Positions 1-64,000 of a stretch of 64,000 nucleotides of DNA are shown here, one piece after another. This DNA is from Maridesulfovibrio salexigens DSM 2638 (GTDB taxonomy: Bacteria; Desulfobacterota; Desulfovibrionia; Desulfovibrionales; Desulfovibrionaceae). The DNA is taken from contig NC_012881.1 in the NCBI RefSeq assembly GCF_000023445.1, positions 3,628,001 through 3,692,000 of the forward strand. The letters are read 5' to 3'. Position 1 is the stretch's first letter. Each line of letters begins with the position of its first letter. Below the pieces are notes generated by a model that worked only from the letters and a program-made list of their open reading frames with translations, was not told where the DNA came from and searched no databases. The position numbers were made by a program, and so were the translations under genes.

Positions 1-1233
1 ACTCTCGAACACATTAAAATATTTGCCTTCCAATTCAACAGCGGCATGATAACCATGAATCCGCAAAGAGGCAGGATTAAGATATTCAATACGACCATCG
101 AGATCCATAATAATTACGCCAACCGGACTCTCTTCAACAGCTCGATGCTTCTGACGCAGTCCCTCTTCGGCGGTCTTCAACGCACTAATATCGGTAAGAA
201 TACCTATAAACCTAACTCGTTGCTGGAATTCCATCTTACCTATGGCCAAATGAAGTGGGAACAAACTGCCATCCTTACGCTGACCTTCCACTTCACGCCC
301 AACTCCTATAACTCGTCTTTCTCCGGTATCCAAATGACGCTTTATAAAAGAGTTATGCCGAGAAGCAATATTGGGGGGCATAAGAATCTTGACATTTTGC
401 CCAACAACCTCATCTTTCGAATAACCAAATAGCTGAGAAGCTACAGTATTGAACTGAACAACCTGTCCGTCATCTTCAATAACAATTATCCCACTAGGAG
501 AAGTTGCAATCATCGCCTCGTTAGCACGGATTTCATCTTCCAACTTACTGATGACTGGATTGACTAAACGTAGAAAACGCCAAGCTCCCCAGCCAATAAG
601 CACTCCGGCCAAAATCACAATACCAAGAGAGGTCTGCCAAATCGGACGCACCATCTCCCGCAGGTCTACCTTGGCAACAAAACCAAATCTATTTCCCCCA
701 ATATTGACGGGGGTGTAGGCCGCCACAACAAGAACCCCACGATAATCTTCCCCGGTTAATGTACCTGTCTTACCCGAAAGGGCTAATCGCATGGGTTCAG
801 CCAGTTGACTGTCAATAGCTACAGCAAATTCTTTGACATTAAGTCGGTAACGATCACTTCCCAATAATTCGCCAGTCATGTCACGCGCATGCCGCGCCAT
901 CAAAAAAACAATCTTTCCTCCCCGCTGCTCTCCCAAAACAAGCTCACTACTCCCCAAAAAATGGGCTCGACTTAAGGCATCAAAAATTTGGCTCAACGTC
1001 GCAGAAACGTTTCCCCCGGTATGCGCATCCTTGCTATGCTCCATGTCAAAACGGCCGACAGCTTCAATCAACTCTTTCTGACTGATTAATTTCTCCAAAA
1101 GTTGATTACTCTGGCCACGATACGTATTCCAACCATAACTAAACAATGTAATGGTCGACACAACAGTCACAATCCCAACCATAATCATAATCAGCAGTCG
1201 GCCCCTTGACTTCATCTCATTGATATTTCTCAT
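1..1233 (-). CDS. Membrane PAS sensor protein, C-terminus cut by window edge
   Basis: Open from an ATG at 1233 to the window edge (411 codons, no stop), so the C-terminal output domain is missing. A short basic N-terminus precedes a membrane segment at about residues 11-30. An extracytoplasmic domain of about 150 residues, probably Cache/CHASE-like, follows. A second membrane segment lies at about 187-206. A PAS domain follows, containing the phrases NEAMIATSPSGIIVIEDDG and QLFGYSKDEVVGQNV, and a second PAS begins with AVEESPVGVIIMDLDGRI. The protein is a transmembrane signal sensor; the missing output could be a kinase, GGDEF or EAL domain. It is transcribed away from the tRNA genes. Certain as a PAS sensor, unknown as to output and ligand. 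Confidence 0.85.
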   Translation of the reverse strand, partial: MRNINEMKSRGRLLIMIMVGIVTVVSTITLFSYGWNTYRGQSNQLLEKLISQKELIEAVGRFDMEHSKDAHTGGNVSATLSQIFDALSRAHFLGSSELVLGEQRGGKIVFLMARHARDMTGELLGSDRYRLNVKEFAVAIDSQLAEPMRLALSGKTGTLTGEDYRGVLVVAAYTPVNIGGNRFGFVAKVDLREMVRPIWQTSLGIVILAGVLIGWGAWRFLRLVNPVISKLEDEIRANEAMIATSPSGIIVIEDDGQVVQFNTVASQLFGYSKDEVVGQNVKILMPPNIASRHNSFIKRHLDTGERRVIGVGREVEGQRKDGSLFPLHLAIGKMEFQQRVRFIGILTDISALKTAEEGLRQKHRAVEESPVGVIIMDLDGRIEYLNPASLRIHGYHAAVELEGKYFNVFES

Positions 1234-1350
1234 AAAACACACACAGATATATCTGATTCGATCACAACAAACACCTCATCTATAACCATTATAGCCTATA
1301 TTAAAATTGAACGCATTCAAAAATTAATTCTTTGTTATGAGAATTATCTA

Positions 1351-1379
1351 TTGACAACTGCGGGAAGCTTTTTTAGCAC
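1351..1379 (+). promoter_or_regulatory. Possible sigma-70 promoter of the tRNA pair
   Basis: A consensus -35 TTGACA at 1351-1356 is followed after 17 bases by TAGCAC, a weak -10 (three of six matches). It lies about 16 bases before the first tRNA. The -35 is strong and the -10 is inferred from spacing. Confidence 0.45.
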
Positions 1380-1394
1380 TGGTTCCTCACTGGA

Positions 1395-1470
1395 GGGCGG
1401 ATAGCTCAGTTGGGAGAGCATCGGCCTTACAAGCCGAGGGTCACAGGTTCGAGCCCTGTTCCGCCTACCA
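1395..1470 (+). tRNA. tRNA-Val (TAC anticodon)
   Basis: The cloverleaf folds by eye. The acceptor GGGCGGA pairs with TCCGCCT (G-U at the first pair). The D-arm contains AGCTCAG. The anticodon stem TCGGC/GCCGA encloses loop CTTACAA, giving anticodon TAC. The T-arm is ACAGG-TTCGAGC-CCTGT, and CCA is encoded at 1468-1470. Valine identity follows from the anticodon. It is probably co-transcribed with the tRNA-Asp 42 bases downstream. Confidence 0.96.
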
Positions 1471-1512
1471 CCTCAGAATTTAAACGTTGCTTAACACGTT
1501 TAATATATATGC

Positions 1513-1589
<77 letters not shown>

Positions 1590-1602
1590 CTTTTCGCGGA
1601 GA

Positions 1603-1635
1603 AGCCATCAATCTTAAGATTGGTGGCTTTTTCTG
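1603..1635 (+). terminator. Terminator of the tRNA-Val/Asp unit
   Basis: Inverted repeat AGCCATCAATCTT / AAGATTGGTGGCT (one G-U pair) directly followed by a T run. Confidence 0.85.
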
Positions 1636-1773
1636 TTTTAATTCCCTTGATTCAATAATTGACTATTCATCATTGATATATATTTCTTGATTCATAGAGT
1701 TCTGTTCCGCAAAAGCAACAGGCCACGCTTATTAAAAGCTTCATTTAAACAGACTTTTTTAAAGAGCAGCAAA

Positions 1774-2079
1774 ATGTATAAAATAATTATAACCTTACTG
1801 GCAGTTTTAATTTTATCTGCAACTTCAATTCAAGCTCAGGCTGGCGAGAAAAAAAACGACAAAGACCTAACCGTCAAAGAAGAATGCGCCACTGAAAATT
1901 TAGATGCTAAAACCAGATTAGATACACTGGCAAAACCTTACGATGATGTTGAGATCTCAAATGGAATAAGTGCAGGATTTATTTCTGAACGCGAAGACAC
2001 CATGATAGAAAACAGGCATAGAACTCCGGCCAAAGAGAAAGGCCGTGAAGTTGGGGTCGGTATAAGTCTCAGCTTCTAG
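1774..2079 (+). CDS. Small secreted protein of unknown function
   Basis: 101 residues from the ATG at 1774, which follows AAAGAG and begins a clean signal peptide: MYK, then a hydrophobic core, then an Ala-X-Ala type site near QAQAG (about residues 20-23). The frame is open for 29 codons upstream, but that part lacks a ribosome site and would bury the signal peptide. The mature part is about 80 residues, hydrophilic and rich in Lys, Glu and Asp. It ends GVGISLSF, a C-terminus ending in Phe like many outer-membrane or periplasmic proteins. No family recognised. It stands alone between the tRNA terminator and the next gene. Confidence 0.6.
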   Translation: MYKIIITLLAVLILSATSIQAQAGEKKNDKDLTVKEECATENLDAKTRLDTLAKPYDDVEISNGISAGFISEREDTMIENRHRTPAKEKGREVGVGISLSF

Positions 2080-2228
2080 ATGCTGCATCCCTTGTTACCT
2101 CAATTCGCAACTTGATAAATAAGGTGATAATAGCTACTGATCCCTTGCGACTGTTAATCATAATGCCGGCAACATATCGGCACCTGCAACCCCCTCCTCA
2201 AGAGGGATAAACAAAGAGTTAAAACATA

Positions 2229-2564
2229 ATGGAAAATTTACCTAATTGCCCGCAGTGTAATTCTGAATATGTATATTCCGATGGAACCGCCCTTATCTGC
2301 CCTGAATGCAACCATGAATTTCAGGCTGAAGACGTTGCGGAAAAAGTTTATAAAGACGCAAACGGTAACGTCCTCGTAGACGGTGATACTGTCATCGTTA
2401 TTCAGGACCTGAAAGTTAAAGGCGCATCTTCTTCCATCAAAAAAGGAACCAAAGTCAAAAACATCCGTCTGGTTGAACCTGAAGACGGTGTACATGACAT
2501 TTCCTGTAAAATTCCCGGTTTCGGCGCAATGATGCTGAAGACATCCATTGTAAAAAAAGGATAG
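2229..2564 (+). CDS. yjdM: PhnA/YjdM-type zinc-ribbon protein
   Basis: 111 residues. The N-terminal zinc ribbon has Cys7-X2-Cys10 (CPQC) and Cys24-X2-Cys27 (CPEC). It is followed by the family's conserved core ([18 protein letters not shown], then [12 protein letters not shown]), a small beta-barrel. The family was once named PhnA for a supposed phosphonoacetate hydrolase role, but YjdM itself is not a phosphonate enzyme and its function is unsettled. Length matches the E. coli protein. It is a single-gene unit closed by a terminator. Confidence 0.88.
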
Positions 2565-2611
2565 TAAACCGGAATATATTTACTGTTTTTTTTACAGTTT
2601 AATGTTCACGT

Positions 2612-2644
2612 AAAGGCTGCATCATTTGGTGCAGCCTTTTTTTG
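2612..2644 (+). terminator. Terminator after the YjdM-like gene
   Basis: Perfect stem AAGGCTGCA/TGCAGCCTT (2613-2621 with 2630-2638) followed by seven T. Confidence 0.9.
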
Positions 2645-2822
2645 TTCCCTCAACTGTACTGAATGAGCATTCAGGCCACAATTGTCGCTTTTTCTTTACA
2701 TTCCCACCAAAATTAATGTTATATATTAAGCTAAGCTTAGCCTCAGGTTGTCGCACTACAACCACTAAAAGCAATAAGCTTTTCAGGAATATAACTGTCA
2801 TCTTCATCGAGGGAGGAATTGC

Positions 2823-4967
2823 ATGAATTTCAAGGACTGGAGCCTAAAAAACAAAATTATCATACCCACTTTCTGCGTTGTGGCTATTATCCTTACCGCC
2901 AGCACATGGGTGATGACTGATCAGGCCAGAAGCTTAGCTGTGCAGCAGGCCAGTAAAGGCGCTGACACAGAGGCAAAAGGATACGGTAATGAAATTTCCG
3001 AAACACTGGGAAAAGCTCTTACCGTAACCCGAACTCTGGCCGCCATGTTTGAAGAAGGCGCGAACTATAAAGTCATCCCTGACCGTGAATTCCTCGACTC
3101 CGTACTCATACACACCCTGAAAAAGCACCCCGGCCTTTCCGGCGCATGGTGCACATTTCCCGCCAAAACCAGCTACGATAACCGGGAAGAAGAATACCGC
3201 GATAAATACAAAGGAGCATACCGTAACTGGTACTACCGTGACGGAGGCTCCATATCCGCTTCATATGTGGGAGAAGAAAACCTTGAAGGGCAAGCATGGT
3301 TTGAAAACCCCATGTCCGGTAATGTGGAAACCCTTTCTGAACCATATCCGTGGGAAGTGGCCGGAAAGACTTTCTGGCTTTGTTCCACCGGATACCCGGT
3401 AAAGAGAAATGGACGTAACATAGGTATTGTCGGTGTAGACTTTTACCTTAACGACCTTCTCGATACGGTGCTTAAAATCAAACCTTTTGAAACCGGCTAT
3501 GCATTCCTGGTCACAAATAAGGGAACCATAGTTGCTCACCCCGATTCGGAGCTGCAGGCTAAAAACATAACCGACATTCTCAAAGGTGAACAACAAAGCA
3601 AAATTCTGGATGCAATCAACAACGGTAGAGCCTATTCCTATGTCGCAGAATCAAACTCAGGCAAGATGGAATACATAACCTATGCTCCGATCAAAGTAGG
3701 TAAGACTTCTTTCCCATGGTCCATCGCACTGGTTATCCCCATGGACAAGGTTGAGGCACAGGCAAATGCCATTGCCAAGAACAGTATCATGGTCAGTGTT
3801 CTGGCCATTCTTATTCTGCTGGCTATTCTCTTTGTACTGGCCGGAGTTATCAGTAAGCCGATCCTCAAGACCGCAGGGTACACTAACAAAGTATCTGAAG
3901 GCGATCTCGATGCCGCGCTGGAAATCAACCAGAAAGACGAAATCGGACGTATGGCTGATTCACTGCGGACCATGGTCGGAGAACTCAAGAAGACCATCCT
4001 TAAAGCAGAAGATGAAACCCGCAAAGCGGAAGAAGAATCTGCAAAAGCTCGCGAAGCAACAGCTGAAGCGGAAAAAGCCCGGGCCAAAGCGGATATGGCC
4101 CGCACCGAAGGGCTCCATCACGCAGCTGACAGAGTTGAACAGGTCCTTGAGCGGGTAGTTTCCGCTTCCGAACAGATGTCCGTACAGTCTAATGAAATGC
4201 TGCAAGGTTCTGAAATCCAAAGTGACCGCATTTCATCCACTGCAACAGCTATGGAAGAAATGAATGCGACAGTGCTGGAGATCGCCCGTAACGCCAGTGA
4301 TGCGGCTGAAGCAAGTAATGATGCGCAGATAAAGGCAAAAGACGGTGCTTCAGTTGTTGAGAAATCCAAGAGAGCACTGACCCAGACTGTAACCGAGGTT
4401 AACAACCTCAAAGACAACATGGAAGAACTTGGCAAACAGGCCAAGGGAACCGAGACCATTGTCGGTGTAATTACCGATATTGCCGACCAGACCAACCTGC
4501 TGGCTCTCAACGCTGCAATTGAAGCGGCCCGTGCCGGCGAGGCCGGACGAGGTTTCGCGGTCGTTGCAGATGAAGTCCGTAAACTGGCTGAAAAAACAAT
4601 GACCGCCACTGGAGAAGTTTCCACTTCCATTAACGCTATTCAACGTGTAGCCGGGGAAAACATCCGCTCTATGGAAACAGTCTACACCCGCATTGAGGAA
4701 GCAAATGAATTCTCGGAAAGCTCCGGCGGAGTCTTAAAGGAAATCGTAACCGGAGCAGAAGAAAGTGCGGTCCAGATTCAAAGCATCGCAACAGCTGCTG
4801 AAGAGCAGTCCGCAACATCTGAAGAAATTAACAGCTCCATAGAAGAAATCAGCCGTATCACTGCTGAAACAGCGAATGGAGCCCGTGAATTCGCTTTGGC
4901 TCTTGAGTCGCTGGCCGAACAGGTATCTGAAATGCAAAAAATCGTGGAAGACCTGAAAGACGAATAG
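2823..4967 (+). CDS. Methyl-accepting chemotaxis protein, dCache sensor (copy 1)
   Basis: 714 residues; ATG with GAGGGAGGA upstream. A membrane segment at about 12-31 leads to a periplasmic dCache_1 domain (about 45-315). A second membrane segment lies at 321-343, then HAMP (344-396), a charged Ala/Glu/Lys coiled coil, and the MCP signalling hairpin with its tip near 555-590 ([18 protein letters not shown]). No CheR-docking pentapeptide is seen at the C-terminus. In the sensor, Tyr129, Arg134, Trp136, Tyr137 and Asp206 match the spacing of the amino-acid-binding dCache motif. However, the PYxD position reads PYPW (Tyr175, Trp177). The protein should report a periplasmic ligand to CheA/CheW; the exact ligand is unknown. 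It is a tandem paralogue of the next gene. Confidence 0.95.
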
Positions 4968-4990
4968 AAAAAGACTGCCATAATAAGAAC

Positions 4991-5025
4991 AAAAGGCCGT
5001 ATCAACTGATACGGCCTTTCTTTTT
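4991..5025 (+). terminator. Terminator after chemoreceptor copy 1
   Basis: AAAGGCCGTATCA / TGATACGGCCTTT hairpin followed by TCTTTTT. The two receptors are therefore probably separate transcripts. Confidence 0.88.
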
Positions 5026-5209
5026 GATTCGACTCTGATTTTGATAATTAAATCTTTTTTACAATTCTTTCGTTTCCCCCTTTACATTTTCTTAAAGATT
5101 GCCGAAACAACCCCTGTATAACTGAATAAGACACTGTAATTACTGAATAAAAACACGACAAGATTGTCCTAAACACGCCGACAATGTCGCAAAGAAAGGG
5201 GGATTTTTA

Positions 5210-7351
5210 ATGAGTTTCAAAAACTGGAGTCTGAAGACTAAAATTATTTTGCCAACGTTCTGCATTGTGGCACTCATTCTTGCCACAAGCACATTGGTCA
5301 TGACCAATCAGGCCAAGAAAATGGCTGTGAAACAGGCAAGCGAAGCTGCTGATCATATTGCCAAGGGATTCGGTAATGAAATTTCCGAAACAATGGGTAA
5401 AGCCCTGACCGTAACAAGAGCACTGGGCATCATGTTTGAAGAAGGTGCCAACTACAGTGTGATCCCGGACCGCGAGTATCTCGACTCAGTACTGGTTGGC
5501 GTTCTTGAACGGCATCCCGGTCTTGCCGGATCATGGTGTGCCTTCCCCCCTGATGTTTATGACGGACGGGAAGACGACTACATGGGCAAATACAAAGGAG
5601 CCTACCGTAACTGGTACCATCGCGATAACGGACAGATTGCGGAACTATTTGTTGGCAATAAAGACGTTTCCAACGTGGGTTGGTTTCAAAATCCCATGTC
5701 CGGCAATGTGGAAACAATTACTGAACCTTACCCTTGGACAGTTAAAGGTAAAACATACTGGGTCTCTTCCACCGGGATTCCGGTTAAAAAGAATGGGCAA
5801 AACATCGGGGTCGTTGGTGTAGATTTTTATTTAAATGACCTTCAGGATACCATTCTTAAAATCAAACCTCTTGAGACCGGATATGCATATCTTGTAACCA
5901 ACAAAGGTAACATTGTAGCCCACCCGGATTCCGAATTGCAGGCAAAAAACCTTGGCGATGTGATCGACTACGAGCACAAAAGGGAAACCCTTAATGCCAT
6001 CGAAAGAGGTAGAGCTTACTCTTACGTAACCGAATCCGAAAACGGGGAAAGACAATACATCACCTATGCTCCTATCAAAGTAGGTAAGACTTCTTTCCCA
6101 TGGTCCATTGCACTTGTTATCCCCATGGACAAAGTTGAAGCACAGGCCAATGCCATAGCCCAGAACAGCCTGATCATCAGCGGTATAGCTATCGCCATCC
6201 TGCTGGCAGTCCTTTTCATGCTTGCCAGTGTGATCAGTAAACCGATCATCAGAACCGCTGCATACACTGCCAAAGTTGCTGACGGTGATCTCGATGCCGA
6301 GCTCAACATTGATCAGAAAGATGAAATCGGACACATGGCAGATTCCCTGCGGGCAATGGTAGTTGAGCTCAAGAACACCATTCTCAAGGCGGAAGACGAA
6401 ACGCGCAAAGCCGAGGATGAATCCGCCAAGGCACGTGAAGCAACTGCCGAAGCTGAAAAGGCACGCGCCAAAGCGGACATTGCCCGCACCGATGGCCTGC
6501 GCCATGCAGCAGAACGGGTTGAACTCATCCTTGAACGGGTAGTTTCCGCTTCCGAACAGATGTCTGTACAATCCAATCAATTGCTTAACGGAGCAGAAAT
6601 CCAGAGCGACCGCATCACCTCCACCGCCACAGCAATGGAAGAGATGAATGCCACAGTACTGGAAATCGCCCGCAACGCAGCAGACGCAGCCGGGGAAAGC
6701 ACCGAGTCACAGGAAAAAGCCCGAAATGGAGCTGAAGTCGTGGATAAATCCAAGACTGCTCTGGGGCAGACTGTTTCCGAGGTTAACAACCTCAAGGTAA
6801 ACATGGAAGAGCTGGATAAGCAGGCCAAAGGAACCGAAGCAATTATCGGAGTGATCACCGACATTGCCGACCAGACCAACCTGCTGGCCCTTAACGCCGC
6901 CATTGAAGCGGCCCGTGCAGGTGAAGCCGGACGCGGATTTGCAGTAGTAGCCGATGAAGTCCGCAAGCTGGCAGAAAAAACCATGACTGCCACCGGAGAG
7001 GTTTCTGATTCCATCAATGCCATCCAGCGCGTTGCCGGTGAGAATATCCGTTCAATGGGAACTGTTTATCAGCATATTGAAGAAGCCAATGATTTCTCGG
7101 AAAAATCCGGCTCTGTTTTGCAAGAAATTGTATGCGGAGCAGAAGAAAGCGCGGTCCAGATTCAAAGCATTGCCACCGCAGCTGAAGAACAATCAGCCAC
7201 CTCCGAAGAAATTAACGGATCGATTGAAGAGATCAGCAGAATCACTGCCGAAACAACAGACAGTGCGCGGGAATTCAGCACAGCACTTGAATCCCTTGCC
7301 GTACAGGTCTCTGAAATGCAGAAAATTGTGGAAGACTTGAAAGCTGAGTAA
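5210..7351 (+). CDS. Methyl-accepting chemotaxis protein, dCache sensor (copy 2)
   Basis: 713 residues; AAAGGGGGA lies before the ATG. Domain order is the same as copy 1: membrane segment, dCache_1, membrane segment at about 320-342, HAMP, coiled coil and MCP hairpin. The cytoplasmic half is almost identical to copy 1 while the sensor differs more, which is the usual pattern after duplication with ligand divergence. Sensor residues Tyr128, Arg133, Trp135, Tyr136, Tyr174 and Asp205 are kept and Trp176 again replaces the expected Asp. The insert after the WY motif differs from copy 1. Two short palindromes lie just upstream (5157-5168 and 5179-5189). Confidence 0.95.
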
Positions 7352-7373
7352 GAAACAGACAAATCAAAAGAAA

Positions 7374-7405
7374 CGGCCCGGAATGCAATATTCCGGGCCG
7401 TTTTT
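7374..7405. terminator. Bidirectional terminator between chemoreceptor 2 and the reductase
   Basis: CGGCCCGGAA / TTCCGGGCCG stem with TTTTT on the plus side and a short A run on the other. It sits between converging genes. Confidence 0.88.
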
Positions 7406-7407
7406 CG

Positions 7408-8253
7408 TTAATACTCTTCATAGTACGCCGGATGTTGATCCTTGCGCCTGCCATCGGGTCTATCAAATGCACTGATGGTTGCCATATCGTCAGCTGACAA
7501 TTCAAAATCAAAGATATTAATATTTTCGAGCTGCCGTGCCGGAGATGTGGCCTTTGGAATGGGGACAGCCCCCAATTGCACGTGCCAGCGCAGGATCACC
7601 TGTGCCGCGCTTTTTTCATACTTATCACCGATAGCCTTAATTACAGCTTCCTGCATTGCAGAACTGTCGCGTCCAAGCGGACTCCACGACTGGGTGATAA
7701 TCCCATGCTGCTCATGCCAGTCGCGCTGTTCCTGCTGGATAAAATAAGGATACAGCTCAACTTGGTTCACAGCCGGAACCACCCCGGTTTCATCCATAAG
7801 CCGCTGCATATGTTCAGGCAGAAAATTGCTGCAACCGATTGAACGGACAAGCCCACGTTTACGTGCTTCAATAAGCGCCTGCCATGCTTCCACGTACAAA
7901 TCCTGACTGGGATTGGGCCAATGGATAAGATAGAAATCGTAATAGTCCAAACCTGCACGATACAAAGACTCTTCTACAGAATATAGAGCTTCATTGTAGC
8001 GATGACGCAAACCGGGAACCTTGGAGGTCACCAACAAATCTTCACGGGCAACCCCGCTGCGGCGGATGGCTTCGCCAACTGCACCTTCATTTTCATACTT
8101 AAAAGCGGAATCAAGCAGGCGGTATCCGCTGCGGATGGCATTGACCATAGTCTCGACCCCGGCGGAGCCATTGAGTTTGTAAGTACCGAATCCCAGTGCA
8201 GGAATTGAATTACCATCATTCATCTTCAGTTCAGGTACGAAAAAATCACTCAT
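7408..8253 (-). CDS. Aldo/keto reductase
   Basis: 281 residues, the usual length for short bacterial AKR proteins. The catalytic tetrad is complete: Asp48, Tyr53, Lys78 and His111 (motifs LLDSAFKYENE, VTSKV, LIHWPNP). The barrel signature GCSNF and the NADP-binding IPKATSP segment near the C-terminus are present. It should be an NADPH-dependent carbonyl reductase of the AKR5/2,5-diketogluconate-reductase-like group; the substrate is not readable. GGAGAAG precedes the ATG. It follows the alkyltransferase-like gene by 15 bases, so the two are probably one operon. Confidence 0.93.
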   Translation of the reverse strand: MSDFFVPELKMNDGNSIPALGFGTYKLNGSAGVETMVNAIRSGYRLLDSAFKYENEGAVGEAIRRSGVAREDLLVTSKVPGLRHRYNEALYSVEESLYRAGLDYYDFYLIHWPNPSQDLYVEAWQALIEARKRGLVRSIGCSNFLPEHMQRLMDETGVVPAVNQVELYPYFIQQEQRDWHEQHGIITQSWSPLGRDSSAMQEAVIKAIGDKYEKSAAQVILRWHVQLGAVPIPKATSPARQLENINIFDFELSADDMATISAFDRPDGRRKDQHPAYYEEY

Positions 8254-8268
8254 ATACTTCTCCAGCTT

Positions 8269-8607
8269 CTATCTTTCATCACCGAGAATTAATTGCTCGG
8301 GCACCCAGAGATAAACTTCAAAATCAATCTGCCCATCAAAATCGAATTCAACACCTTCGCGTTCCAATAATTCACGCTGCCTTTCATAACCTTGCCCTTT
8401 TTTCAGGGAGATGCGCCCTTCACGGTTTACCACCCGCTGCCAAGGAAGATTTTCCTTTTTCCCGCTGCTATGCAGAATGCGCACAATCTGCCTTGCTGCA
8501 CGGGGATTACCTGCCAAAGCCGCAATCTTACCGTAAGAACAAACCTTTCCTTCCGGAATGGCCTTGATAACTTCGATCGCCTTTTCAGTAAAAACAGTCC
8601 TGCCCAT
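8269..8607 (-). CDS. Alkyltransferase-like (ATL) DNA-damage recognition protein
   Basis: 112 residues from the ATG at 8607, which has GAAGG about nine bases upstream; an earlier in-frame ATG at 8646 lacks a good site. The fold is the C-terminal DNA-binding domain of O6-alkylguanine-DNA alkyltransferase: the turn with GNPRAARQIV and the active-site region LPWQRVVN. The alkyl-accepting Cys of PCHRV is replaced by Trp56, the hallmark of ATL proteins. These bind O6-alkylguanine lesions without repairing them and recruit nucleotide excision repair. A C-terminal extension (DFEVYLWVPEQL) goes beyond the minimal domain. It is the first gene of a likely pair with the aldo/keto reductase. Confidence 0.88.
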   Translation of the reverse strand: MGRTVFTEKAIEVIKAIPEGKVCSYGKIAALAGNPRAARQIVRILHSSGKKENLPWQRVVNREGRISLKKGQGYERQRELLEREGVEFDFDGQIDFEVYLWVPEQLILGDER

Positions 8608-8711
8608 TCTAGCTACCTTCAGACTCCAATTAGATACAAAATGCATTTTCCACGCAAGATATACATGTTATATTTTTTCAGCTGAAACCGTTTAACAAAC
8701 GTGAGTTTGCA

Positions 8712-9725
8712 ATGATTGAAATTTTCAGAAGAGCGTCCGCACTTTTCCTGCTTTGTCTGGGCGGATACCTCATGCTCTGGCCGGGAGGCAAACTGCTGAT
8801 TGTCAGTCCCTACGAAGGGACCGTCATTAAAGGACCAAAAATAACCGTCACTGATCCGGACTGGTTTGAACTGGCAAAATCCATGACTAACCCTGAAGAC
8901 ACGCCGCAACTGGAAGAAAGATCGTACGGTTCCAAGCACAAACAATATATATTCAAACCTGACGAACCGCCCTTCAATGAAATATCCCATTACCCCGAAC
9001 AAGCCGTTTTTGTCTCCATAGGCAACGGTCAAAAATGGCTGCGCATCTACGCCAGTCATGCCGGAGATATCTACAGTCTGCCGGAGCAATTCAAGCATCC
9101 TTATTTCTATCATGGACCGGGGTTAATAATGATTGGCTTAGCCATCTACTTCTTTATTCCACAGCGCCAATATGAAACTGACGAAATTCACTATCCACGC
9201 GGAGCCACGGTAATAGGCCCTGATATTATGGGATTGATCCTTACTCCCATGTTCTTCCTGCTGCCCTTCCCCATTGTATGGGAAATGGATGCCGGAGGAA
9301 GCGTCTTAAGCATATCCAAGGGCTGGATCTGGTTGACCGGAGCCATGTGGCTGATGGCCGCCATCTGGTCGGTACTCCTGCTCACCGCCCTGAAATACAG
9401 TGATCTCTGCTACAGAATTACCGATCAGGGACTCCATGTTATCAAAATGGGAAAAGATGAACTCATCAAATGGGATGAAATTGAATACTTCAGAAATTAT
9501 AGAACCCGGCTCAGCGGCAAACTATCCAGCCTGCTGTTAATCTTCGGAACTACCATGCAAGCGGTTGCTACCGGCCTCATGCTCCGCCATCAGGAAGAAT
9601 GGGGAATCCGAATACACCCCCGTAATGGAAAGGAAATCAAGATCATGGGTAATGCCTTAGATCGGTTCGATGACATTGTCCAAGGCTTGAAAGATCATGG
9701 TGTTAAAAGAAAAAACAACAAGTAA
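8712..9725 (+). CDS. Membrane protein of unknown function
   Basis: 337 residues. Apparent membrane segments lie at about 8-25 (ASALFLLCLGGYLMLW), 136-153, 173-192 and 204-226. A roughly 110-residue extracytoplasmic region lies between the first two. The C-terminal cytoplasmic part (about 230-330: YRITDQGLHVIKMGKDELIKWDEIEYF) resembles a bacterial PH-like domain, where a short beta strand, a Gly turn and a W-x-E-I phrase recur. No named family was recognised. It starts about 100 bases from the divergent repair/reductase pair. Function unknown. Confidence 0.7.
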   Translation: MIEIFRRASALFLLCLGGYLMLWPGGKLLIVSPYEGTVIKGPKITVTDPDWFELAKSMTNPEDTPQLEERSYGSKHKQYIFKPDEPPFNEISHYPEQAVFVSIGNGQKWLRIYASHAGDIYSLPEQFKHPYFYHGPGLIMIGLAIYFFIPQRQYETDEIHYPRGATVIGPDIMGLILTPMFFLLPFPIVWEMDAGGSVLSISKGWIWLTGAMWLMAAIWSVLLLTALKYSDLCYRITDQGLHVIKMGKDELIKWDEIEYFRNYRTRLSGKLSSLLLIFGTTMQAVATGLMLRHQEEWGIRIHPRNGKEIKIMGNALDRFDDIVQGLKDHGVKRKNNK

Positions 9726-9823
9726 CCAAAGAGAGCAATATTTTACAAGACCGCCGGCCGCATGCTGTCTAGCTTGTTTTCCATTAACGTTTATGCAACT
9801 CTTCCGGTCAAGCGGTGCGATCT

Positions 9824-10639
9824 ATGAACAAAGGGATAATCAGATATCTTCGCCCCGAATCAATTGAGGGCCTCGAAATTCAGGAAGTCATTAATTCCAA
9901 CCACTCCTTCCCGAACCATACCCACGGATTCCATTCAGTAGGGGTTATGGAGGCAGGCGGTTGCTATTGCCGCCAGCCGGGTTCAGGCAGTTCCTTTGTG
10001 CGTGGAGGAGAAATCGCCCTCTTCAATCCCGGACTTGTCCATTCCGGCGTAATTACCGACTCCGATACAAGGCTCACTTACCGTGTATTCAGTTTTGACA
10101 ACCGGTTATTTGAAAAAGCCCTGCGCGACCTGAACGAAGTAGAAGGATTGCCGGAATTCAGATCTGTTGTGACCGAAGATAAGTTGACTACCGGAACCCT
10201 GACCGAACTCAACTACGCAGCATCAACAGTAAAAAGCAGGCTGGCCTTGGATACCGCTCTTGCCCGTGCTGCGGCGGCCCTTTTGACACGTCACTGCGAT
10301 GCGCAATCCAAGGTACCGCAAACGAAAGAACCCGTAGCCGTAAAGAAAGCCCGCGAATACCTCAACGAGAACCTCTCGGAAAAGGTTTCACTTGAAGAAC
10401 TTTCGCAGGCCACCGGACTTTCCCGCTACCATCTGCTGCGGGTATTCAGAAAAACAACAGGACTTCCGCCCCACAGTTATCACTTGCAGTTACGCATTGA
10501 ACACGCCAAAAGGCTGCTGCGCTCAGGAATGTCCTTTGCCGAAACAGCCCTGCAAAGCGGTTTCTCAGATCAGAGCCACTTCACCAACACTTTTCGTCGA
10601 TATACGGGCGCAACTCCCTCGCAATACACGAATATTTAA
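9824..10639 (+). CDS. AraC-family transcriptional regulator
   Basis: 271 residues from the ATG at 9824; a GTG three codons earlier is an alternative, and neither has a clear ribosome site. The N-terminal cupin-like AraC_binding domain has the HTHGFHSVGVMEAG core. The C-terminal double helix-turn-helix reads LEELSQATGLSRYHLLRVF and then GFSDQSHFTNTFRRYTG-TPSQY, complete in both halves. This arrangement is common in regulators near LysE or EamA exporters, and an EamA gene lies about 500 bases downstream. Its stop codon overlaps the stop of the convergent hemerythrin gene by four bases. Confidence 0.93.
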   Translation: MNKGIIRYLRPESIEGLEIQEVINSNHSFPNHTHGFHSVGVMEAGGCYCRQPGSGSSFVRGGEIALFNPGLVHSGVITDSDTRLTYRVFSFDNRLFEKALRDLNEVEGLPEFRSVVTEDKLTTGTLTELNYAASTVKSRLALDTALARAAAALLTRHCDAQSKVPQTKEPVAVKKAREYLNENLSEKVSLEELSQATGLSRYHLLRVFRKTTGLPPHSYHLQLRIEHAKRLLRSGMSFAETALQSGFSDQSHFTNTFRRYTGATPSQYTNI

Positions 10640-11028
10640 TCTCCGCGTATATAAAGGGCATATTTACGATCACTCTCAAGAATATGCCCAACCAACCAAT
10701 TATTCAAATATTCCAGCATATCCTGAAAAGGCACGTATTTAGTAAAGACAGCTTCTTTATAATCTTCTAATTGCTGGATAAATCCTTCATGCTCTTTAAT
10801 ATGCTCATCAAGATGAAGATAGCCGTTATCGCGCATAAGCTTCTCTTCATCTTGAAAATGTTCCTGCGCGTATTTCTCCATACGACTCAAGCATGTACAA
10901 GCCGCACTCTCTTTATCTCCGGGACCGGCTTCAGCCAGATCATTAAGCATCTGTATCAAGAATTTATGTTGCTTATCTATATGCTCATTTTCAAGGCTAT
11001 ATTTATCTTTCCATTCAACAAAAACCAT
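10636..11028 (-). CDS. Bacteriohemerythrin
   Basis: 130 residues from the ATG at 11028, eight bases after AAGGAGG; a competing ATG two codons earlier sits too close to that site. It is a single hemerythrin domain. The di-iron ligand pattern is complete: His21 (IDKQH), His57 and Glu61 (HFQDEE), His76 and His80 (HIKEH), and His115 and Asp120 (GHILESD). The soluble four-helix protein binds O2 at a non-heme di-iron site and is thought to store or sense oxygen, common in microaerotolerant sulfate reducers. It is divergent from the EamA exporter. Confidence 0.94.
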   Translation of the reverse strand: MVFVEWKDKYSLENEHIDKQHKFLIQMLNDLAEAGPGDKESAACTCLSRMEKYAQEHFQDEEKLMRDNGYLHLDEHIKEHEGFIQQLEDYKEAVFTKYVPFQDMLEYLNNWLVGHILESDRKYALYIRGD

Positions 11029-11169
11029 ATGCATAGCCTCCTTTTTGCTACAAGAGAACACCTACACATTCAAATCATCATTTCCATTATTTTTTCACCA
11101 TTACCCATGAGCAATTTTTTCCAAGACCGGAATTATACAAGCAGCTACTTTCTCTTTAAGGAGACAACT

Positions 11170-12117
11170 ATGAGTACAAGCAAGTCGAACACAACTATAA
11201 TTCCAGTATTTTCTATATTGGCAGCAGTTCTGCTCTGGGGAAGTTCTTTTGCAGCAATGAAACATCTTGTGGGAAATTTAAATCCATGGGCAGTGATGTG
11301 GATGCGCACAGGGATTGCCACCCTCGCACTTACACCATTCATTTCGCGTCTGGCAGCCCCGGTCAAGAAAGGGAAGGATAGATTTGCACTCGCCATTATG
11401 GCTCTATTCATGCCCTGCCTTTATTTTCTTTCAGAATCTTATGCCCTGACTTTCACAACCGCGACACAGGCCGGATTGATATCAGCCTCTCTACCGTTGA
11501 TGGTTTCAGCGGGAGCCGGATTCTTTTTCAAAGAAAAAACAACCCTTGCCGGATGGCTTGGGCTGGCTCTCTCCATGCTCGGAGTTGCTGTATTGACTTT
11601 AAGCGGAAGTCCCTCCGGTAATGGATCCAACCCGGCACTTGGCAATATGCTGGAACTTCTCGCCATGATCTGCGCTGCAGGGTATATGCTGTTGGTCAAA
11701 AGACTCTCCGCCAGCTACGGCCCGTGGACTTTGACCGCAGTCCAAAACAGTGCCGGATGCATCTTTTTTCTACCCGGAATGTACCTGCTAATCCGGGACG
11801 GTCTCGGACCGGACCCGCTGAATGTCATTTTGATAGCCGGATATCTTGGGGCTTTCGTCACCCTTGGAGCCTTTGGGCTTTATAATGTAGGAATGAGCCG
11901 CCTGCCTGCGGGGAAAGCCTCAGCTTTCATCAACCTTGTACCGGCCATAGCTGCTTTCTTCGGATGGTTCCTATTGGGTGAAACCCTTAACTTCACACAA
12001 ATGCTGGCCTCATTAGTAATCTTCGCCGGAGTAGGGCTTGCCCAAAGCGGGGGGAGAATCAATTGGAAATCCCTTATAGTTTTTACTCCCGGCTCACTTT
12101 TAAAACAAAAGAATTGA
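11170..12117 (+). CDS. EamA/DMT-family membrane exporter
   Basis: 315 residues from the ATG at 11170, preceded by AAGGAGACAACT. The frame is open far upstream, but that stretch runs antisense to the hemerythrin gene and is not credible. Ten predicted membrane segments form two EamA repeats (first repeat starts VLLWGSSFAAMKHLV, second LLAMICAAGYMLLVKRL). The family exports amino acids and related metabolites, and the substrate cannot be read. The AraC regulator upstream is a possible partner. Confidence 0.92.
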   Translation: MSTSKSNTTIIPVFSILAAVLLWGSSFAAMKHLVGNLNPWAVMWMRTGIATLALTPFISRLAAPVKKGKDRFALAIMALFMPCLYFLSESYALTFTTATQAGLISASLPLMVSAGAGFFFKEKTTLAGWLGLALSMLGVAVLTLSGSPSGNGSNPALGNMLELLAMICAAGYMLLVKRLSASYGPWTLTAVQNSAGCIFFLPGMYLLIRDGLGPDPLNVILIAGYLGAFVTLGAFGLYNVGMSRLPAGKASAFINLVPAIAAFFGWFLLGETLNFTQMLASLVIFAGVGLAQSGGRINWKSLIVFTPGSLLKQKN

Positions 12118-12142
12118 TCTGATCATCGTCAATACATTTTCA

Positions 12143-12176
12143 ACCCCGGCAAATTTTTAAATTTGCCGGGGTTTCT
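12143..12176 (+). terminator. Terminator after the EamA gene
   Basis: CCCCGGCAAATTT / AAATTTGCCGGGG stem followed by TTTCTT. Confidence 0.88.
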
Positions 12177-12334
12177 TCAATGATAAGACATATCCTGAAC
12201 TTGTGGAAATAACCTTTTATAAATTACACTTTTATATTAAGTTATGTTTTATAGAAGATATTCTAGTAAAAAAGATCTTCCTTACAGGCATGTTCATTGC
12301 TGAGATTCATCGCTTTCATTACTCCGGGGTAATT

Positions 12335-13324
12335 ATGAAAACAGTTTTTGTCACAATTTTATTCTTATTATTTACAATCGGAACCGCTTTGGCAGACCAG
12401 CCTGTAGTAGGTTTCGTTACCGGAGCTTCTGGTCTTGGCGACCTTTCATTTAATGACATGTCTTATGGTGGAATCCGCAGAGCTCAGCAGGAGTTTAATT
12501 TCAAATTAATCATTCTTGAGCCGGAAGTAGACGGCGAATCCAGAATAGAAGATTTCACGAACCTCATAGAACAGTCTGACATCCTGATCCTTGTGGGAGC
12601 GCAACATGCGGAGCTGGTAAAAAAGACAGCCCCGAAATATCCGAACAAAAAATTCATCATCAGCGAAGTTCCTTTAGCTGGAATGGAAAACGTTTCCTCG
12701 GTCTTCTTCGAGCAGGGAGAAGGCTCCTTTCTGGCCGGAGCTTTAGCTGCACTGACCAGCAAGACCGGCAAAATCGGATTCATCGGTGCAACCCCGGTTC
12801 CACCGGTCCAAAAATTTGAACAAGGCTATGTGGACGGGGCAAAGTACGCTGTCCCAGATATTAAAGTTGAAGTGGCCTACCTGACTCCGCTGGGCGACTT
12901 TTCCGGATTCAATGCTCCTGCCAAGGGCTACAATGTTGCCATGGGTCAGTACAGAACCGGAGCGGACGTTGTTTTCACTGTTGCCGGACTTACCGGAAAC
13001 GGTATAATTGAAGCAGCCAGACGCAGTGGAAGATATGCCATCGGTGTTGATTCGGATCAGGATTCACTGGCTAAAGGCTTTGTTTTGACCAGTATGATTA
13101 AAAAGCTTGATGTCGCGGCCTACAATGAATTGAAGGCAGTTATGCTGGGAGAGTTCAAATCCGGTCCCACAAGCTACGGCTTAAAGCAAAATGGAGTGGG
13201 ACTGAGTGAAATGAAATACACTCGAGACAAAATCCCCAATTCTGTACTGAAAACAATCGACGATATCAGAAACAAAATCATAAACGGCGAGATCAAGGTT
13301 CAATACCGGGAAAATCTCAAATAA
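12335..13324 (+). CDS. BMP-family (PnrA-like) periplasmic binding protein
   Basis: 329 residues from the ATG at 12335, which opens a normal signal peptide cut near ALADQ. Longer in-frame starts would bury it. BMP (basic membrane protein/PnrA) features are present: GDLSFNDMSYGGI near the N-terminus, FLAGALAALTSKTGKIGFIG, GVDSDQDS and the closing SYGLKQNGVGLS. BMP proteins usually deliver nucleosides to an ABC importer, but no permease or ATPase gene is nearby. The gene is instead followed 51 bases later by a hybrid histidine kinase. Inference: the protein serves as a periplasmic ligand sensor for that kinase. There is no lipobox, so it should be free in the periplasm. Confidence 0.88.
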   Translation: MKTVFVTILFLLFTIGTALADQPVVGFVTGASGLGDLSFNDMSYGGIRRAQQEFNFKLIILEPEVDGESRIEDFTNLIEQSDILILVGAQHAELVKKTAPKYPNKKFIISEVPLAGMENVSSVFFEQGEGSFLAGALAALTSKTGKIGFIGATPVPPVQKFEQGYVDGAKYAVPDIKVEVAYLTPLGDFSGFNAPAKGYNVAMGQYRTGADVVFTVAGLTGNGIIEAARRSGRYAIGVDSDQDSLAKGFVLTSMIKKLDVAAYNELKAVMLGEFKSGPTSYGLKQNGVGLSEMKYTRDKIPNSVLKTIDDIRNKIINGEIKVQYRENLK

Positions 13325-13375
13325 AAGACTGCGGTCCATACTAAAATCAACTAAAAGCATGACTATTGTACTGGA

Positions 13376-15700
13376 ATGAAGGACAGCTTACGGTTCAAAA
13401 TATCAATAGGCACCGGCCTTATCCTGCTGCTCTTCTTTTTTATGCTGGGCTATTATATTGTCGACTCCCAAAAAAGACTGCTTGAAGACAGCCTCTTTGA
13501 ACACGGGAACCGGATAGCCTCCCTTGCAGCACGTTCCTGCGCTGAATATCTGCCCCGTTTCAGCTTCTTCCTCATAGAAGACCTTGCCCTTTCCATTGAA
13601 CAATCTCCACAGGTTGCTTTCTGCGAAATATACAACCGTGAAGGCAATCCCATCCTTCAGTCTGGTAACATTGTATCCAAGTCCCACATATCAAAAAACA
13701 CCCCTTCATATGGAGATGACGTACTAATCGTATCCAAGCCGATTATAAACGGACAGGAGCATATAGGAAGAGTTGAAATAGGCATGAAGCTGGATCAGGT
13801 AAGGGATGAAATCCGTGAAAACACAATCAGCCTGACCATTCTCTTCACAGCTTGTATGCTTTGCACCATTATTGCGCTGGATGCTTTTTTTCAACGCATC
13901 CTGATCTCTCCGCTCCGAATGCTGGCCAATAACACCAGGAAGATTGCCCGCCGTAAATTTGTCACTGTAGATGTCGGTTCCCGCATGGATGAAATCGGGA
14001 TACTGGCTCTTAACTTCAACCACATGAGCCGCAATCTGGAGAGCCTATACAAAAATCTGGAAGTAAACGTTCAAGAACGCACTCATGAGCTTGAATCCGC
14101 CAACCAACTGTTGGTCAAAGCCATTGCCAAATCTGAAGCAATGGCAGTTGAAGCAGCTAAAGGAACCCGGGCCAAGTCCCAGTTTCTGGCAGCCATGAGC
14201 CATGAGATACGCACCCCGATGAACGCAATTCTCGGCATGGCAGAAATTCTTGCCGACTCACATCTGGATGATGAACAACGAAGATTTGTGGAAATCCTAC
14301 AGGAATCAGGGGAATCCCTGCTTCATTTAATCAACGAAATTCTCGACCTTAGCAAAATTGAAGCCGGTGAAGTTGCTTTTGAAAAACGAGACCTCAACCT
14401 TGACAGGATCATCGGTAAGGCCTTCAAAGTTACCGCACATGCAGGACATGGCAAAGGTCTGGAGTTGGCGTACAACATCAACAGAGATGTCCCGGTACAG
14501 CTCATGGGCGACCCTTCAAGACTGCAACAGATTTTTGTCAATCTCATAGGCAACGCCATCAAATTTACGGAAAGAGGCTTCGTTGTCGTGGAGACCTCTC
14601 TTGTTCAGCCGGATATGGCTGACAACGGCGGGTCGCTGAAAATCCATTTTGCAGTCAAGGATAGCGGTATCGGTATAGAGGATGACAAACTGGACTCTAT
14701 CTTTGACCGCTTCACACAAGCCGATTCCTCTACAACCCGCAAATACGGCGGAACCGGACTCGGCCTTTCCATCTGCAAATCACTGTGCGAAGCAATGGGT
14801 GGAAAAATCTGGCTTGAAAGCCGTAAGGGTTTCGGAACCACCGTGCATATGGAACTCCCCTTTGAAAAAGACCCCCGGGTTTCCATCTCCAATTCCCCTC
14901 TACGCGGCAAATCTATCTTGATTATCAACGATCAGGATTACTCACGTCAGGCACTTGCAATTCGGATAAGCACAAGGACCAAACGGATAAGCAAGGCGCA
15001 GAGCATGGAGGAAGGGCGCAGTTTTATTGAAAACAGCCGAAAGTCAAACACTCCGTACGACCTTATCATTGTCCGTGGTAACATCCACGGTTGGAAACGT
15101 CAGCGGACTCTGGATGAGTTACGCGCGATGAATGTTGATGAAGAAAAAATTATCCTGATCACCACAGTCGGACAGGATTATATTAAGGAGTTCCACGGAA
15201 GTGTTCTGCTGGCCCCGCTGGACATGCACTCCCTTGAAAATGCGGCCAAGAAAGCCCTTAGCAAAACAAATCAGCAACAGCAGCCGATCCCGATTCAGCC
15301 TCCGGGTAGAATTCGTCCTCTCGACATTCTACTGGTGGAAGACAACAAGGCCAACTGCATGTTGATCCAGCTATTCTTTAAAGATATGCCCCATAACCTC
15401 AGAATAGCCCATAATGGTGAAGAAGGTTTCGGGCAGGCCAGTACACATAGCTTTGACCTGATATTCATGGACATTGAAATGCCGATCATGGACGGCTATG
15501 AGTGCACCAGAAAAATAAGGGACTGGGAAAACCGCGCCGAGCGAAAGCCGAGCATAATTGTTGCCCTTACCGCCCACGCCCTTACTGAAGCGAAACACAA
15601 GATACTGGAAGCAGGCTGCGACTCTTTCCTGACTAAGCCAGTATCCAAGGATAAAATCATAAGCACCATTAATGAGCTGTGCAGCCCGTATTTCAGATAA
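13376..15700 (+). CDS. Membrane hybrid histidine kinase paired with the BMP protein
   Basis: 774 residues. Membrane segment at about 10-29, periplasmic sensor of about 120 residues, second membrane segment at about 152-172, HAMP, coiled coil, HisKA with phospho-acceptor His276 (MSHEIRTPMNAILG), and HATPase_c (GTGLGLSICKSL). A receiver-like region that has lost its Asp box lies at about 515-635. A true receiver follows with DILLVEDN and phospho-acceptor Asp699 (FMDIEMPIMDGYE). There is no HPt domain, so an external phosphotransfer protein is needed. The gene order binding protein then hybrid kinase recalls LuxP-LuxQ, although the binding protein is of a different family. No terminator separates the two genes. 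Confidence 0.93.
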   Translation: MKDSLRFKISIGTGLILLLFFFMLGYYIVDSQKRLLEDSLFEHGNRIASLAARSCAEYLPRFSFFLIEDLALSIEQSPQVAFCEIYNREGNPILQSGNIVSKSHISKNTPSYGDDVLIVSKPIINGQEHIGRVEIGMKLDQVRDEIRENTISLTILFTACMLCTIIALDAFFQRILISPLRMLANNTRKIARRKFVTVDVGSRMDEIGILALNFNHMSRNLESLYKNLEVNVQERTHELESANQLLVKAIAKSEAMAVEAAKGTRAKSQFLAAMSHEIRTPMNAILGMAEILADSHLDDEQRRFVEILQESGESLLHLINEILDLSKIEAGEVAFEKRDLNLDRIIGKAFKVTAHAGHGKGLELAYNINRDVPVQLMGDPSRLQQIFVNLIGNAIKFTERGFVVVETSLVQPDMADNGGSLKIHFAVKDSGIGIEDDKLDSIFDRFTQADSSTTRKYGGTGLGLSICKSLCEAMGGKIWLESRKGFGTTVHMELPFEKDPRVSISNSPLRGKSILIINDQDYSRQALAIRISTRTKRISKAQSMEEGRSFIENSRKSNTPYDLIIVRGNIHGWKRQRTLDELRAMNVDEEKIILITTVGQDYIKEFHGSVLLAPLDMHSLENAAKKALSKTNQQQQPIPIQPPGRIRPLDILLVEDNKANCMLIQLFFKDMPHNLRIAHNGEEGFGQASTHSFDLIFMDIEMPIMDGYECTRKIRDWENRAERKPSIIVALTAHALTEAKHKILEAGCDSFLTKPVSKDKIISTINELCSPYFR

Positions 15701-15870
15701 TTTACAGGTCATCAGCCTCAGATCATCTATTGGAAACCATAGCGTACAACCTTAGTGCAATGATTCCTTTTTTGAGAATAGCAGCCCTAAGCTTTAAAAC
15801 TCCCCCAAAGCACACCATAAAAAACAGCCCCGAAACCAAGTAAAAACTCAGCTTCGGGGCCTTAAAAACA

Positions 15871-15898
15871 GAAAGGCCGCGTCCTCAGACGCGGCTTT
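15871..15898 (-). terminator. Terminator after the YgiW-like gene
   Basis: Read on the minus strand: GCCGCGTC-TGAG-GACGCGGC followed by CTTTCTGTTTTT. A second, weaker inverted repeat (GCCCCGAA/TTCGGGGC, 15827-15860) lies between it and the kinase gene. Confidence 0.75.
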
Positions 15899-15980
15899 GA
15901 AAACTGCTGACAATTCAGATTCAAGAGAGTCGGATTAGCGACCTTTCTGGTTCGGAATTATTATTCCTGTGAGGTCCGTT

Positions 15981-16322
15981 TTAGTTGATAACGGATATTT
16001 TCTGGGCTTCGATTCCGGCGAAGACGAGGTCCTGCTCGACCCTGCCTTCAATCTCGATCTCAGCATTAACGTCAGCAGGGAGGGATCCTGCTTTCGGGCT
16101 GAGGTCGATGATGATTTCACCGGTCTTGTCCTGAAATACGTATTTATTGTCGTTGATCTTTCTTACAATGTGTCCTTTTACAACAGCTTTGGTGTCAGCA
16201 CCGGACACACGAGCTTCAGCAACGGTGGTTACGTCTTTGGATTTGAAATCCAGAGTTTCGGATGTTGCTGCAGCAGCCACGATCACCAGGAGTAAAAGAA
16301 AAAGTACGCTCATTTTTTTCAT
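15981..16322 (-). CDS. YgiW/YdeI-type periplasmic OB-fold protein
   Basis: 113 residues. A signal peptide (MKKMSVLFLLLLVIVAAAA) precedes the bacterial OB-fold (BOF) domain, with GHIVRKINDNKYVFQDKTG, EIIIDLS, and a final EIEIEGRVEQ. Length and layout match E. coli YgiW and YdeI, small periplasmic proteins linked to peroxide, cadmium and acid tolerance. The ligand of the family is not settled. A single-gene unit with its own terminator. Confidence 0.88.
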   Translation of the reverse strand: MKKMSVLFLLLLVIVAAAATSETLDFKSKDVTTVAEARVSGADTKAVVKGHIVRKINDNKYVFQDKTGEIIIDLSPKAGSLPADVNAEIEIEGRVEQDLVFAGIEAQKISVIN

Positions 16323-16899
16323 CTCTTATTACCCGTCCCACCTTGGAGGTGGAAGTTAAAGATTTGAAACCTTATTTATGAAAATTATTTTTTAACCTTT
16401 ATGAAAACGTCCGGGAATTTTGTCCGGCCATTTTTTCTAAGAGGACCTGTTCTTGATCCGTTGATCAAGTAATAGACCTCTCAGTTTGATTATGCAATCA
16501 AAAAAATAAGCTATTTGTGAAATTTTGTACAAAACACCCCTTAACCCTTCATATTGTTTATAGATATTTTTTTCACAACCACTTTTTTGACATATGCATA
16601 ACTATTTCAAGTTCGTAACACTATTTTTTACCCTCAATTCAACACTGAATCAGGGTTCAACTCAGTCTATAACCCGTCACCACAGTAGGATATACTCAGT
16701 TATTTTCCCATAAGCCTGAAAAACGCTATTTTCATTCTTGAAAATAACTTATAGGGCGAATAAAAGTCGAACATTTACACTCAAGACAGTTTACAATTCT
16801 AAATGAACGGCAAATAACTTATTTCTTCACATTTAAACCTATTTGCAGTATCTCCACTCTTCCATTACAAATACTGATAACTAAACTTTGTCTAAAAAA
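16323..16899. other. AT-rich intergenic region between divergent genes
   Basis: About 575 bases with no credible reading frame. An interrupted inverted repeat (AGAGG...CTTGAT / ATCAAG...CCTCT) lies at 16439-16480, on the YgiW side. Several A/T runs could serve as UP-elements or protein sites. Nothing else is recognisable. Confidence 0.5.
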
Positions 16900-17559
16900 A
16901 TGGACTTAAAGCTGATGAGCGACGAAAAACTTCTCGACATAGTCTATGCTGACCGCAAAATAGTGGTAGTCAACAAACCAAGTGGACTTCTTTCCGTTCC
17001 CGGTCGTGGCCCTGAGAATCAGGATTGCGTTGTTACCCGTGTTCAGAAAATGTTCCCGGAATGCCGCAAATTCCCTGCTGTGCACCGTCTGGATATGGAC
17101 ACATCCGGATTGCTGGTTCTGGGATTGACCGCACGGGCAGTGCGAGAGCTGATGGAACAGTTCCAGAAAAGGCAAGTAAAAAAGAGATATGAAGCCTTAT
17201 TGGAAGGCATTGTTAAGGAAGACAGCGGAGTTATTGAAATGGCTTTCCGCCTTGATCCCTACAACCGTCCTTATCAGGTCTACGACCCGATTCACGGTAA
17301 ACTGGGCATCACTCACTGGCGCAAGCTGGGAGTTGAAAATGGTATGACTCGCGTGGAATTCACTCCGCTGACAGGACGGACTCATCAATTGAGAGTTCAT
17401 TCCGCACATCCGCAAGGACTCGGCTGCCCCATCGTAGGTGACAGACTTTACGGCTCCGGAACTGAACCCGGACAGCTCAAGCTGCATGCCGGATACTTAT
17501 GTTTCGAGCATCCCAAGACCAAAGAAAAAATGGAATTTGAAATCGCTCCATTGTTTTAG
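16900..17559 (+). CDS. RluA-family pseudouridine synthase
   Basis: 219 residues from the ATG at 16900. A TTG at 16888 and an ATG at 16915 are alternatives, and none has a clear ribosome site. The core begins IVYADRKIVVVNKPSGLLSV. The catalytic motif HRLD carries Asp65 (HRLDMDTSGLL), and the later TGRTHQLRVH motif is intact. It isomerises uridine to pseudouridine in rRNA or tRNA. The short length and lack of an S4 domain fit the RluA/TruC-like branch; the exact RNA target cannot be told. Confidence 0.92.
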   Translation: MDLKLMSDEKLLDIVYADRKIVVVNKPSGLLSVPGRGPENQDCVVTRVQKMFPECRKFPAVHRLDMDTSGLLVLGLTARAVRELMEQFQKRQVKKRYEALLEGIVKEDSGVIEMAFRLDPYNRPYQVYDPIHGKLGITHWRKLGVENGMTRVEFTPLTGRTHQLRVHSAHPQGLGCPIVGDRLYGSGTEPGQLKLHAGYLCFEHPKTKEKMEFEIAPLF

Positions 17560-17593
17560 GAGCCAGAAAGATTTTAAGAAGTACATAATATAA

Positions 17594-17626
17594 AAGCGGC
17601 TACCGGATTTTCCGGTAGCCGCTTCC
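17594..17626. terminator. Terminator between the pseudouridine synthase and glutamate synthase genes
   Basis: AAGCGGCTACCGGA / TCCGGTAGCCGCTT stem. The minus side continues TTTATATT, so it best serves the glutamate synthase operon, but it lies between converging genes. Confidence 0.8.
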
Positions 17627-17687
17627 ATCTTAGAATCCATACAGGATCACCGGACCGCCCGGATCTCCCATTCTTTAAGACTTTATA

Positions 17688-20015
17688 TTATCCCATGGGG
17701 CTGTTCTCTACGACATTCCAGATACCGCAGGGGCACACATTGGCACAGAAACCGCAGCCAATACATTTTTCAGAATCGCAAACCATCTCAAAATCCTTGC
17801 CTTCCCCGCCCTTACGGGAAATCGCCGCCTGCGGGCAGACGGTTTCACAAAGACCGCAATCACGGCAGGAACCGCAGGAAGAACACTCCTGAGCACATTC
17901 CTGAACATCTTTAAAGTGGGTCAGACGCGGATCAAAGTATTCAAGGGTCATGCGGCTGTAATCGATAACGTCTTTAGGCTCAGCGTGAGGACGCTTGCCG
18001 GTAAAGATTTCATCGAGAGTCTCAGCTGTCTCACGACCGTGACCGATAGCGTGGGTCAGCAGGCCGGGACGAACAGCATCACCGATGGCGTAAACACCGG
18101 GCTCGGTGGTCTGGTAATCTTCGTTGACTACAATGTGACCACGGTCAAGAGCGATGGTATCAGGCAGGAATTCAATATCCGGGGTATCACCGATGGACAT
18201 GATCACAGTATCAGCCGGAAGCACTTCGCCGGATTTAAGAACCACGCCTTCCTCGGTAACTTCCTTAGTGAAACAGGGATAACGGAATTTAGCACCTACG
18301 TGCTCTGCTTCTTCACGTTCTTTACCGAAAGCGGCGGGCTTCTGAATATCAATGAGCAGAATGTCTTTGGCGCCAAGGCGGGCACATTCAGTAGCAACGT
18401 CACAACCAACGTTACCAGCACCGATGATGACCACTTTTTCGCCAACTTCAGCCTTGCCCTTCATAGCATTCTTGAGGAAATCAAGTGCGGGGGTGATGCG
18501 CTCATGACCGGGAATCGGAATGATGCGCGGCTTCTGGGCACCGATAGCGAGCACCACTGCGTCGCTGTTCTGGCGCAGTTCGGCGAAATCGTCAGCTGTC
18601 AGCTTCTTCTGCATGTGAACGTGGGGGATAACCTTGGCTACGCGCTCAAGTTCAGCATCCAGAACTTCCTTGGGAATACGGCTGGAAGGAATAGCAGAAG
18701 TGATCTTACCGCCGAGTTTCTCAGCCATATCATATACAACTGCTTCATGACCTTTGCGACGAATCTGCCATGCAACGGAGATACCTGCTGGTCCACCACC
18801 GATAACCGCGACTTTCTTACCCGAAAGAGGCGGCAATTCAGGGGCCGGGCTCTTCACGCCGTCACGACCGAGCTTGGTGATATCAACTGAAAGCATGTCC
18901 TTCACGCCGCGGGTACAACCGTCCATACAGAGGTTGGGACAGAGGTAACCGCAAACAGTTGCGGGGAAAGGAGTATATGCGAGAGCAAGGTCCACGGCTT
19001 CGTCAACAAGGCCGTCACGGACCAGCTGCCAGCGTTTCTGAACCGGCATTCCGGTAGGACAGGAGGACTGACAGGGAGCCTGATATTTGCGGTTTTCCCA
19101 GACCGGAACAAAGCGGCGCAAGTCGCCGTGGGTGATCAGCGGGATGGGTGAACGATCGAGGTCGGTAAGATCACCGATAAGACCGCCCTGCCCAAGTTCG
19201 CCGTCCCATACCTGTGAACGAAACTCAGACATAGAGCGACGCTTGCGACCAGTCTTCTCAAAGGGAGACTTGGCACGAATGAGCTGCCATTCCTTACGTT
19301 CGGTCAGGGTCTCATAAAGATCTTCACGACCAATTTTAGCAAGGTTCTCTTTCAGGTTACTGCAAAGCCATTCCCAGTCCGCATCAGTGATGGGCTCAAG
19401 GATAGCATCGGCAGTGGAGAACTCGCCGTGGGGTCCGCGGACGAAAATGCGGCCGCCAACCATACCTACGCATGGACGGAAAGCGAGGACATTTTCAGGA
19501 TTTTGTGCTTCGTAACCACAGACTACAGCGGTACCACCGGCCATGAACTCAGCAAAATAGTCACCAACACCACCGAGAATCCAAAGTTCCGGTTCATCGA
19601 AACGCGGGTTGGTTTTGGTCATGGTCATACCACGGGCACCGATGTCACCGTTGATGATAACCTTACCCTGAGCCATGGCGTTACATGCGCCGTTGGAAGC
19701 ATTGCCGTGGACAATGATTTCAGCACCGGCATTTAGCCAACCTACGTCATCGGAAACCGAACCGTGAACATTGATTGTTGTGCCGGGGAAGCCCTTGGAA
19801 CCGAGACGCTGACCGGACGTGCCGATAACATCGATTTCAATGGGTTCTTCCTTGGAAATCCAGAGTCGTCCGCCAATACCGTGCTGGCCCATGGCGTCTA
19901 TTTCAAGCTTGCGGGCTCCATCGGCAACCGCTTTCTGAATCCGTTCCTCAAGGATGCGGGATTCAATACGGGCGCCTTCTTCAAGACCGCTGATGCATAT
20001 TTTTTCTGTTGCCAT
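17688..20015 (-). CDS. Glutamate synthase: GXGXG domain + GltD-like oxidoreductase + ferredoxin fusion
   Basis: 775 residues. Residues 1-240 are the GXGXG right-handed helix that normally ends large GltB (GTTINVHGSVSDDVG, GKVIINGDIGARGM). A linker leads to a Cys-rich Fe-S domain (CQSSCPTG and CGYLCPNLCMDGCTRG). An FAD site with VAVIGGGPAGIS and an NAD(P) site with VVIIGAGNVGCDVA follow. The C-terminus holds two 4Fe-4S ferredoxin motifs (CGSCRDCGLCETVCP and CIGCGFCANVCPCG). It moves electrons from NAD(P)H and/or ferredoxin to the FMN subunit. GGAG precedes the ATG. Last gene of a three-gene operon. Confidence 0.92.
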   Translation of the reverse strand: MATEKICISGLEEGARIESRILEERIQKAVADGARKLEIDAMGQHGIGGRLWISKEEPIEIDVIGTSGQRLGSKGFPGTTINVHGSVSDDVGWLNAGAEIIVHGNASNGACNAMAQGKVIINGDIGARGMTMTKTNPRFDEPELWILGGVGDYFAEFMAGGTAVVCGYEAQNPENVLAFRPCVGMVGGRIFVRGPHGEFSTADAILEPITDADWEWLCSNLKENLAKIGREDLYETLTERKEWQLIRAKSPFEKTGRKRRSMSEFRSQVWDGELGQGGLIGDLTDLDRSPIPLITHGDLRRFVPVWENRKYQAPCQSSCPTGMPVQKRWQLVRDGLVDEAVDLALAYTPFPATVCGYLCPNLCMDGCTRGVKDMLSVDITKLGRDGVKSPAPELPPLSGKKVAVIGGGPAGISVAWQIRRKGHEAVVYDMAEKLGGKITSAIPSSRIPKEVLDAELERVAKVIPHVHMQKKLTADDFAELRQNSDAVVLAIGAQKPRIIPIPGHERITPALDFLKNAMKGKAEVGEKVVIIGAGNVGCDVATECARLGAKDILLIDIQKPAAFGKEREEAEHVGAKFRYPCFTKEVTEEGVVLKSGEVLPADTVIMSIGDTPDIEFLPDTIALDRGHIVVNEDYQTTEPGVYAIGDAVRPGLLTHAIGHGRETAETLDEIFTGKRPHAEPKDVIDYSRMTLEYFDPRLTHFKDVQECAQECSSCGSCRDCGLCETVCPQAAISRKGGEGKDFEMVCDSEKCIGCGFCANVCPCGIWNVVENSPMG

Positions 20016-20044
20016 TTTAAATCTCCGTAAATCGTGAGCTGTTG

Positions 20045-21679
20045 TTAAACCACGTACTTGATGCCGAGTCTGTCAGCAGCATCACGGTCACTGATACCAA
20101 GCGCATCCGACATGCCGATGGGCAGTGATGTGGAGCGGCCCAGAGGGGCGATAATCTTTTTGATTTCAGTGTCAAAGCTCAGATAGAAGTCAACAACCCT
20201 TTCAGCTACCTTTTCAGGATCAAGGCGACGGTAAAGTCTGGGATCCTGAGAAGTAATACCCTTGGGACATACGCCGATGTTACAAACGTTGCAGCGATCT
20301 TTTTCAGAACCGAGGCAGCCTGCACCGGCCTGCATGACGTATTTACCAACCTGAACGGCACTTGCGCCGAGCATGATGAGGGCAGCAGCGTTGGCTGCGA
20401 GGTTACCGGATTTACCGATACCACCACCCGCAATGAGGGGCAGCTCGTTCTGCTTACCGGTTGTGACCAGTGCGTTGTAGCAATCGCGCAGGTTGCTGGC
20501 GATGGGGTGTCCCATGTGGTTCATGGAAACGTTGTATGCTGCACCGGTACCGCCGTCTTCACCATCAATGGCCAGACCTGCGGCATAAGGGTTACGGGTA
20601 AGGTTGTTGAGAACCGCCAGCGATGTAGAGGAGGCGGAAATTTTGGGGTAGACCGGAACCCTGAATCCCCAGGCCATACTCATGGACTGGATCATCTTTG
20701 CAACCGATTCCTCAATGGAATACTGGGTCTGGTGAGTCGGAGGGCTGGGCAGGCTGACGCGCTCGGGAACACCGCGAATAGCAGCAATGAGCTTGTTTAC
20801 CTTGTACCACATCAGCAGTCCGCCATCACCGGGCTTCGCGCCCTGACCGTATTTGATCTCGATTGCGCAGGGGTCGACCTTCATCTCGGGAATGGCGTGG
20901 ATGATTTCATCCCAGCCGAAGTAACCGGATGCGATCTGGAGAATTACATATTTAAGGAAGCGGGAACGGAGCAGTCTGGGAGGGCAACCACCCTCACCTG
21001 TGGAAATACGCACAGGCATGTTCAGCTCTTCGTTCAGGTATGCAACACCCATCTGCAAACCTTCCCACATGTTGGGAGACATGGCACCGAAGGACATGCC
21101 ACCGATAACCAGCGGATAGATTTCACGAACCGGGGGTTTCCAGCCGTTTTCCTGATAAGCTTTTAAGCTGTCTTCCGGGGAAAGCACGCGACCGAGCAAG
21201 GTATTCAGGCGGAACTCATGGCGACCTGCATCAAGTGCGGGGTCGGTAAGCATGGAAATACGCATGAACTTAATCTGGTCCAGCAGAGATTCACCGGAGT
21301 TGCGGCGTCCACCACGGGTGCGGGGGTTACCGCCGCGGTCATTGTGGAATTTCTGGGTGGTGGAACCTTCTTCGCGTTTGGGACCGATAGCGTTGTTGGG
21401 ACAGACCATGTTGCACATGGAACAGCCGATACAAGCGTAGGCAGGGTCGGTCTTCTGGCGGATGCCGTAAAAAACGGTATGTTTATTTTCGGCCTTTTTC
21501 ATCAGGCCTGCGGGTGTAATTATCTCGCGCTTGCGGAATACACCGAGTTCAATAGCGTTGACCGGACAGACAGAAGTGCAGCGACCGCACTGGGTGCAAA
21601 GATCTTTGTCCCACTCGATCTGCCAGTTCAGGTCTTTAACGCCTAAAGTTGACGGGGTAATTGGTCTTTCTGTGAGCAT
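20045..21679 (-). CDS. Glutamate synthase FMN domain subunit with N-terminal ferredoxin domain
   Basis: 544 residues. Residues 15-95 carry two 4Fe-4S motifs (CTQCGRCTSVCP and CIGCSMCNMVCP). The rest is the FMN/2-oxoglutarate barrel of glutamate synthase (YPLVIGGMSFGAMSP, RISTGEGGCPPRLL, ALIMLGASAVQVGK). The 3Fe-4S-type Cys cluster follows: GCLGSEKDRCNVCNIGVC. It forms glutamate from 2-oxoglutarate and ammonia supplied by the glutaminase subunit. This is the archaeal-type split layout, not the 1500-residue fused GltB. The start overlaps the upstream gene's end by 37 bases and has AAGGAG, suggesting translational coupling. Confidence 0.93.
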   Translation of the reverse strand: MLTERPITPSTLGVKDLNWQIEWDKDLCTQCGRCTSVCPVNAIELGVFRKREIITPAGLMKKAENKHTVFYGIRQKTDPAYACIGCSMCNMVCPNNAIGPKREEGSTTQKFHNDRGGNPRTRGGRRNSGESLLDQIKFMRISMLTDPALDAGRHEFRLNTLLGRVLSPEDSLKAYQENGWKPPVREIYPLVIGGMSFGAMSPNMWEGLQMGVAYLNEELNMPVRISTGEGGCPPRLLRSRFLKYVILQIASGYFGWDEIIHAIPEMKVDPCAIEIKYGQGAKPGDGGLLMWYKVNKLIAAIRGVPERVSLPSPPTHQTQYSIEESVAKMIQSMSMAWGFRVPVYPKISASSTSLAVLNNLTRNPYAAGLAIDGEDGGTGAAYNVSMNHMGHPIASNLRDCYNALVTTGKQNELPLIAGGGIGKSGNLAANAAALIMLGASAVQVGKYVMQAGAGCLGSEKDRCNVCNIGVCPKGITSQDPRLYRRLDPEKVAERVVDFYLSFDTEIKKIIAPLGRSTSLPIGMSDALGISDRDAADRLGIKYVV

Positions 21680-22779
21680 GTCTGTATCTCCTTGCAGTCG
21701 GGTCCGACGATTACTGTATCGAGGTGCATGGGCTGGAAGTCTTTTGACTTATCGCGGTCGGGAATGACTGCGTCGATTCCGCAGACTTCGGAAGAGAAGG
21801 CGTAAATGCCGTCTTTACCGCCCACAATGCCGGGACGAAGCTTTTTACGGTCCTGAACCATGAACATGGAACCGTCATCAAGGGTTCCGATTACACAGTT
21901 GGGGCCGTCAATAATCATCTTACGGCAGGAACGCTTCAGGGTCGCGAGAAACTCACGATCAGGATGATCGGCCATTTCATGATCCATCAGCGGGGTGATG
22001 ATGTGCTTGTAGGCACGGATATCAAGCCCCAGACGCTTAGTGGTGTAATGGGCGATGTGAGTAAAGACCTCGGAGTCGGACTGATAACCTTCGTAACCGG
22101 TCACATTTCTGGACTGCAGGTATTCCTTAATGGGAATAAACGCGGTGTTCTCACCGTTGGTCATGGAGGCTACACCTTCTATAAAGAAGGGGTGGCAGGC
22201 GTAGAGGTTGATAGCATAGTTGGTGTTCTGCCTGCCCTGCGCCAGAATACGGCGGGCATACAGATTGCGGTTGGCACCGAGCTGGAGCCATTCGCCTATT
22301 TCAAGAGGGTCACCGACTTCTTTTACAACGATGGTATCGGGCCAGAAAGAAAAGACCATGATGTCTCCGTCTTCTTCGCCCATTTTGCGCAACTCAAGAC
22401 GCATTTCGACCAGCTTCTGGCCCTGCTGTGCAGGTGTCAGTTCATTCCAGCCTTTGGGGACCTTATAAGCAATAGCGGCATATGTTCCGCGAACGGGAGT
22501 ACCTTCCGGCGGTTCGGTATCCGGGGTGTACAGAATGCTGTACTGAGACTTAAAACCATGATCCATGGTATATTGTTCCAGTCTACGCAGACCGGCTTCG
22601 GTAAAAATACCGGAAAGGATGGGACAGCCCTGCAGTTCTTCTTCAAAACGACCGCCCAGTCCCCTGAGACAGAGACCAACGCCGGAGCCGTCATGACCTT
22701 CTTTCATTGTATTAAGGGCATTGATGGCCAGCATGGGTGAAATCGGATCGCGACTTGTAAGCGCAAATAAACGGCACAT
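21643..22779 (-). CDS. Glutamate synthase class-II glutamine amidotransferase subunit
   Basis: 378 residues. Cys2 after Met1 is the N-terminal nucleophile of class-II amidotransferases (MCRLFALTS). The glutaminase core includes GHDGSGVGLCLRG, a conserved NGEN segment (TNGENTAF) and SDSEVFTH. It hydrolyses glutamine and channels ammonia to the FMN subunit. It is the first gene of the operon, encoding the part that is the N-terminal domain of GltB in most bacteria. The start has only a weak, distant GGAG, and a possible structured leader precedes it. Confidence 0.92.
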   Translation of the reverse strand: MCRLFALTSRDPISPMLAINALNTMKEGHDGSGVGLCLRGLGGRFEEELQGCPILSGIFTEAGLRRLEQYTMDHGFKSQYSILYTPDTEPPEGTPVRGTYAAIAYKVPKGWNELTPAQQGQKLVEMRLELRKMGEEDGDIMVFSFWPDTIVVKEVGDPLEIGEWLQLGANRNLYARRILAQGRQNTNYAINLYACHPFFIEGVASMTNGENTAFIPIKEYLQSRNVTGYEGYQSDSEVFTHIAHYTTKRLGLDIRAYKHIITPLMDHEMADHPDREFLATLKRSCRKMIIDGPNCVIGTLDDGSMFMVQDRKKLRPGIVGGKDGIYAFSSEVCGIDAVIPDRDKSKDFQPMHLDTVIVGPDCKEIQTCSQKDQLPRQL

Positions 22780-23666
22780 ATTGTCAGCTCACTCCATGAT
22801 TATAAGGTTCAACAGGTACAGCGGCCCGGGAGGCAGAAGTCGGACGGTTCCGAAGCTCTGGAAGGTTTCCGGCAGGCAGCTGACGTGTTTTTATTGAAAA
22901 ATGTATCAGCCAATGCGGCTCTAATCTATTTATATTTCGAAATGAGTAATATGTGCCAGCTCTTTTTTGACTTATTGAGTTTTTCCACCTCTCAAAATTG
23001 GCACAAACGTTTTTTCAGGGATCTGAAATTGAATCGAAATCAGAAGATAAAGATCATTTTTTTAAAGACTAGAGCGATTCAGAGATTAGACAATGTCAGA
23101 AAAAAACAATTTTGGCAAACAAAAATACGAAAATGAAGTTTTTAAATCCTAAACTGACTGCTACAGTCATTCAACACAACAAAACATGCTCCAAACACAG
23201 CGTCAAAACACTTAAGAAACAGATGACACCTTACACAGTTAAAAACTTGAAATAAATAACTATTTACTAGTGAAGCAGCATACTAAACCACTCACTTTCA
23301 CTAAAATGACAAATACACAAATCACCCTGTTCTACTTTTGGCAAAAACGGACAATCAGACACAAGAAGGCACTCTTTACCGATTATTGACCACGCAATTA
23401 TACGATCACAAATCAAGCTTGTGGATAGAAGAGCTAAACAAAGCATCCTAGGGAGCAATCACTCTCCACCCTCTAGACTTTGAAAAATTACATTTTTGGC
23501 AATTTTCTTACTGCACACCAAATATACCCTACAAAAATGTATCCAAAATCCCGACTTATAAGAAATTAGCTCAGACCAAAAAACATACACCTCGACGCAT
23601 ACTACTTGCTCATTTTCAAACAAAATAGTTATGCGTCAAGACGCAACAGATTTAAGGAGACAGCAA
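22780..23666. other. Long intergenic region upstream of the glutamate synthase operon
   Basis: About 890 bases, AT-rich, between divergent genes. Nearest the operon, on the minus strand, a stretch of about 100 bases is GC-richer and bounded by a 7-bp inverted repeat (AGCTGAC/GTCAGCT at 22784-22790 and 22877-22883), which could fold as a leader. The phrase TTTTGGCAA or a close variant recurs at about 23110, 23336 and 23497. Two short open frames (22885-23136 plus, 23267-23458 minus) have no start site and are not believed. No known riboswitch was recognised. Confidence 0.45.
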
Positions 23667-23966
23667 ATGAATCAAACAGACATTAAAAGAATATTCGAGG
23701 CCTACTTCGAGAAATACAAAAAGACTGAGGGTGACCGCACTGCATGGTCAACTGTATGGCTGGAAACTACAGCGACAGGGGTTCTGGAACTGAATATGAC
23801 AAAATGCCCGAAAGGGACTACTTTTAAAATTTTCGTTAACAAGAAAAAAGAGGCGCAAGTTCTGGGTTGGGATGCTTATTTCTCAATCATGGACGAAATA
23901 TCAACCAGATTCCCCGGCATCTATGATGAAGACAAACTCTTTGCTGAAATGGAATTTGTTATTTGA
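23667..23966 (+). CDS. Small protein of unknown function
   Basis: 99 residues from the ATG at 23667, seven bases after AAGGAGA; the frame is open 12 codons further up but without a site. Composition is that of a soluble mixed alpha/beta protein with many aromatics (YFEKYKKTEGDRTAW, VLGWDAYFSIMDEI). It has no membrane segment, signal peptide or Cys motif. No family recognised. Its stop is one base from the stop of the convergent TetR gene. Confidence 0.65.
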   Translation: MNQTDIKRIFEAYFEKYKKTEGDRTAWSTVWLETTATGVLELNMTKCPKGTTFKIFVNKKKEAQVLGWDAYFSIMDEISTRFPGIYDEDKLFAEMEFVI

Positions 23967-23967
23967 A

Positions 23968-24594
23968 TCAACTGGAATGAGGCCCCAGGAGGTATCCTTC
24001 AAGCATCATTACCATCTGAGAGACAAGACGATCTTCGCCTACTTCGGAATCAAAGATAACAGCCTGATGCGAAACTTCTTCCACCACAAGATGGACCAGT
24101 TCGGCAGCTGCCTCAAGATCATCCACTTTCAAATGATGCCTCTGGGATTCTAAAAACTCCAGCAAATGTCCACGAATCCTGCGGTCCCGCTCACGACCGA
24201 TGGCCGCAATCTCATCATCTGTAGCTTCCAGGGCTATTACTTCACGAAAAAACATACGGTTACTGCGATGCGACTCTACAGAATACGCCCCCAGCATCCG
24301 CATGGCATCCCGAAAAGAATCACCCTCTTGAAGCATGGCCCGAGCCTTGGCAAAGATATCATAACTCATCTGCCCCTGAAGCATGTTCATTACTTCAATG
24401 AAAATAACCTTCTTATTCTTGAAGTAACGGTACACTGATCCGGTGGCGACTCCGGCTGCTGCGGCTATATTTTTGGTATTGGCCCCGGCGTAACCCTTTT
24501 CAGCGAATACCTCCAAAGCTGCTTCCAAAATATCATTTCTGGTAACATCCGCCCTGTCCTGCACAATCTCAAAATTTCCGTGTTTGCGGACCAT
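23968..24594 (-). CDS. TetR-family transcriptional regulator
   Basis: 208 residues from the ATG at 24594; a TTG three codons earlier is possible. The TetR_N helix-turn-helix is complete: ILEAALEVFAEKGYAGA, then NTKNIAAAAGVATGSVYRYF. The C-terminal ligand-binding part is variable and its ligand unknown. No obvious target gene adjoins it: the neighbours are a small unknown protein and an HD-GYP protein separated by a terminator. Confidence 0.92.
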   Translation of the reverse strand: MVRKHGNFEIVQDRADVTRNDILEAALEVFAEKGYAGANTKNIAAAAGVATGSVYRYFKNKKVIFIEVMNMLQGQMSYDIFAKARAMLQEGDSFRDAMRMLGAYSVESHRSNRMFFREVIALEATDDEIAAIGRERDRRIRGHLLEFLESQRHHLKVDDLEAAAELVHLVVEEVSHQAVIFDSEVGEDRLVSQMVMMLEGYLLGPHSS

Positions 24595-24670
24595 ACTTAT
24601 CAACTCGCTGGTTACTTAATTAAATAAACTTTTGGAAAAAGATGAACTTAATGTCACTTACCGTCAATAA

Positions 24671-24703
24671 AAAAAGCCGGAATCAGAAAAACTGATTCCG
24701 GCT
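24671..24703 (-). terminator. Terminator after the HD-GYP gene
   Basis: Minus strand: AGCCGGAATCAG-TTTTT-CTGATTCCGGCT followed by TTTTTT. Confidence 0.9.
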
Positions 24704-24725
24704 GCAAATTTATATTTCAGTCTAT

Positions 24726-25916
24726 TTAAACCAGAAAGCGGGAAAGCTGCTGCATATCAACACCCAAGGATTGAGGATCAGGCTGGCGCATAACCTGAAC
24801 ATCCTGACCGTCTTTTTTATATGTAGCAAGATCAAGGCATTCAGAATGCACAGGCTGCATCTTACTATTAAACAAGACCTTAACCTTTGGATGACGCGGC
24901 TTTGTCTCATTGGTTTCCAGAACAAGGGCAAAACGCAAATCATCCAGTTGAACAATAGTTCCCGGAGGATAAATACCCATTACCCTGATAAAACGGTTCA
25001 GGTAGGCAGGGTCGAAATCAGTGCCTTTCCATTTATACATCAAGCTCAAAGTCTTGGCAGGGGAAACGGCTTTTTTATAAACCCTGACACTGGTCAATGC
25101 GTCATAAACATCGCTGATGGCAATAATCCTACCAAAAGGATGAATATCATCACCTTTGATCCCACCGGGATAACCGTTCCCATCAAAACGCTCGTGATGC
25201 TCAAGCACACCGCGCAGCACAGCCCGGTCAAGACCTTCGACCCCTTTCAGGACCTCCAATCCTTTACGGGAATGACTTTTCATGACTTCATATTCAGAAT
25301 CAGTGAGCTTACCGGGTTTATTAAGGACCTTGTTGGGAATACGTCCCTTTCCAACATCATGAAACAAGGCCGCAATGCCCAGCATCTCCAGCTCCTCACG
25401 CTGTAACCCCAGAGCCTTTCCCAGCAACAGGGAATAAAGATTCACATTGATACTGTGTGTGTAGGTATATTCATCATACCTTTTAAGAAACGCAAGAGTC
25501 AGCGCGGCAGGCTCATTTGTGGTCAGACTGTCGATAACCTCACCTACGATAGGAGCAGCCTCCTCAACAGCCACAGTCTTACCCTGTCGTACATCCTCTA
25601 TAAATTTACGTGCATAATTCAGGGCTTCTTCATGAACCCTGCGAGCTTCAGGTAAGGCCTCAGCCATATTGCGGGCTACCTGCTCAACACTCAGCGAACC
25701 TTTCTCACAGGCGTAGTCCTTACTTGGAAGAATCCTACCGCTTATTATCTCAACTTTTTGAGTATCATCAGGAAGATACTTGGCGATATCATCGTATGAT
25801 TCAATATATTTACCGACCTCAACCAAAGGATCCTGAAATGTCCCGGCTCCATAGCGCTGGACAAACATTCCCGGTTTAACGTCTTTCTTTTCAATAGTTA
25901 TTATTTCAGTAGCCAC
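24726..25916 (-). CDS. HD-GYP domain protein, likely c-di-GMP phosphodiesterase
   Basis: 396 residues, soluble. An N-terminal DUF3391-like domain (KKDVKPGMFVQRYG...) is followed by the HD-GYP domain at about 135-330. The metal-binding His-Asp pair is at 186-187 (LFHDVGKGRIP). HHERFDGNGYPGG carries the signature Gly248-Tyr249-Pro250. A C-terminal beta-rich tail has the GTIVQLDDLRFALVLE phrase common in this subfamily. It should hydrolyse c-di-GMP to pGpG/GMP, opposing the GGDEF proteins elsewhere in the window. Single gene with its own terminator. Confidence 0.94.
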   Translation of the reverse strand: MATEIITIEKKDVKPGMFVQRYGAGTFQDPLVEVGKYIESYDDIAKYLPDDTQKVEIISGRILPSKDYACEKGSLSVEQVARNMAEALPEARRVHEEALNYARKFIEDVRQGKTVAVEEAAPIVGEVIDSLTTNEPAALTLAFLKRYDEYTYTHSINVNLYSLLLGKALGLQREELEMLGIAALFHDVGKGRIPNKVLNKPGKLTDSEYEVMKSHSRKGLEVLKGVEGLDRAVLRGVLEHHERFDGNGYPGGIKGDDIHPFGRIIAISDVYDALTSVRVYKKAVSPAKTLSLMYKWKGTDFDPAYLNRFIRVMGIYPPGTIVQLDDLRFALVLETNETKPRHPKVKVLFNSKMQPVHSECLDLATYKKDGQDVQVMRQPDPQSLGVDMQQLSRFLV

Positions 25917-26325
25917 CGCAAAACCCTCTCAAATCATAAAAGCAAAACTCATCCCGCACGAGCAATGGTTTATTACATAAATACACTGCAGATTAAAACC
26001 CCTGCTCTCTAAAATAATACCTTAATAAATCCAGTTTATTACTGATACAATTATAATTTATAATCAGTTAAAGATTGCCATAATCCATTATTTCAAACGA
26101 GGCTCAGCAGCAAGCAACACTTTAATAATATTAAAAAAACATCAAAACAATTCATCTTTTGACAAATGCGACTTGACCTAGTTCAAAGGATGTTCTACCC
26201 AGAACTTTCAGCAACTGATCAGTTGCCCTGCAACCTGTACCCAAAGCAGCTTCACTTCCGGAAAGACCTTTTCGGCGGTGGCTGCATTTTTATTGACAAC
26301 GACGGAATTATTAGAGGTTTATGGA
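25917..26325. promoter_or_regulatory. Upstream region of greA with a 16-bp palindrome
   Basis: About 400 bases without a gene. A consensus-like TTGACA lies at 26159-26164. GCAACTGATCAGTTGC at 26211-26226 is a perfect 16-bp palindrome, and CCT-GCAAC immediately after gives a second GTTGC/GCAAC pairing (26222-26234). Either a protein operator or an RNA hairpin in the greA leader is possible. Confidence 0.4.
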
Positions 26326-26808
26326 ATGAGCACTATACCCATTTCAAAAGAAGGATTTGCAAAAATCAAAGCGGAATTGGCATCTCTTAAGAAAGAGCGC
26401 CCTGAAGTAATCAAAGCCATTGCGGAAGCCCGTGAAGAAGGCGACCTTAAAGAAAACGGCGGTTACCACGCAGCCCGTGAAAGACAGGGAATGCTTGAAG
26501 CGAAAATCAATTACATTGAATCACGCATCCCCCAATTCAACGTAGTAGACATGACCACACTCGGCGGTGAAAAAATCACCTTCGGAGCAACAGTGACTCT
26601 CGAAGACATCGATACCGGCGCCGAAAAGACCTACACCATCATGGGACCGGATGAGAGTGATTTCAAAAAAGGAATCATCTCCATTGAATCCCCGGTAGGC
26701 AAGGCACTGCTTGGTAAAATTGAAGGCGATGAAGTTGTGGTGAATGCACCCAAAGGCAAAATCGAATATGGAATTGTCTCTGTAATCTTTAACGGACCTA
26801 TTTCCTAG
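26326..26808 (+). CDS. greA: Transcription elongation factor GreA
   Basis: 160 residues from the ATG at 26326 (AGAGG upstream); an ATG 16 codons earlier would add a non-homologous tail. The N-terminal coiled coil carries the acidic tip Asp40 and Glu43 (EEGDLKENGGYHAARERQG), which enters the RNA polymerase secondary channel and stimulates cleavage of backtracked RNA. The C-terminal FKBP-like domain has the family phrases DFKKGIISIESPVGKALLG and GDEVVVNAPKG. Single gene closed by a terminator. Confidence 0.97.
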   Translation: MSTIPISKEGFAKIKAELASLKKERPEVIKAIAEAREEGDLKENGGYHAARERQGMLEAKINYIESRIPQFNVVDMTTLGGEKITFGATVTLEDIDTGAEKTYTIMGPDESDFKKGIISIESPVGKALLGKIEGDEVVVNAPKGKIEYGIVSVIFNGPIS

Positions 26809-26864
26809 TAAAACAGGTTTTCCGTCAGCCAGTACAGGGCCGCAGGTTCTGAGTTAATACAATT

Positions 26865-26898
26865 AAACGGGGGTGCGCCAAGGCGTATCCCCGTTTTT
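26865..26898 (+). terminator. Terminator after greA
   Basis: AAACGGGG(G)TGCGCC / GGCGTATCCCCGTTTT hairpin ending in a T run. Confidence 0.85.
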
Positions 26899-26920
26899 AT
26901 AATCTTCAGCGAGCGTTCAC

Positions 26921-27679
26921 ATGCACGGCACGGAAATATTTGCAAACAACATATCCTGCTCCGGATACTGCTCCCGGTGCGAAGACACCCACGTCTTGGG
27001 CCCGGGAGACGCTGTGCGGCTCTGCATTGAATTGATGCAGAAACTGGACAGCGAAAAGCACGCTGACTTTGAGCTGCCTCCGGAGCAGCGAAATCCCCAC
27101 TTTTCAACCGACTACCTTTTTGGAAACGCACGCGGACAGATGTTCGGAATCATGACCTATCTGGACCATGAAGGAAATGAGCACTCCGCCAAGGCTTTTT
27201 CCGGACAATACAATGGATACTGGGAAATTCCCGGCTGGGTTAGCCCTATTATCGATCCACACGAATTTCAGAATCTTACTGAATCCACTGAAAAGGAAAT
27301 TAAAAGAATCGGCCGTGAAATGACCGATTTTACTCCCGGTACTGAGGAATATGCAGTCCTTGCGTCCCGGCGTAAAAAACTTTCACAAAAATTGATGCGC
27401 GAAATTCACGCCATCTACAAGGTTCATAATTTCCGATCTGAAACACGGACCATGCCGGAAATAATATACGGTTCAAAGGGAATCCCCACCGGAACCGGAG
27501 ATTGCTGCGCCCCAAAACTGCTGAACTTTGCAGCCAGCAACGGCTTTACCCCACTGGGAATTGCAGAGTTTTATTACGGTAAAGAGAACCGTTCACGCAC
27601 AAAACTGCATAAACAATTCTACCCTTCGTGCATTGAAAAATGCAGCCTTATTCTCGGCTATATGCTCTGCGGCCTCTAG
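26921..27679 (+). CDS. Stand-alone domain resembling the N-terminus of large RluA-type pseudouridine synthases
   Basis: 252 residues, no signal peptide. The C-terminal third has GTGDCCAPKLLNFA, then PLGIAEFYYGKENRS, then FYPSCIEKCSLILGYML. From memory these phrases match the long N-terminal extension of about 550-residue RluA-family proteins in gammaproteobacteria (CCAPKLL, AEFWWG, FYPACKGKC). The catalytic HRLD domain is absent here. An N-terminal Cys cluster (CSGYCSRCED, Cys13, Cys17, Cys20) and later Cys residues suggest metal binding. The function of the domain is unknown. There may be a partner synthase elsewhere, since the RluA-type gene at 16.9 kb also lacks this domain. Confidence 0.6.
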   Translation: MHGTEIFANNISCSGYCSRCEDTHVLGPGDAVRLCIELMQKLDSEKHADFELPPEQRNPHFSTDYLFGNARGQMFGIMTYLDHEGNEHSAKAFSGQYNGYWEIPGWVSPIIDPHEFQNLTESTEKEIKRIGREMTDFTPGTEEYAVLASRRKKLSQKLMREIHAIYKVHNFRSETRTMPEIIYGSKGIPTGTGDCCAPKLLNFAASNGFTPLGIAEFYYGKENRSRTKLHKQFYPSCIEKCSLILGYMLCGL

Positions 27680-27761
27680 GTATGCCTCAGTTATTTCTTT
27701 GATATTTTTCTATCAATAAGAAATATTTCGAAGTACAATCCATTTTACGGAGGTAACTTTC

Positions 27762-28196
27762 ATGAAAACAGCTAATTTTAAAAGATTTATTCCGGCTATT
27801 TTAACTGTTTGCTTGTTTGTACTCATTTCAGGTTGCGCACCGAAACAGACCTACTACCCTGTTTATGAAAACCCAACCAACACTAAGTGGATTGCGGAAG
27901 ATATTGACGGCAAGCCTATAGGGGGATTCGCTCATATCTGGATGCGCCTTGACGACAACGGTAAAATTTACGGTTCCGGAGGCTGTAACAGCTTCCGCGG
28001 CGACTACTCCTATGTAAACGGACAATTCAGTACCGGACCGCTTGGTATGACCCGCAAAGCATGCTCCAAAAACCTGAATCTGCAGGAATTCAAATTCATG
28101 CAGGCTTTAGAGCGAGTTCAAACCATGCAGGAAAGAAACGGTATGCTTTACATGGAAGGAAACGGCAACTCCCTACTTTTTTATAAGGGTCACTAA
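27762..28196 (+). CDS. META-domain lipoprotein (HslJ-like)
   Basis: 144 residues; GGAGG upstream. A signal peptide ends in the lipobox LISGC with Cys25 as the lipidated residue. The META domain follows: NTKWIAEDIDGKPI, GSGGCNSFRGDY (the invariant Gly-Cys-Asn), and GMTRKACS. The family includes E. coli HslJ, a heat-shock outer-membrane lipoprotein involved in novobiocin resistance. The two Cys residues of the domain could form a disulfide. It is followed after 24 bases by a histidine kinase, possibly co-transcribed. Confidence 0.93.
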   Translation: MKTANFKRFIPAILTVCLFVLISGCAPKQTYYPVYENPTNTKWIAEDIDGKPIGGFAHIWMRLDDNGKIYGSGGCNSFRGDYSYVNGQFSTGPLGMTRKACSKNLNLQEFKFMQALERVQTMQERNGMLYMEGNGNSLLFYKGH

Positions 28197-28220
28197 TCCA
28201 TCAGTTCTAAGGGATATTGC

Positions 28221-29408
28221 ATGAGTGAAGACGCATACTCTCCGAGTTGTCCGGTAGAGGATTTTTATCCTTGCAGCCCGGACATTTTGGATCAACATAC
28301 GAGGATAAAAAAAGAGATAGCAGCGGAATTACTAAACTCCGTTCCTAACCCTGCCTTTATTCTTAACAGCGACAGAAGAATCATTCTGTACAACAGCACG
28401 CTTTCCGCAGCTGCAGGGGAAAGACGAACCAACAAAATTCTCGGACGCCGTCCCGGTGAACTTTTCCGTTGCTGCAACTCACAAAACAGCGAGTGTGGTA
28501 AGGCGGTTCCCTGCGTACAATGTGGCGCCCTACGAGCTATCCAAACAGCCATGACCGGAGAGAAGGCTGAAGAAATATGCATGCTGCTGTCCAATGTAGA
28601 CGGCATAGTCAAAGCTTACACATTCAAAGTAAATGCCTCCCCCTTAGTAATCAAAGATGAGCAATATTTCATAATCCATCTGACTGATATTTCCGACAGT
28701 AAGCATAAAGAAATGATGGAAAGGGTTTTCCTTCATGACTTGCTGAATGCTGTAAACGGCATAGTCAATGCGGGGACACTACTCGAAGAAGATGCTGTCA
28801 AAACCGAACATCGAGAGCTTGCCGGAATGATCGTTGACCGGGCAAGATTTATGGCAAACGAAATCGATGCCCACAGATTGTTCATCTCCGCTGAAGCCAG
28901 ACAGCTTGAGGTAAACAATGAGCCGGTAATCGTTAAACAGATTATTGATGCGGTCTGCGCGCTTCACTCCAGCAGTCAAATGACAAAAGATAAAAACATC
29001 TCTCTCAAATCCAAGATAGATGACTTTTCTTTAACCACTGACAAGCGAATTCTTTACCGTATTATTGAGAATCTGGTTAAAAACGCAATTGAAGCCTCCC
29101 CTGCAAACAGCACTGTCGAGGTTATGGGCACGACCAAAAACGATTACGCCCTGATCACAGTTTCCAACACGGGAACCATACCCATGACGGTTGCACATCA
29201 GATATTTAAAAAATCTTTTTCCACAAAAGGTAAGGGAAGAGGACTTGGTACATACAGTGTAAAAGTATTCACTGAAAATTACCTCCGGGGAAGAGTATGG
29301 TTCGATTCATCACAAGATGACGGCACCAATTTTTATGTAAAGATTCCCCTCTCTCCATCAACTGAACCGATTGTGGAACAAGGCCGCCCTCAAGGTCTAC
29401 AGAATTAA
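28221..29408 (+). CDS. Soluble PAS histidine kinase with Cys-rich insert
   Basis: 395 residues with no membrane segment. The PAS domain (about 35-150) contains a Cys-rich insert: Cys84, Cys85, Cys92, Cys98 and Cys101 (FRCCNSQNSEC and PCVQCGA). Similar inserts recur in deltaproteobacterial kinases and could bind a metal or sense redox state (inference). The H-box is atypical, FLHDLLN with His172, followed by HATPase_c with NLVKNAIEAS and GRGLGTYSVK. No receiver domain is present and no response regulator adjoins. It lies between the META lipoprotein and the PAP2 gene, all closely spaced. Confidence 0.9.
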   Translation: MSEDAYSPSCPVEDFYPCSPDILDQHTRIKKEIAAELLNSVPNPAFILNSDRRIILYNSTLSAAAGERRTNKILGRRPGELFRCCNSQNSECGKAVPCVQCGALRAIQTAMTGEKAEEICMLLSNVDGIVKAYTFKVNASPLVIKDEQYFIIHLTDISDSKHKEMMERVFLHDLLNAVNGIVNAGTLLEEDAVKTEHRELAGMIVDRARFMANEIDAHRLFISAEARQLEVNNEPVIVKQIIDAVCALHSSSQMTKDKNISLKSKIDDFSLTTDKRILYRIIENLVKNAIEASPANSTVEVMGTTKNDYALITVSNTGTIPMTVAHQIFKKSFSTKGKGRGLGTYSVKVFTENYLRGRVWFDSSQDDGTNFYVKIPLSPSTEPIVEQGRPQGLQN

Positions 29409-29423
29409 CAAGGAAGTTTACCC

Positions 29424-30056
29424 ATGATTGACAGTTCCAAAAGATTGTCTTTCTGCACAGCTGTCGGCGCACTTGTGACACTGCTGCTTGTTGTGCTCTT
29501 TTACCAATCCTTTGACCTGCCCATAGCCCAAGCTGCGCATTCATTAAAAGGTACATTTGCGATTACAATCGGCAAAATGTTCAGCAATCTTGCCTCCAAG
29601 CACGTAATCCAGACCATCTCATTTCTGGCCCTGATCGCAGGAACTGTTGATGCAACTCTCAATGGACTTCAAAACAGATCACGTGCCATGCTGCTGGTAG
29701 CTTTTTCAACCATGACCGCCATGCTTATCGGAGACGAGCTGAAATGGTTCTTTGGACGCTTTCGACCGCCAGTGTTCTTCGAAGACGGTTCCTTCGGCTT
29801 CACTTGGTTTTCCGGCAAATATATGCAGAACTCTTTTCCTTCAGGGCACACCCTGCGCATTTTCTCATTAACCACAGCAATAGCTCTGCTCCTTCCACGC
29901 AAAAAGTATATCCCTATAATTCTGGCTGTACTGATCGGAATCAGCCGGGTTGTGGTGGGTAAGCATTACCCCTCTGATGTCATTTTCGGATGTTTCATCG
30001 GCACCAGCTGCGCATTCTGGGCACACTACTTTTTATTCCTGCGAAGCAAAGAGTAG
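29424..30056 (+). CDS. PAP2-family membrane phosphatase
   Basis: 210 residues with about six membrane segments; AAGGAAG upstream. The three PAP2 motifs are complete: Lys107...Arg-Pro114-115 (KWFFGRFRPP), PSGH at 139-142, and Ser174-Arg175...His181...Asp185 (SRVVVGKHYPSD). The family includes undecaprenyl-pyrophosphate and phosphatidic or phosphatidylglycerol phosphatases; a lipid-phosphate substrate is likely but not defined. Last gene of a likely META-kinase-PAP2 operon. Confidence 0.92.
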   Translation: MIDSSKRLSFCTAVGALVTLLLVVLFYQSFDLPIAQAAHSLKGTFAITIGKMFSNLASKHVIQTISFLALIAGTVDATLNGLQNRSRAMLLVAFSTMTAMLIGDELKWFFGRFRPPVFFEDGSFGFTWFSGKYMQNSFPSGHTLRIFSLTTAIALLLPRKKYIPIILAVLIGISRVVVGKHYPSDVIFGCFIGTSCAFWAHYFLFLRSKE

Positions 30057-30120
30057 AAGTCCCAAAGACCTTACTCAAGAGCTTCCAGCTTGAGCATTAC
30101 GGATATTGAAGGCCAAAGAA

Positions 30121-30158
30121 AAGCCCCCGCCGAATGATTCCGGCGGGGGCTTTTTTTC
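30121..30158. terminator. Strong bidirectional terminator
   Basis: AAGCCCCCGCCG-AATGATT-CCGGCGGGGGCTT with a T run on the plus side and TTTTC on the minus side; it serves the convergent PAP2 and RND genes. Confidence 0.93.
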
Positions 30159-30175
30159 TAAACTTTAATTATCTT

Positions 30176-33100
30176 CTACTCTTCAGAGGAATCAGCCTTA
30201 GCAGCAGATCCCTTTCTATTTTGGAATTTTACCAGAGTCACATAGAACAGCGGGACAAAAAGCACCCCGAGAATGGTCGCCGCAATCATGCCTGCAAAAA
30301 CAGACGTTCCGAGAGCATGGCGGCTGGCAGACCCCGCACCCTGTGCAATTACCAGCGGAACAACTCCGAGTATAAACGCAAAGGAGGTCATCAGGATCGG
30401 ACGGAAACGCAACTGCGCGGCCTGCACTGCTGCATCCAGAAGAGATGCTCCCTGTTCATACTTGGCCTTGGCAAATTCAACGATGAGGATTGCGTTCTTA
30501 GCCGCAAGACCGACCAGCATGATCAAACCGATCTGGGCATAAACGTTGTTATCCAAACCGCGTATGAACTGCCCTGATATGGCCCCGAATACACCCAGCG
30601 GCACCGCAAAAACAATCGCCAGCGGAATGATCCAGCTTTCATACTGCGCTGCAAGTACGAGAAATACCATCATGACCGCCAAGGCAAAAATGATAACAAC
30701 TTCGCCGCCGGACTTCTTCTCCTGATAGGCAATGTTCGTCCAATCAAAACCATAGCCTCTGGGCAGGGTATCACGAGCGACTTTTTCCATTACCGCCATA
30801 GCCTGACCGGTACTATAACCGGGAGCGTTGGCGGCAGTAATTTCAATAGCCCTGAACAAATTGTAGCGCTGAATATATTCCGGTCCGAAGATCTTCTTCT
30901 GGTTCAGCAGGGTGGAAAGAGGAATCATCTTTCCGGTATTACCGCGCACATAAAACTTGGAAACATCCTCAGGACTGGTTCTGAACTGGGAATCAGCCTG
31001 CGCCATAACCCGATAAGTCCTGCCATACTTGTTAAAATCGTTAATGTAATATCCACCAAGGAAAGTCTGCATTGCTGTGAACACTTCATTAAGAGGAATA
31101 CCCAGCTTGCGGACCTTATCACGATCAACATCAACATAAAGCTGCGGCACATTAGCACTGAAAGTGGAGAATACTCCGGTAAGTTCAGGCTGCTTGCGCA
31201 ACTCGGCCATATAATCCTGCGCAGCCTGTGCCAGCTCCTCGACAGTTCCTCCGGAACGGTCCTGCAGTTCAAACTGTAATCCACCGGTTGAACCGATGCC
31301 GTTAATTGGCGGCGGGTTGAAGCAGATTACCACGGCCTCCTGAATTCCAAGAACCTTCTGCTGAACTTTGCGCAGGATGGAATTTACATGCAGTTGCGGA
31401 TCGGTTCGCTCATCCCATGGATCAAGAGATGCAAACAGTGTCGAAGTGTAAGATGAATATGCACCGGTAATAAGGTTGAATCCTCCCAGTGCAAAATAAG
31501 TTTTAACGCCCGGTTCATTCCTAAGGATATCCTCAACCTTCTTAACAACCGCATCCGAGCGCTCAAGCGAAGCACCTTCAGGAAGCTGAACGTTGATCAT
31601 GAAATAGCCCTGATCCTCGTTAGGTACGAACCCGGTAGGCACAGTATTGAAAAGGGAATATGTCCCAAACATGAGCACACCGAAAATTCCCAGCGCAACA
31701 ATTGACTTGCGCAGAATCAGACGGACTCCAGAGGTATATCCTGAGGTTATTTTACTGAAGTATTTATTGAATTGTTCAAAGAACCATCCCAGCGGACCAC
31801 GCATTTTCTTCTGCGGCCGCAGCAGCAAAGCAGACATGGCCGGGGAGAATGTCAAAGCATTGATGGACGAAATGGCGACAGAAACAGCAAGGGTCAACGC
31901 GAACTGTTTATATAACTGTCCGGAAATACCACCCATGAATGCTACTGGTACGAACACGGCAATAAGAACCGCAGTAGTCGCCACAATCGGCCCGGAGACC
32001 TCTTTCATGGCCTCCTTGGTAGCCGTCTTGGCATCCATCCCCTCTTCGTCAATCTTGGATTGTACCGCTTCGACCACAACGATGGCATCGTCAACAACAA
32101 TACCGATGGCCAAAACCATACCGAACAGGGTCAAAGTGTTAATGGAGAACCCAAGAACCTGGAAGAAAGCAAAGGTACCGACAAGTGAAACCGGAACCGC
32201 AATCATCGGTACGATGGTGGCCCGCAGGTTCTGCAAAAAGATGAAGACAACGATGAATACGAGGGCCATAGCCTCGTAAAGGGTATCCATAACCTCATCA
32301 ATAGAGGCTGTTACAAACAAAGTTGTATCGTAGGGGATGTCATATTTCATCCCGGTGGGGAAATCTTTGGAAAGCTCATCCATAGTGGAACGGACTTGTT
32401 CAACGATATCCAACGCATTTGCACCGGGCAACTGGTAAACCAGCAGCATCGCGGAATCAATTTCACCCTGCCTGCCGAATGCAGAATAGGATTTGGATCC
32501 CATTTCCACCCGGGCAACATCCCGAATATGCACAGTACTGCCGTCCGGGTTGGCTTTTACGATAATATTACCGAATTCATCAGGTTCACTAAGGCGTCCC
32601 TTTACCCTGACAGTTAACTGGAACTGCTGACCGGATGCTGCCGGGGGCTGACCAACCTGACCGGCAGGAGCCTGTAAGTTCTGCTCCTGCACTGCGGCTA
32701 TGATGTCATCCGCTGTAATCGCCAGCCGAGCCATTTTATCAGGATCAAGCCAGATACGCATACCATAATCCTGATCTCCAAACAGAGAAACGCTACCGAC
32801 TCCGGGGATACGGGAAATGGCATCAAACAGATTAATCTTTGCGTAGTTATTCAGAAAAAGAGAGTCATATGTTCCTTCCGGTGAAAGCAGGCTGATTACG
32901 CAGATCATGCTTGAAGACTGCTTTTTAACACTGACACCGGACTTGGTTACTTCCGAAGGTAACTGGGGAGTGGCAAGACTGACCCTGTTCTGAACATCAA
33001 CGGTCGCCAGTTCAAGATCACGTCCCAGATCAAAGGTAACGTTAAGCACCATGCGTCCATCGTTGGAACTGATGGAGTTCATGTAGAGCATGTCCTGCGC

Positions 33101-33313
33101 ACCGTTAACCTGTTCCTCAATGGGAGCTGCAACGGTCTGCTCCACGACATCCGCGCTGGCACCGGTATACTGGGCCGCAATCTGTACCGTAGGCGGGGCG
33201 ATCTCAGGATACTGGGCAATGGGCAGGGTAAAAATACTGAGTAACCCTACCAGCGTGATAATGATGGAGATAACGGACGAAAAAATGGGTCTGTCGATAA
33301 AGAAATTGACCAT
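30176..33313 (-). CDS. RND multidrug efflux permease (HAE1/AcrB type)
   Basis: 1045 residues, the normal length. N-terminal FFIDRPIFSSVISIIITLVG, then two large periplasmic loops and 12 membrane segments. The proton-relay pair is present in membrane segment 4 (GIVVDDAIVVVEAVQ). Further HAE1 phrases include FVPNEDQGYFM and the C-terminal LVGLAAKNAILIVEFA. It is the inner-membrane proton-driven pump of a tripartite exporter for hydrophobic drugs or bile-like compounds. The adaptor gene is just upstream. No outer-membrane channel gene is in the window, so a TolC-like protein from elsewhere is implied. Confidence 0.96.
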   Translation of the reverse strand: MVNFFIDRPIFSSVISIIITLVGLLSIFTLPIAQYPEIAPPTVQIAAQYTGASADVVEQTVAAPIEEQVNGAQDMLYMNSISSNDGRMVLNVTFDLGRDLELATVDVQNRVSLATPQLPSEVTKSGVSVKKQSSSMICVISLLSPEGTYDSLFLNNYAKINLFDAISRIPGVGSVSLFGDQDYGMRIWLDPDKMARLAITADDIIAAVQEQNLQAPAGQVGQPPAASGQQFQLTVRVKGRLSEPDEFGNIIVKANPDGSTVHIRDVARVEMGSKSYSAFGRQGEIDSAMLLVYQLPGANALDIVEQVRSTMDELSKDFPTGMKYDIPYDTTLFVTASIDEVMDTLYEAMALVFIVVFIFLQNLRATIVPMIAVPVSLVGTFAFFQVLGFSINTLTLFGMVLAIGIVVDDAIVVVEAVQSKIDEEGMDAKTATKEAMKEVSGPIVATTAVLIAVFVPVAFMGGISGQLYKQFALTLAVSVAISSINALTFSPAMSALLLRPQKKMRGPLGWFFEQFNKYFSKITSGYTSGVRLILRKSIVALGIFGVLMFGTYSLFNTVPTGFVPNEDQGYFMINVQLPEGASLERSDAVVKKVEDILRNEPGVKTYFALGGFNLITGAYSSYTSTLFASLDPWDERTDPQLHVNSILRKVQQKVLGIQEAVVICFNPPPINGIGSTGGLQFELQDRSGGTVEELAQAAQDYMAELRKQPELTGVFSTFSANVPQLYVDVDRDKVRKLGIPLNEVFTAMQTFLGGYYINDFNKYGRTYRVMAQADSQFRTSPEDVSKFYVRGNTGKMIPLSTLLNQKKIFGPEYIQRYNLFRAIEITAANAPGYSTGQAMAVMEKVARDTLPRGYGFDWTNIAYQEKKSGGEVVIIFALAVMMVFLVLAAQYESWIIPLAIVFAVPLGVFGAISGQFIRGLDNNVYAQIGLIMLVGLAAKNAILIVEFAKAKYEQGASLLDAAVQAAQLRFRPILMTSFAFILGVVPLVIAQGAGSASRHALGTSVFAGMIAATILGVLFVPLFYVTLVKFQNRKGSAAKADSSEE

Positions 33314-33333
33314 GGTTCTTCCTGCGAAAAATT

Positions 33334-33357
33334 ATCTCCCCGCTATTGCGGGGAGAT
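33334..33357 (-). terminator. Intercistronic hairpin between RND adaptor and permease
   Basis: Perfect ATCTCCCCGC-aata-GCGGGGAGAT followed on the minus strand by AATTTTT. It could act as an attenuator or as an mRNA-stability hairpin that lets adaptor and permease differ in amount. Confidence 0.6.
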
Positions 33358-33377
33358 TTGTATATTAAATGGGATTA

Positions 33378-34553
33378 CTATTTCTCAATTTTAGAGCTGT
33401 CAGGAGAAATTTGAGGAGTGACCGGAGTTCCGGGACGAATCTTATTCACGCCGTCAGCAATAATCAGGGTCCCGGATTCAATTCCGGTTTTGACAACTGT
33501 ATTGCGGTCGTCGCTGTAATCAACAGTAATGTGCTTTTCTACTACAGTACCGTTAGAAACAGTCAGCAAAGATTTACGTCCCTGAACATCAAGCAACGCC
33601 CTTGTGGGAACCACCAACGCACTGGGGTATTCTTTGAGGCAAACAACAACCTTGGCATATTGTCCATCACGCAGAATCCTTTCCGGGTTAGGAAACTCTG
33701 CGCGAATTCCCAAGGTCCCGGTGGAAGAATCCACTGCACGATCAGCCATGTTGAAAGTTCCATTATAGGCATAGTAGTCACCATCAGCCAGAATAATCTG
33801 GAGATTGGAACCCCTCGCAGGCTTGCCTGCTTTTTTATTAGCCTCTATTTCGCGCGCGGCGACAAGATATTCTCTTTCAGGGATGCTGAAATTTACATAA
33901 ACCGGATCAACAGCAGAAACGGTTACCAGCACAGTTGCTTCAGCAGCAACAAGAGTACCCGGCTCAACCTGAGTTCTACCGATAATGCCATCCATAGGAG
34001 ACTTGATCTGAGTAAAACCCAAATCCAGATTAGCCTGCTCAACCTGTGCCTTAGCGTTACTTACGTTAGCTTCCAGCACCTGCTTGTCGGTAATCTTGGA
34101 ATCGAACTCTTCACGACTAACCGCACCTTGATCAAAAAGGGCCTTAAAGCGTTTGTAATCTTTCTTGGCCTTAGCGAGAGTTGCACGGGTACTGGCAAGT
34201 TCCGCCTCAGCTTTCTTCAGAGCCTCATTATAAGGACGGGGATCAATTATAAAAAGGAGCTGCCCTTCCTTAACCCGCTGCCCTTCAGTGAACAGCCTTT
34301 CTTTGATATGCCCCTGCACACGGGCTTTTATCTCTACGGTCTTCAAAGCTTGAATCTGGGCTACGTATTCTCCCATCACAGGAAATTGGTGTTCCGTAAC
34401 TTTGATCACTTTGACAGGCATGGCTTGAGCAGCCGCCTTTTGATCTTTTTCATCACCAAAACATCCGCCCAAAAGGACCGACATGGTTAACAAGACAAAA
34501 AGAAGAACAACGGATGCCCTCAATCCAGCAACCGCACGAAAAAAAGATTTCAC
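33378..34553 (-). CDS. RND efflux periplasmic adaptor (membrane-fusion) subunit
   Basis: 391 residues from a GTG at 34553, six bases after a GGGGG ribosome site. A signal sequence with a lipobox-like stretch (LLGGCFGD) suggests a lipoprotein anchor, as in AcrA. The HlyD/AcrA fold follows: lipoyl half (TVEIKARVQGHIKERLF), alpha-helical hairpin with coiled coil, second lipoyl half (IKSPMDGIIGRTQVEPGTLV), then beta-barrel and membrane-proximal domains. It bridges the inner-membrane pump to an outer-membrane channel. First gene of a two-gene operon; no local repressor is seen. Confidence 0.95.
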   Translation of the reverse strand: MKSFFRAVAGLRASVVLLFVLLTMSVLLGGCFGDEKDQKAAAQAMPVKVIKVTEHQFPVMGEYVAQIQALKTVEIKARVQGHIKERLFTEGQRVKEGQLLFIIDPRPYNEALKKAEAELASTRATLAKAKKDYKRFKALFDQGAVSREEFDSKITDKQVLEANVSNAKAQVEQANLDLGFTQIKSPMDGIIGRTQVEPGTLVAAEATVLVTVSAVDPVYVNFSIPEREYLVAAREIEANKKAGKPARGSNLQIILADGDYYAYNGTFNMADRAVDSSTGTLGIRAEFPNPERILRDGQYAKVVVCLKEYPSALVVPTRALLDVQGRKSLLTVSNGTVVEKHITVDYSDDRNTVVKTGIESGTLIIADGVNKIRPGTPVTPQISPDSSKIEK

Positions 34554-34703
34554 AAATTCCCCCTAAGTAGCATTTCAAAGAAAGGGACCACCCTCGAAAC
34601 AGCAATCCAACTCCCAATCACAATTATAATAAAAAAAGCAAGGAGACAGTAACCGATTACTATTCCAAAAAAAAGTAAATTATTATGTACCGCACTTAAG
34701 AAA

Positions 34704-35006
34704 CTAATGATGCAATCTGTCTTTGATCTGTTCAATTGCCCGCGGAATCTCCTCCGCAGCCAGCAGCTTTAAACGATCATATTCTGCCTTGAACTCAGCA
34801 CTGGGATAAGTGCGATCCGCAATACTGGAGGAGTACAGGCTTGGAATCTTATTCAAAACCACACAAACTATATCAAACAAACACTTGTCACATTGACAAA
34901 ATTCTATTTCCGCCCGCCCGATAAGTGCCTGCAACTCGTTATAAACTATCTCTTCAGTAAGATTGACAATTTCATCGCTCCTAAAGAAATCCTTCATTGG
35001 CAACAT
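34704..35006 (-). CDS. ComFB-like protein
   Basis: 100 residues from the ATG at 35006, preceded by AAAGGGGGAGA; a longer frame upstream lacks a site. It matches the late-competence ComFB family: an N-terminal helix (NLTEEIVYNELQALI), then CQCDKCLFDIVCVVLNKIPSLY. This is the conserved Cys-X-Cys-X2-Cys followed by LN-x-[IL]-P, with Cys at about residues 36, 38 and 41. ComFB-like proteins occur beside signalling genes, and cyanobacterial members have been reported to bind cyclic dinucleotides. The function here is unknown. It sits between a diguanylate cyclase and the RND pump on the same strand. Confidence 0.8.
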   Translation of the reverse strand: MLPMKDFFRSDEIVNLTEEIVYNELQALIGRAEIEFCQCDKCLFDIVCVVLNKIPSLYSSSIADRTYPSAEFKAEYDRLKLLAAEEIPRAIEQIKDRLHH

Positions 35007-35107
35007 ATTCTCCCCCTTTGCTTGAACCATTAAGATTTCAACACTTATTATTAAAAGTATAGCGCACAACAGCGGCTATTCAAAGCCAATTTTAGAATCC
35101 ATCAAAC

Positions 35108-35138
35108 AAAAAAAATCCGGCACGAAAAACGTACCGGA
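35108..35138 (-). terminator. Terminator after the GGDEF response regulator
   Basis: Minus strand: TCCGGTACG-TTTTT-CGTGCCGGA followed by a long T run. It separates this gene from the ComFB-like gene. Confidence 0.88.
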
Positions 35139-35164
35139 CACTTAAATGAATGATGAATGTAGCG

Positions 35165-36403
35165 TTACCAATCACAAAGGACTTTATTTCTCCCTGTTCT
35201 TTTGGCTTCATAAAGTTTGTCATCTGCACGGCTTACCATTACGGTAAGAGATTCATCCATATTTGCCGTAGCTCCAATTGAAACGGTAAGAGTTATAACC
35301 TGTCCTTTGAAGTCTACAGAAAAAGATCCTACCTCTTCTCTGAAATCTTCAAGAAAATCGAAAAGTTCATCAGCCTGAATCCCATTGAGAAGAACAGTGA
35401 ACTCTTCTCCACCAAACCTTGAGACCAATCCGACATCACCGATATAGTCCGCCAGTAAGGATGAAAAATCTTTTAAAACCTCATCGCCGGCATCATGCCC
35501 GTAAGTGTCGTTAATCTTTTTGAAATGATCAATATCAAGCATGACCACACAAAGCTCATTGCCTGCAGTCATACCCTGCTCATAAATTGGGGTGCCGTAC
35601 TCAAAGAAATACCTCCTGTTCCACAGTCCGGTAAGGTAGTCCTTGTTAGCGCGATCACGGGAAGCCTGAATAAGCTCGATAAATTCAAGGTTGGAGTTTA
35701 CCCGGCAGAGAATTTCCTCAACAGAGGCTGTCTTCTGGATAAAATCATTGGCTCCCTGTTTAAGAAAAAGCGGTGCTGTGCGCGATTTGCTATCCGAAGA
35801 AAGCACTACAATACTTAGCTCTTCCATAGACCGGATTGAGCGCAGATGCGCTGTCAGCTCAAGACCATCCATTTCCGGCATGTAATAGTCGGTCAAAACC
35901 AGCTTAATATCGTTGTTTTTGTAAAAAACTTTTGTAGCAGCACGGCCATCTTCAGCCTGCAACACTGTCAGGCCCTGGCGCATAAGAATTCTGGAAATCC
36001 AATCCCGTACGGAAGTTGAGTCATCAACCACCAGAACCTTGATCCCCTGGTTTTTATAAACACGGCTAACAATACGTGAAATGTACTCAGCCTGATCAGA
36101 CTTCTTGAGTACATAATCAACAATACTTTTCTCAGCCAGAGCACCCAGTGCCTGTTCGTCCAAGGATGAAGTTACAGCAATAGCGGGGATGCTGTTTTCC
36201 AGCAGCAGATCTATACCCATGCCGTATTCCGCATCATCAAGCAGCATGCTGCTCAGCCCGACAAAATACTCATTTGCGGCAATCAATTGCTGTGCACCAT
36301 CATAGGTACAGGCAAGGTCACATTCAAAACCGGCCTTCAATAGAGTTGCCTGGATAAATTTGGCGGTAGCCTTGCTAGGCTCGATAACAAGAACTCTACT
36401 CAC
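35165..36403 (-). CDS. Diguanylate cyclase response regulator (REC-REC-GGDEF, PleD-like)
   Basis: 412 residues, soluble. The first receiver (1-115) appears degenerate: the phospho-Asp region reads FVGLSSMLLDDAEYG. The second receiver has VLVVDDS and phospho-acceptor Asp172 (VLTDYYMPEMDG). The GGDEF domain holds GGEEF at 331-335, the active form, with DIDHFKKINDTYGH. The inhibitory RxxD site is absent, since both key positions (322 and 325) are Gly. It should make c-di-GMP when phosphorylated, without the common product inhibition. Layout is that of PleD. No kinase adjoins it. Confidence 0.93.
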   Translation of the reverse strand: MSRVLVIEPSKATAKFIQATLLKAGFECDLACTYDGAQQLIAANEYFVGLSSMLLDDAEYGMGIDLLLENSIPAIAVTSSLDEQALGALAEKSIVDYVLKKSDQAEYISRIVSRVYKNQGIKVLVVDDSTSVRDWISRILMRQGLTVLQAEDGRAATKVFYKNNDIKLVLTDYYMPEMDGLELTAHLRSIRSMEELSIVVLSSDSKSRTAPLFLKQGANDFIQKTASVEEILCRVNSNLEFIELIQASRDRANKDYLTGLWNRRYFFEYGTPIYEQGMTAGNELCVVMLDIDHFKKINDTYGHDAGDEVLKDFSSLLADYIGDVGLVSRFGGEEFTVLLNGIQADELFDFLEDFREEVGSFSVDFKGQVITLTVSIGATANMDESLTVMVSRADDKLYEAKRTGRNKVLCDW

Positions 36404-36512
36404 AAAAACAATCCCCCGCTAAACAAATAAACAAAAAGGTTAAGCCTGAACTTAACCTACAATTAACAAACGGCTATTTATAAGCCATTATTATTTTTGT
36501 GAAATAACACCA

Positions 36513-36932
36513 TTATTCTCTAACACATGTGTCACATCCACACACTGCATACTTAGAATCTGCCCGTTGCTGGCCGAACAAAAGTTTTATCTTCTTGCGA
36601 AGCTCTTCCAGCATTGCCGGATCAACTTCTGTGACAGGACACTCGACTCCCATCTTAGTGAGACAAAATGTATGTACAGGTTCAATGCCCATTTTTCTCA
36701 GCATAATCTGAGAGCAACCCTTTTCACAGCCATCAATAACAATGAGATCCCTCACCTTGCCAGCTTCCTCAACACACTCATCCAAGCCGGCACCGATCCC
36801 CGCGAGACAAACCATCTTGGCAAAACCGCTTTTATTCAGCTCCACAGCCAGACTGTTTGCAGCCTGTCCTGAGCCTGATCCGCCGGAACAACTGACGACC
36901 ATGAAGCCGGTTTCATATTCTTCATCTATCAT
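36513..36932 (-). CDS. DGC-domain putative zinc-binding protein
   Basis: 139 residues; GGGAGG lies upstream. The DGC family motif is present (VIDGCEKGC), with conserved Cys in VVSCSGGSGSG, the DGC segment and FCLTKMGVEC. The C-terminal CGCDTC adds further thiols. Members are usually found with metal- or arsenic-type permeases and ArsR proteins, as here. The family is predicted to bind zinc or another soft metal through its four Cys. It lies downstream of the permease but behind a terminator. Confidence 0.8.
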   Translation of the reverse strand: MIDEEYETGFMVVSCSGGSGSGQAANSLAVELNKSGFAKMVCLAGIGAGLDECVEEAGKVRDLIVIDGCEKGCSQIMLRKMGIEPVHTFCLTKMGVECPVTEVDPAMLEELRKKIKLLFGQQRADSKYAVCGCDTCVRE

Positions 36933-37001
36933 GCAGTACCTCCCGAAAATATTAATCTGGTCTACAATACCACAACTTCAATCCCAGAAAAAACCCAAAA
37001 T

Positions 37002-37038
37002 AAAAACAGCCGCACTGCCTTAAAGAGCAATGCGGCTG
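37002..37038 (-). terminator. Terminator after the permease gene
   Basis: Minus strand: AGCCGCATTGC / GCAGTGCGGCT stem (one G-T pair) followed by GTTTTTATTTT. Confidence 0.85.
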
Positions 37039-37059
37039 ATAACAGCTAATCCGGGAAAG

Positions 37060-38196
37060 CTAAATAATCATATTAAATAAATAGCCCACGATGAGAATTC
37101 CGCTAGCCACTACCCCGACAAAGACGGCTATCAGCTTAGGCTTAAGCACCTTGCGCAGAATAACCATCTCCGGAAAAGAAAGTGCGATAACACTCATCAT
37201 GAATGCCAGTACTGTTCCGAGAGCCGCTCCCTTACCCAACAGAGCATCAACGATGGGGATAACCCCGGCAGCATTGGTGTACATGGGAATACCCAGAAGG
37301 ACAGAAGCAGGAACCGCCCACCAGACACCCTTACCCATAATGGAGGCCATCATATCTTCGGGAACATATCCATGAATAGCCGCCCCGGCAGCAATACCGA
37401 TCACAACGTACAGCCAGACCTTGCCAACAATTTCTTTGACTGAATCAAGACCGAAAACAACACGGTCCTCAACACTCATACCGTTCTGCGGGCCGTTGTT
37501 TTGCGCACTTGCCAGCTTAACCCAGCCTTCCACATGCTTTTCCATGCCCAGCCTTCCGATGACCCAGCCAGCTACAATTGCGATGGAAATACCGGTAACA
37601 AAATACAGAGCAGCAACTTTCCAGCCCATAAGCCCATACAAAAGGACCAGCGCCACTTCATTAACCATAGGCGCGGAAATCAGAAAAGAAAATGTTACAC
37701 CCAAAGGAACTTCCCCAGCTACAAAGCCGATAAACAGAGGAACGGCTGAGCAAGAGCAGAACGGGGTGACAACACCGAGCAGTGCGGCAAGAACGTTACC
37801 GTATGATTCACGCTTTCCGGCAAGAACTTTTCGAGTCCACTCCACAGTCACATATGAGCGGATAATGCCAATACCGAAGACAACCAGTACCAGCAGCATC
37901 AACACCTTAGGTGTATCGTAGATAAAAAATTGAACCGCTTCACCTAGGTGACTGCCCGGAAGAAGGCCGAACAAATCAAAAGCCGCATACTTGGAAAATG
38001 GCAGCAACTGCGAATAAATGGCATACCAGACAACCAGTCCACCGCCCATTGCAGCCCAAAGAGCATTACCTTTAATAGGTAAAGTGGATTCCTCCTGCTC
38101 TTCAACAACAGTTTCAGCTTCAGAATTTATGCCCAGAGGTTCCAAGCCCTTAGATTCTGACGAACACGCGCAAGGTTTAATATTTAACTCTTCCAT
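37060..38196 (-). CDS. Metal/metalloid permease, ArsP_1 (DUF318) type
   Basis: 378 residues with about nine to ten membrane segments; GGGAG before the ATG. The hallmark thiol motif TPFCSCSAVPLFIGF lies in the membrane region, followed by SAPMVNEVALVLLYG and, in the second half, GIPMYTNAAGVIPIVDALL. These define the PF03773 permease family (ArsP, SO_0444-type). The N-terminal tail adds CACSS. Members export organoarsenicals, or by other reports copper/zinc or thiol-bound metals; the substrate here is open. ArsR lies upstream on the same strand and a DGC protein downstream. Confidence 0.9.
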   Translation of the reverse strand: MEELNIKPCACSSESKGLEPLGINSEAETVVEEQEESTLPIKGNALWAAMGGGLVVWYAIYSQLLPFSKYAAFDLFGLLPGSHLGEAVQFFIYDTPKVLMLLVLVVFGIGIIRSYVTVEWTRKVLAGKRESYGNVLAALLGVVTPFCSCSAVPLFIGFVAGEVPLGVTFSFLISAPMVNEVALVLLYGLMGWKVAALYFVTGISIAIVAGWVIGRLGMEKHVEGWVKLASAQNNGPQNGMSVEDRVVFGLDSVKEIVGKVWLYVVIGIAAGAAIHGYVPEDMMASIMGKGVWWAVPASVLLGIPMYTNAAGVIPIVDALLGKGAALGTVLAFMMSVIALSFPEMVILRKVLKPKLIAVFVGVVASGILIVGYLFNMII

Positions 38197-38210
38197 TGTT
38201 TTCTCCCGTC

Positions 38211-38226
38211 TTTATATTTTGCCAAA
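38211..38226 (-). repeat. 16-bp element upstream of permease (inverted copy of the one before arsR)
   Basis: On the minus strand it reads TTTGGCAAAATATAAA and lies directly before the permease ribosome site. An exact copy in the opposite orientation is at 38636-38651. A likely ArsR operator/promoter element. Confidence 0.6.
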
Positions 38227-38250
38227 TACGAAACTATTTATTCAAAAAAG

Positions 38251-38279
38251 AACAGCCGCAACAAAGTCACAGCTGTTCC
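38251..38279 (-). terminator. Terminator-like hairpin between arsR and permease
   Basis: Minus strand: GAACAGC ... GCTGTTC followed by TTTTTT. It may end part of the arsR transcript, giving the permease its own control. Confidence 0.6.
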
Positions 38280-38282
38280 TGC

Positions 38283-38612
38283 TTACAATTTTTTTATAGA
38301 ACTTGCAGCGTAGGCCTTAGCCTGCTCTTCAAATTTCCTTGCAAAAAAGTTTTCAAGACAATTCAGGAATCCCGGCACACAATCCATATTCAGGCTGTAA
38401 TACACGTTGGTCCCCCGCTTATTGTCCTTGAGCACCCCTGCATCCTTGAGCAGGGAAAGATGTTTGGACACAGTGGAAATATCCCGTCCCACTATGGGAA
38501 CAATATCGCAGACGCAAAGTTCTCCGTCACACAGAGCTTCAACAATAGCAAGCCTGCTGGGATGCCCCAGCGCCTTGAACACTTTTGATTTCGTCTCGAT
38601 ATTTGCTGTCAT
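38283..38612 (-). CDS. ArsR-family metal-responsive repressor
   Basis: 109 residues plus stop from the ATG at 38612, eight bases after GGAG; a longer frame begins at 38681 but is not needed. The winged helix-turn-helix has ALGHPSRLAIVEALCDGELCVCDI, then RDISTVSKHLSLLKDAGVLKDNKRGTNVYY. The ELCVCD motif is the metal/metalloid-sensing Cys pair of the alpha-3 helix (ArsR/SmtB type). Repressor of the adjacent permease, released by a thiophilic metal or arsenite (inference from family and context). Confidence 0.94.
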   Translation of the reverse strand: MTANIETKSKVFKALGHPSRLAIVEALCDGELCVCDIVPIVGRDISTVSKHLSLLKDAGVLKDNKRGTNVYYSLNMDCVPGFLNCLENFFARKFEEQAKAYAASSIKKL

Positions 38613-38635
38613 GATAACTTCTCCAAACTTTCCTG

Positions 38636-38651
38636 TTTGGCAAAATATAAA
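38636..38651 (+). repeat. 16-bp element upstream of arsR
   Basis: TTTGGCAAAATATAAA on the plus strand, 24 bases before the arsR start. It is the exact inverted copy of the element at 38211-38226, so the two flank arsR. Confidence 0.6.
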
Positions 38652-38745
38652 AATTAACTCAATTCTGTCAAGTTCCGGCAATCATAATCTCCGTGAACAG
38701 AAGACAGAAAAAAGGATAACCATTCAGTATAGCGCGTAAATAAAA

Positions 38746-39249
38746 TTAAGCGGAATGTCTAGATGATTCCATTTTCCATTCACGAACCATCTCCCGAACA
38801 TCTTCATACTGTGCGCTATCTTTTTTGTAATGCTCAGCAAAGACATGCAGGGCAGTCCCACCACGAGGCGAAAAGATACCTTTCACCCGCATCCACAGAG
38901 GAGAAAGACGACCCACAAAATGGTCGAGGATATTATTGGTAATGGTTTCCATGAAAGATTGATGGTTGCGGTAAGCACCCATGTACAGCTTGAAACTCTT
39001 GGACTCAACGCAAAGTTCATCAGGAATGTATTCCACAATGATAGTCGCGAAATCCGGCTGACCGGTCACTGGGCAAAGCGATGTATATTCCGGGAATTCA
39101 ATACTTACAATGTAGGGCCTGCCCGGGAAATTGTTCGGGAAGGTTTCAAGGATTTCGGGACCCGGAGTATTGTAGTTGTACTCTGTTGCCCCCGCCTGAC
39201 CGAGAGAAACAAGGGATTCGGTCTTATCCTGACTTTTGGTAGTTTTCAT
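38746..39249 (-). CDS. queF: NADPH-dependent 7-cyano-7-deazaguanine (preQ0) reductase QueF
   Basis: 167 residues from the ATG at 39249, preceded by GGAGAAGATCACT; the frame is open 41 codons further up without homology. Unimodular (Bacillus-type) QueF. Nucleophile Cys59 and Asp66 lie in EFPEYTSLCPVTGQPDFA, and the NADPH motif follows (ESKSFKLYMGAYRNHQSF). It reduces the nitrile of preQ0 to preQ1 in queuosine synthesis. It is divergent from the queuosine-precursor transporter gene yhhQ, 255 bases away. Confidence 0.96.
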   Translation of the reverse strand: MKTTKSQDKTESLVSLGQAGATEYNYNTPGPEILETFPNNFPGRPYIVSIEFPEYTSLCPVTGQPDFATIIVEYIPDELCVESKSFKLYMGAYRNHQSFMETITNNILDHFVGRLSPLWMRVKGIFSPRGGTALHVFAEHYKKDSAQYEDVREMVREWKMESSRHSA

Positions 39250-39504
39250 AGTGATCTTCTCCATAGATAAACAGTCTAATCTGAAAAGGGCCTTTATCGA
39301 GTCCCGGCTGTTAGCAGCTTGCCCGCCAAAAGAAAACCTCCGCGAGACCTTATTTCCATTTTGACTTTTCACTCAAATGCTGGCAACCCTGCAGCTTGAA
39401 TATTTGCCCCGAAACGGAACTGTCGAGGCGCGGGACTTTCTCCCTTTTGCTCGTGTCGGGCGGAATCCGTTTCAAAACAAGCACATCCAACACAAGGGAA
39501 CCCA

Positions 39505-40143
39505 ATGCTCTCTTCAACATTTGAACGCAAAGCGTTCACTCTTCTGACGAGCCTTTTCATCGGCTCGCTGGTCATGGCCGCGGTTGTATCAACCAAGATC
39601 ATCAACATCTTCGGCTTTTACGCCCCCGCAGGAGTACTGGCCTACTCCGTTACCTTTATTGTCTCGGATATTATCAGTGAAATCTGGGGGAAGGAAAGGG
39701 CAAATGAAGTTATCCACTGCGGATTCATTGCCCTACTGACCGCCATCGCCCTTTCATGGGCCGCCCTGCACTGGACAGCTGCCCCCTTCTGGCACGGACA
39801 GGAAGGTTTTGCCAGCGTACTCGGCAATACCCCGCGCATTGTCCTTGCATCACTGATGGCTTATCTGGTCAGCCAGACAAATGATGTTTGGCTCTTCCAT
39901 TTCCTGCGCAAGCTGACAAAAGGCAATCATCTCTGGTTGCGCAACAACCTCTCAACCATTGTTTCACAGCTCATTGACTCGACTATATTCGTTACCATCG
40001 CCTTCTACGGCGTAATGCCCGTAACAGATATCATCATAGGTCAATGGGTCGCCAAAGTATGTATTGCTTTTCTGGACACTCCGCTGGTCTATGCCGGAGT
40101 AAGCCTGCTCAGACAACGCACACCACTGGCCGCCACATCCTGA
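39505..40143 (+). CDS. yhhQ: Queuosine precursor transporter YhhQ
   Basis: 212 residues with six membrane segments; AAGGGA upstream. Family phrases are VAAVVSTKIINIFGFYAPAG-like near the N-terminus (here MAAVVSTKIINIFGFYAP), IVSDIISEIWGKERANEVI, and VSQLIDSTIFVTIAFYG. It imports preQ0/preQ1. Together with the divergent queF it forms a queuosine salvage and synthesis locus. The 255-base gap was inspected for a preQ1 riboswitch; the class-I consensus was not recognised. Confidence 0.95.
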   Translation: MLSSTFERKAFTLLTSLFIGSLVMAAVVSTKIINIFGFYAPAGVLAYSVTFIVSDIISEIWGKERANEVIHCGFIALLTAIALSWAALHWTAAPFWHGQEGFASVLGNTPRIVLASLMAYLVSQTNDVWLFHFLRKLTKGNHLWLRNNLSTIVSQLIDSTIFVTIAFYGVMPVTDIIIGQWVAKVCIAFLDTPLVYAGVSLLRQRTPLAATS

Positions 40144-40211
40144 TCTCCCGCTCTAAAAATGTTCTCCACAGTCTACATCAGTGGAGTTACATTTAGTTGT
40201 TATTCTGATAC

Positions 40212-40256
40212 ACTGTCTCCATATTTCGCGTGTAAACATTGAAATATGGAGACAGT
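40212..40256 (+). promoter_or_regulatory. Perfect 16-bp inverted repeat over the luxP-like ribosome-binding site
   Basis: ACTGTCTCCATATTTC (40212-40227) is exactly complementary to GAAATATGGAGACAGT (40241-40256), with a 13-base loop. The right arm contains GGAG, the Shine-Dalgarno site of the luxP-like gene, whose ATG begins at 40258. As RNA it would hide the ribosome site; as DNA it would be a 45-bp operator. A weak sigma-70 promoter (GTTACA, 17 bases, TACACT at 40209-40214) would start transcription inside the repeat, so the two readings are not settled. Confidence 0.75.
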
Positions 40257-40257
40257 A

Positions 40258-41358
40258 ATGAATCTCAAACTATTTTCGTCCGTCATAGCCCTCTTTGCAA
40301 TTCTGCTTTTCGCAATACCTGCCAAGGCCGAAAAATACTTCACTCTCGACCAATACATTAAAATTCATCCCACTGAAAAAATTCTGGAAGATCGCTTTAA
40401 TAAGATCGTTAAAAGAAATGACGTTACGCGACTTAAAAAACAATTGAGTCCTAAAATAGCCATTGTATATCCCGGAGGAGAAGTCTCGGATTACTGGCGC
40501 AGAAGCACTAAATCCTTCGAAAACAGGATTCACCAATACGGTGCTACTCCCCGTATTTCTAAATTTTATATTAATGCCTCAGAAACAATGGGCAAGCAGG
40601 TAGCCATTTTCCAGAAGGCCCTTGCAACCGACCCGGACTACCTTTTCTTTACCCTTGATGCTCTGAGGCACCAAAGAATGATTGAGCCTATCCTAATTAA
40701 AGGAAAGCCCAAAATAATACTCCAGAACATTACTACCCCGCTTAAGGCCTGGGAAGATAAACAACCCTTCATGTACGTTGGATTTGACCATGCACGCGGA
40801 ACAAGAATGCTTGCCGAGTATTTTGCCCGCAAAACAGGTGGACGCGGCAGCTACGCAATTCTCCTGCCGAATCCCGGTTATTTGAATGAAGAAAGAGGAA
40901 ATTCCTTTATTTCATATATGGACAACAACACATCCCTCAAACTGGCAACTGCTTTCCGCACCGGAATCAATAAAAAAAGAGCACGGGTGGCAACTTTGAA
41001 TATTGCTACACAATACCCGGATATTAAATTTATCTACGCCTGCTCTACAGATATTGCTCTTGGAGCAGTTGAAGCATTGCAAGAAAAGGATATGCTCCAA
41101 CAAATCATGGTCAACGGCTGGGGTGGCGGTACACCTGAGATAAAAGCAATTGAAAATGGAGAACTGGATGTCACGGTAATGCGCATCAACGATGACAACG
41201 GCGTAGCCATGGCCGATGCTGTGATTCTTGATATGCTTGGACAAAAATCACTTATTCCCCTTGTATTTTCCGGTAGGTTTGAAATATTGGAAAAAGGTGT
41301 AAGTGCAAAACGACTGCACCAACTGCAACAGGAAAGCTTTCGCTACTCCGGAAACTAA
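40258..41358 (+). CDS. luxP: LuxP-like periplasmic AI-2-binding protein
   Basis: 366 residues from the ATG at 40258 (GGAG seven bases upstream). The signal peptide is MNLKLFSSVIALFAILLFAIPAKA. Unlike generic sugar-binding proteins, it follows Vibrio LuxP along its length: YPGGEVSDYW, FFTLDALRH, ILQNITTPLKAWEDKQPFMY, VGFDHARGTRMLAEYF, YACSTDIALGAV, NGWGGGTPEI, VMRINDDNGVAMA and the C-terminal FRYSGN. AI-2 contact positions kept: Ser77, Asp78, Trp80, Asn157, Arg213, Ser263, Thr264, Asp265, Trp288 and Arg309. Gln77 of V. harveyi LuxP is Glu75 here. It should bind AI-2 or a close relative in the periplasm and control the kinase encoded next. Confidence 0.92.
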   Translation: MNLKLFSSVIALFAILLFAIPAKAEKYFTLDQYIKIHPTEKILEDRFNKIVKRNDVTRLKKQLSPKIAIVYPGGEVSDYWRRSTKSFENRIHQYGATPRISKFYINASETMGKQVAIFQKALATDPDYLFFTLDALRHQRMIEPILIKGKPKIILQNITTPLKAWEDKQPFMYVGFDHARGTRMLAEYFARKTGGRGSYAILLPNPGYLNEERGNSFISYMDNNTSLKLATAFRTGINKKRARVATLNIATQYPDIKFIYACSTDIALGAVEALQEKDMLQQIMVNGWGGGTPEIKAIENGELDVTVMRINDDNGVAMADAVILDMLGQKSLIPLVFSGRFEILEKGVSAKRLHQLQQESFRYSGN

Positions 41359-41370
41359 AAGGATTCATGA

Positions 41371-44046
41371 ATGAAGCTGTTCTCAAGGAAGGCTCTGGGA
41401 CTGACAATACAACTACTGACCCCTATGCTGGCTTTGGTAGTTGTCATGGGAATATTCATACTTTCATGGTCTTTCTATTTGTCCAAAACCACCCTTGAAA
41501 GCGAAATAGCCATTGATATTGAAAAAACAGAAAGCATTGTTGCTCTCTCTCTAAACAACACACTCGAAGACATTAAAGATGACCTTATTGAAATGACTCT
41601 GGATCCTAATTTCCGGGGCGCAATCATTTCCGGTGACAGTGAAACCCTTGACCAGAAGCTGTACGAATTTATGAACTCCCGCCAAGGGTATCTTCTGGAC
41701 GTTCTGACCATTTACCGGGAAGGGCGAAACTGGGTTGAAGCCGGAGTCATCGAACTACCAATCGTTCAACTTCGTAATAAATTCAAAAACACTATGACCA
41801 CGTCTCCGGCTTGGGGTTACCTTTCATTCAGATCATTAAATAGCATCAGGACCATGCTGGTCTGTGCTGTCCCTGTTTTCAATGAACATACCGGTGAGGT
41901 CGCCGGAATCCTTTACGGCGGGATCGATCTGAACTCCAACGTATCTTTTATAGATCGACTGAAAGATGTATCAAGCGCAATTAACGCAGCCCTCATCAGC
42001 AGACACAGGTTAATCATAAGCACATCCAATCCCTCTAAACCGGAGATGAAAAAGCTCGTTGACTGGACTCTGGGTATCAAACCGGGTGATTTTAAAATTG
42101 ATGAGGAGCTTATCTACTCTACCATCCAGCTACTCCCACAGCAGGCAGACAGCCCATTGCTATTCAGTTTTGTAAGGCAAAACCCTTCGTTCCAATCCTT
42201 AAAGAAAAATTACATGCAGAATCTGGGTATCCTTCTTTCACTGGCAACCCTTTTGGCTATATTTACTGCTTGGGCATTGCAAAAAAGGATTCTAAAAGCA
42301 CTGAAAATGCTTACTGATTATGCCCAGAACGTAGCATCCGGAGAACGAGAAACAAATTTCATCCCCGGTCAGGTAAGGGAATTCAACCAACTGGGCTCGA
42401 TGCTCGAGAACATGGTTGCAAAACTGGACGAAAACAGCGTCTATATTTCTAAACTATTCTCCTCAGCAAAAGCGCCAATCATTAACTGCGACACAACCGG
42501 AGTTGTCCTTGATATGAATCCGGCAGCAGCGAAACTTATAGGTTTTGACGAAAAACAGGTTTTAAGCAAAACACTGAATAATCTTTTTCCGGGAAACTAT
42601 CAGGAGACGATAGACGAAGCATTGCAACAGGCTATGGTAGGTGATTTCACTCCGGTTCTGGAATTACCGATCCGTCCGGTGGAAGGAGATGAAAAATATT
42701 TTATCTGGACATTTTCTCCAGTTCGGATGGAATCCAAGGAAGATGCAGACTTTATTCTCCTTCAGGGCCTCGATATAACCGAAAGCAAGAAAGCAACAAA
42801 AAAAGCTCAGGAAAGTGAAGCACGGCTAAGTCAGGTAATCAATCTGCTGCCACAAGAAATATTCGCCAACGACCTTGAAGGTAAATTTTTGCTGGTAAAC
42901 AGCATCAAAGCCGAAAAGATGGGGATTCCTGCTTCTGAGATTACCGGAAAATACCTGCCGGAGATAATAACTGATCCGGTGGAAGTAACCCGTATTCTTG
43001 AAGATGACCGCATGGTCATTGAAAGAAATGAAAAGCTCCTCACCGAAGAGAGTTTCCGCGATGAGAACAGGGTAACCCACTGGATTGAAACAACACGGGT
43101 TCCCTATACCACAGCAGAAAACAACACCCCGGCTATCCTGACGATTTCCACAGATATCTCCCGCATCAAAGAAGTTGAGCAGGAGATGAAATCCTTGAAC
43201 AAAGAGCTGGTGGAAAGGGTCGCCATGCGAACCACCGAACTGGAAAACGCCAACTCAGCCTTACTTAAATCTATGGATGAACTGCGCCAGACTCAGGATA
43301 AACTGGTTGAAACGGAAAAGATGGCTTCTCTCGGGGAGCTTGTTGCCGGAGTAGCTCATGAAATCAACACCCCGCTTGGGATCAGTGTAACCAGCGCTTC
43401 ATTTATTAAAGAGCTGACCGAAACCCTGCAACACAACTTTGAATCCGGCACCATGAAAAAGTCGGACCTTGAAAAGTTCCTGAAAACCGGCAGCGAGGCT
43501 CTCGATAACATAATGAAAAACCTTGAGCGCTCAGCAACACTTATCAGCAACTTCAAGCAGCTAGCAGTGGACCAGACTTCTGATGATGTCCGCCAAATCA
43601 ACCTGCACGAATACATTCAGGGAATCCTGCTGTCGCTCAAGCCAAAATTCAAGACATACAAGCATGAAATAACTGTGGACTGCCCCAAGGGGCTGGAAAT
43701 TAATATTTCACCCGGCTCACTAATGCAGGTCATAACAAATATTGTAAGCAACTCTCTGACCCATGCTTTCCCGGATACGGATGAAGGGAATATATCCATT
43801 ACTGCTGAACGCAGCGGCAAAGGGGTCAAACTCACCTTCTCAGACAACGGCATCGGAATGGGAACGGAGCAAGTATTAAAAGTATTTGAACCGTTTTACA
43901 CCACAGCCAGAAGTGAGGGCTATACAGGACTCGGCATGCATCTGGTATACAACCTTGTAACCAGAGCACTGAACGGAACGATTGAATGTCAGAGTTCGCC
44001 GGGAGAGGGAACCACATACGAAATATGGTTTCCTGAAGGAGAATAA
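41371..44046 (+). CDS. LuxQ-like membrane sensor kinase (no receiver domain)
   Basis: 891 residues; AAAAGGA seven bases before the ATG and 12 bases after the luxP-like stop. Membrane segment at about 14-37. The periplasmic domain (40-280) shows the LuxQ pattern, for example MLVCAVPVFNEHTGEVAG where LuxQ has MLVRRVPILDPSTGEVLG. Membrane segment at about 283-302 and a HAMP-like linker follow, then PAS (about 355-470), PAS (about 485-600) and a coiled coil. HisKA has His663 (GELVAGVAHEINTPLG) and HATPase_c has FSDNGIGMG and GLGMHLVYNLV. Vibrio LuxQ ends in a receiver; this protein does not. It has two cytoplasmic PAS domains instead. It converges on the REC-GGDEF gene with two bases between stops. 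Confidence 0.92.
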   Translation: MKLFSRKALGLTIQLLTPMLALVVVMGIFILSWSFYLSKTTLESEIAIDIEKTESIVALSLNNTLEDIKDDLIEMTLDPNFRGAIISGDSETLDQKLYEFMNSRQGYLLDVLTIYREGRNWVEAGVIELPIVQLRNKFKNTMTTSPAWGYLSFRSLNSIRTMLVCAVPVFNEHTGEVAGILYGGIDLNSNVSFIDRLKDVSSAINAALISRHRLIISTSNPSKPEMKKLVDWTLGIKPGDFKIDEELIYSTIQLLPQQADSPLLFSFVRQNPSFQSLKKNYMQNLGILLSLATLLAIFTAWALQKRILKALKMLTDYAQNVASGERETNFIPGQVREFNQLGSMLENMVAKLDENSVYISKLFSSAKAPIINCDTTGVVLDMNPAAAKLIGFDEKQVLSKTLNNLFPGNYQETIDEALQQAMVGDFTPVLELPIRPVEGDEKYFIWTFSPVRMESKEDADFILLQGLDITESKKATKKAQESEARLSQVINLLPQEIFANDLEGKFLLVNSIKAEKMGIPASEITGKYLPEIITDPVEVTRILEDDRMVIERNEKLLTEESFRDENRVTHWIETTRVPYTTAENNTPAILTISTDISRIKEVEQEMKSLNKELVERVAMRTTELENANSALLKSMDELRQTQDKLVETEKMASLGELVAGVAHEINTPLGISVTSASFIKELTETLQHNFESGTMKKSDLEKFLKTGSEALDNIMKNLERSATLISNFKQLAVDQTSDDVRQINLHEYIQGILLSLKPKFKTYKHEITVDCPKGLEINISPGSLMQVITNIVSNSLTHAFPDTDEGNISITAERSGKGVKLTFSDNGIGMGTEQVLKVFEPFYTTARSEGYTGLGMHLVYNLVTRALNGTIECQSSPGEGTTYEIWFPEGE

Positions 44047-44048
44047 AA

Positions 44049-44960
44049 TCAGGTCAAATCGGTCCAGAGGACCATATTTCTTCCCCTGCGCTTAGCCTCG
44101 TAAAGCATCGAATCAGCGCCGACGGTTAAATCCTGAGCCTTTGAAAAGGTGGATGGGATCACAGTCACTCCGCCAAGACTTACCGTCAGCACATTACTTA
44201 CTGAAGAAAAACCGTGCTTGATACCCAACTCAGAAATTAAAACCCTGATTTTTTCGGCAATATACCTGCCGCCATCTGAATCTGTCTCCGGGAGCAGGAG
44301 AACAAATTCTTCTCCGCCGTATCGTGCGGCAACATCTGCCGGACGTTGGACCTCAGCCAGTAAGAGATCAGCAACTTTCTTAAGAACTTCATCTCCGGCA
44401 GTATGACCGTAGTTATCGTTATATTGCTTGAAACAGTCTACATCGAGCATAGCCAGCGACATTTTATCCCCGGAACGACTACAACGGCGCCACTCCCTGT
44501 CCAAAGCCAGTTCAAAACTTCTTCTATTGGGCATTTCAGTAAGACCGTCCAGATTGGCAAGTCCTTCCAATAATTTTCTCTGTCTGGCTATGGTCAGGTG
44601 ATTCTTTATCCTTGCCTTGACGATTGGGGGATGGAAAGGCTTGCGAATATAATCCACGGCACCCATTTCAAGACCGCGGGCCTCATCATGCTCGGAATCA
44701 AGGGCAGTAATAAAAACAACCGGAATATCCTTACTTTTATCGGAAGTTTTGATTTTACGCAGAACTTCATACCCATCCATTTCCGGCATAAGAACATCCA
44801 GCAGCACCAGATCAGGAGGATTATCAGAATTCACACGATCAAGAGCCTGATTGCCATTTTTAGCCAAGACAACCTTATAGTCCTGACGCAACAGATCGGA
44901 AAGGACATTGAGATTCAAACGCTCATCATCAACAATTAGTATTTTAGCTCTCTCTTCCAT
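44049..44960 (-). CDS. REC-GGDEF diguanylate cyclase response regulator
   Basis: 303 residues. The receiver has ILIVDDE and phospho-acceptor Asp55 (LVLLDVLMPEMDGYE). The GGDEF domain has GGEEF at 215-219, and the inhibitory I-site RxxD is present at 206-209 (RPAD), so product inhibition is expected. It makes c-di-GMP on phosphorylation. The ATG lies five bases after the stop of the giant hybrid kinase on the same strand, so the two form an operon and are likely partners. The luxQ-like gene converges on it from the other side and is a possible second input (inference). Confidence 0.94.
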   Translation of the reverse strand: MEERAKILIVDDERLNLNVLSDLLRQDYKVVLAKNGNQALDRVNSDNPPDLVLLDVLMPEMDGYEVLRKIKTSDKSKDIPVVFITALDSEHDEARGLEMGAVDYIRKPFHPPIVKARIKNHLTIARQRKLLEGLANLDGLTEMPNRRSFELALDREWRRCSRSGDKMSLAMLDVDCFKQYNDNYGHTAGDEVLKKVADLLLAEVQRPADVAARYGGEEFVLLLPETDSDGGRYIAEKIRVLISELGIKHGFSSVSNVLTVSLGGVTVIPSTFSKAQDLTVGADSMLYEAKRRGRNMVLWTDLT

Positions 44961-44965
44961 TGATC

Positions 44966-47900
44966 TTATCCTTTATCCAGCGGGATATTCAGTTCATCGG
45001 CAATTCTTTCCAACAGGAACCGCCCATCTTCAAAATCAAAATTTTCAATATAGCGGGTTAATTCAGCAAGCTGACCTTCAAATCTTTCCAGATTAAAATG
45101 ATTTCGCAATTCAGCCAGAACATCGCCACATTCGGCATCACCTTCACCGAGCATTATATACAGCTTATTGATAAGATTAAAACTTTTTTCTTTATCATAC
45201 ACATATTCCCGGACATTGCCCCCACCACCAACTTTAAGACCCTGCAATCCCTTAATTACCAGATCAAGCTCTGAGACAAAAAGCAGTAGGTCATCTTCAT
45301 ACCCGCTACGATCAGTATCTCGAAGATCTCCCTCCAGAAGGCGACAGAATTCATAAAGTTTTACAGCTCCGATATTTCCGGAAATACCTTTCAAAGAATG
45401 AATTTTAATCAGGGCCTGTTCAGGTCCTGAATCAGCTAGGGCTGCTTTCAATTCCTCTTGAAAATCTCCATACCGATCCTTGAATCCTTGCAGAACTTTC
45501 AGGTAACTTTCCTTATTGCCACCGATATTGCGCAGTCCCTTTGCGCAGTCTATTCCGGGCAAGTCCGGCATTTCTTGCTCATTCCCTGACAACTCACAGG
45601 AAGAAGGCACATAAACGATATCCTCTGCGTTCAGGTATTTAACCAAAGCTCTTTTCAATTCCTCCGGATCAATGGGCTTGGTCAAATGTTCATTCATGCC
45701 TGCTTCAAAACTTTTCTCCCTGTCCCCCGGCATGGCGTGTGCTGTCATAGCCAGAATAGGCAGGTTACGGTAGCGTTCATCGGAACGGATTATCCTGGAC
45801 GCAGTCAGCCCGTCCATTTCTGGCATCTGAATGTCCATAATAACCAGACTGTATGGCTCTGACTCCAAGGCCTCCAAAGCCTTACGGCCATTGTCGGCAA
45901 CATCGACATCAAGCCCCATACCTTCAAGCATTCTCCGGGCAACCTGCTGGTTTAGTTCATTATCTTCTACAAGAAGAATTTTAGGACTCTGCCCAGTCAA
46001 CTCTAAATCAACAGCATCTTGCACATCTGCATCCGGAATAAGCATATGCTGAACATCATTAAATTCACCCTGCAAAGCAGCATATAATGAAAGACGCGAA
46101 ACCGGACGGGTAACAAATCCGTCAACACCGACCAGAGCTGCTTCCTTACGAAAGGATTCGTCCATATTTACTGGAGACATTAAAATAATAGGGACATGCA
46201 TCAACTTGGGCATGTTCCTGATCCGCTCAACAACCTCAAGGACATGCATATCCTGTATTTTTCCAGAAACAAGAATTAATCCTAACCCATCAACATCTAT
46301 CGACTCTGCAAGCCTTTCAAGTGCACTTGAAGCTGTGCTGTCCACCATGACTGTAATGCCGGATTTTTCCATTGTGGAACGGATGAATTCACGGGCCATC
46401 ATATTGCCCTCAATCACAAGAGACTTCATGCCCGCTTTTCCTGCCGGCAAAACAAATGAACTCCCCCTATCCATAGCGCTCATCTTCACTGTAAAATAAA
46501 AAGAGCTTCCTTCTCCGGGATGACTTTCAACACTGACTGTCCCGCCCATTAACTCCACAAGGGAACGAGCAATTGCCAGCCCCAAACCTGTCCCACCGTA
46601 TTTACGGGTGGTTGAAGCATCAGCCTGCGTAAAAGAATTAAATAATACGGACACTTCTTCACTACTTAAACCGATTCCACTGTCACGTACGATAAACTTT
46701 ATGCTGGCTTCCCCGGTACAGTTCTCCTCACAAGTGACAATAAGATTAACCTCACCTCTATCAGTGAACTTCACCGCGTTGTTCACAAGGTTAGTCAGAA
46801 CCTGCTCAAGACGTAACGGATCGCCGCGTAAAAACAAAGGAACGTCAGGACCGACGGACAGAATAAAATCGATCCCTTTGGATTCCGCTTTGACTGAGAC
46901 CATATTGCAAATTTTTTCCAACACATGGTCCAGCTGAAACTCTACGGCTTCCAGCACGAATTTACCGGCCTCAATCTTGGAAAAGTCAAGAATATCACCA
47001 ATAATTGACAGCAGGGAATCGGCGGACGACATCATCTTGTTCAGGTACTCACGCTGTGCCGAATCAAGATCGGCACTTTGCATCAAATGTCCGAATCCGA
47101 TGATGCTGTTCATGGGAGTACGAATCTCATGGCTCATATTGGCAAGGAATTCTGATTTTGCACGAGTGGCGGCTTCCGCAGCCAGCCTTGCCCTATTGAG
47201 TTCCTGTTCCACCCTTCTACGCTCGGTCACATTACGCATACACTCAACAGCACCGACAACCTTCCCGGAATGATCGCGCAGCGGTCCGGCAACTCCCCAA
47301 AAATATGCTCCCTGTCCATTGAATGCTCTGGGGGTATATACTTCACCATAAAGCATTCCATAGCGCCGCTCCAAAGACTCATAGCGATCAGTCAGAGGTT
47401 CGAGATCGTCTTTAAGAGCGGAATCAATAAGAATCGGCCTGCGTTCACCATAAAAAGGTAATGCATATTCATAATCAGCCTTGCCGATCATATCCTGCTT
47501 GCTGACCCCGGTAACCTCTTCAACGGCTTTATTCCAAGCCAGCACAACCCCGTTACTATCAATAACAATAGTCGGGTCAGGCAGGAATTCGATAATGTCA
47601 TTCAACCGCTGATAGGAATCCCGCAATTCATTTTCGCTCAATCGTTTTCTAGTCACATCCCGGAAACTCCAGACCCTGCCGACAATATCAGAGCCTATGC
47701 GCTGGGGGTTGGAATATTTCTCTACAATTCTACCGTCCACCAGTATGAGCTCCTCAATCTGTCCCGCTTCCGACTCCAGCGAGTAATCCCAAAGGCCATG
47801 TACAGAACTCCCCTCTTCCAACTGATCAGCAATATATCCGAAAACATCGGAAACAACTCCGGACCGCAAGATATGTTCCGTGATGTTCCACATGCTTGAA

Positions 47901-49909
47901 AAACGAGAGTTCCATGCTACCACCTGTCCATAGCCGTCCACGGCAAGGATGCCATCTGCAGATGATTCAATGGTAGCGGTCAGGAGTGAAACAGAACGTT
48001 CAATCTCTTCCTTGCTGCGGCGCTTCTCGGTGACATCTCGCAAGGTAGCCTGAATGAAGGGAGTACCACTGATGACCATCTTGCGTGCGCGAACACTTGC
48101 ATAAAATTCTTCCCCGTCAGACCGACGGCAAATAAGATCAAAATCCAAGCCCCCGGCATCAATGGTCTTCCCTACCCATTCATCCAGAAGATCACTGGAA
48201 GATTCTCCTTCGCGCTGATTAGGGGCAACAAGATTCTCTGGACGGTAAGAAAGCAATTCTTCTTCTGAGCCGCAACGAAACATCGAAACAGCTTCAGGGT
48301 TAGCACTAAAGAATTTGTAATTTAAATCCATCAGCAAAATTGCATCGCTGGCATTATCAAAAATAGATCGATACTTAATTTCCCTTTCTTTCAAGGCTTC
48401 ATTTTTATTTCGCCCCTGCTCCATAAGATACAACCTTTCAAGAGCAAACCCCACATATGAGGAAAGGAACAGCAATACCTCAAAATCTTTTTTATCAAGA
48501 GGCTCACTTTCACAATAGCTTTGGACAGCCATCGCCCCTACAACTTCCCCTTGAAGTTTCAAGGGAACACCTAGCCAGATATTGCACTCAGGACCGATAA
48601 GTACATACTCCCCATTATCGCGAAGTTTCATACGGGTTTCAAAATCTCCGAACAACGGTTCACCGGTTTTGATAACATAATCAGTCAACCCGATTCCCAT
48701 TTTTCGCGTTTCCGGAGCCTCCTCCTTCTCATCAGAAAAATAAGGGAAACTGATCATATCTGTTTCCCGGTCATAAGCAGCAATATAGAAATTTCGCGCA
48801 TGCATGAGCTGATTCACCTGCCCCTGAACGATGGAGTAGAACTCATCGATACCGGAGACACGGGATACAGACATCGCTATCTCATATAGTCTCTTATGGA
48901 CCTTCTCCATGCGGCGGCGCTGCGCAACCTCTGTATTCAAAGATTCATTAAGTCTAAAAAGTTTACGGTTCCAAAAAATAATCGCGGTGAGAGCAAGTGC
49001 CATGAACGCAAAAAGAAGCACAATCTCAGTATACTTCACGGACTGCTCATAGCGCACGTCAAACCATTTTTTGCGAATTTCTCGATGAGAGTTTTTACTT
49101 ATAGCGGCAAGGGTTTTATTGATGATTGACAGGGCTTCAGGATATTCCGGGGACACACCGATTCTATGATCGAATTTATATCTGGTAGTTCCTGCAATTT
49201 TAAGGTTCTCAACTCCAAGCAGATTCATATTTTCGACCACTACAGCAAGATGCCCCACAAAAGCATCTACCTGCCCCTTGGTCAAAAGAAGAAGGCCGTC
49301 CTCCACATCGGAGGTGCCGACAAGCTCTATTTCAGGAAAATTATCTTCGATATAGTGATAGCTGGTGTACGATTGCCCTGCGGCAACCCTCTTGCCGTTG
49401 AACTGCGACAAGTCCCGCACATTCCCGTACTTTTCTCCGGTTACGATAACCAGAGGAAATGAAACATAAACATCTGAAAACAAAACTTCTCGTCCGACCA
49501 TGTCCTCGCTGCTAAGGGCCGGGATAACATCCAACTCCCCTTCAGTGTATTTACGTAGAACATCCGCCCATGAATCACTTGGGACAAATTCAAAGTTAAG
49601 ACCGGACATTTCTGAGATCATATTCATATAATCCGCGATAATTCCCCGGAACTTCCCTTTTTTATCAATTATGGACAAAGGTTCCCAGTCCACCTCACTC
49701 ATTTTGAGCGGCACACCCCTGCGAACAAAAGCTTCTTCTTCAGGACTTAATTTCAGAGGAAATGGCGAGCTCTCCCTAACAACTGGCTCAGCATTTGCAA
49801 CTGAGAACGCAACACTGTCTACTGGAACTACGAAGAATAAAAGGAAGAGAAGGACACAAAAAAATTGTAAACGAAAAGAAATATCATTGTCCGAAATTTT
49901 AAGAATCAA
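44966..49909 (-). CDS. Giant hybrid histidine kinase (SBP_bac_3-GAF-PAS-HisKA-REC-HPt)
   Basis: About 1647 residues. The start is taken as TTG at 49909, seven bases after AAGGGGA and followed by a normal signal peptide; a TTG at 49978 lacks a site. Order: periplasmic SBP_bac_3 solute-binding domain (about 55-290), membrane segment (about 305-325), GAF, four PAS domains, HisKA (MSHEIRTPMNSIIG), HATPase_c, a receiver-like domain without a clear Asp box, a true receiver (VIMDIQMPEMDG), and a C-terminal HPt (HSLKGISGNIGA). The full phosphorelay is in one chain. The EvgS/BvgS-like sensor suggests it binds an amino-acid-like ligand. The next gene is a REC-GGDEF protein, a likely output. Confidence 0.93.
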   Translation of the reverse strand: MILKISDNDISFRLQFFCVLLFLLFFVVPVDSVAFSVANAEPVVRESSPFPLKLSPEEEAFVRRGVPLKMSEVDWEPLSIIDKKGKFRGIIADYMNMISEMSGLNFEFVPSDSWADVLRKYTEGELDVIPALSSEDMVGREVLFSDVYVSFPLVIVTGEKYGNVRDLSQFNGKRVAAGQSYTSYHYIEDNFPEIELVGTSDVEDGLLLLTKGQVDAFVGHLAVVVENMNLLGVENLKIAGTTRYKFDHRIGVSPEYPEALSIINKTLAAISKNSHREIRKKWFDVRYEQSVKYTEIVLLFAFMALALTAIIFWNRKLFRLNESLNTEVAQRRRMEKVHKRLYEIAMSVSRVSGIDEFYSIVQGQVNQLMHARNFYIAAYDRETDMISFPYFSDEKEEAPETRKMGIGLTDYVIKTGEPLFGDFETRMKLRDNGEYVLIGPECNIWLGVPLKLQGEVVGAMAVQSYCESEPLDKKDFEVLLFLSSYVGFALERLYLMEQGRNKNEALKEREIKYRSIFDNASDAILLMDLNYKFFSANPEAVSMFRCGSEEELLSYRPENLVAPNQREGESSSDLLDEWVGKTIDAGGLDFDLICRRSDGEEFYASVRARKMVISGTPFIQATLRDVTEKRRSKEEIERSVSLLTATIESSADGILAVDGYGQVVAWNSRFSSMWNITEHILRSGVVSDVFGYIADQLEEGSSVHGLWDYSLESEAGQIEELILVDGRIVEKYSNPQRIGSDIVGRVWSFRDVTRKRLSENELRDSYQRLNDIIEFLPDPTIVIDSNGVVLAWNKAVEEVTGVSKQDMIGKADYEYALPFYGERRPILIDSALKDDLEPLTDRYESLERRYGMLYGEVYTPRAFNGQGAYFWGVAGPLRDHSGKVVGAVECMRNVTERRRVEQELNRARLAAEAATRAKSEFLANMSHEIRTPMNSIIGFGHLMQSADLDSAQREYLNKMMSSADSLLSIIGDILDFSKIEAGKFVLEAVEFQLDHVLEKICNMVSVKAESKGIDFILSVGPDVPLFLRGDPLRLEQVLTNLVNNAVKFTDRGEVNLIVTCEENCTGEASIKFIVRDSGIGLSSEEVSVLFNSFTQADASTTRKYGGTGLGLAIARSLVELMGGTVSVESHPGEGSSFYFTVKMSAMDRGSSFVLPAGKAGMKSLVIEGNMMAREFIRSTMEKSGITVMVDSTASSALERLAESIDVDGLGLILVSGKIQDMHVLEVVERIRNMPKLMHVPIILMSPVNMDESFRKEAALVGVDGFVTRPVSRLSLYAALQGEFNDVQHMLIPDADVQDAVDLELTGQSPKILLVEDNELNQQVARRMLEGMGLDVDVADNGRKALEALESEPYSLVIMDIQMPEMDGLTASRIIRSDERYRNLPILAMTAHAMPGDREKSFEAGMNEHLTKPIDPEELKRALVKYLNAEDIVYVPSSCELSGNEQEMPDLPGIDCAKGLRNIGGNKESYLKVLQGFKDRYGDFQEELKAALADSGPEQALIKIHSLKGISGNIGAVKLYEFCRLLEGDLRDTDRSGYEDDLLLFVSELDLVIKGLQGLKVGGGGNVREYVYDKEKSFNLINKLYIMLGEGDAECGDVLAELRNHFNLERFEGQLAELTRYIENFDFEDGRFLLERIADELNIPLDKG

Positions 49910-50031
49910 TGTAACTGTCCCCTTGTAAGAAACTATTGCGGTCCAAACAAAAATAGCATCAGTGGGTTCAATGAACAAGGAAGGGTTTGCTTCAGAGAGT
50001 CCACAACTCTTTCACACTACGCTCAGAGGGA

Positions 50032-50049
50032 TGGTAATTTTTACTACCA
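50032..50049. promoter_or_regulatory. TyrR-box-like operator 4 (upstream of the regulator gene)
   Basis: TGGTAATTTTTACTACCA, 18 bp, half-sites TGGTAA/CTACCA around six bases. It is the same element as the three upstream of alanine dehydrogenase. It suggests autoregulation of the TyrR-type gene that starts at 50191. Confidence 0.65.
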
Positions 50050-50190
50050 AAATCTGCAAAATTTCTACTTTTTGCTCCGATATTTTAGAAACTTAAAACG
50101 CTTCGGCACGAAAAGTTGCCACTTGTATCTTTTCTTTCCACAATTATACAGCTACAGTAATGTCCTAACAATATCCAAAACGGAGTAGGC

Positions 50191-51811
50191 ATGGTTGAAA
50201 ACAAAAAGTATAAGCTTCTTTTTAGGGACCGTATCGGGATCGTTTTTGATATCACCAAACTCATGCTGGAGCATAAGCTGAACATAATCAGCATGGAAGT
50301 TGAGCAAAAAGACGGATTTGCCCAGATTTCTGTTGAAATTGAGGGAGGACACACCCTTGATACTGAAGAAATGCTGACTTTATTCTCTTCACTGCCCGGA
50401 ATCGACAGCCAGAATAAACTCAAAAGACTCCCACAGGAAAAAAGGGAAAAATGGTTCCGGACCCTCTTTGACGGCATGAGCGAAGGGATTGTTTCTGTGA
50501 ACTCCAGAGGGATGATCAACACCGCAAACAGCGTTGCCTGCCGCATCTTGAACACGCCCTATGAAAGCCTTGTAAACACATATGTCGGTGAAATTACGCC
50601 TAAAGACAACCTGCTTATGGAGTGCATGGAAAAAAGGATTCCAGTCAACAGAAGGAAGTCCGCAGTTACCAGCACCGGCCGTGTAGACTTTTACGGATCA
50701 GCAAAACCCATCCACGACTCACAAGGCGATTTTGTCGGAGCTGTCCTGCTTATGAAAGATCTGCAGGAAGTAAAAGCAATGGTTGATGCTGTCATGCCCC
50801 CCATCGATTTCAAATTTGACGACTTCATCGGCGAGAGTCCGGCCATCAAGAACCTGATCACCTTTGCCAAACGCATTGCAGAACTGGACACCATCGTCTC
50901 CATCACCGGGGAAAGCGGAACAGGTAAAGAACTTTTCGCACGGGCCATCCACTTTGAAAGCGGCAGACCCGGCCCCTTCATTCCCATCAACTGTGCGGCC
51001 CTGCCCGAACAACTAATTGAAAGCGAACTCTTCGGTTACATTGACGGAGCATTCACCGGAGCCAGAAAAAAAGGCAAACCCGGACTCTTTGAAGCAGCAC
51101 AGAACGGAACAATTTTTCTTGATGAGATCGGTGATATGCCTCCCGGACCACAGGCCAAGATCCTGAGAGTCCTGCAAGAAGGTTGCGTACGCCGAATTGG
51201 TGGTGTGGAAGAGATTCCGGTCAATGCAAGAGTTATCACCGCAACAAATAAGAACCTAAACGACATGGTTGCTGCCGGAGATTTTCGGGAAGACCTTTTT
51301 TACCGCATAAACGTCCTGAACATCCAAATCCCACCTCTGCGCGAGAGACATACAGACATAACACTCATGGCCGGTAAATTCCTTAACCGCTTCAACCGCA
51401 AGCTGGAAAAGAAGGAACAGACTATCAGCATAGCAGGGCAGCAAAAGCTGATGAATTACAGCTGGCCGGGCAATGTACGCGAATTACAAAATGTCATTGA
51501 ACGAGCTTCAATCTTCAGCAACTCAAACGAAATTTCCGCAAATTCACTTGAATTCCAAGCAGCAGTCGAATTGCGGGCAGCAATGCAAGGCTATACCCAC
51601 CACAGTCACGCTAGGAGAGTCCCTGAAAGACATGGTCGGTAAATACGAAATGCAAATACTCCTTGAAACCCTCAACTCTTCAGACAGTATACGCAAGGCG
51701 GCTAAAAAACTGGGCATATCTCACACAGCATTGCTCAAAAAAATTGAAAAGCACCAGCTGCGCAACGAAAGCAGAGTCCTCCCTTGGGAACCTGCAACAC
51801 CCGTCAGCTAA
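50191..51811 (+). pseudogene. TyrR-type sigma-54-dependent regulator, apparent frameshift before the HTH
   Basis: Domains in frame: ACT (LLFRDRIGIVFDITKLML, about 8-75), PAS (WFRTLFDGMSEGIVSVNS), and an AAA+ sigma-54 activator domain with Walker A GESGTGKE, the sigma-54 contact GAFTGA, Walker B FLDEIGDM and the WPGNVREL finger. This frame ends at 51642 in an unrelated tail. The missing C-terminal Fis/TyrR helix-turn-helix (KYEMQILLETL, then IRKAAKKLGISHTALLKKI) continues in the +1 frame to 51811. The shift lies near 51585-51620: one extra base or two missing. It could be a real mutation that removes DNA binding or a sequencing error. Probable regulator of the downstream alanine genes. Confidence 0.85.
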
Positions 51812-51838
51812 ACCAGCCCCAAAGAGCTTCCGATGCAC

Positions 51839-51873
51839 ATCCCCGTGGCTTTGAACAAGTCACGGGGATTTTC
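51839..51873 (+). terminator. Terminator after the TyrR-type gene
   Basis: ATCCCCGTG / CACGGGGAT stem followed by TTTCTTT. Confidence 0.85.
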
Positions 51874-51877
51874 TTTG

Positions 51878-51895
51878 TGGTAACATTACCTACCA
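51878..51895. promoter_or_regulatory. TyrR-box-like operator 1
   Basis: TGGTAACATTACCTACCA: half-sites TGGTAA and CTACCA separated by six bases. It is the first of three copies spaced 74 and 71 bp centre to centre (about seven helical turns) upstream of the sigma-54 promoter. Confidence 0.7.
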
Positions 51896-51951
51896 CCTGT
51901 CACTCCTGTTATTTCGCGGATCAGCCTCTATTTCATCATGATTTGACACTC

Positions 51952-51969
51952 TGGAAACATTAGTTACCA
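51952..51969. promoter_or_regulatory. TyrR-box-like operator 2
   Basis: TGGAAACATTAGTTACCA, half-sites TGGAAA/TTACCA with a six-base spacer; the best-centred of the three copies. Confidence 0.7.
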
Positions 51970-52022
51970 CACTAAGTAATCCCTTACATCTTACTCTGTT
52001 AGACTAAGAATACTTCGATCTG

Positions 52023-52040
52023 TGGAAACTTTTATTACCA
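52023..52040. promoter_or_regulatory. TyrR-box-like operator 3
   Basis: TGGAAACTTTTATTACCA, half-sites TGGAAA/TTACCA with a six-base spacer, about 150 bp upstream of the -24/-12 element, a usual distance for an activator site. Confidence 0.7.
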
Positions 52041-52181
52041 AAGGTACTTTCTACAAAACTTACTTAAACGCGTGATTATTTTGTGAATATTAGCACAATA
52101 TTTAATTTATTTTCCTAAACTTACGTTATTATGAAATTTTAATCTCCGACCAAGACCAGACACCACTCTCCTGACAATTTT

Positions 52182-52197
52182 TGGCATGCGGATTGCC
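52182..52197 (+). promoter_or_regulatory. Sigma-54 (-24/-12) promoter of alanine dehydrogenase
   Basis: TGGCAT-GCGGA-TTGC: GG at 52183-52184 and GC at 52195-52196, exactly ten bases apart, close to the consensus TGGCAC-N5-TTGC. It lies about 95 bases before the ald start and downstream of three operators for a sigma-54 activator. Confidence 0.85.
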
Positions 52198-52290
52198 TTA
52201 GGGAAAATACCCAAGAGTTCAGACTCTATTTTTCAACAGCTGTCCCGTGGTGATTGCGGGGCGTAAACAATCAAATCAGGAGAAGTGGAA

Positions 52291-53412
52291 ATGAAAGTTG
52301 GTATCTTGAAAGAAATCAAATCAGAAGAGAACAGAGTTTCCATGACACCATCAGGTGTTGAAGTCATGATCGCAAACGGTCATGAGTTGTGGGTTGAAAA
52401 ATCCGCAGGTGTAGGTAGCGGTTTTTCCGATGAAGACTACATTGCTGCCGGTGCAAAGATCATCGACACCCCCGCTGAAATCTATGCGGAATGTGAAATG
52501 GTCATGCACGTTAAAGAACCTCAGGCTTCTGAATACGACATGGTTCGCGAAGACCAGATCGTTTTCACTTACTTCCACTTTGCTCCTGATGAGCCCCTGA
52601 CCCGTGCATTCGTTAAAAACAAGTCCATAGCTATCGCTTACGAAACCGTAGAAGGCGATAAAGGCGACCTGCCCCTGCTCACCCCCATGTCTGAAGTTGC
52701 CGGTCGCATGTCCATTCAGCAGGGCGCTAAGTACCTCGAACGCTACTACGGCGGACGCGGCATGCTCATGGGCGGAGTTACCGGTGTTACTCCCGCAAAC
52801 GTTGTTGTTATCGGCGGCGGTGTAGTTGGTACCAACGCAGCAATGATGGCCTGCGGTCTGGGCGCCAAAGTAACTATCCTCGACATGAACCTCGAAAGAC
52901 TGCGCTACCTCTCCGAAATCATGCCTAAGAACTGCTTCCCCATGATGAGCAGCCCCGCTCTGCTGCGTGATCTGGTTCAGGAAGCTGACGTTGTTGTCGG
53001 CGCAGTTCTGGTTGCCGGTGCCAAAGCACCTAAACTGGTTAACCGCGAAATGCTTAAAACCATGAAAAACGGTTCCGTAATCGTCGACGTTGCCATTGAC
53101 CAGGGTGGTTGTTTTGAGACCTCCAAGCCCACCACACACGGCGATCCCGTTTACGACGTTGAAGGCGTTATCCACTACTGCGTAGCCAACATGCCCGGTG
53201 CAGTGCCCATGACTTCCACCATGGCTCTGACCAACGCCACCCTCCCCTATGCACTCGAAATCGCAAACAAGGGATGGAAAAAAGCAGCTCAGGACAGCCG
53301 CGCTATCAGAACCGGTCTGAACATGGTCGGCGGCAAGGTTACTTACAAGGGAGTAGCTGAAGCATTCGACCTCGAATACACCCCCGTTGAAGGCGTTCTT
53401 TACGACAACTAA
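52291..53412 (+). CDS. ald: Alanine dehydrogenase
   Basis: 373 residues from the ATG at 52291, preceded by AGGAGAAGTGGAA. Catalytic Lys75 (VMHVKEPQ) and His96 (YFHFAPD) are at the family positions. The NAD-binding Rossmann motif VVVIGGGVVGTNAA is at about 169-182. NMPGAVPMTSTMALTNATLPY is the expected C-terminal signature region. It interconverts L-alanine and pyruvate + ammonia with NAD. It is controlled here by a sigma-54 promoter and is followed by an alanine symporter and alanine racemase, which together suggest use of D- and L-alanine as carbon or electron source. Confidence 0.97.
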   Translation: MKVGILKEIKSEENRVSMTPSGVEVMIANGHELWVEKSAGVGSGFSDEDYIAAGAKIIDTPAEIYAECEMVMHVKEPQASEYDMVREDQIVFTYFHFAPDEPLTRAFVKNKSIAIAYETVEGDKGDLPLLTPMSEVAGRMSIQQGAKYLERYYGGRGMLMGGVTGVTPANVVVIGGGVVGTNAAMMACGLGAKVTILDMNLERLRYLSEIMPKNCFPMMSSPALLRDLVQEADVVVGAVLVAGAKAPKLVNREMLKTMKNGSVIVDVAIDQGGCFETSKPTTHGDPVYDVEGVIHYCVANMPGAVPMTSTMALTNATLPYALEIANKGWKKAAQDSRAIRTGLNMVGGKVTYKGVAEAFDLEYTPVEGVLYDN

Positions 53413-53495
53413 AAACTGACAAATCTGCTGACAATTCAGATAAATAAGTCAAATCAGGAAGACTGTTGAGAATGAGTTAGAAATAATCACAAAAT

Positions 53496-53542
53496 ACACT
53501 GGGGCATTGCGCAGGATGTTCTGTGCTATGCCTCAGTGTTTT
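53496..53542 (+). terminator. Long hairpin between ald and the alanine symporter
   Basis: ACACTGGGGCAT / ATGCCTCAGTGT (one G-T pair), continued inside by GCGCAG/CTGTGC, followed by TTTT. It could be a partial terminator or a stability hairpin making ald more abundant than the downstream genes. Confidence 0.65.
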
Positions 53543-53656
53543 CCTATAACCCCACAGGAAAAAGAGGGATGGTCTGCTCGCCGGAACTCTTTACACCACA
53601 GCTGGAGTTTTCTCGGCAGTCTTGGATGTAACCTGAAAAACTTACAAGGGGATGAT

Positions 53657-55051
53657 ATGGAATTCTTGACTTTACTGGACGGACTGGTTGGAAAAATAGG
53701 GGCCTTTGCTTGGGGCCCGCCCATGTTGGTTCTGCTTGTCGGAACCGGAATCTGGTTAACTTTCTCTCTGCGCGGACTGCAGTTCAGAAAATTGTGGTAC
53801 GCCCTTTACCTTGCTCTCGTAAAACGCAAGGAAGAAACAGATGAGCCCGGCGACATCACTCACTTTCAGGCCCTGATGACCGCCCTTTCCGCAACTGTCG
53901 GAACCGGTAACATTGCCGGTGTTGCAACAGCCATCGCAGTAGGTGGCCCCGGCGCACTGTTCTGGATGTGGATGACCGGCCTCGTAGGCATGGCCACCAA
54001 GTACGCGGAAGCTGTTCTGGCTGTTAAATACAGGGTAGTTGATGAAAACGGCGAAATGGGCGGTGGTCCCATGTACTACATCTCCAAGGGCCTCAACATG
54101 CCCTGGCTGGGAACCCTCTTCGCAATCTTCGCATCCATCGCCGCTTTCGGTATCGGTAACATGGTTCAGTCCAACTCCGTTGCCGACGCAGTTGAAGCAA
54201 CCTACGGCCTTTCCCCCTATATTACCGGTCTCGTACTGACAGTCCTGACCGCTGCAGTTATCCTCGGCGGTATTAAAAAGATCGGTAAAGTTACCGGACT
54301 TCTCGTTCCCGTCATGATCGTTTTCTACATGGCCGGTGCGTCCTACATCATTCTGATCAAAATCGCCGAAGTTCCCGCAGCCCTTGCTTTCATCGTAGAG
54401 CAGGCTTTCAACCCCACCGCCGCAGTTGGCGGATTCGCAGGTTCCACCATCATGCTGGCTGTCCGCATGGGTGTTGCCCGCGGTGTATTCTCCAACGAAT
54501 CCGGTCTCGGTAGTGCCCCTATTGCAGCAGCTGCAGCCCAGACCAAGCAGCCCGTAACTCAGGCTCTGGTATCCATGACCCAGACCTTCATCGATACTAT
54601 CATCGTCTGTACCATGACCGGCCTCGTACTGATCCTCACCGGCACCTGGTCCAGCGGTGCTACCGGCGCAGAACTGACCACTATCGGTTTCGGTGCAGGT
54701 TTCTCCGGCGGTGAACACGTTGTTACCATCGGCCTGATTCTTTTCGCCTACTCCACCATCCTCGGCTGGTGTTACTACGGTGAAAAATCCATTGAATACC
54801 TCTTCGGCGTAAAAGCAGTACTGCCCTATCGCATAGTATTCATCTGTTTCGTAGGAATCGGAGCCATCGCAAAGCTCAGCTTCGTATGGAACCTTTCCGA
54901 CACCTTCAACGGCCTCATGGCTATCCCCAACCTTGTAGGCCTCCTGTTGCTGACTCCGGTTGTTGTTTCGGAAACCAAGAAATACTTTGCAAGACAGGAA
55001 GAAAAATCCGCAAGTATGGAAACCTCCACCGCTACTGAAAACGAAAAGTAG
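53657..55051 (+). CDS. Alanine:cation symporter (AGCS family)
   Basis: 464 residues from the ATG at 53657 (AAGGGG seven bases upstream); the frame runs 50 codons further up without a site. Family signatures are [20 protein letters not shown] and [17 protein letters not shown] near the N-terminus, [10 protein letters not shown], and [20 protein letters not shown]. About eleven membrane segments. It imports L- or D-alanine or glycine with Na+ or H+. Position between ald and alr supports alanine as the substrate. Confidence 0.95.
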
Positions 55052-55079
55052 CCTCGTAAAAGCATACGGACCCCACTCC

Positions 55080-55121
55080 GCACCCTCTTTCGGACGAATA
55101 CCACCGTTCGGAAGGGGGTGC
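55080..55121 (+). other. Intercistronic hairpin between symporter and alanine racemase
   Basis: GCACCCTCTTTCGGACG / CGTTCGGAAGGGGGTGC, a 17-bp stem with three G-T pairs and no T run. Probably an mRNA-processing or stability element rather than a terminator. Confidence 0.55.
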
Positions 55122-55162
55122 CCAAAACAACTCAGCAGCTTTGCAGGAACAAGAGGTACGCC

Positions 55163-56311
55163 ATGAATAACCCCAAAACTTTCGCCCCCATCTGGGCAGA
55201 AGTGGACCTGTCCGCGATCAGCCATAACTTCAGTGAGGTTCAACGGCTGGTAAACAAGCAGTCAAAGATAATGGCTGTTGTAAAAGCTGATGCATACGGA
55301 CACGGGCTCACAAAGGTAGCGGACTGTTTAAACAAAGCCGGAGCCGACTATTTTGCAGTAGCGCGCTTGGATGAAGCTGTAGCACTTCGCAATCACGGCA
55401 TTGAAAAGCCGATTCTGATCCTCGGCTACACTCCCCCCGAGGCTGCAACAGAACTGCTCAAACACAAGGTCATTCAAACAGTATTTTCAAGTGAATATGC
55501 CAAAGATTTAAACGAAAAACTCAACCAGACAAACAAGACATTAAAAGTTCACATTAAAATCGACACCGGAATGGGCCGGTTAGGTCTTGTTGACGAATTC
55601 AATGACGGAGCAGTGCTGGAATCCATCAGCACAATCAATCGCCTTCCCAATCTGGAAACAGAGGGTGTTTATACTCATTTCGCAGCGAGTGATGAAGCGG
55701 ACAAAACCAGTGCGCTTGAACAACTGAAACAGTTCAAAAACATTCTCGCTGGCATTGAACGCAGAGGGATCAGCATCCCCCTCAAGCATGCAGCCAACAG
55801 TGCCGCAATTATTGATCTCCCGGAATCATACTTTGATATGGTCCGCCCCGGAATAATGCTTTACGGCCTTTATCCCTCAAACGGAGTCCACCAGCAGAAT
55901 GCCGAACTAAGGCCGGCCATGCAGATAAAAGCCCGTATTGCACAAACAAAAGAAGTCCCTGCCGGATTCAGGATCAGCTACGGGCACACCTACACCACCC
56001 CGAATGCAACTAAACTGGCTACAATTCCGCTCGGATATGCGGACGGCTATAGAAGGCAACTCTCGTCAGCAGGTAAAGTACTGGTCCACGGACAGCATGC
56101 ATCGATAGTTGGAAGGGTCTGCATGGATCAAAGCGTCATTGATGTAGGGAAAATCGAGAATGTTGAGGCCGGAGATGAAGTGGTCATCATCGGCAGACAG
56201 GAACAGGCTGAAATTTCGGCAGAAAGGATGGCCTGCGAACTAGGAACAATCAATTATGAGATTGTTTCCACACTTATGGCCAGAGTTCCGAGGATTTTTA
56301 AGGACTCGTAA
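55163..56311 (+). CDS. alr: Alanine racemase
   Basis: 382 residues from the ATG at 55163 (AAGAGG upstream). Lys41 in VVKADAYGHG is the PLP lysine and Tyr273 in ISYGHTY is the second catalytic base. Further family motifs are HIKIDTGMGRLG, THFAASDEAD, MVRPGIMLYG and GRVCMDQSVIDV. It interconverts L- and D-alanine. In this context it is likely catabolic (D-alanine to L-alanine for Ald), although it could also supply cell-wall D-alanine if it is the only copy. Confidence 0.97.
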   Translation: MNNPKTFAPIWAEVDLSAISHNFSEVQRLVNKQSKIMAVVKADAYGHGLTKVADCLNKAGADYFAVARLDEAVALRNHGIEKPILILGYTPPEAATELLKHKVIQTVFSSEYAKDLNEKLNQTNKTLKVHIKIDTGMGRLGLVDEFNDGAVLESISTINRLPNLETEGVYTHFAASDEADKTSALEQLKQFKNILAGIERRGISIPLKHAANSAAIIDLPESYFDMVRPGIMLYGLYPSNGVHQQNAELRPAMQIKARIAQTKEVPAGFRISYGHTYTTPNATKLATIPLGYADGYRRQLSSAGKVLVHGQHASIVGRVCMDQSVIDVGKIENVEAGDEVVIIGRQEQAEISAERMACELGTINYEIVSTLMARVPRIFKDS

Positions 56312-56857
56312 ACATATTTCATAAATTTCCGACTGAAGCCGCTTAAGCACACTCCCTCAAACCCTGTGCACTCTGCTTCCGGCTACCACTGCCCGGAACA
56401 CAGGCTTCAGCAGGAAACTGCTCTAAGGTTGAATCGCGTTATCCCAATCCGCATAACGGGACAACGCAAACAGCCACTGCAGCAATCTGGAAGTTCATGC
56501 AAATGGACATTGCCCGCCGGCAGAAGGGCCCCCGAATCCTTCTGCCGGATACTACCTAAGACACCGCTGAAAAGAACGTGGAAGAAATCCATGCATGACA
56601 ACGGCGAATGGAGGTACTTATCAACGCGAAGGTATATACTCAGAAACCAAAACATTCCGGACGGCTTTATAGCTAGACAAGGCTGTACACCCGGAAAGAT
56701 GCCGTGCAACTCTGGCGGCAAACGAATTCTTAAGCTGAAAGTACAGACAGAGTTAATGGATTCTTACCCAAACACTGCCGTTTGGGGTCATGGCTAAGGC
56801 GTGTATTATTAAAGCCCAGTCCCGGATTAGCGGGACTGGGCTATTTTTACTGCGAAG
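56312..56857. other. Intergenic region after alr
   Basis: About 545 bases. A plus-strand frame (56366-56797) and a minus-strand frame (56407-56721) are open but lack ribosome sites, and their translations look like random sequence (many Pro/Arg/Cys). No known motif. A terminator closes it at 56813-56847. Confidence 0.4.
56813..56847. terminator. Terminator between alr region and the polyamine transporter operon
   Basis: AGCCCAGTCCCG-GATTAG-CGGGACTGGGCT followed by ATTTTT on the plus side; the minus side has only TTTAATAA. It lies 11 bases past the potC stop. Confidence 0.85.
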
Positions 56858-57712
56858 CTACTCTTCCCGCTTGGAAAAGTAGAGATTGCAGAGAGCCAGC
56901 AGTGAAGTTCCCACAATCAGCATCAGCGAAACCGCATTGATAACCGGAGTACTTCCATCCCTTACCTGCAAATACAGGTTAATCGGGAGCGTGGGCTCTG
57001 AACCGACCAGAAAAAGAGTGGTGTTGAAGTTCTCGAAGCTCATCAGAAAGGCCACCGCCCCCGCACCGATGATAGCCGGACGCAGGAACTTCAAGGTTAT
57101 ATGCCAGATTACCCCCAACTGACTCGCGCCCAGATTCAAAGCCGCTTCTTCAAGGGAATGGTCGAATTTACGCAACCGAGCTGAAACCACGAGAGTTACA
57201 AATGTGGTTATGAAGGAAAACTGCCCCAGTACCACCAACCAGAAACTGGGCCGGAAAACCTCAAAATCAAGCCCGAAAGTTTCATCAAAGTAAGTTCCGG
57301 CGGTATTTGATGCCAGCAGTAGGGAGATACCGAGAATTACACCCGGGATAACCAAAGGAGCCAGCATCAAAAAGTAGAGCAATCCTTTAAAGCGGAACTC
57401 TTCCTTCTCAAAAAGAAAACTCGCACAGGTTCCCACGATAACGCTCAATATTGAAACAAAAAACGCGGTCTGAAAACTTGTCAGAATAGAGCGCAGGTTC
57501 TGATCATCATGAAACAGCCCTATCCGCTCCGGTCCGCTGGAAAGGAACCAGTCCAAAGTAAAACCCTTCCATGGCAGGGAAGGAAAATCTGAATTGTTGA
57601 AGGCCAGCACGCAGGTAACCACCAGCGGGGCAAATAAAAAGACAAAATACAAAATGATGAAACAATTGAATGACCAATTGTAAGCCTTGCTGCGCGGCAG
57701 AGAACGAATCAT
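56858..57712 (-). CDS. potC: Spermidine/putrescine ABC transporter permease PotC
   Basis: 284 residues, six membrane segments. The ABC permease EAA loop is present (EEAALNLGASQLGVIWHITLKFLRP). N-terminal YFVFLFAPLVVTCVLAFNNSDFP-like phrases are typical of PotC. Its start overlaps the potB stop by four bases (ATGA), so the two are translationally coupled. It forms the membrane channel with PotB. Last gene of the potD-potA-potB-potC operon. Confidence 0.93.
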   Translation of the reverse strand: MIRSLPRSKAYNWSFNCFIILYFVFLFAPLVVTCVLAFNNSDFPSLPWKGFTLDWFLSSGPERIGLFHDDQNLRSILTSFQTAFFVSILSVIVGTCASFLFEKEEFRFKGLLYFLMLAPLVIPGVILGISLLLASNTAGTYFDETFGLDFEVFRPSFWLVVLGQFSFITTFVTLVVSARLRKFDHSLEEAALNLGASQLGVIWHITLKFLRPAIIGAGAVAFLMSFENFNTTLFLVGSEPTLPINLYLQVRDGSTPVINAVSLMLIVGTSLLALCNLYFSKREE

Positions 57713-58563
57713 GATGCCACCTCCCCGAGTTTCTGGCGGGTAAGTTTAAGCCCGGTCCAGATAATCAATGAACTCAAGATCAGCAGCAGAAAACCGAAGG
57801 CCGAACCCTGATTCCAGTTGAAACTGGCGATAAACTGATTGTAGATCTGCTCCGTGAACCACAGGGAATTCTTACCGCCCATAAGATTCGGGGTCAGGTA
57901 GTTACCGAGCACAAGCATAAAGACCACAATGGAACCGGAAGTGATCCCCGGTTTGCAGTGAGGAATGATGATGGTCCGCCAGATTGTCCACTTCCCTGCC
58001 CCCAGATCGTGAGCAGCTTCGATAAGGCTGTCGTCAAGGCTATCCATAACCGACACCAGAGGCACAACCATGAACAGCATAGAGGTATAAACCAGCCCCA
58101 TGATCATTGTCGCATCGTTGTAAAGCATCTCGATAGGCTTATTGATCAACCCGATTTTGAGCATGAAAAAGTTGAGCACCCCGGACTCACGCAAAAGGAT
58201 CATCCAGCCGTAAATACGGACCAGTTCACTAACCCAGAAGGGCAGCAAGAGCATGATCATCAGTGCGCCCTGCACCCGCGTCCGTGCCAGCTTGGCGATA
58301 TAAAAGGAAACAGGCATTGAGAGCAGAAAAACAATGAAGGTGGTCACTATGGCATAAAGACAGGTACGCACAAAAGTAAGCCAATAGACAGGTTCATCAA
58401 AAAAATTGATGTAGTTTTGCAAAGTCCAAACCATGTCGCCATAATCATTTTCACCCCTGAAGCTCATGGTCAGCAGGTCGCAAAGAGGCAACACGATCAG
58501 CAAAAAGAGCCACATGATTACCGGAGCAAAAAATATCCAGAAAACCATTCTCGAGCGGGTCAT
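57709..58563 (-). CDS. potB: Spermidine/putrescine ABC transporter permease PotB
   Basis: 284 residues, six membrane segments. The EAA loop reads IEAAHDLGAGKWTIWRTIIIPHCKPG. The N-terminal WLFLLIVLPLCDLLTMSF and VRTCLYAIVTTFIVFLLSMPVSFYIA-like segments are typical of PotB. The start lies two bases after the potA stop. Confidence 0.93.
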   Translation of the reverse strand: MTRSRMVFWIFFAPVIMWLFLLIVLPLCDLLTMSFRGENDYGDMVWTLQNYINFFDEPVYWLTFVRTCLYAIVTTFIVFLLSMPVSFYIAKLARTRVQGALMIMLLLPFWVSELVRIYGWMILLRESGVLNFFMLKIGLINKPIEMLYNDATMIMGLVYTSMLFMVVPLVSVMDSLDDSLIEAAHDLGAGKWTIWRTIIIPHCKPGITSGSIVVFMLVLGNYLTPNLMGGKNSLWFTEQIYNQFIASFNWNQGSAFGFLLLILSSLIIWTGLKLTRQKLGEVAS

Positions 58564-58565
58564 AA

Positions 58566-59648
58566 TTATTCCTCCGCCCCGAAACAGATACCGGAATCAG
58601 GATGCCAGCCCACGGAAATTTCATTGCCCGGTTCAATATGATCAAATCGGCGGTTCTGGGGCAAGCTGACAATAAGTTCGTGATCCTCTTTTGTTACAGT
58701 AAGCAAGCGGCTGTTGGCTCCATCAAAAAGAATGCTCTTCACTGTGACTTCAAATACATTTAAACCCGTGCGGTCCTTCGGCTCAATAAGCATGGCCTCT
58801 GGACGCAGAAAGAGGTCGGCCCTTCCGCCACTGACACAAGCTCCGTGCGGCTTGGTCTGAAAAGTATATCCTTCATCAGTAAGGAGAATGACTTTCTCAG
58901 AATCACTTTCAACAACCTTGCCGCTCCATTTATTATTGTCCCCAACAAACTGAGCAACGAATGGAGTAGCCGGTTTTCCATAAAGCTCCTGCGGGCTGCC
59001 GACCTGTTCGAAGCGCCCTTTATTCATTACCGCTACCCGATCGGACATAACCAAGGCTTCGGACTGATCGTGAGTGATATAGATAAAAGTTGTGCCCACC
59101 TTAGCCTGAAGTTTCTTTAATTCCACTTTCATCTGTTCCCGCAGCTTCAAATCCAACGCCCCCAGGGGTTCATCAAGGAGCAATACCGAAGGTTCCAGCA
59201 CCAGACAGCGGGCAATTGCCACTCTCTGCTTCTGACCACCTGAAAGCTGGTTAATCTGCTTCTCTCCGTAACCGGGCAGGCCGACCCGTTCCAGAATGGT
59301 TTCGGTTTTCTTTTTAATCTCCGCAGCTCCCACCCCGCGTCTCTTCAGCCCGAAGGCAATATTCTCGGCAACATTCATCATGGGAAACAAAGCCAGATGC
59401 TGAAAAACAAGATTCACAGGACGTTTGTTGGGAGGCACGCCAAGCATACTTCCGCCCCGGATTTCAATATCCCCGGAAGTCGGCTCCTCAAATCCGGCGA
59501 TCATACGCAGCAATGTAGTCTTGCCACATCCGGAAGGCCCGAGAATTGAAAAAAAAGATCCGGCAGGAACATCAAAGGAAACACCGTCCACGGCAGTAAA
59601 ATTGCCGAATTTTTTCACCATATCAGAAACAGAAAGATCATTAATCAT
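58566..59648 (-). CDS. potA: Spermidine/putrescine ABC transporter ATPase PotA
   Basis: 360 residues. Walker A at 37-45 (GPSGCGKTT), signature LSGGQ at 135-139, Walker B with catalytic Glu160 (VLLLDEPLGALD), H-loop in YITHDQ. The C-terminal TOBE/OB regulatory domain (about 245-355) is of the PotA/MalK type. It drives polyamine import. A stable hairpin separates it from potD. Confidence 0.95.
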   Translation of the reverse strand: MINDLSVSDMVKKFGNFTAVDGVSFDVPAGSFFSILGPSGCGKTTLLRMIAGFEEPTSGDIEIRGGSMLGVPPNKRPVNLVFQHLALFPMMNVAENIAFGLKRRGVGAAEIKKKTETILERVGLPGYGEKQINQLSGGQKQRVAIARCLVLEPSVLLLDEPLGALDLKLREQMKVELKKLQAKVGTTFIYITHDQSEALVMSDRVAVMNKGRFEQVGSPQELYGKPATPFVAQFVGDNNKWSGKVVESDSEKVILLTDEGYTFQTKPHGACVSGGRADLFLRPEAMLIEPKDRTGLNVFEVTVKSILFDGANSRLLTVTKEDHELIVSLPQNRRFDHIEPGNEISVGWHPDSGICFGAEE

Positions 59649-59681
59649 GGAAAATCGCCCGAAGTAGAATTTTGAAGAACA

Positions 59682-59705
59682 GCGGAGAGTCCGAAGACTC
59701 TCCGC
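59682..59705 (-). other. Intercistronic hairpin between potD and potA
   Basis: GCGGAGAGTC / GACTCTCCGC without a clear T run. It probably stabilises potD mRNA, as binding proteins are needed in excess of the transporter. Confidence 0.55.
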
Positions 59706-59734
59706 AACAGAGAATGTTATTTCAACAGAGGAAT

Positions 59735-60793
59735 CTAGTTAGCAGCCTTGATTTTATCGAGAATCTTACCTTCCATGCTTTCCAGCTTGGCAGGAACCGG
59801 GGGATACCACTTAATATTATCGATAACTGCCTGCGGAAAGGAACGGGCAAAATTGTCAGCAACAGCCTTCTCAGTAAACTTCAGAGCATCCTTGGACGCG
59901 GTGGCGTATTTTTCCATGGAAGAAAAGTAACCGGCATTTTCAGGCTTCATCATGAAGTTAATCCACTTGTAAGCGGCTTCAACGTTTTTGGCCTTCGCGG
60001 GAATGGCAAAAGTATCAATCCAGCCGAGAGCGCCTTCTTTGGGTGCTTTGAAATCAATTGCTTTGTTGTCAGCATGCAGTTTCCAGCCACCTGCATCCCA
60101 AGCCATAGCAACAAAGACTTCACCGGAACGCATGGACTCAAGCAGGGAATCACCGTTGGCCCAGTAGTTCTTAACAATAGGCTTAGCTTCAATCATGGTT
60201 TCGGCAATTTTATCGAGCATGGCTTTGTAAGCTTTGGGATCGTCATAAAGTGCGAAGGGATCATAACCAAGAGCAAAACCCATGGCGATGAGAGTAGGTC
60301 TCTTAAGACGGTAGCTCACGCGGCCCTTATATTTGGGATCGATGAGAGCCTTAAAAGAATCTGCGTTAGGTGCCTTTTCGCTGTTTACGATCAAGCCGGA
60401 TGTTCCCCAGCAGAATGGTGCTGCATAGGATTCATCTTTAACAAGGGTATTGGCCTTAACCGCAGTGAGCATGGAAGGAATGAACAGACTGGAATCAAGT
60501 TTGGAATAGTCCATAGCCTGATACAATTTGTACTTTTTCTGAACGGAAGAAATACGGTCCTGTGAAGGCTGGGCAAGGTCAAAACCTGCACCTCGGGTGG
60601 CCCGCAACTTGGCAATCATTTCCTCGTTGTTGGAAAAGGTAACCTCAACCTTGATTCCGGTTTCTTTTTCAAAAGTGTCGATCAATTTCTGGGGTGCATA
60701 CCCTTTCCAGGTTAACAGTTTCAGAGTCTCCGCTTGAGCGGTTCCGGCCAGAGCAAACACAGTCAGCAAAGCAAATACAAGAATCCTTTTCAT
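59735..60793 (-). CDS. potD: Spermidine/putrescine periplasmic binding protein PotD
   Basis: 352 residues from the ATG at 60793 (GGAG upstream). The signal peptide MKRILVFALLTVFALAGTAQA is followed by ETLKLLTWKGYAPQKLIDTFEKETGIKVEV, the usual start of PotD/PotF proteins. The last third has WINFMMKPENAGYFS. It binds a polyamine (spermidine, putrescine or similar) and delivers it to PotBC. It is first in the operon, whereas E. coli has potABCD. Confidence 0.93.
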   Translation of the reverse strand: MKRILVFALLTVFALAGTAQAETLKLLTWKGYAPQKLIDTFEKETGIKVEVTFSNNEEMIAKLRATRGAGFDLAQPSQDRISSVQKKYKLYQAMDYSKLDSSLFIPSMLTAVKANTLVKDESYAAPFCWGTSGLIVNSEKAPNADSFKALIDPKYKGRVSYRLKRPTLIAMGFALGYDPFALYDDPKAYKAMLDKIAETMIEAKPIVKNYWANGDSLLESMRSGEVFVAMAWDAGGWKLHADNKAIDFKAPKEGALGWIDTFAIPAKAKNVEAAYKWINFMMKPENAGYFSSMEKYATASKDALKFTEKAVADNFARSFPQAVIDNIKWYPPVPAKLESMEGKILDKIKAAN

Positions 60794-60885
60794 GACAAAC
60801 TCCATATTTTTGTAACAATTAGCGAACAATTCCGTTAGTTGTTACAGACACATACAAACACGCACACCACCAACTAGTCACAAAA

Positions 60886-60905
60886 CTGTAAAGGTCACGT
60901 TACAG
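60886..60905. promoter_or_regulatory. Possible operator upstream of potD (TyrR-box-like)
   Basis: CTGTAAAGGTCACGTTACAG: perfect CTGTAA/TTACAG with eight bases between. The core TGTAAA-N6-GTTACA is one base from the E. coli TyrR box TGTAAA-N6-TTTACA. A second TTACAG half lies at 60842-60847. Confidence 0.35.
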
Positions 60906-60994
60906 CTATAACTGGATTCAAAGCAATATTTTTACCTATTTCCCCAAATCGAAAACAATTTGTGCGATTCCGAAAAGATTTCAATGCAAAAGAA

Positions 60995-61026
60995 AAGCCC
61001 TCCCACGCAAAAGTGCGGGAGGGCTT
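60995..61026 (-). terminator. Terminator after the NSS transporter operon
   Basis: Minus strand: AAGCCCTCCCGCAC-TTTT-GCGTGGGAGGGCTT followed by TTCTTTT. Confidence 0.92.
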
Positions 61027-61051
61027 AATCAATTATATTCAGCTTTGGTAT

Positions 61052-61147
61052 CTACTGATTCTTAAAGGCAATACGGAAGCAGGCATAAGCGCCGCCCCAG
61101 GTTATACCGAGTCCGAAGAGCATCATAATGATTGCTGAGAATTCCAT
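61052..61147 (-). CDS. MetS-like small subunit of NSS transporter (31 aa)
   Basis: 31 residues: one hydrophobic segment starting MEFSAIIMMLFGLGITWGGA and ending FRIAFKNQ. It begins two bases after the NSS transporter stop. Its ribosome site AAAAGGAGG is formed by the last three codons of that gene. Size, single membrane helix and position match MetS, the small subunit needed by the MetP methionine/alanine importer of Corynebacterium. Single-helix partners of this kind often follow NSS genes and are easily missed. Confidence 0.8.
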   Translation of the reverse strand: MEFSAIIMMLFGLGITWGGAYACFRIAFKNQ

Positions 61148-61149
61148 AC

Positions 61150-62658
61150 CTACCTCCTTTTCAAAAAGTTTCTGTTGATGCCGGTAACATTGATGAATCC
61201 ACCTTCATTGCGGGCACAAAGCAGACCGAAGATCAGGCAAAGAACAAGCGGAGCCCAACCAAACGCTACGGTAGCAGTAGTAGAGTAACCGCCATAGTTT
61301 TTGGAAAGATCACCAATGAAGTTTGAAACCAGCATAAAACCGAGCATTGCGGGAATAACAAAACGCAGGCTGTTCATCCAGAGAGAACCTACTTTGATCT
61401 CGGAAGTAAGGTTAACGTGGTTGCGCAGATCATCAAGCTTGCAGAACCAGGCCACAAAAATGATCTCAATGAATCCGCCCATGAGGATACCGAAGTTATT
61501 GATGAAGTGGTCAACGATATCAAGCAGAAGCAGTCCGCCGCCGGTAGTAAAGGCGATGCTGACCACAAAACCGAGTCCGCAGAAAACAGTCGCCGCAACC
61601 TTACGGGAAACATTGATCTTGTCGATAAGTGCGGAAACTACAACCTCTGCAAGAGAGATCATAGAAGAAAGGCCCGCAACAGTAAGCGCGAGGAAGAACA
61701 GGGTCCCGAAAAACGCGGGAGCAGGCATCAGGTTGATAGCGGTAGGCAGAGTGATGAAGGCAAGGCCTACACCGGAACCTGCAACTTCACTAACCGGAAC
61801 GCCCTGCTGATGAGCCATGTAACCGAGCACGCTGAAAATCATGATTCCGGAGATGATGCTGAAACCACAGTTGATGAATACGGTCATGCAGGCATTGTTG
61901 TTAATGTCGGAATCCTTGGACAGATAACTGGAATAGGAAATCATGATCGCAAACCCGATGGACAGGCTGTAAAAGATCTGACCGAAAGCATCAGCCCAGA
62001 CTTTACCGTCCATAATGGCGTTGAAATCGGGCTTGAAGAGCCATTCCAGACCATCAACAGCACCAGGAAGCATCAGCCCTCTGCCGATAAAAATAAACAC
62101 GAGCAGGAAAAGCAGAGGCATAAAGATCTTGCTGATCCGTTCAATACCACTCTTAACACCGGTAAAAACGGCCACGAAAGTCATCAGCCATGCAGCAGCT
62201 GTGGCGTAAAGAATTGAAGTCTGCACACCGCCCATATTCATGGGAGAATCGGTCAAGCCAAGGAATTCGCCAAAAAAGAAATCCTTGGGTGAGGCTGTCC
62301 AGCCTTGATTAAAGGCGAGCAGGAAATAGTTAATGGCCCAAGCCACGACTACGACATAGTAAGTAGTAATGATGAAAGAGACCATAACCTGCCACCAGCC
62401 GAGCCATTCCCATTTTTTGGAAATGGAGGAAAAAACCTTGGGAGCAGAGCCCTTGAATTTCTGGCCCAGACCAAATTCAAGAATCATGAAAGGCATACCT
62501 GCGGCAAGCATGGCCACAAAATATGGAATTAGGAATGCGCCGCCGCCGTTTTCATAAACCATGTACGGAAAACGCCAGATGTTTCCCAATCCAATTGCGG
62601 ACCCCACTGCGGCCATGATGAAGCCGGTACGTGAGCCCCATGTTTCTCTTTTTTGCAT
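61150..62658 (-). CDS. Sodium-dependent NSS-family amino-acid transporter
   Basis: 502 residues from the ATG at 62658 (AAGGAG upstream); a longer frame to 62715 lacks a site. The NSS signature is present: RETWGSRTGFIMAAVGSAIGLGNIWRFPY-like start with the Na+-site GSAIGLGNIWRFP, then YENGGGAFLIPYF. About twelve membrane segments. Family members import tryptophan, tyrosine, leucine, methionine or alanine with Na+ (LeuT, TnaT, MetP). The MetS-like partner suggests the MetP branch (methionine/alanine), which would fit the alanine genes nearby. Confidence 0.93.
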   Translation of the reverse strand: MQKRETWGSRTGFIMAAVGSAIGLGNIWRFPYMVYENGGGAFLIPYFVAMLAAGMPFMILEFGLGQKFKGSAPKVFSSISKKWEWLGWWQVMVSFIITTYYVVVVAWAINYFLLAFNQGWTASPKDFFFGEFLGLTDSPMNMGGVQTSILYATAAAWLMTFVAVFTGVKSGIERISKIFMPLLFLLVFIFIGRGLMLPGAVDGLEWLFKPDFNAIMDGKVWADAFGQIFYSLSIGFAIMISYSSYLSKDSDINNNACMTVFINCGFSIISGIMIFSVLGYMAHQQGVPVSEVAGSGVGLAFITLPTAINLMPAPAFFGTLFFLALTVAGLSSMISLAEVVVSALIDKINVSRKVAATVFCGLGFVVSIAFTTGGGLLLLDIVDHFINNFGILMGGFIEIIFVAWFCKLDDLRNHVNLTSEIKVGSLWMNSLRFVIPAMLGFMLVSNFIGDLSKNYGGYSTTATVAFGWAPLVLCLIFGLLCARNEGGFINVTGINRNFLKRR

Positions 62659-62906
62659 GTTGCTGTAACTCCTTGAAACAATGCCGATTCCACAACAGCT
62701 ACGCGGAACCAGCATAAATAAAAATGAACATGAGCTACCCGGACAGGTAGCCCTTCCTATAGAATACAGGGCTAATAGAATATAAGTGACCTTTCAGCCG
62801 GTCCTCCCGGAGAGCTGGACACTGCGGCACAGACGTTTCAACGTTGTTAACGGGGAAAAGGAATGTTTGAGACAGGCTGATGGGAGCTGTAGCCCTTTGG
62901 GGCGGT

Positions 62907-62935
62907 TTAATAATCCAGATAATCACGGCGGTCAA
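62907..62935 (-). promoter_or_regulatory. Likely promoter of the NSS operon, implying a long leader
   Basis: Minus strand: TTGACC (62935-62930), 17 bases, TATTAA (62912-62907). Transcription would begin near 62900, leaving about 240 bases before the start codon. That leader is GC-richer than its surroundings and contains the hairpin GGCTACC-TGTCC-GGGTAGC near 62737-62755. No known riboswitch was recognised. The rest of 62659-63176 holds no gene. Confidence 0.5.
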
Positions 62936-63176
62936 CCGCAAGAACTCCACTTTTTACAATTTGCGACATTTTTTCTCTTGCAAGCAATGAATATCGAAAA
63001 AAACTTACCCATTTTTTAAAATATATCCACACGTGCAAGCAAAAATGAATGACCAAATAACACCTCTTCACACTACAATGAAATGCATTTTGCTTACATA
63101 ATTCTAACTGCTGTGCTAGACTGATAATACCAACAGAAACAGGAACGAAAGACCCATTTTATCTTAAGGAGGTATC

Positions 63177-64000
63177 ATGGGGAAGGACGACTTATTATTC
63201 AGCGACAGTGACGATCTCTTTTTGGAAGACGAAGTAGAAAACGAAGCCCCCTACGACCAGACCCTATGGAAAATATTGATAGTAGATGATGAAATAGAAG
63301 TTCACAACACAACACGGCTTGTCCTGAGCGACTTTAAATTCGAAGGTGTTGGACTAGAATTTCTATCAGCCTATTCAGGAAAGGAAGCTCTGGAGATACT
63401 GCGGGAACACACAGATATCGCCGTTGTTTTATTAGACGTAGTTATGGAGACACCACATGCCGGGCTGGACTGCGCAGAGGCGATCAGGAACGACTTAAAA
63501 AACAAGAATATCCGCATCGTACTCAGGACCGGCCAACCGGGACAGGCACCGGAGCGCAAGGTAATTGTTGAATATGACATCAATGACTACAAGCACAAAA
63601 CAGAATTAACAACTCAACGGTTGTTTAGCACCGTCTATACAGCGATACGCTCATACAGGGATTTATCAGCATTAGATAAGCAGCGAATCGGATTAAGATA
63701 CATAATAGATGCCTCCGCCGATTTTTTTCAACAGCACTCCATCGGCACATTGGCAAAAGGCGTGCTGACGCAGATAGAAGCAATGTTCAGCATGCACAAC
63801 TCCCTATATGTCCATTCAAAGAAAAACTTTGCAGCCGCCCTCAGCAATGGGACCACTAAGGCGTGGAGCGTCCTTACAGGGACTGGAAAATATGGAGAGG
63901 ACAACTCAGACCCTCAGATCAGCGAAAAGATCCTCATGCTATTAAATGAAGCTGTAAAATCCAAGAAGAGTTCTTTCGTAGGTGAAGATTTCATTGGTTA
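63177..64000 (+). CDS. Response regulator with DUF3369 domain, C-terminus cut by window edge
   Basis: At least 274 residues; AAGGAGG lies upstream and the frame is open to the window edge. An acidic N-terminal tail (SDSDDLFLEDEVENE) precedes a receiver with ILIVDDEIEVH and phospho-acceptor Asp87 (VVLLDVVMETPHAG), then the DUF3369 domain (about 175-274; YIIDASADFFQQHSIG). In this architecture the missing C-terminus is commonly an HD-GYP, GGDEF or kinase module, so this is probably another c-di-GMP or relay protein. Confidence 0.88.
   Translation, partial: MGKDDLLFSDSDDLFLEDEVENEAPYDQTLWKILIVDDEIEVHNTTRLVLSDFKFEGVGLEFLSAYSGKEALEILREHTDIAVVLLDVVMETPHAGLDCAEAIRNDLKNKNIRIVLRTGQPGQAPERKVIVEYDINDYKHKTELTTQRLFSTVYTAIRSYRDLSALDKQRIGLRYIIDASADFFQQHSIGTLAKGVLTQIEAMFSMHNSLYVHSKKNFAAALSNGTTKAWSVLTGTGKYGEDNSDPQISEKILMLLNEAVKSKKSSFVGEDFIG

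Follow-up and report, generated by a model that had tools for sequence, protein, structure and literature searches.

It has long been asked whether bacteria other than Vibrio and the enterics perceive AI-2 as a signal. The question is raised here by two adjacent genes of Maridesulfovibrio salexigens DSM 2638, located in a stretch of 64,000 nucleotides (contig NC_012881.1, positions 3,628,001 to 3,692,000; hereafter the window) in which a first-pass annotation had proposed an AI-2 receptor pair. The reading favoured here is that these genes quite likely encode a receptor pair of LuxP/LuxQ type whose output is a simple kinase, AI-2 being the presumed ligand. The features concerned are listed below.

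40258..41358, + strand: luxP-like gene for a periplasmic AI-2-binding protein of the LuxP family (putative ligand), 366 aa; PDB matches, identity, contact residues and AF2 model
40258..40329, + strand: likely Sec signal peptide of LuxP, MNLKLFSSVIALFAILLFAIPAKA, cut before E; by eye from the sequence
41371..44046, + strand: luxQ-like gene for a membrane sensor histidine kinase, 891 aa; Pfam, NCBIfam and PDB
41482..42063, + strand: LuxQ-type periplasmic (double Cache) domain; PF09308 at residues 38-231, AF2 fold
43330..44037, + strand: kinase core, HisKA to HATPase_c; Pfam at residues 654-731 and 783-889
44049..44960, - strand: REC-GGDEF gene, 303 aa, convergent with luxQ; Pfam

The LuxP protein and its contact residues

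The luxP-like gene is an open reading frame of 366 aa plus stop, and sequence comparison and modelling of its product confirm that it encodes a LuxP. The top PDB matches in a phmmer search were V. harveyi LuxP chains (E about 1.3e-82), followed by a monosaccharide-binding protein (E 4.6e-12). In a MAFFT alignment 40% of residues are identical to V. harveyi LuxP, and the match covers almost the whole protein. The AF2 model has a pLDDT of 92.9, and its PDB matches at ranks 1-8 are all LuxP (TM to target 0.89-0.93). Tree placement and a structure model had been named beforehand as possible refuters. The protein stays among the LuxPs, which the tree separates from six further proteins encoded in this genome with an SH-aLRT of 98, on very long outgroup branches, and the model has the LuxP fold with the contact residues aligned. 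An alternative in-frame ATG is located at 40246, 12 bases upstream of 40258, and GGAG stands six bases before 40258.

The protein also matches Pfam Peripla_BP_4, the superfamily that it shares with ribose-type transport binding proteins. That it is such a protein, found beside a kinase by chance, was already disfavoured and is scarcely credible: among solved structures LuxP leads by 70 orders of magnitude in E, the kinase next to it is of the LuxQ type, and no ABC-transporter gene was recognised on reading the ORFs at 34000-50000 of the window. The LsrB of LsrB-type AI-2 receptors is likewise a Peripla_BP_4 protein, with about 11% identity between LuxP and LsrB (PMC7584622).

The AI-2 hydrogen-bonding residues described for 1JX6 are Q77, S79, W82, N159, R215, T266 and R310 (PMC9687752). 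Six of these seven are kept in the window LuxP, the exception being Q77, which is replaced by Glu75. In an alignment of 94 LuxPs, W82, N159, R215, T266 and R310 are invariant (94/94), while S79 is found in 92 and Q77 in 91. All ten contact residues listed in the first-pass annotation are kept on LuxP numbering, and the change of Gln77 to Glu75 was correctly given; four of the ten (Asp78, Ser263, Asp265 and Trp288) nevertheless fall outside the published hydrogen-bonding set (PMC9687752). Among eight other PF13407 matches in the same genome, seven keep just one or two of the seven contacts. Three of them resemble LacI-type regulators, as judged by reading.

Given the retention of R215 and R310, the presumed ligand AI-2 would probably be bound in its borate form. 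The Glu at position 77 counts against the receptor pair, and it may also be read as a sign that this LuxP-fold receptor is adapted to a different furanose-like or borate-forming sugar and binds AI-2 as a minor ligand or not at all. L-Xylosone and L-xylulose are indeed described as acting on Vibrio LuxP as well (PMC12921845). However, the contacts are nearly invariant in the 94 proteins, which come from several phyla, as expected of one common ligand, and the other-sugar explanation is considered unlikely. The narrower proposal, that Glu75 tunes the form or affinity of the ligand, was set aside. Glu at position 77 occurs in the window LuxP and two distant rows of the 94 and is private to the window species among the congeners compared; it is a weak basis for ligand tuning because all nine of these congeners have Gln. 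Q77 is also described as touching the C4 hydroxyl, not the borate (PMC12921845).

The partner kinase and its possible output

The luxQ open reading frame begins 12 bases after the luxP stop. Pfam gives the domain order LuxQ-periplasm/dCache, PAS, PAS, HisKA and HATPase_c. The PF09308 (LuxQ-periplasm) match has an E of 6.8e-17 and 62.2 bits (cut-off 25.7), and PDB LuxQ is matched with an E of 8.4e-7. In the AF2 model of residues 1-354 (pLDDT 85.1) the six best PDB matches are all LuxQ chains. These comparisons support a LuxQ-type periplasmic domain on the window kinase, as had been annotated for the gene 12 bases on. Sequence similarity of this domain to Vibrio LuxQ is weak (15-18% over the fold alignment), which counts against the receptor pair. 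PF09308 was absent from the control genomes (0/14); this, together with the low contact retention in the other PF13407 proteins, indicates that the resemblance to LuxP/LuxQ is beyond chance. The HisKA match (24.7 bits) is just below its cut-off of 26.9, and His663, found by motif in VAHEINTP at 43357, is likely to be the phospho-acceptor.

The pair shares with the LuxPQ of Vibrio harveyi and V. cholerae (PDB 1JX6, 1ZHH, 2HJ9, 3C38) the LuxP fold, the contact residues, the luxP-luxQ gene order and the LuxQ-type periplasmic domain, whose fold class, dCache, is that of the dCache (CahR) AI-2 receptors. It differs from the Vibrio pair at position 77 (E for Q) and in missing the cut-off of the LuxQ_Vibrio equivalog NF041947 (212.4 against 1200 bits). 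Unlike Vibrio LuxQ, the window kinase has two PAS domains and lacks a C-terminal receiver or Hpt; a Pfam scan of its 891 aa found neither Response_reg nor Hpt. Thus, the kinase does not point to a relay from LuxQ-REC through LuxU to LuxO, and this idea was set aside. The LuxPQ branch first proposed is supported as regards LuxP and a LuxQ-type kinase, but not as regards a Vibrio-style relay. Genome-wide there are 22 Hpt matches, and for 10 of these the open frame is no longer than 146 aa, so a LuxU-like protein may be among them.

In the mechanism proposed, LuxP would be exported and hold AI-2, probably in its borate form, in its interlobe cleft. It would dock on the adjacent kinase at the double-Cache periplasmic domain, and its occupancy would alter the kinase or phosphatase state. 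Phosphate would then pass straight to an unlinked response regulator, bypassing a receiver domain and LuxU/LuxO. The analysis establishes the gene content and pairing, the homology, the fold and the contact residues, from which the ligand, the docking, the direction of the switch and the response regulator step are inferred.

The REC-GGDEF gene, whose stop is 3 bases from that of luxQ, is a conceivable output of the kinase, and the five congeners with luxP that were examined have it in the corresponding position. It may instead serve the hybrid kinase at 44966-49978, since it lies 5 bases behind that gene on the same strand. It was therefore retained as a possible output, not a certain one. 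The neighbouring queuosine transporter gene was also considered as the site of a riboswitch, preQ1-type or other; this was set aside, as Rfam at gathering thresholds found nothing but two tRNAs in the window.

luxS, gene loss and the survey of LuxP loci

The search for luxS suggested with the first annotation was positive. The gene is present in the same genome (193 bits, PF02664; NF002604 over cut-off) and adjoins pfs (MTA/SAH nucleosidase), which is also over its NCBIfam cut-off. With both genes, the species can probably make AI-2, and would probably make the signal that its LuxP hears, while several LuxP relatives without luxS would just listen.

Of 199 genomes in the order, 12 have both LuxP and PF09308, two have just LuxP, three just PF09308 and 182 neither. 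Across the order luxP and luxS are strongly associated (Fisher p 2.8e-6), whereas within the genus luxS is found in 6/10 luxP genomes and in 1/4 without luxP (Fisher p 0.56). Since the link is strong over the order and absent within the genus, it may reflect shared ancestry. The lack of a luxP-luxS association within the genus counts against the receptor pair. Partner architecture and luxS were also surveyed at the best 80 of 268 LuxP loci. Outside Campylobacterota and Gammaproteobacteria, a single one of 24 LuxP genomes among these 80 was found to carry luxS. This rarity, and the finding of luxS in just six of the order's 14 LuxP genomes, favour a sugar other than AI-2, although the luxS-less genomes may be listeners.

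Three congeners (G155, G109 and G100) carry luxQ without luxP, two of them with deletion remnants. Their luxQ genes are full-length with domains retained, so such a kinase can persist for some LuxP-free use, a further point against the receptor pair. These genes, and the weak dCache_1 match of the window kinase (34.1 bits, cut-off 45), would fit a kinase that senses through its own Cache domain, LuxP being accessory or on its way to being lost. This is very unlikely, as LuxP adjoins a LuxQ periplasmic domain (PF09308) in 54 of the 56 adjacent proteins scanned at the best 80 of 268 loci, across lineages, and both are present in 12/14 LuxP genomes of the order. After luxP loss the branch ratio of periplasmic domain to kinase is 5.7 in G155, 7.5 in G109 and 2.8 in G100, against 0.8-3.9 in ten luxP-bearing kinases. 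In G109 and G155, however, the PAS region has changed fast too, and the apparent periplasmic speed-up stands out relative to the kinase core but not relative to the PAS region. Forcing the two groups of Desulfovibrionaceae LuxPs together gave a p-AU of 0.009, in a test run after the tree was seen.

LuxP partners across phyla and in the literature

Desulfovibrio LuxP is not new, contrary to the novelty first implied for this locus. A homologue, Dde_3311, was printed in 2008 and described as having no luxQ neighbour (PMC2561040). Table 3 of a 2016 review (PMC5187520) names three Desulfovibrio species with LuxP, and for D. salexigens it lists LuxQ and LuxS. No LuxP is entered for D. salexigens in that table, so the pair was not assembled there. 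The Desulfovibrio LuxP homologues in print have 41-44% identity (PMC2561040; PMC5187520 Table 3). LuxP is known outside Vibrio, mainly in Proteobacteria, and a 2025 survey covered 267 LuxP proteins from Proteobacteria and Deferribacterota, of which three chosen sensor domains bound AI-2 (PMC12268683). Its main text does not mention LuxQ, and partner proteins are thus not named there.

By their domains, LuxP receptors are a broad family wired to different outputs. The 56 adjacent proteins scanned at the best 80 of 268 loci comprise 43 kinases, nine GGDEF-EAL proteins and one SpoIIE phosphatase, with no output domain seen in three. The pairing of PF09308 with varied outputs, the rarity of luxS and the congeners with luxQ and no luxP were not found in the literature searched. 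A wider proposal, given about an even chance of being right, is that LuxP with the LuxQ periplasmic domain forms a portable AI-2 input module in several phyla. Fused to kinases, hybrid kinases, GGDEF-EAL proteins or a SpoIIE phosphatase, it would feed phosphorelay, c-di-GMP or partner-switching, mostly in luxS-less listeners. In Maridesulfovibrio-type bacteria this module would have been acquired separately from that of their family relatives and would now be disappearing piece by piece, so that a single genus offers natural knock-outs of luxP, luxQ and luxS.

The question of AI-2 perception can thus be approached by comparison inside the genus: this sulfate reducer combines pfs-luxS and LuxP with a kinase of LuxQ type, and among its congeners are some that lack luxP, luxS or both. 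One sensor module on different outputs also predicts that AI-2 would control c-di-GMP in Stappiaceae and Oceanospirillaceae through GGDEF-EAL proteins, which can be assayed directly.

The LuxP and LuxQ homologues and their predicted structures

The window's genome is a single contig of 4,289,847 bases. The genes considered here are:

39505-40143, + strand: queuosine precursor transporter gene (TIGR00697, 187 bits)
40258-41358: luxP-like gene, encoding a 366-aa secreted protein
41371-44046: luxQ-like sensor kinase gene (891 aa), starting 12 bases after luxP
44966-49978, - strand: hybrid kinase gene (1670 aa) with GAF-like, PAS, receiver and Hpt parts

The first-pass annotation had claimed a full-length likeness to Vibrio LuxP and a LuxQ-like periplasmic domain on the next gene, and both claims were borne out. 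In a PDB search, V. harveyi LuxP matched residues 27-366 of the window protein (E 1.3e-82, 40% identity), far ahead of the best non-LuxP chain (E 4.6e-12). The kinase contains the Pfam LuxQ-periplasm domain (PF09308; 62.2 bits, cut-off 25.7), PAS domains and HATPase_c. Its HisKA domain, at 24.7 bits, is slightly below the cut-off of 26.9, and Pfam gave no match to Response_reg or Hpt. An AlphaFold2 model of LuxP (pLDDT 92.9), with the window protein plus 37 rows taken from the named genome scan as input, retrieved LuxP at PDB ranks 1-8 (TM to target 0.89-0.93, identity 39-40%), followed by a ribose-binding protein at rank 9. Similarly, the model of kinase residues 1-354 (pLDDT 85.1) retrieved LuxQ periplasmic chains at ranks 1-6 (E 2.9e-11 to 3.5e-9, 15-18% identity), and other Cache domains came later, from about 3e-7.

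Seven residues hydrogen-bond AI-2 in the V. harveyi structure 1JX6 (PMC9687752). Ninety-four LuxPs were aligned, from 93 loci including the window (L044 and L105 being the same contig) and V. harveyi. W82, N159, R215, T266 and R310 are identical in all 94, S79 is kept in 92 (T in two) and Q77 in 91. Seven other PF13407 (Peripla_BP_4) matches of the genome, three of which look like LacI-type regulators, keep one or two of the seven contacts; an eighth, below cut-off, was excluded. Because position 77 is E only in the window protein (Glu75) and at loci L024 and L052, Glu75 is a rare change scattered among LuxPs, and none of nine congeners compared has it. Glu75 had been proposed to tune either ligand form or affinity. 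Gln77 and Trp82 bond the C4 hydroxyl (PMC12921845), and Arg215 and Arg310 have been tied to the borate-like group (PMC3794749); thus, Glu75 would be predicted to affect affinity more than borate.

Signalling route and neighbouring genes

In V. harveyi, AI-2 binding switches LuxQ from kinase to phosphatase (PMC7584622); by analogy, the simplest guess is that the window kinase would undergo the same AI-2-driven switch. At three loci with non-hybrid partners (L017, L037 and L052), an apparent receiver-domain gene was read directly behind the kinase, which fits a direct transfer from kinase to response regulator. No receiver-domain gene is found directly behind the window kinase, where there is only a convergent REC-GGDEF gene. 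The hybrid kinase gene lies 5 bases ahead of this gene on the same strand, and the two probably form a single signalling operon that converges on luxPQ.

The queuosine precursor transporter gene is directly upstream of luxP, as in five congeners compared. No Rfam riboswitch match was found in the window. At 37063-38681 (-), an ArsR-type regulator adjoins a permease related to the SaoE and Cu-Zn efflux families, below their cut-offs.

Distribution of LuxP and luxS, and loss of luxP

A genome-contig scan identified 268 loci encoding LuxP relatives. Those named among the best 80 of the 268, which were kept, include members of Desulfobacterota, Campylobacterota, Alphaproteobacteria, Oceanospirillaceae and other Gammaproteobacteria, Vibrio and one Spirochaetaceae MAG. 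The window's order was represented by 199 genomes: LuxP (E at most 1e-30) was found in 14 of them, from 3 of 43 genera, luxS in 9 and PF09308 in 15. A quick tree used 77 of 101 rows, excluding 23 LuxP rows (mostly Vibrio near-copies) and one outgroup row. In it the LuxPs, the window protein among them, fell on one side, apart from six other proteins of the window's genome (SH-aLRT 98, with very long outgroup branches noted in a program warning). The window protein belongs to a ten-member clade with its congeners (support 100), and the Vibrio LuxPs form a single nested clade among many lineages. The genus did not group by LuxP with two further genera of its family; forcing the LuxPs of all three together was rejected (p-AU 0.009, 57 rows) in a test run after the tree had been inspected.

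The genome also encodes luxS, for which a search had been suggested, beside an MTA/SAH nucleosidase gene, both above NCBIfam cut-offs. Ten of 14 genomes of the genus have both luxP and luxQ, and six of these ten also have luxS, which the other four lack. Three more have luxQ but no luxP: G100, where luxS is present, and G109 and G155, where it is absent. G114 has none of the three genes. Outside the order, luxS was found in 22 of 49 LuxP genomes searched: 7/7 Campylobacterota, 14/18 Gammaproteobacteria (three being Vibrio controls) and 1/24 genomes from all other groups, including 0/14 Alphaproteobacteria, the absences being soft because many assemblies are draft or metagenome.

In G109 and G155, luxQ remains at its usual place behind the queuosine-transporter gene and luxP is gone. 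The stretch before luxQ aligns to the upstream region and luxP start of locus L098 (G109: 69%, 190 bases, E 1e-17; G155: 69%, 162 bases, E 4e-10) and to the last luxP codons (78-79% over 37-38 bases, E in the 1e-4 range). These remnants look as if left by internal deletion of luxP. No remnant was seen in G100. All three genomes encode a full-length luxQ kinase that has PF09308, PAS and HATPase_c; HisKA is within 0.001 in two of them.

Outputs paired with LuxP

By size and distance, 85 of 93 LuxP loci have a candidate adjacent ORF. The eight without one are L036 and L088 (contig edge), four Motilimonas loci with no LuxQ-type gene beside luxP (L043, L045, L060 and L094), and the family's orphans, L106 (G115) and L107 (G110). 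Neither of these last two genomes has PF09308 anywhere, their LuxPs being orphans like Dde_3311 as printed (PMC2561040).

Pfam was run on 56 of the 85 ORFs, the other 29 being 25 from Vibrio, three near-copies and that of L074, where the contig stops after luxP. PF09308 was found in 54, the exceptions being L053 and L039. At L039 the neighbour lies upstream and is a kinase with another type of sensor. HATPase_c is present in 43 of the 56, a receiver domain in 13, Hpt in four and GGDEF with EAL in nine. Three have the sensor part only (L064 and L066, which run into the contig end, and the 315-aa protein of L069), and one has a SpoIIE output:

L025, 8221-10455: LuxQ-type sensor on a SpoIIE phosphatase, adjoining luxP

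Read by eye, small genes after it resemble partner-switching components.

A 2016 count of 115 LuxQ-periplasm proteins placed 112 on kinases and one on a GGDEF-type output (PMC4822843); therefore, a single non-kinase case was already known, as a number. No description of LuxP paired with non-kinase outputs was found in searches of open-licence literature. LuxQ was ranked among the most limited quorum-sensing proteins in a 2022 study (PMC8895600), and D. vulgaris has been reported to react to AI-2 without luxP (PMC7845633).

The LuxP and LuxQ-type pair as such is already known, because LuxP homologues of Desulfovibrio and Desulfuromonas were published in 2008 (PMC2561040), reports of LuxP, LuxQ and LuxS from species of Desulfovibrio followed in 2016 (PMC5187520) and 2021, and a 2025 survey covered 267 LuxP proteins, with AI-2 binding for three (PMC12268683). 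The variant points are the receiver-less kinase, the LuxP-PF09308 pairing that is kept (54/56) while outputs swap, and gene losses that arose naturally inside a single genus.
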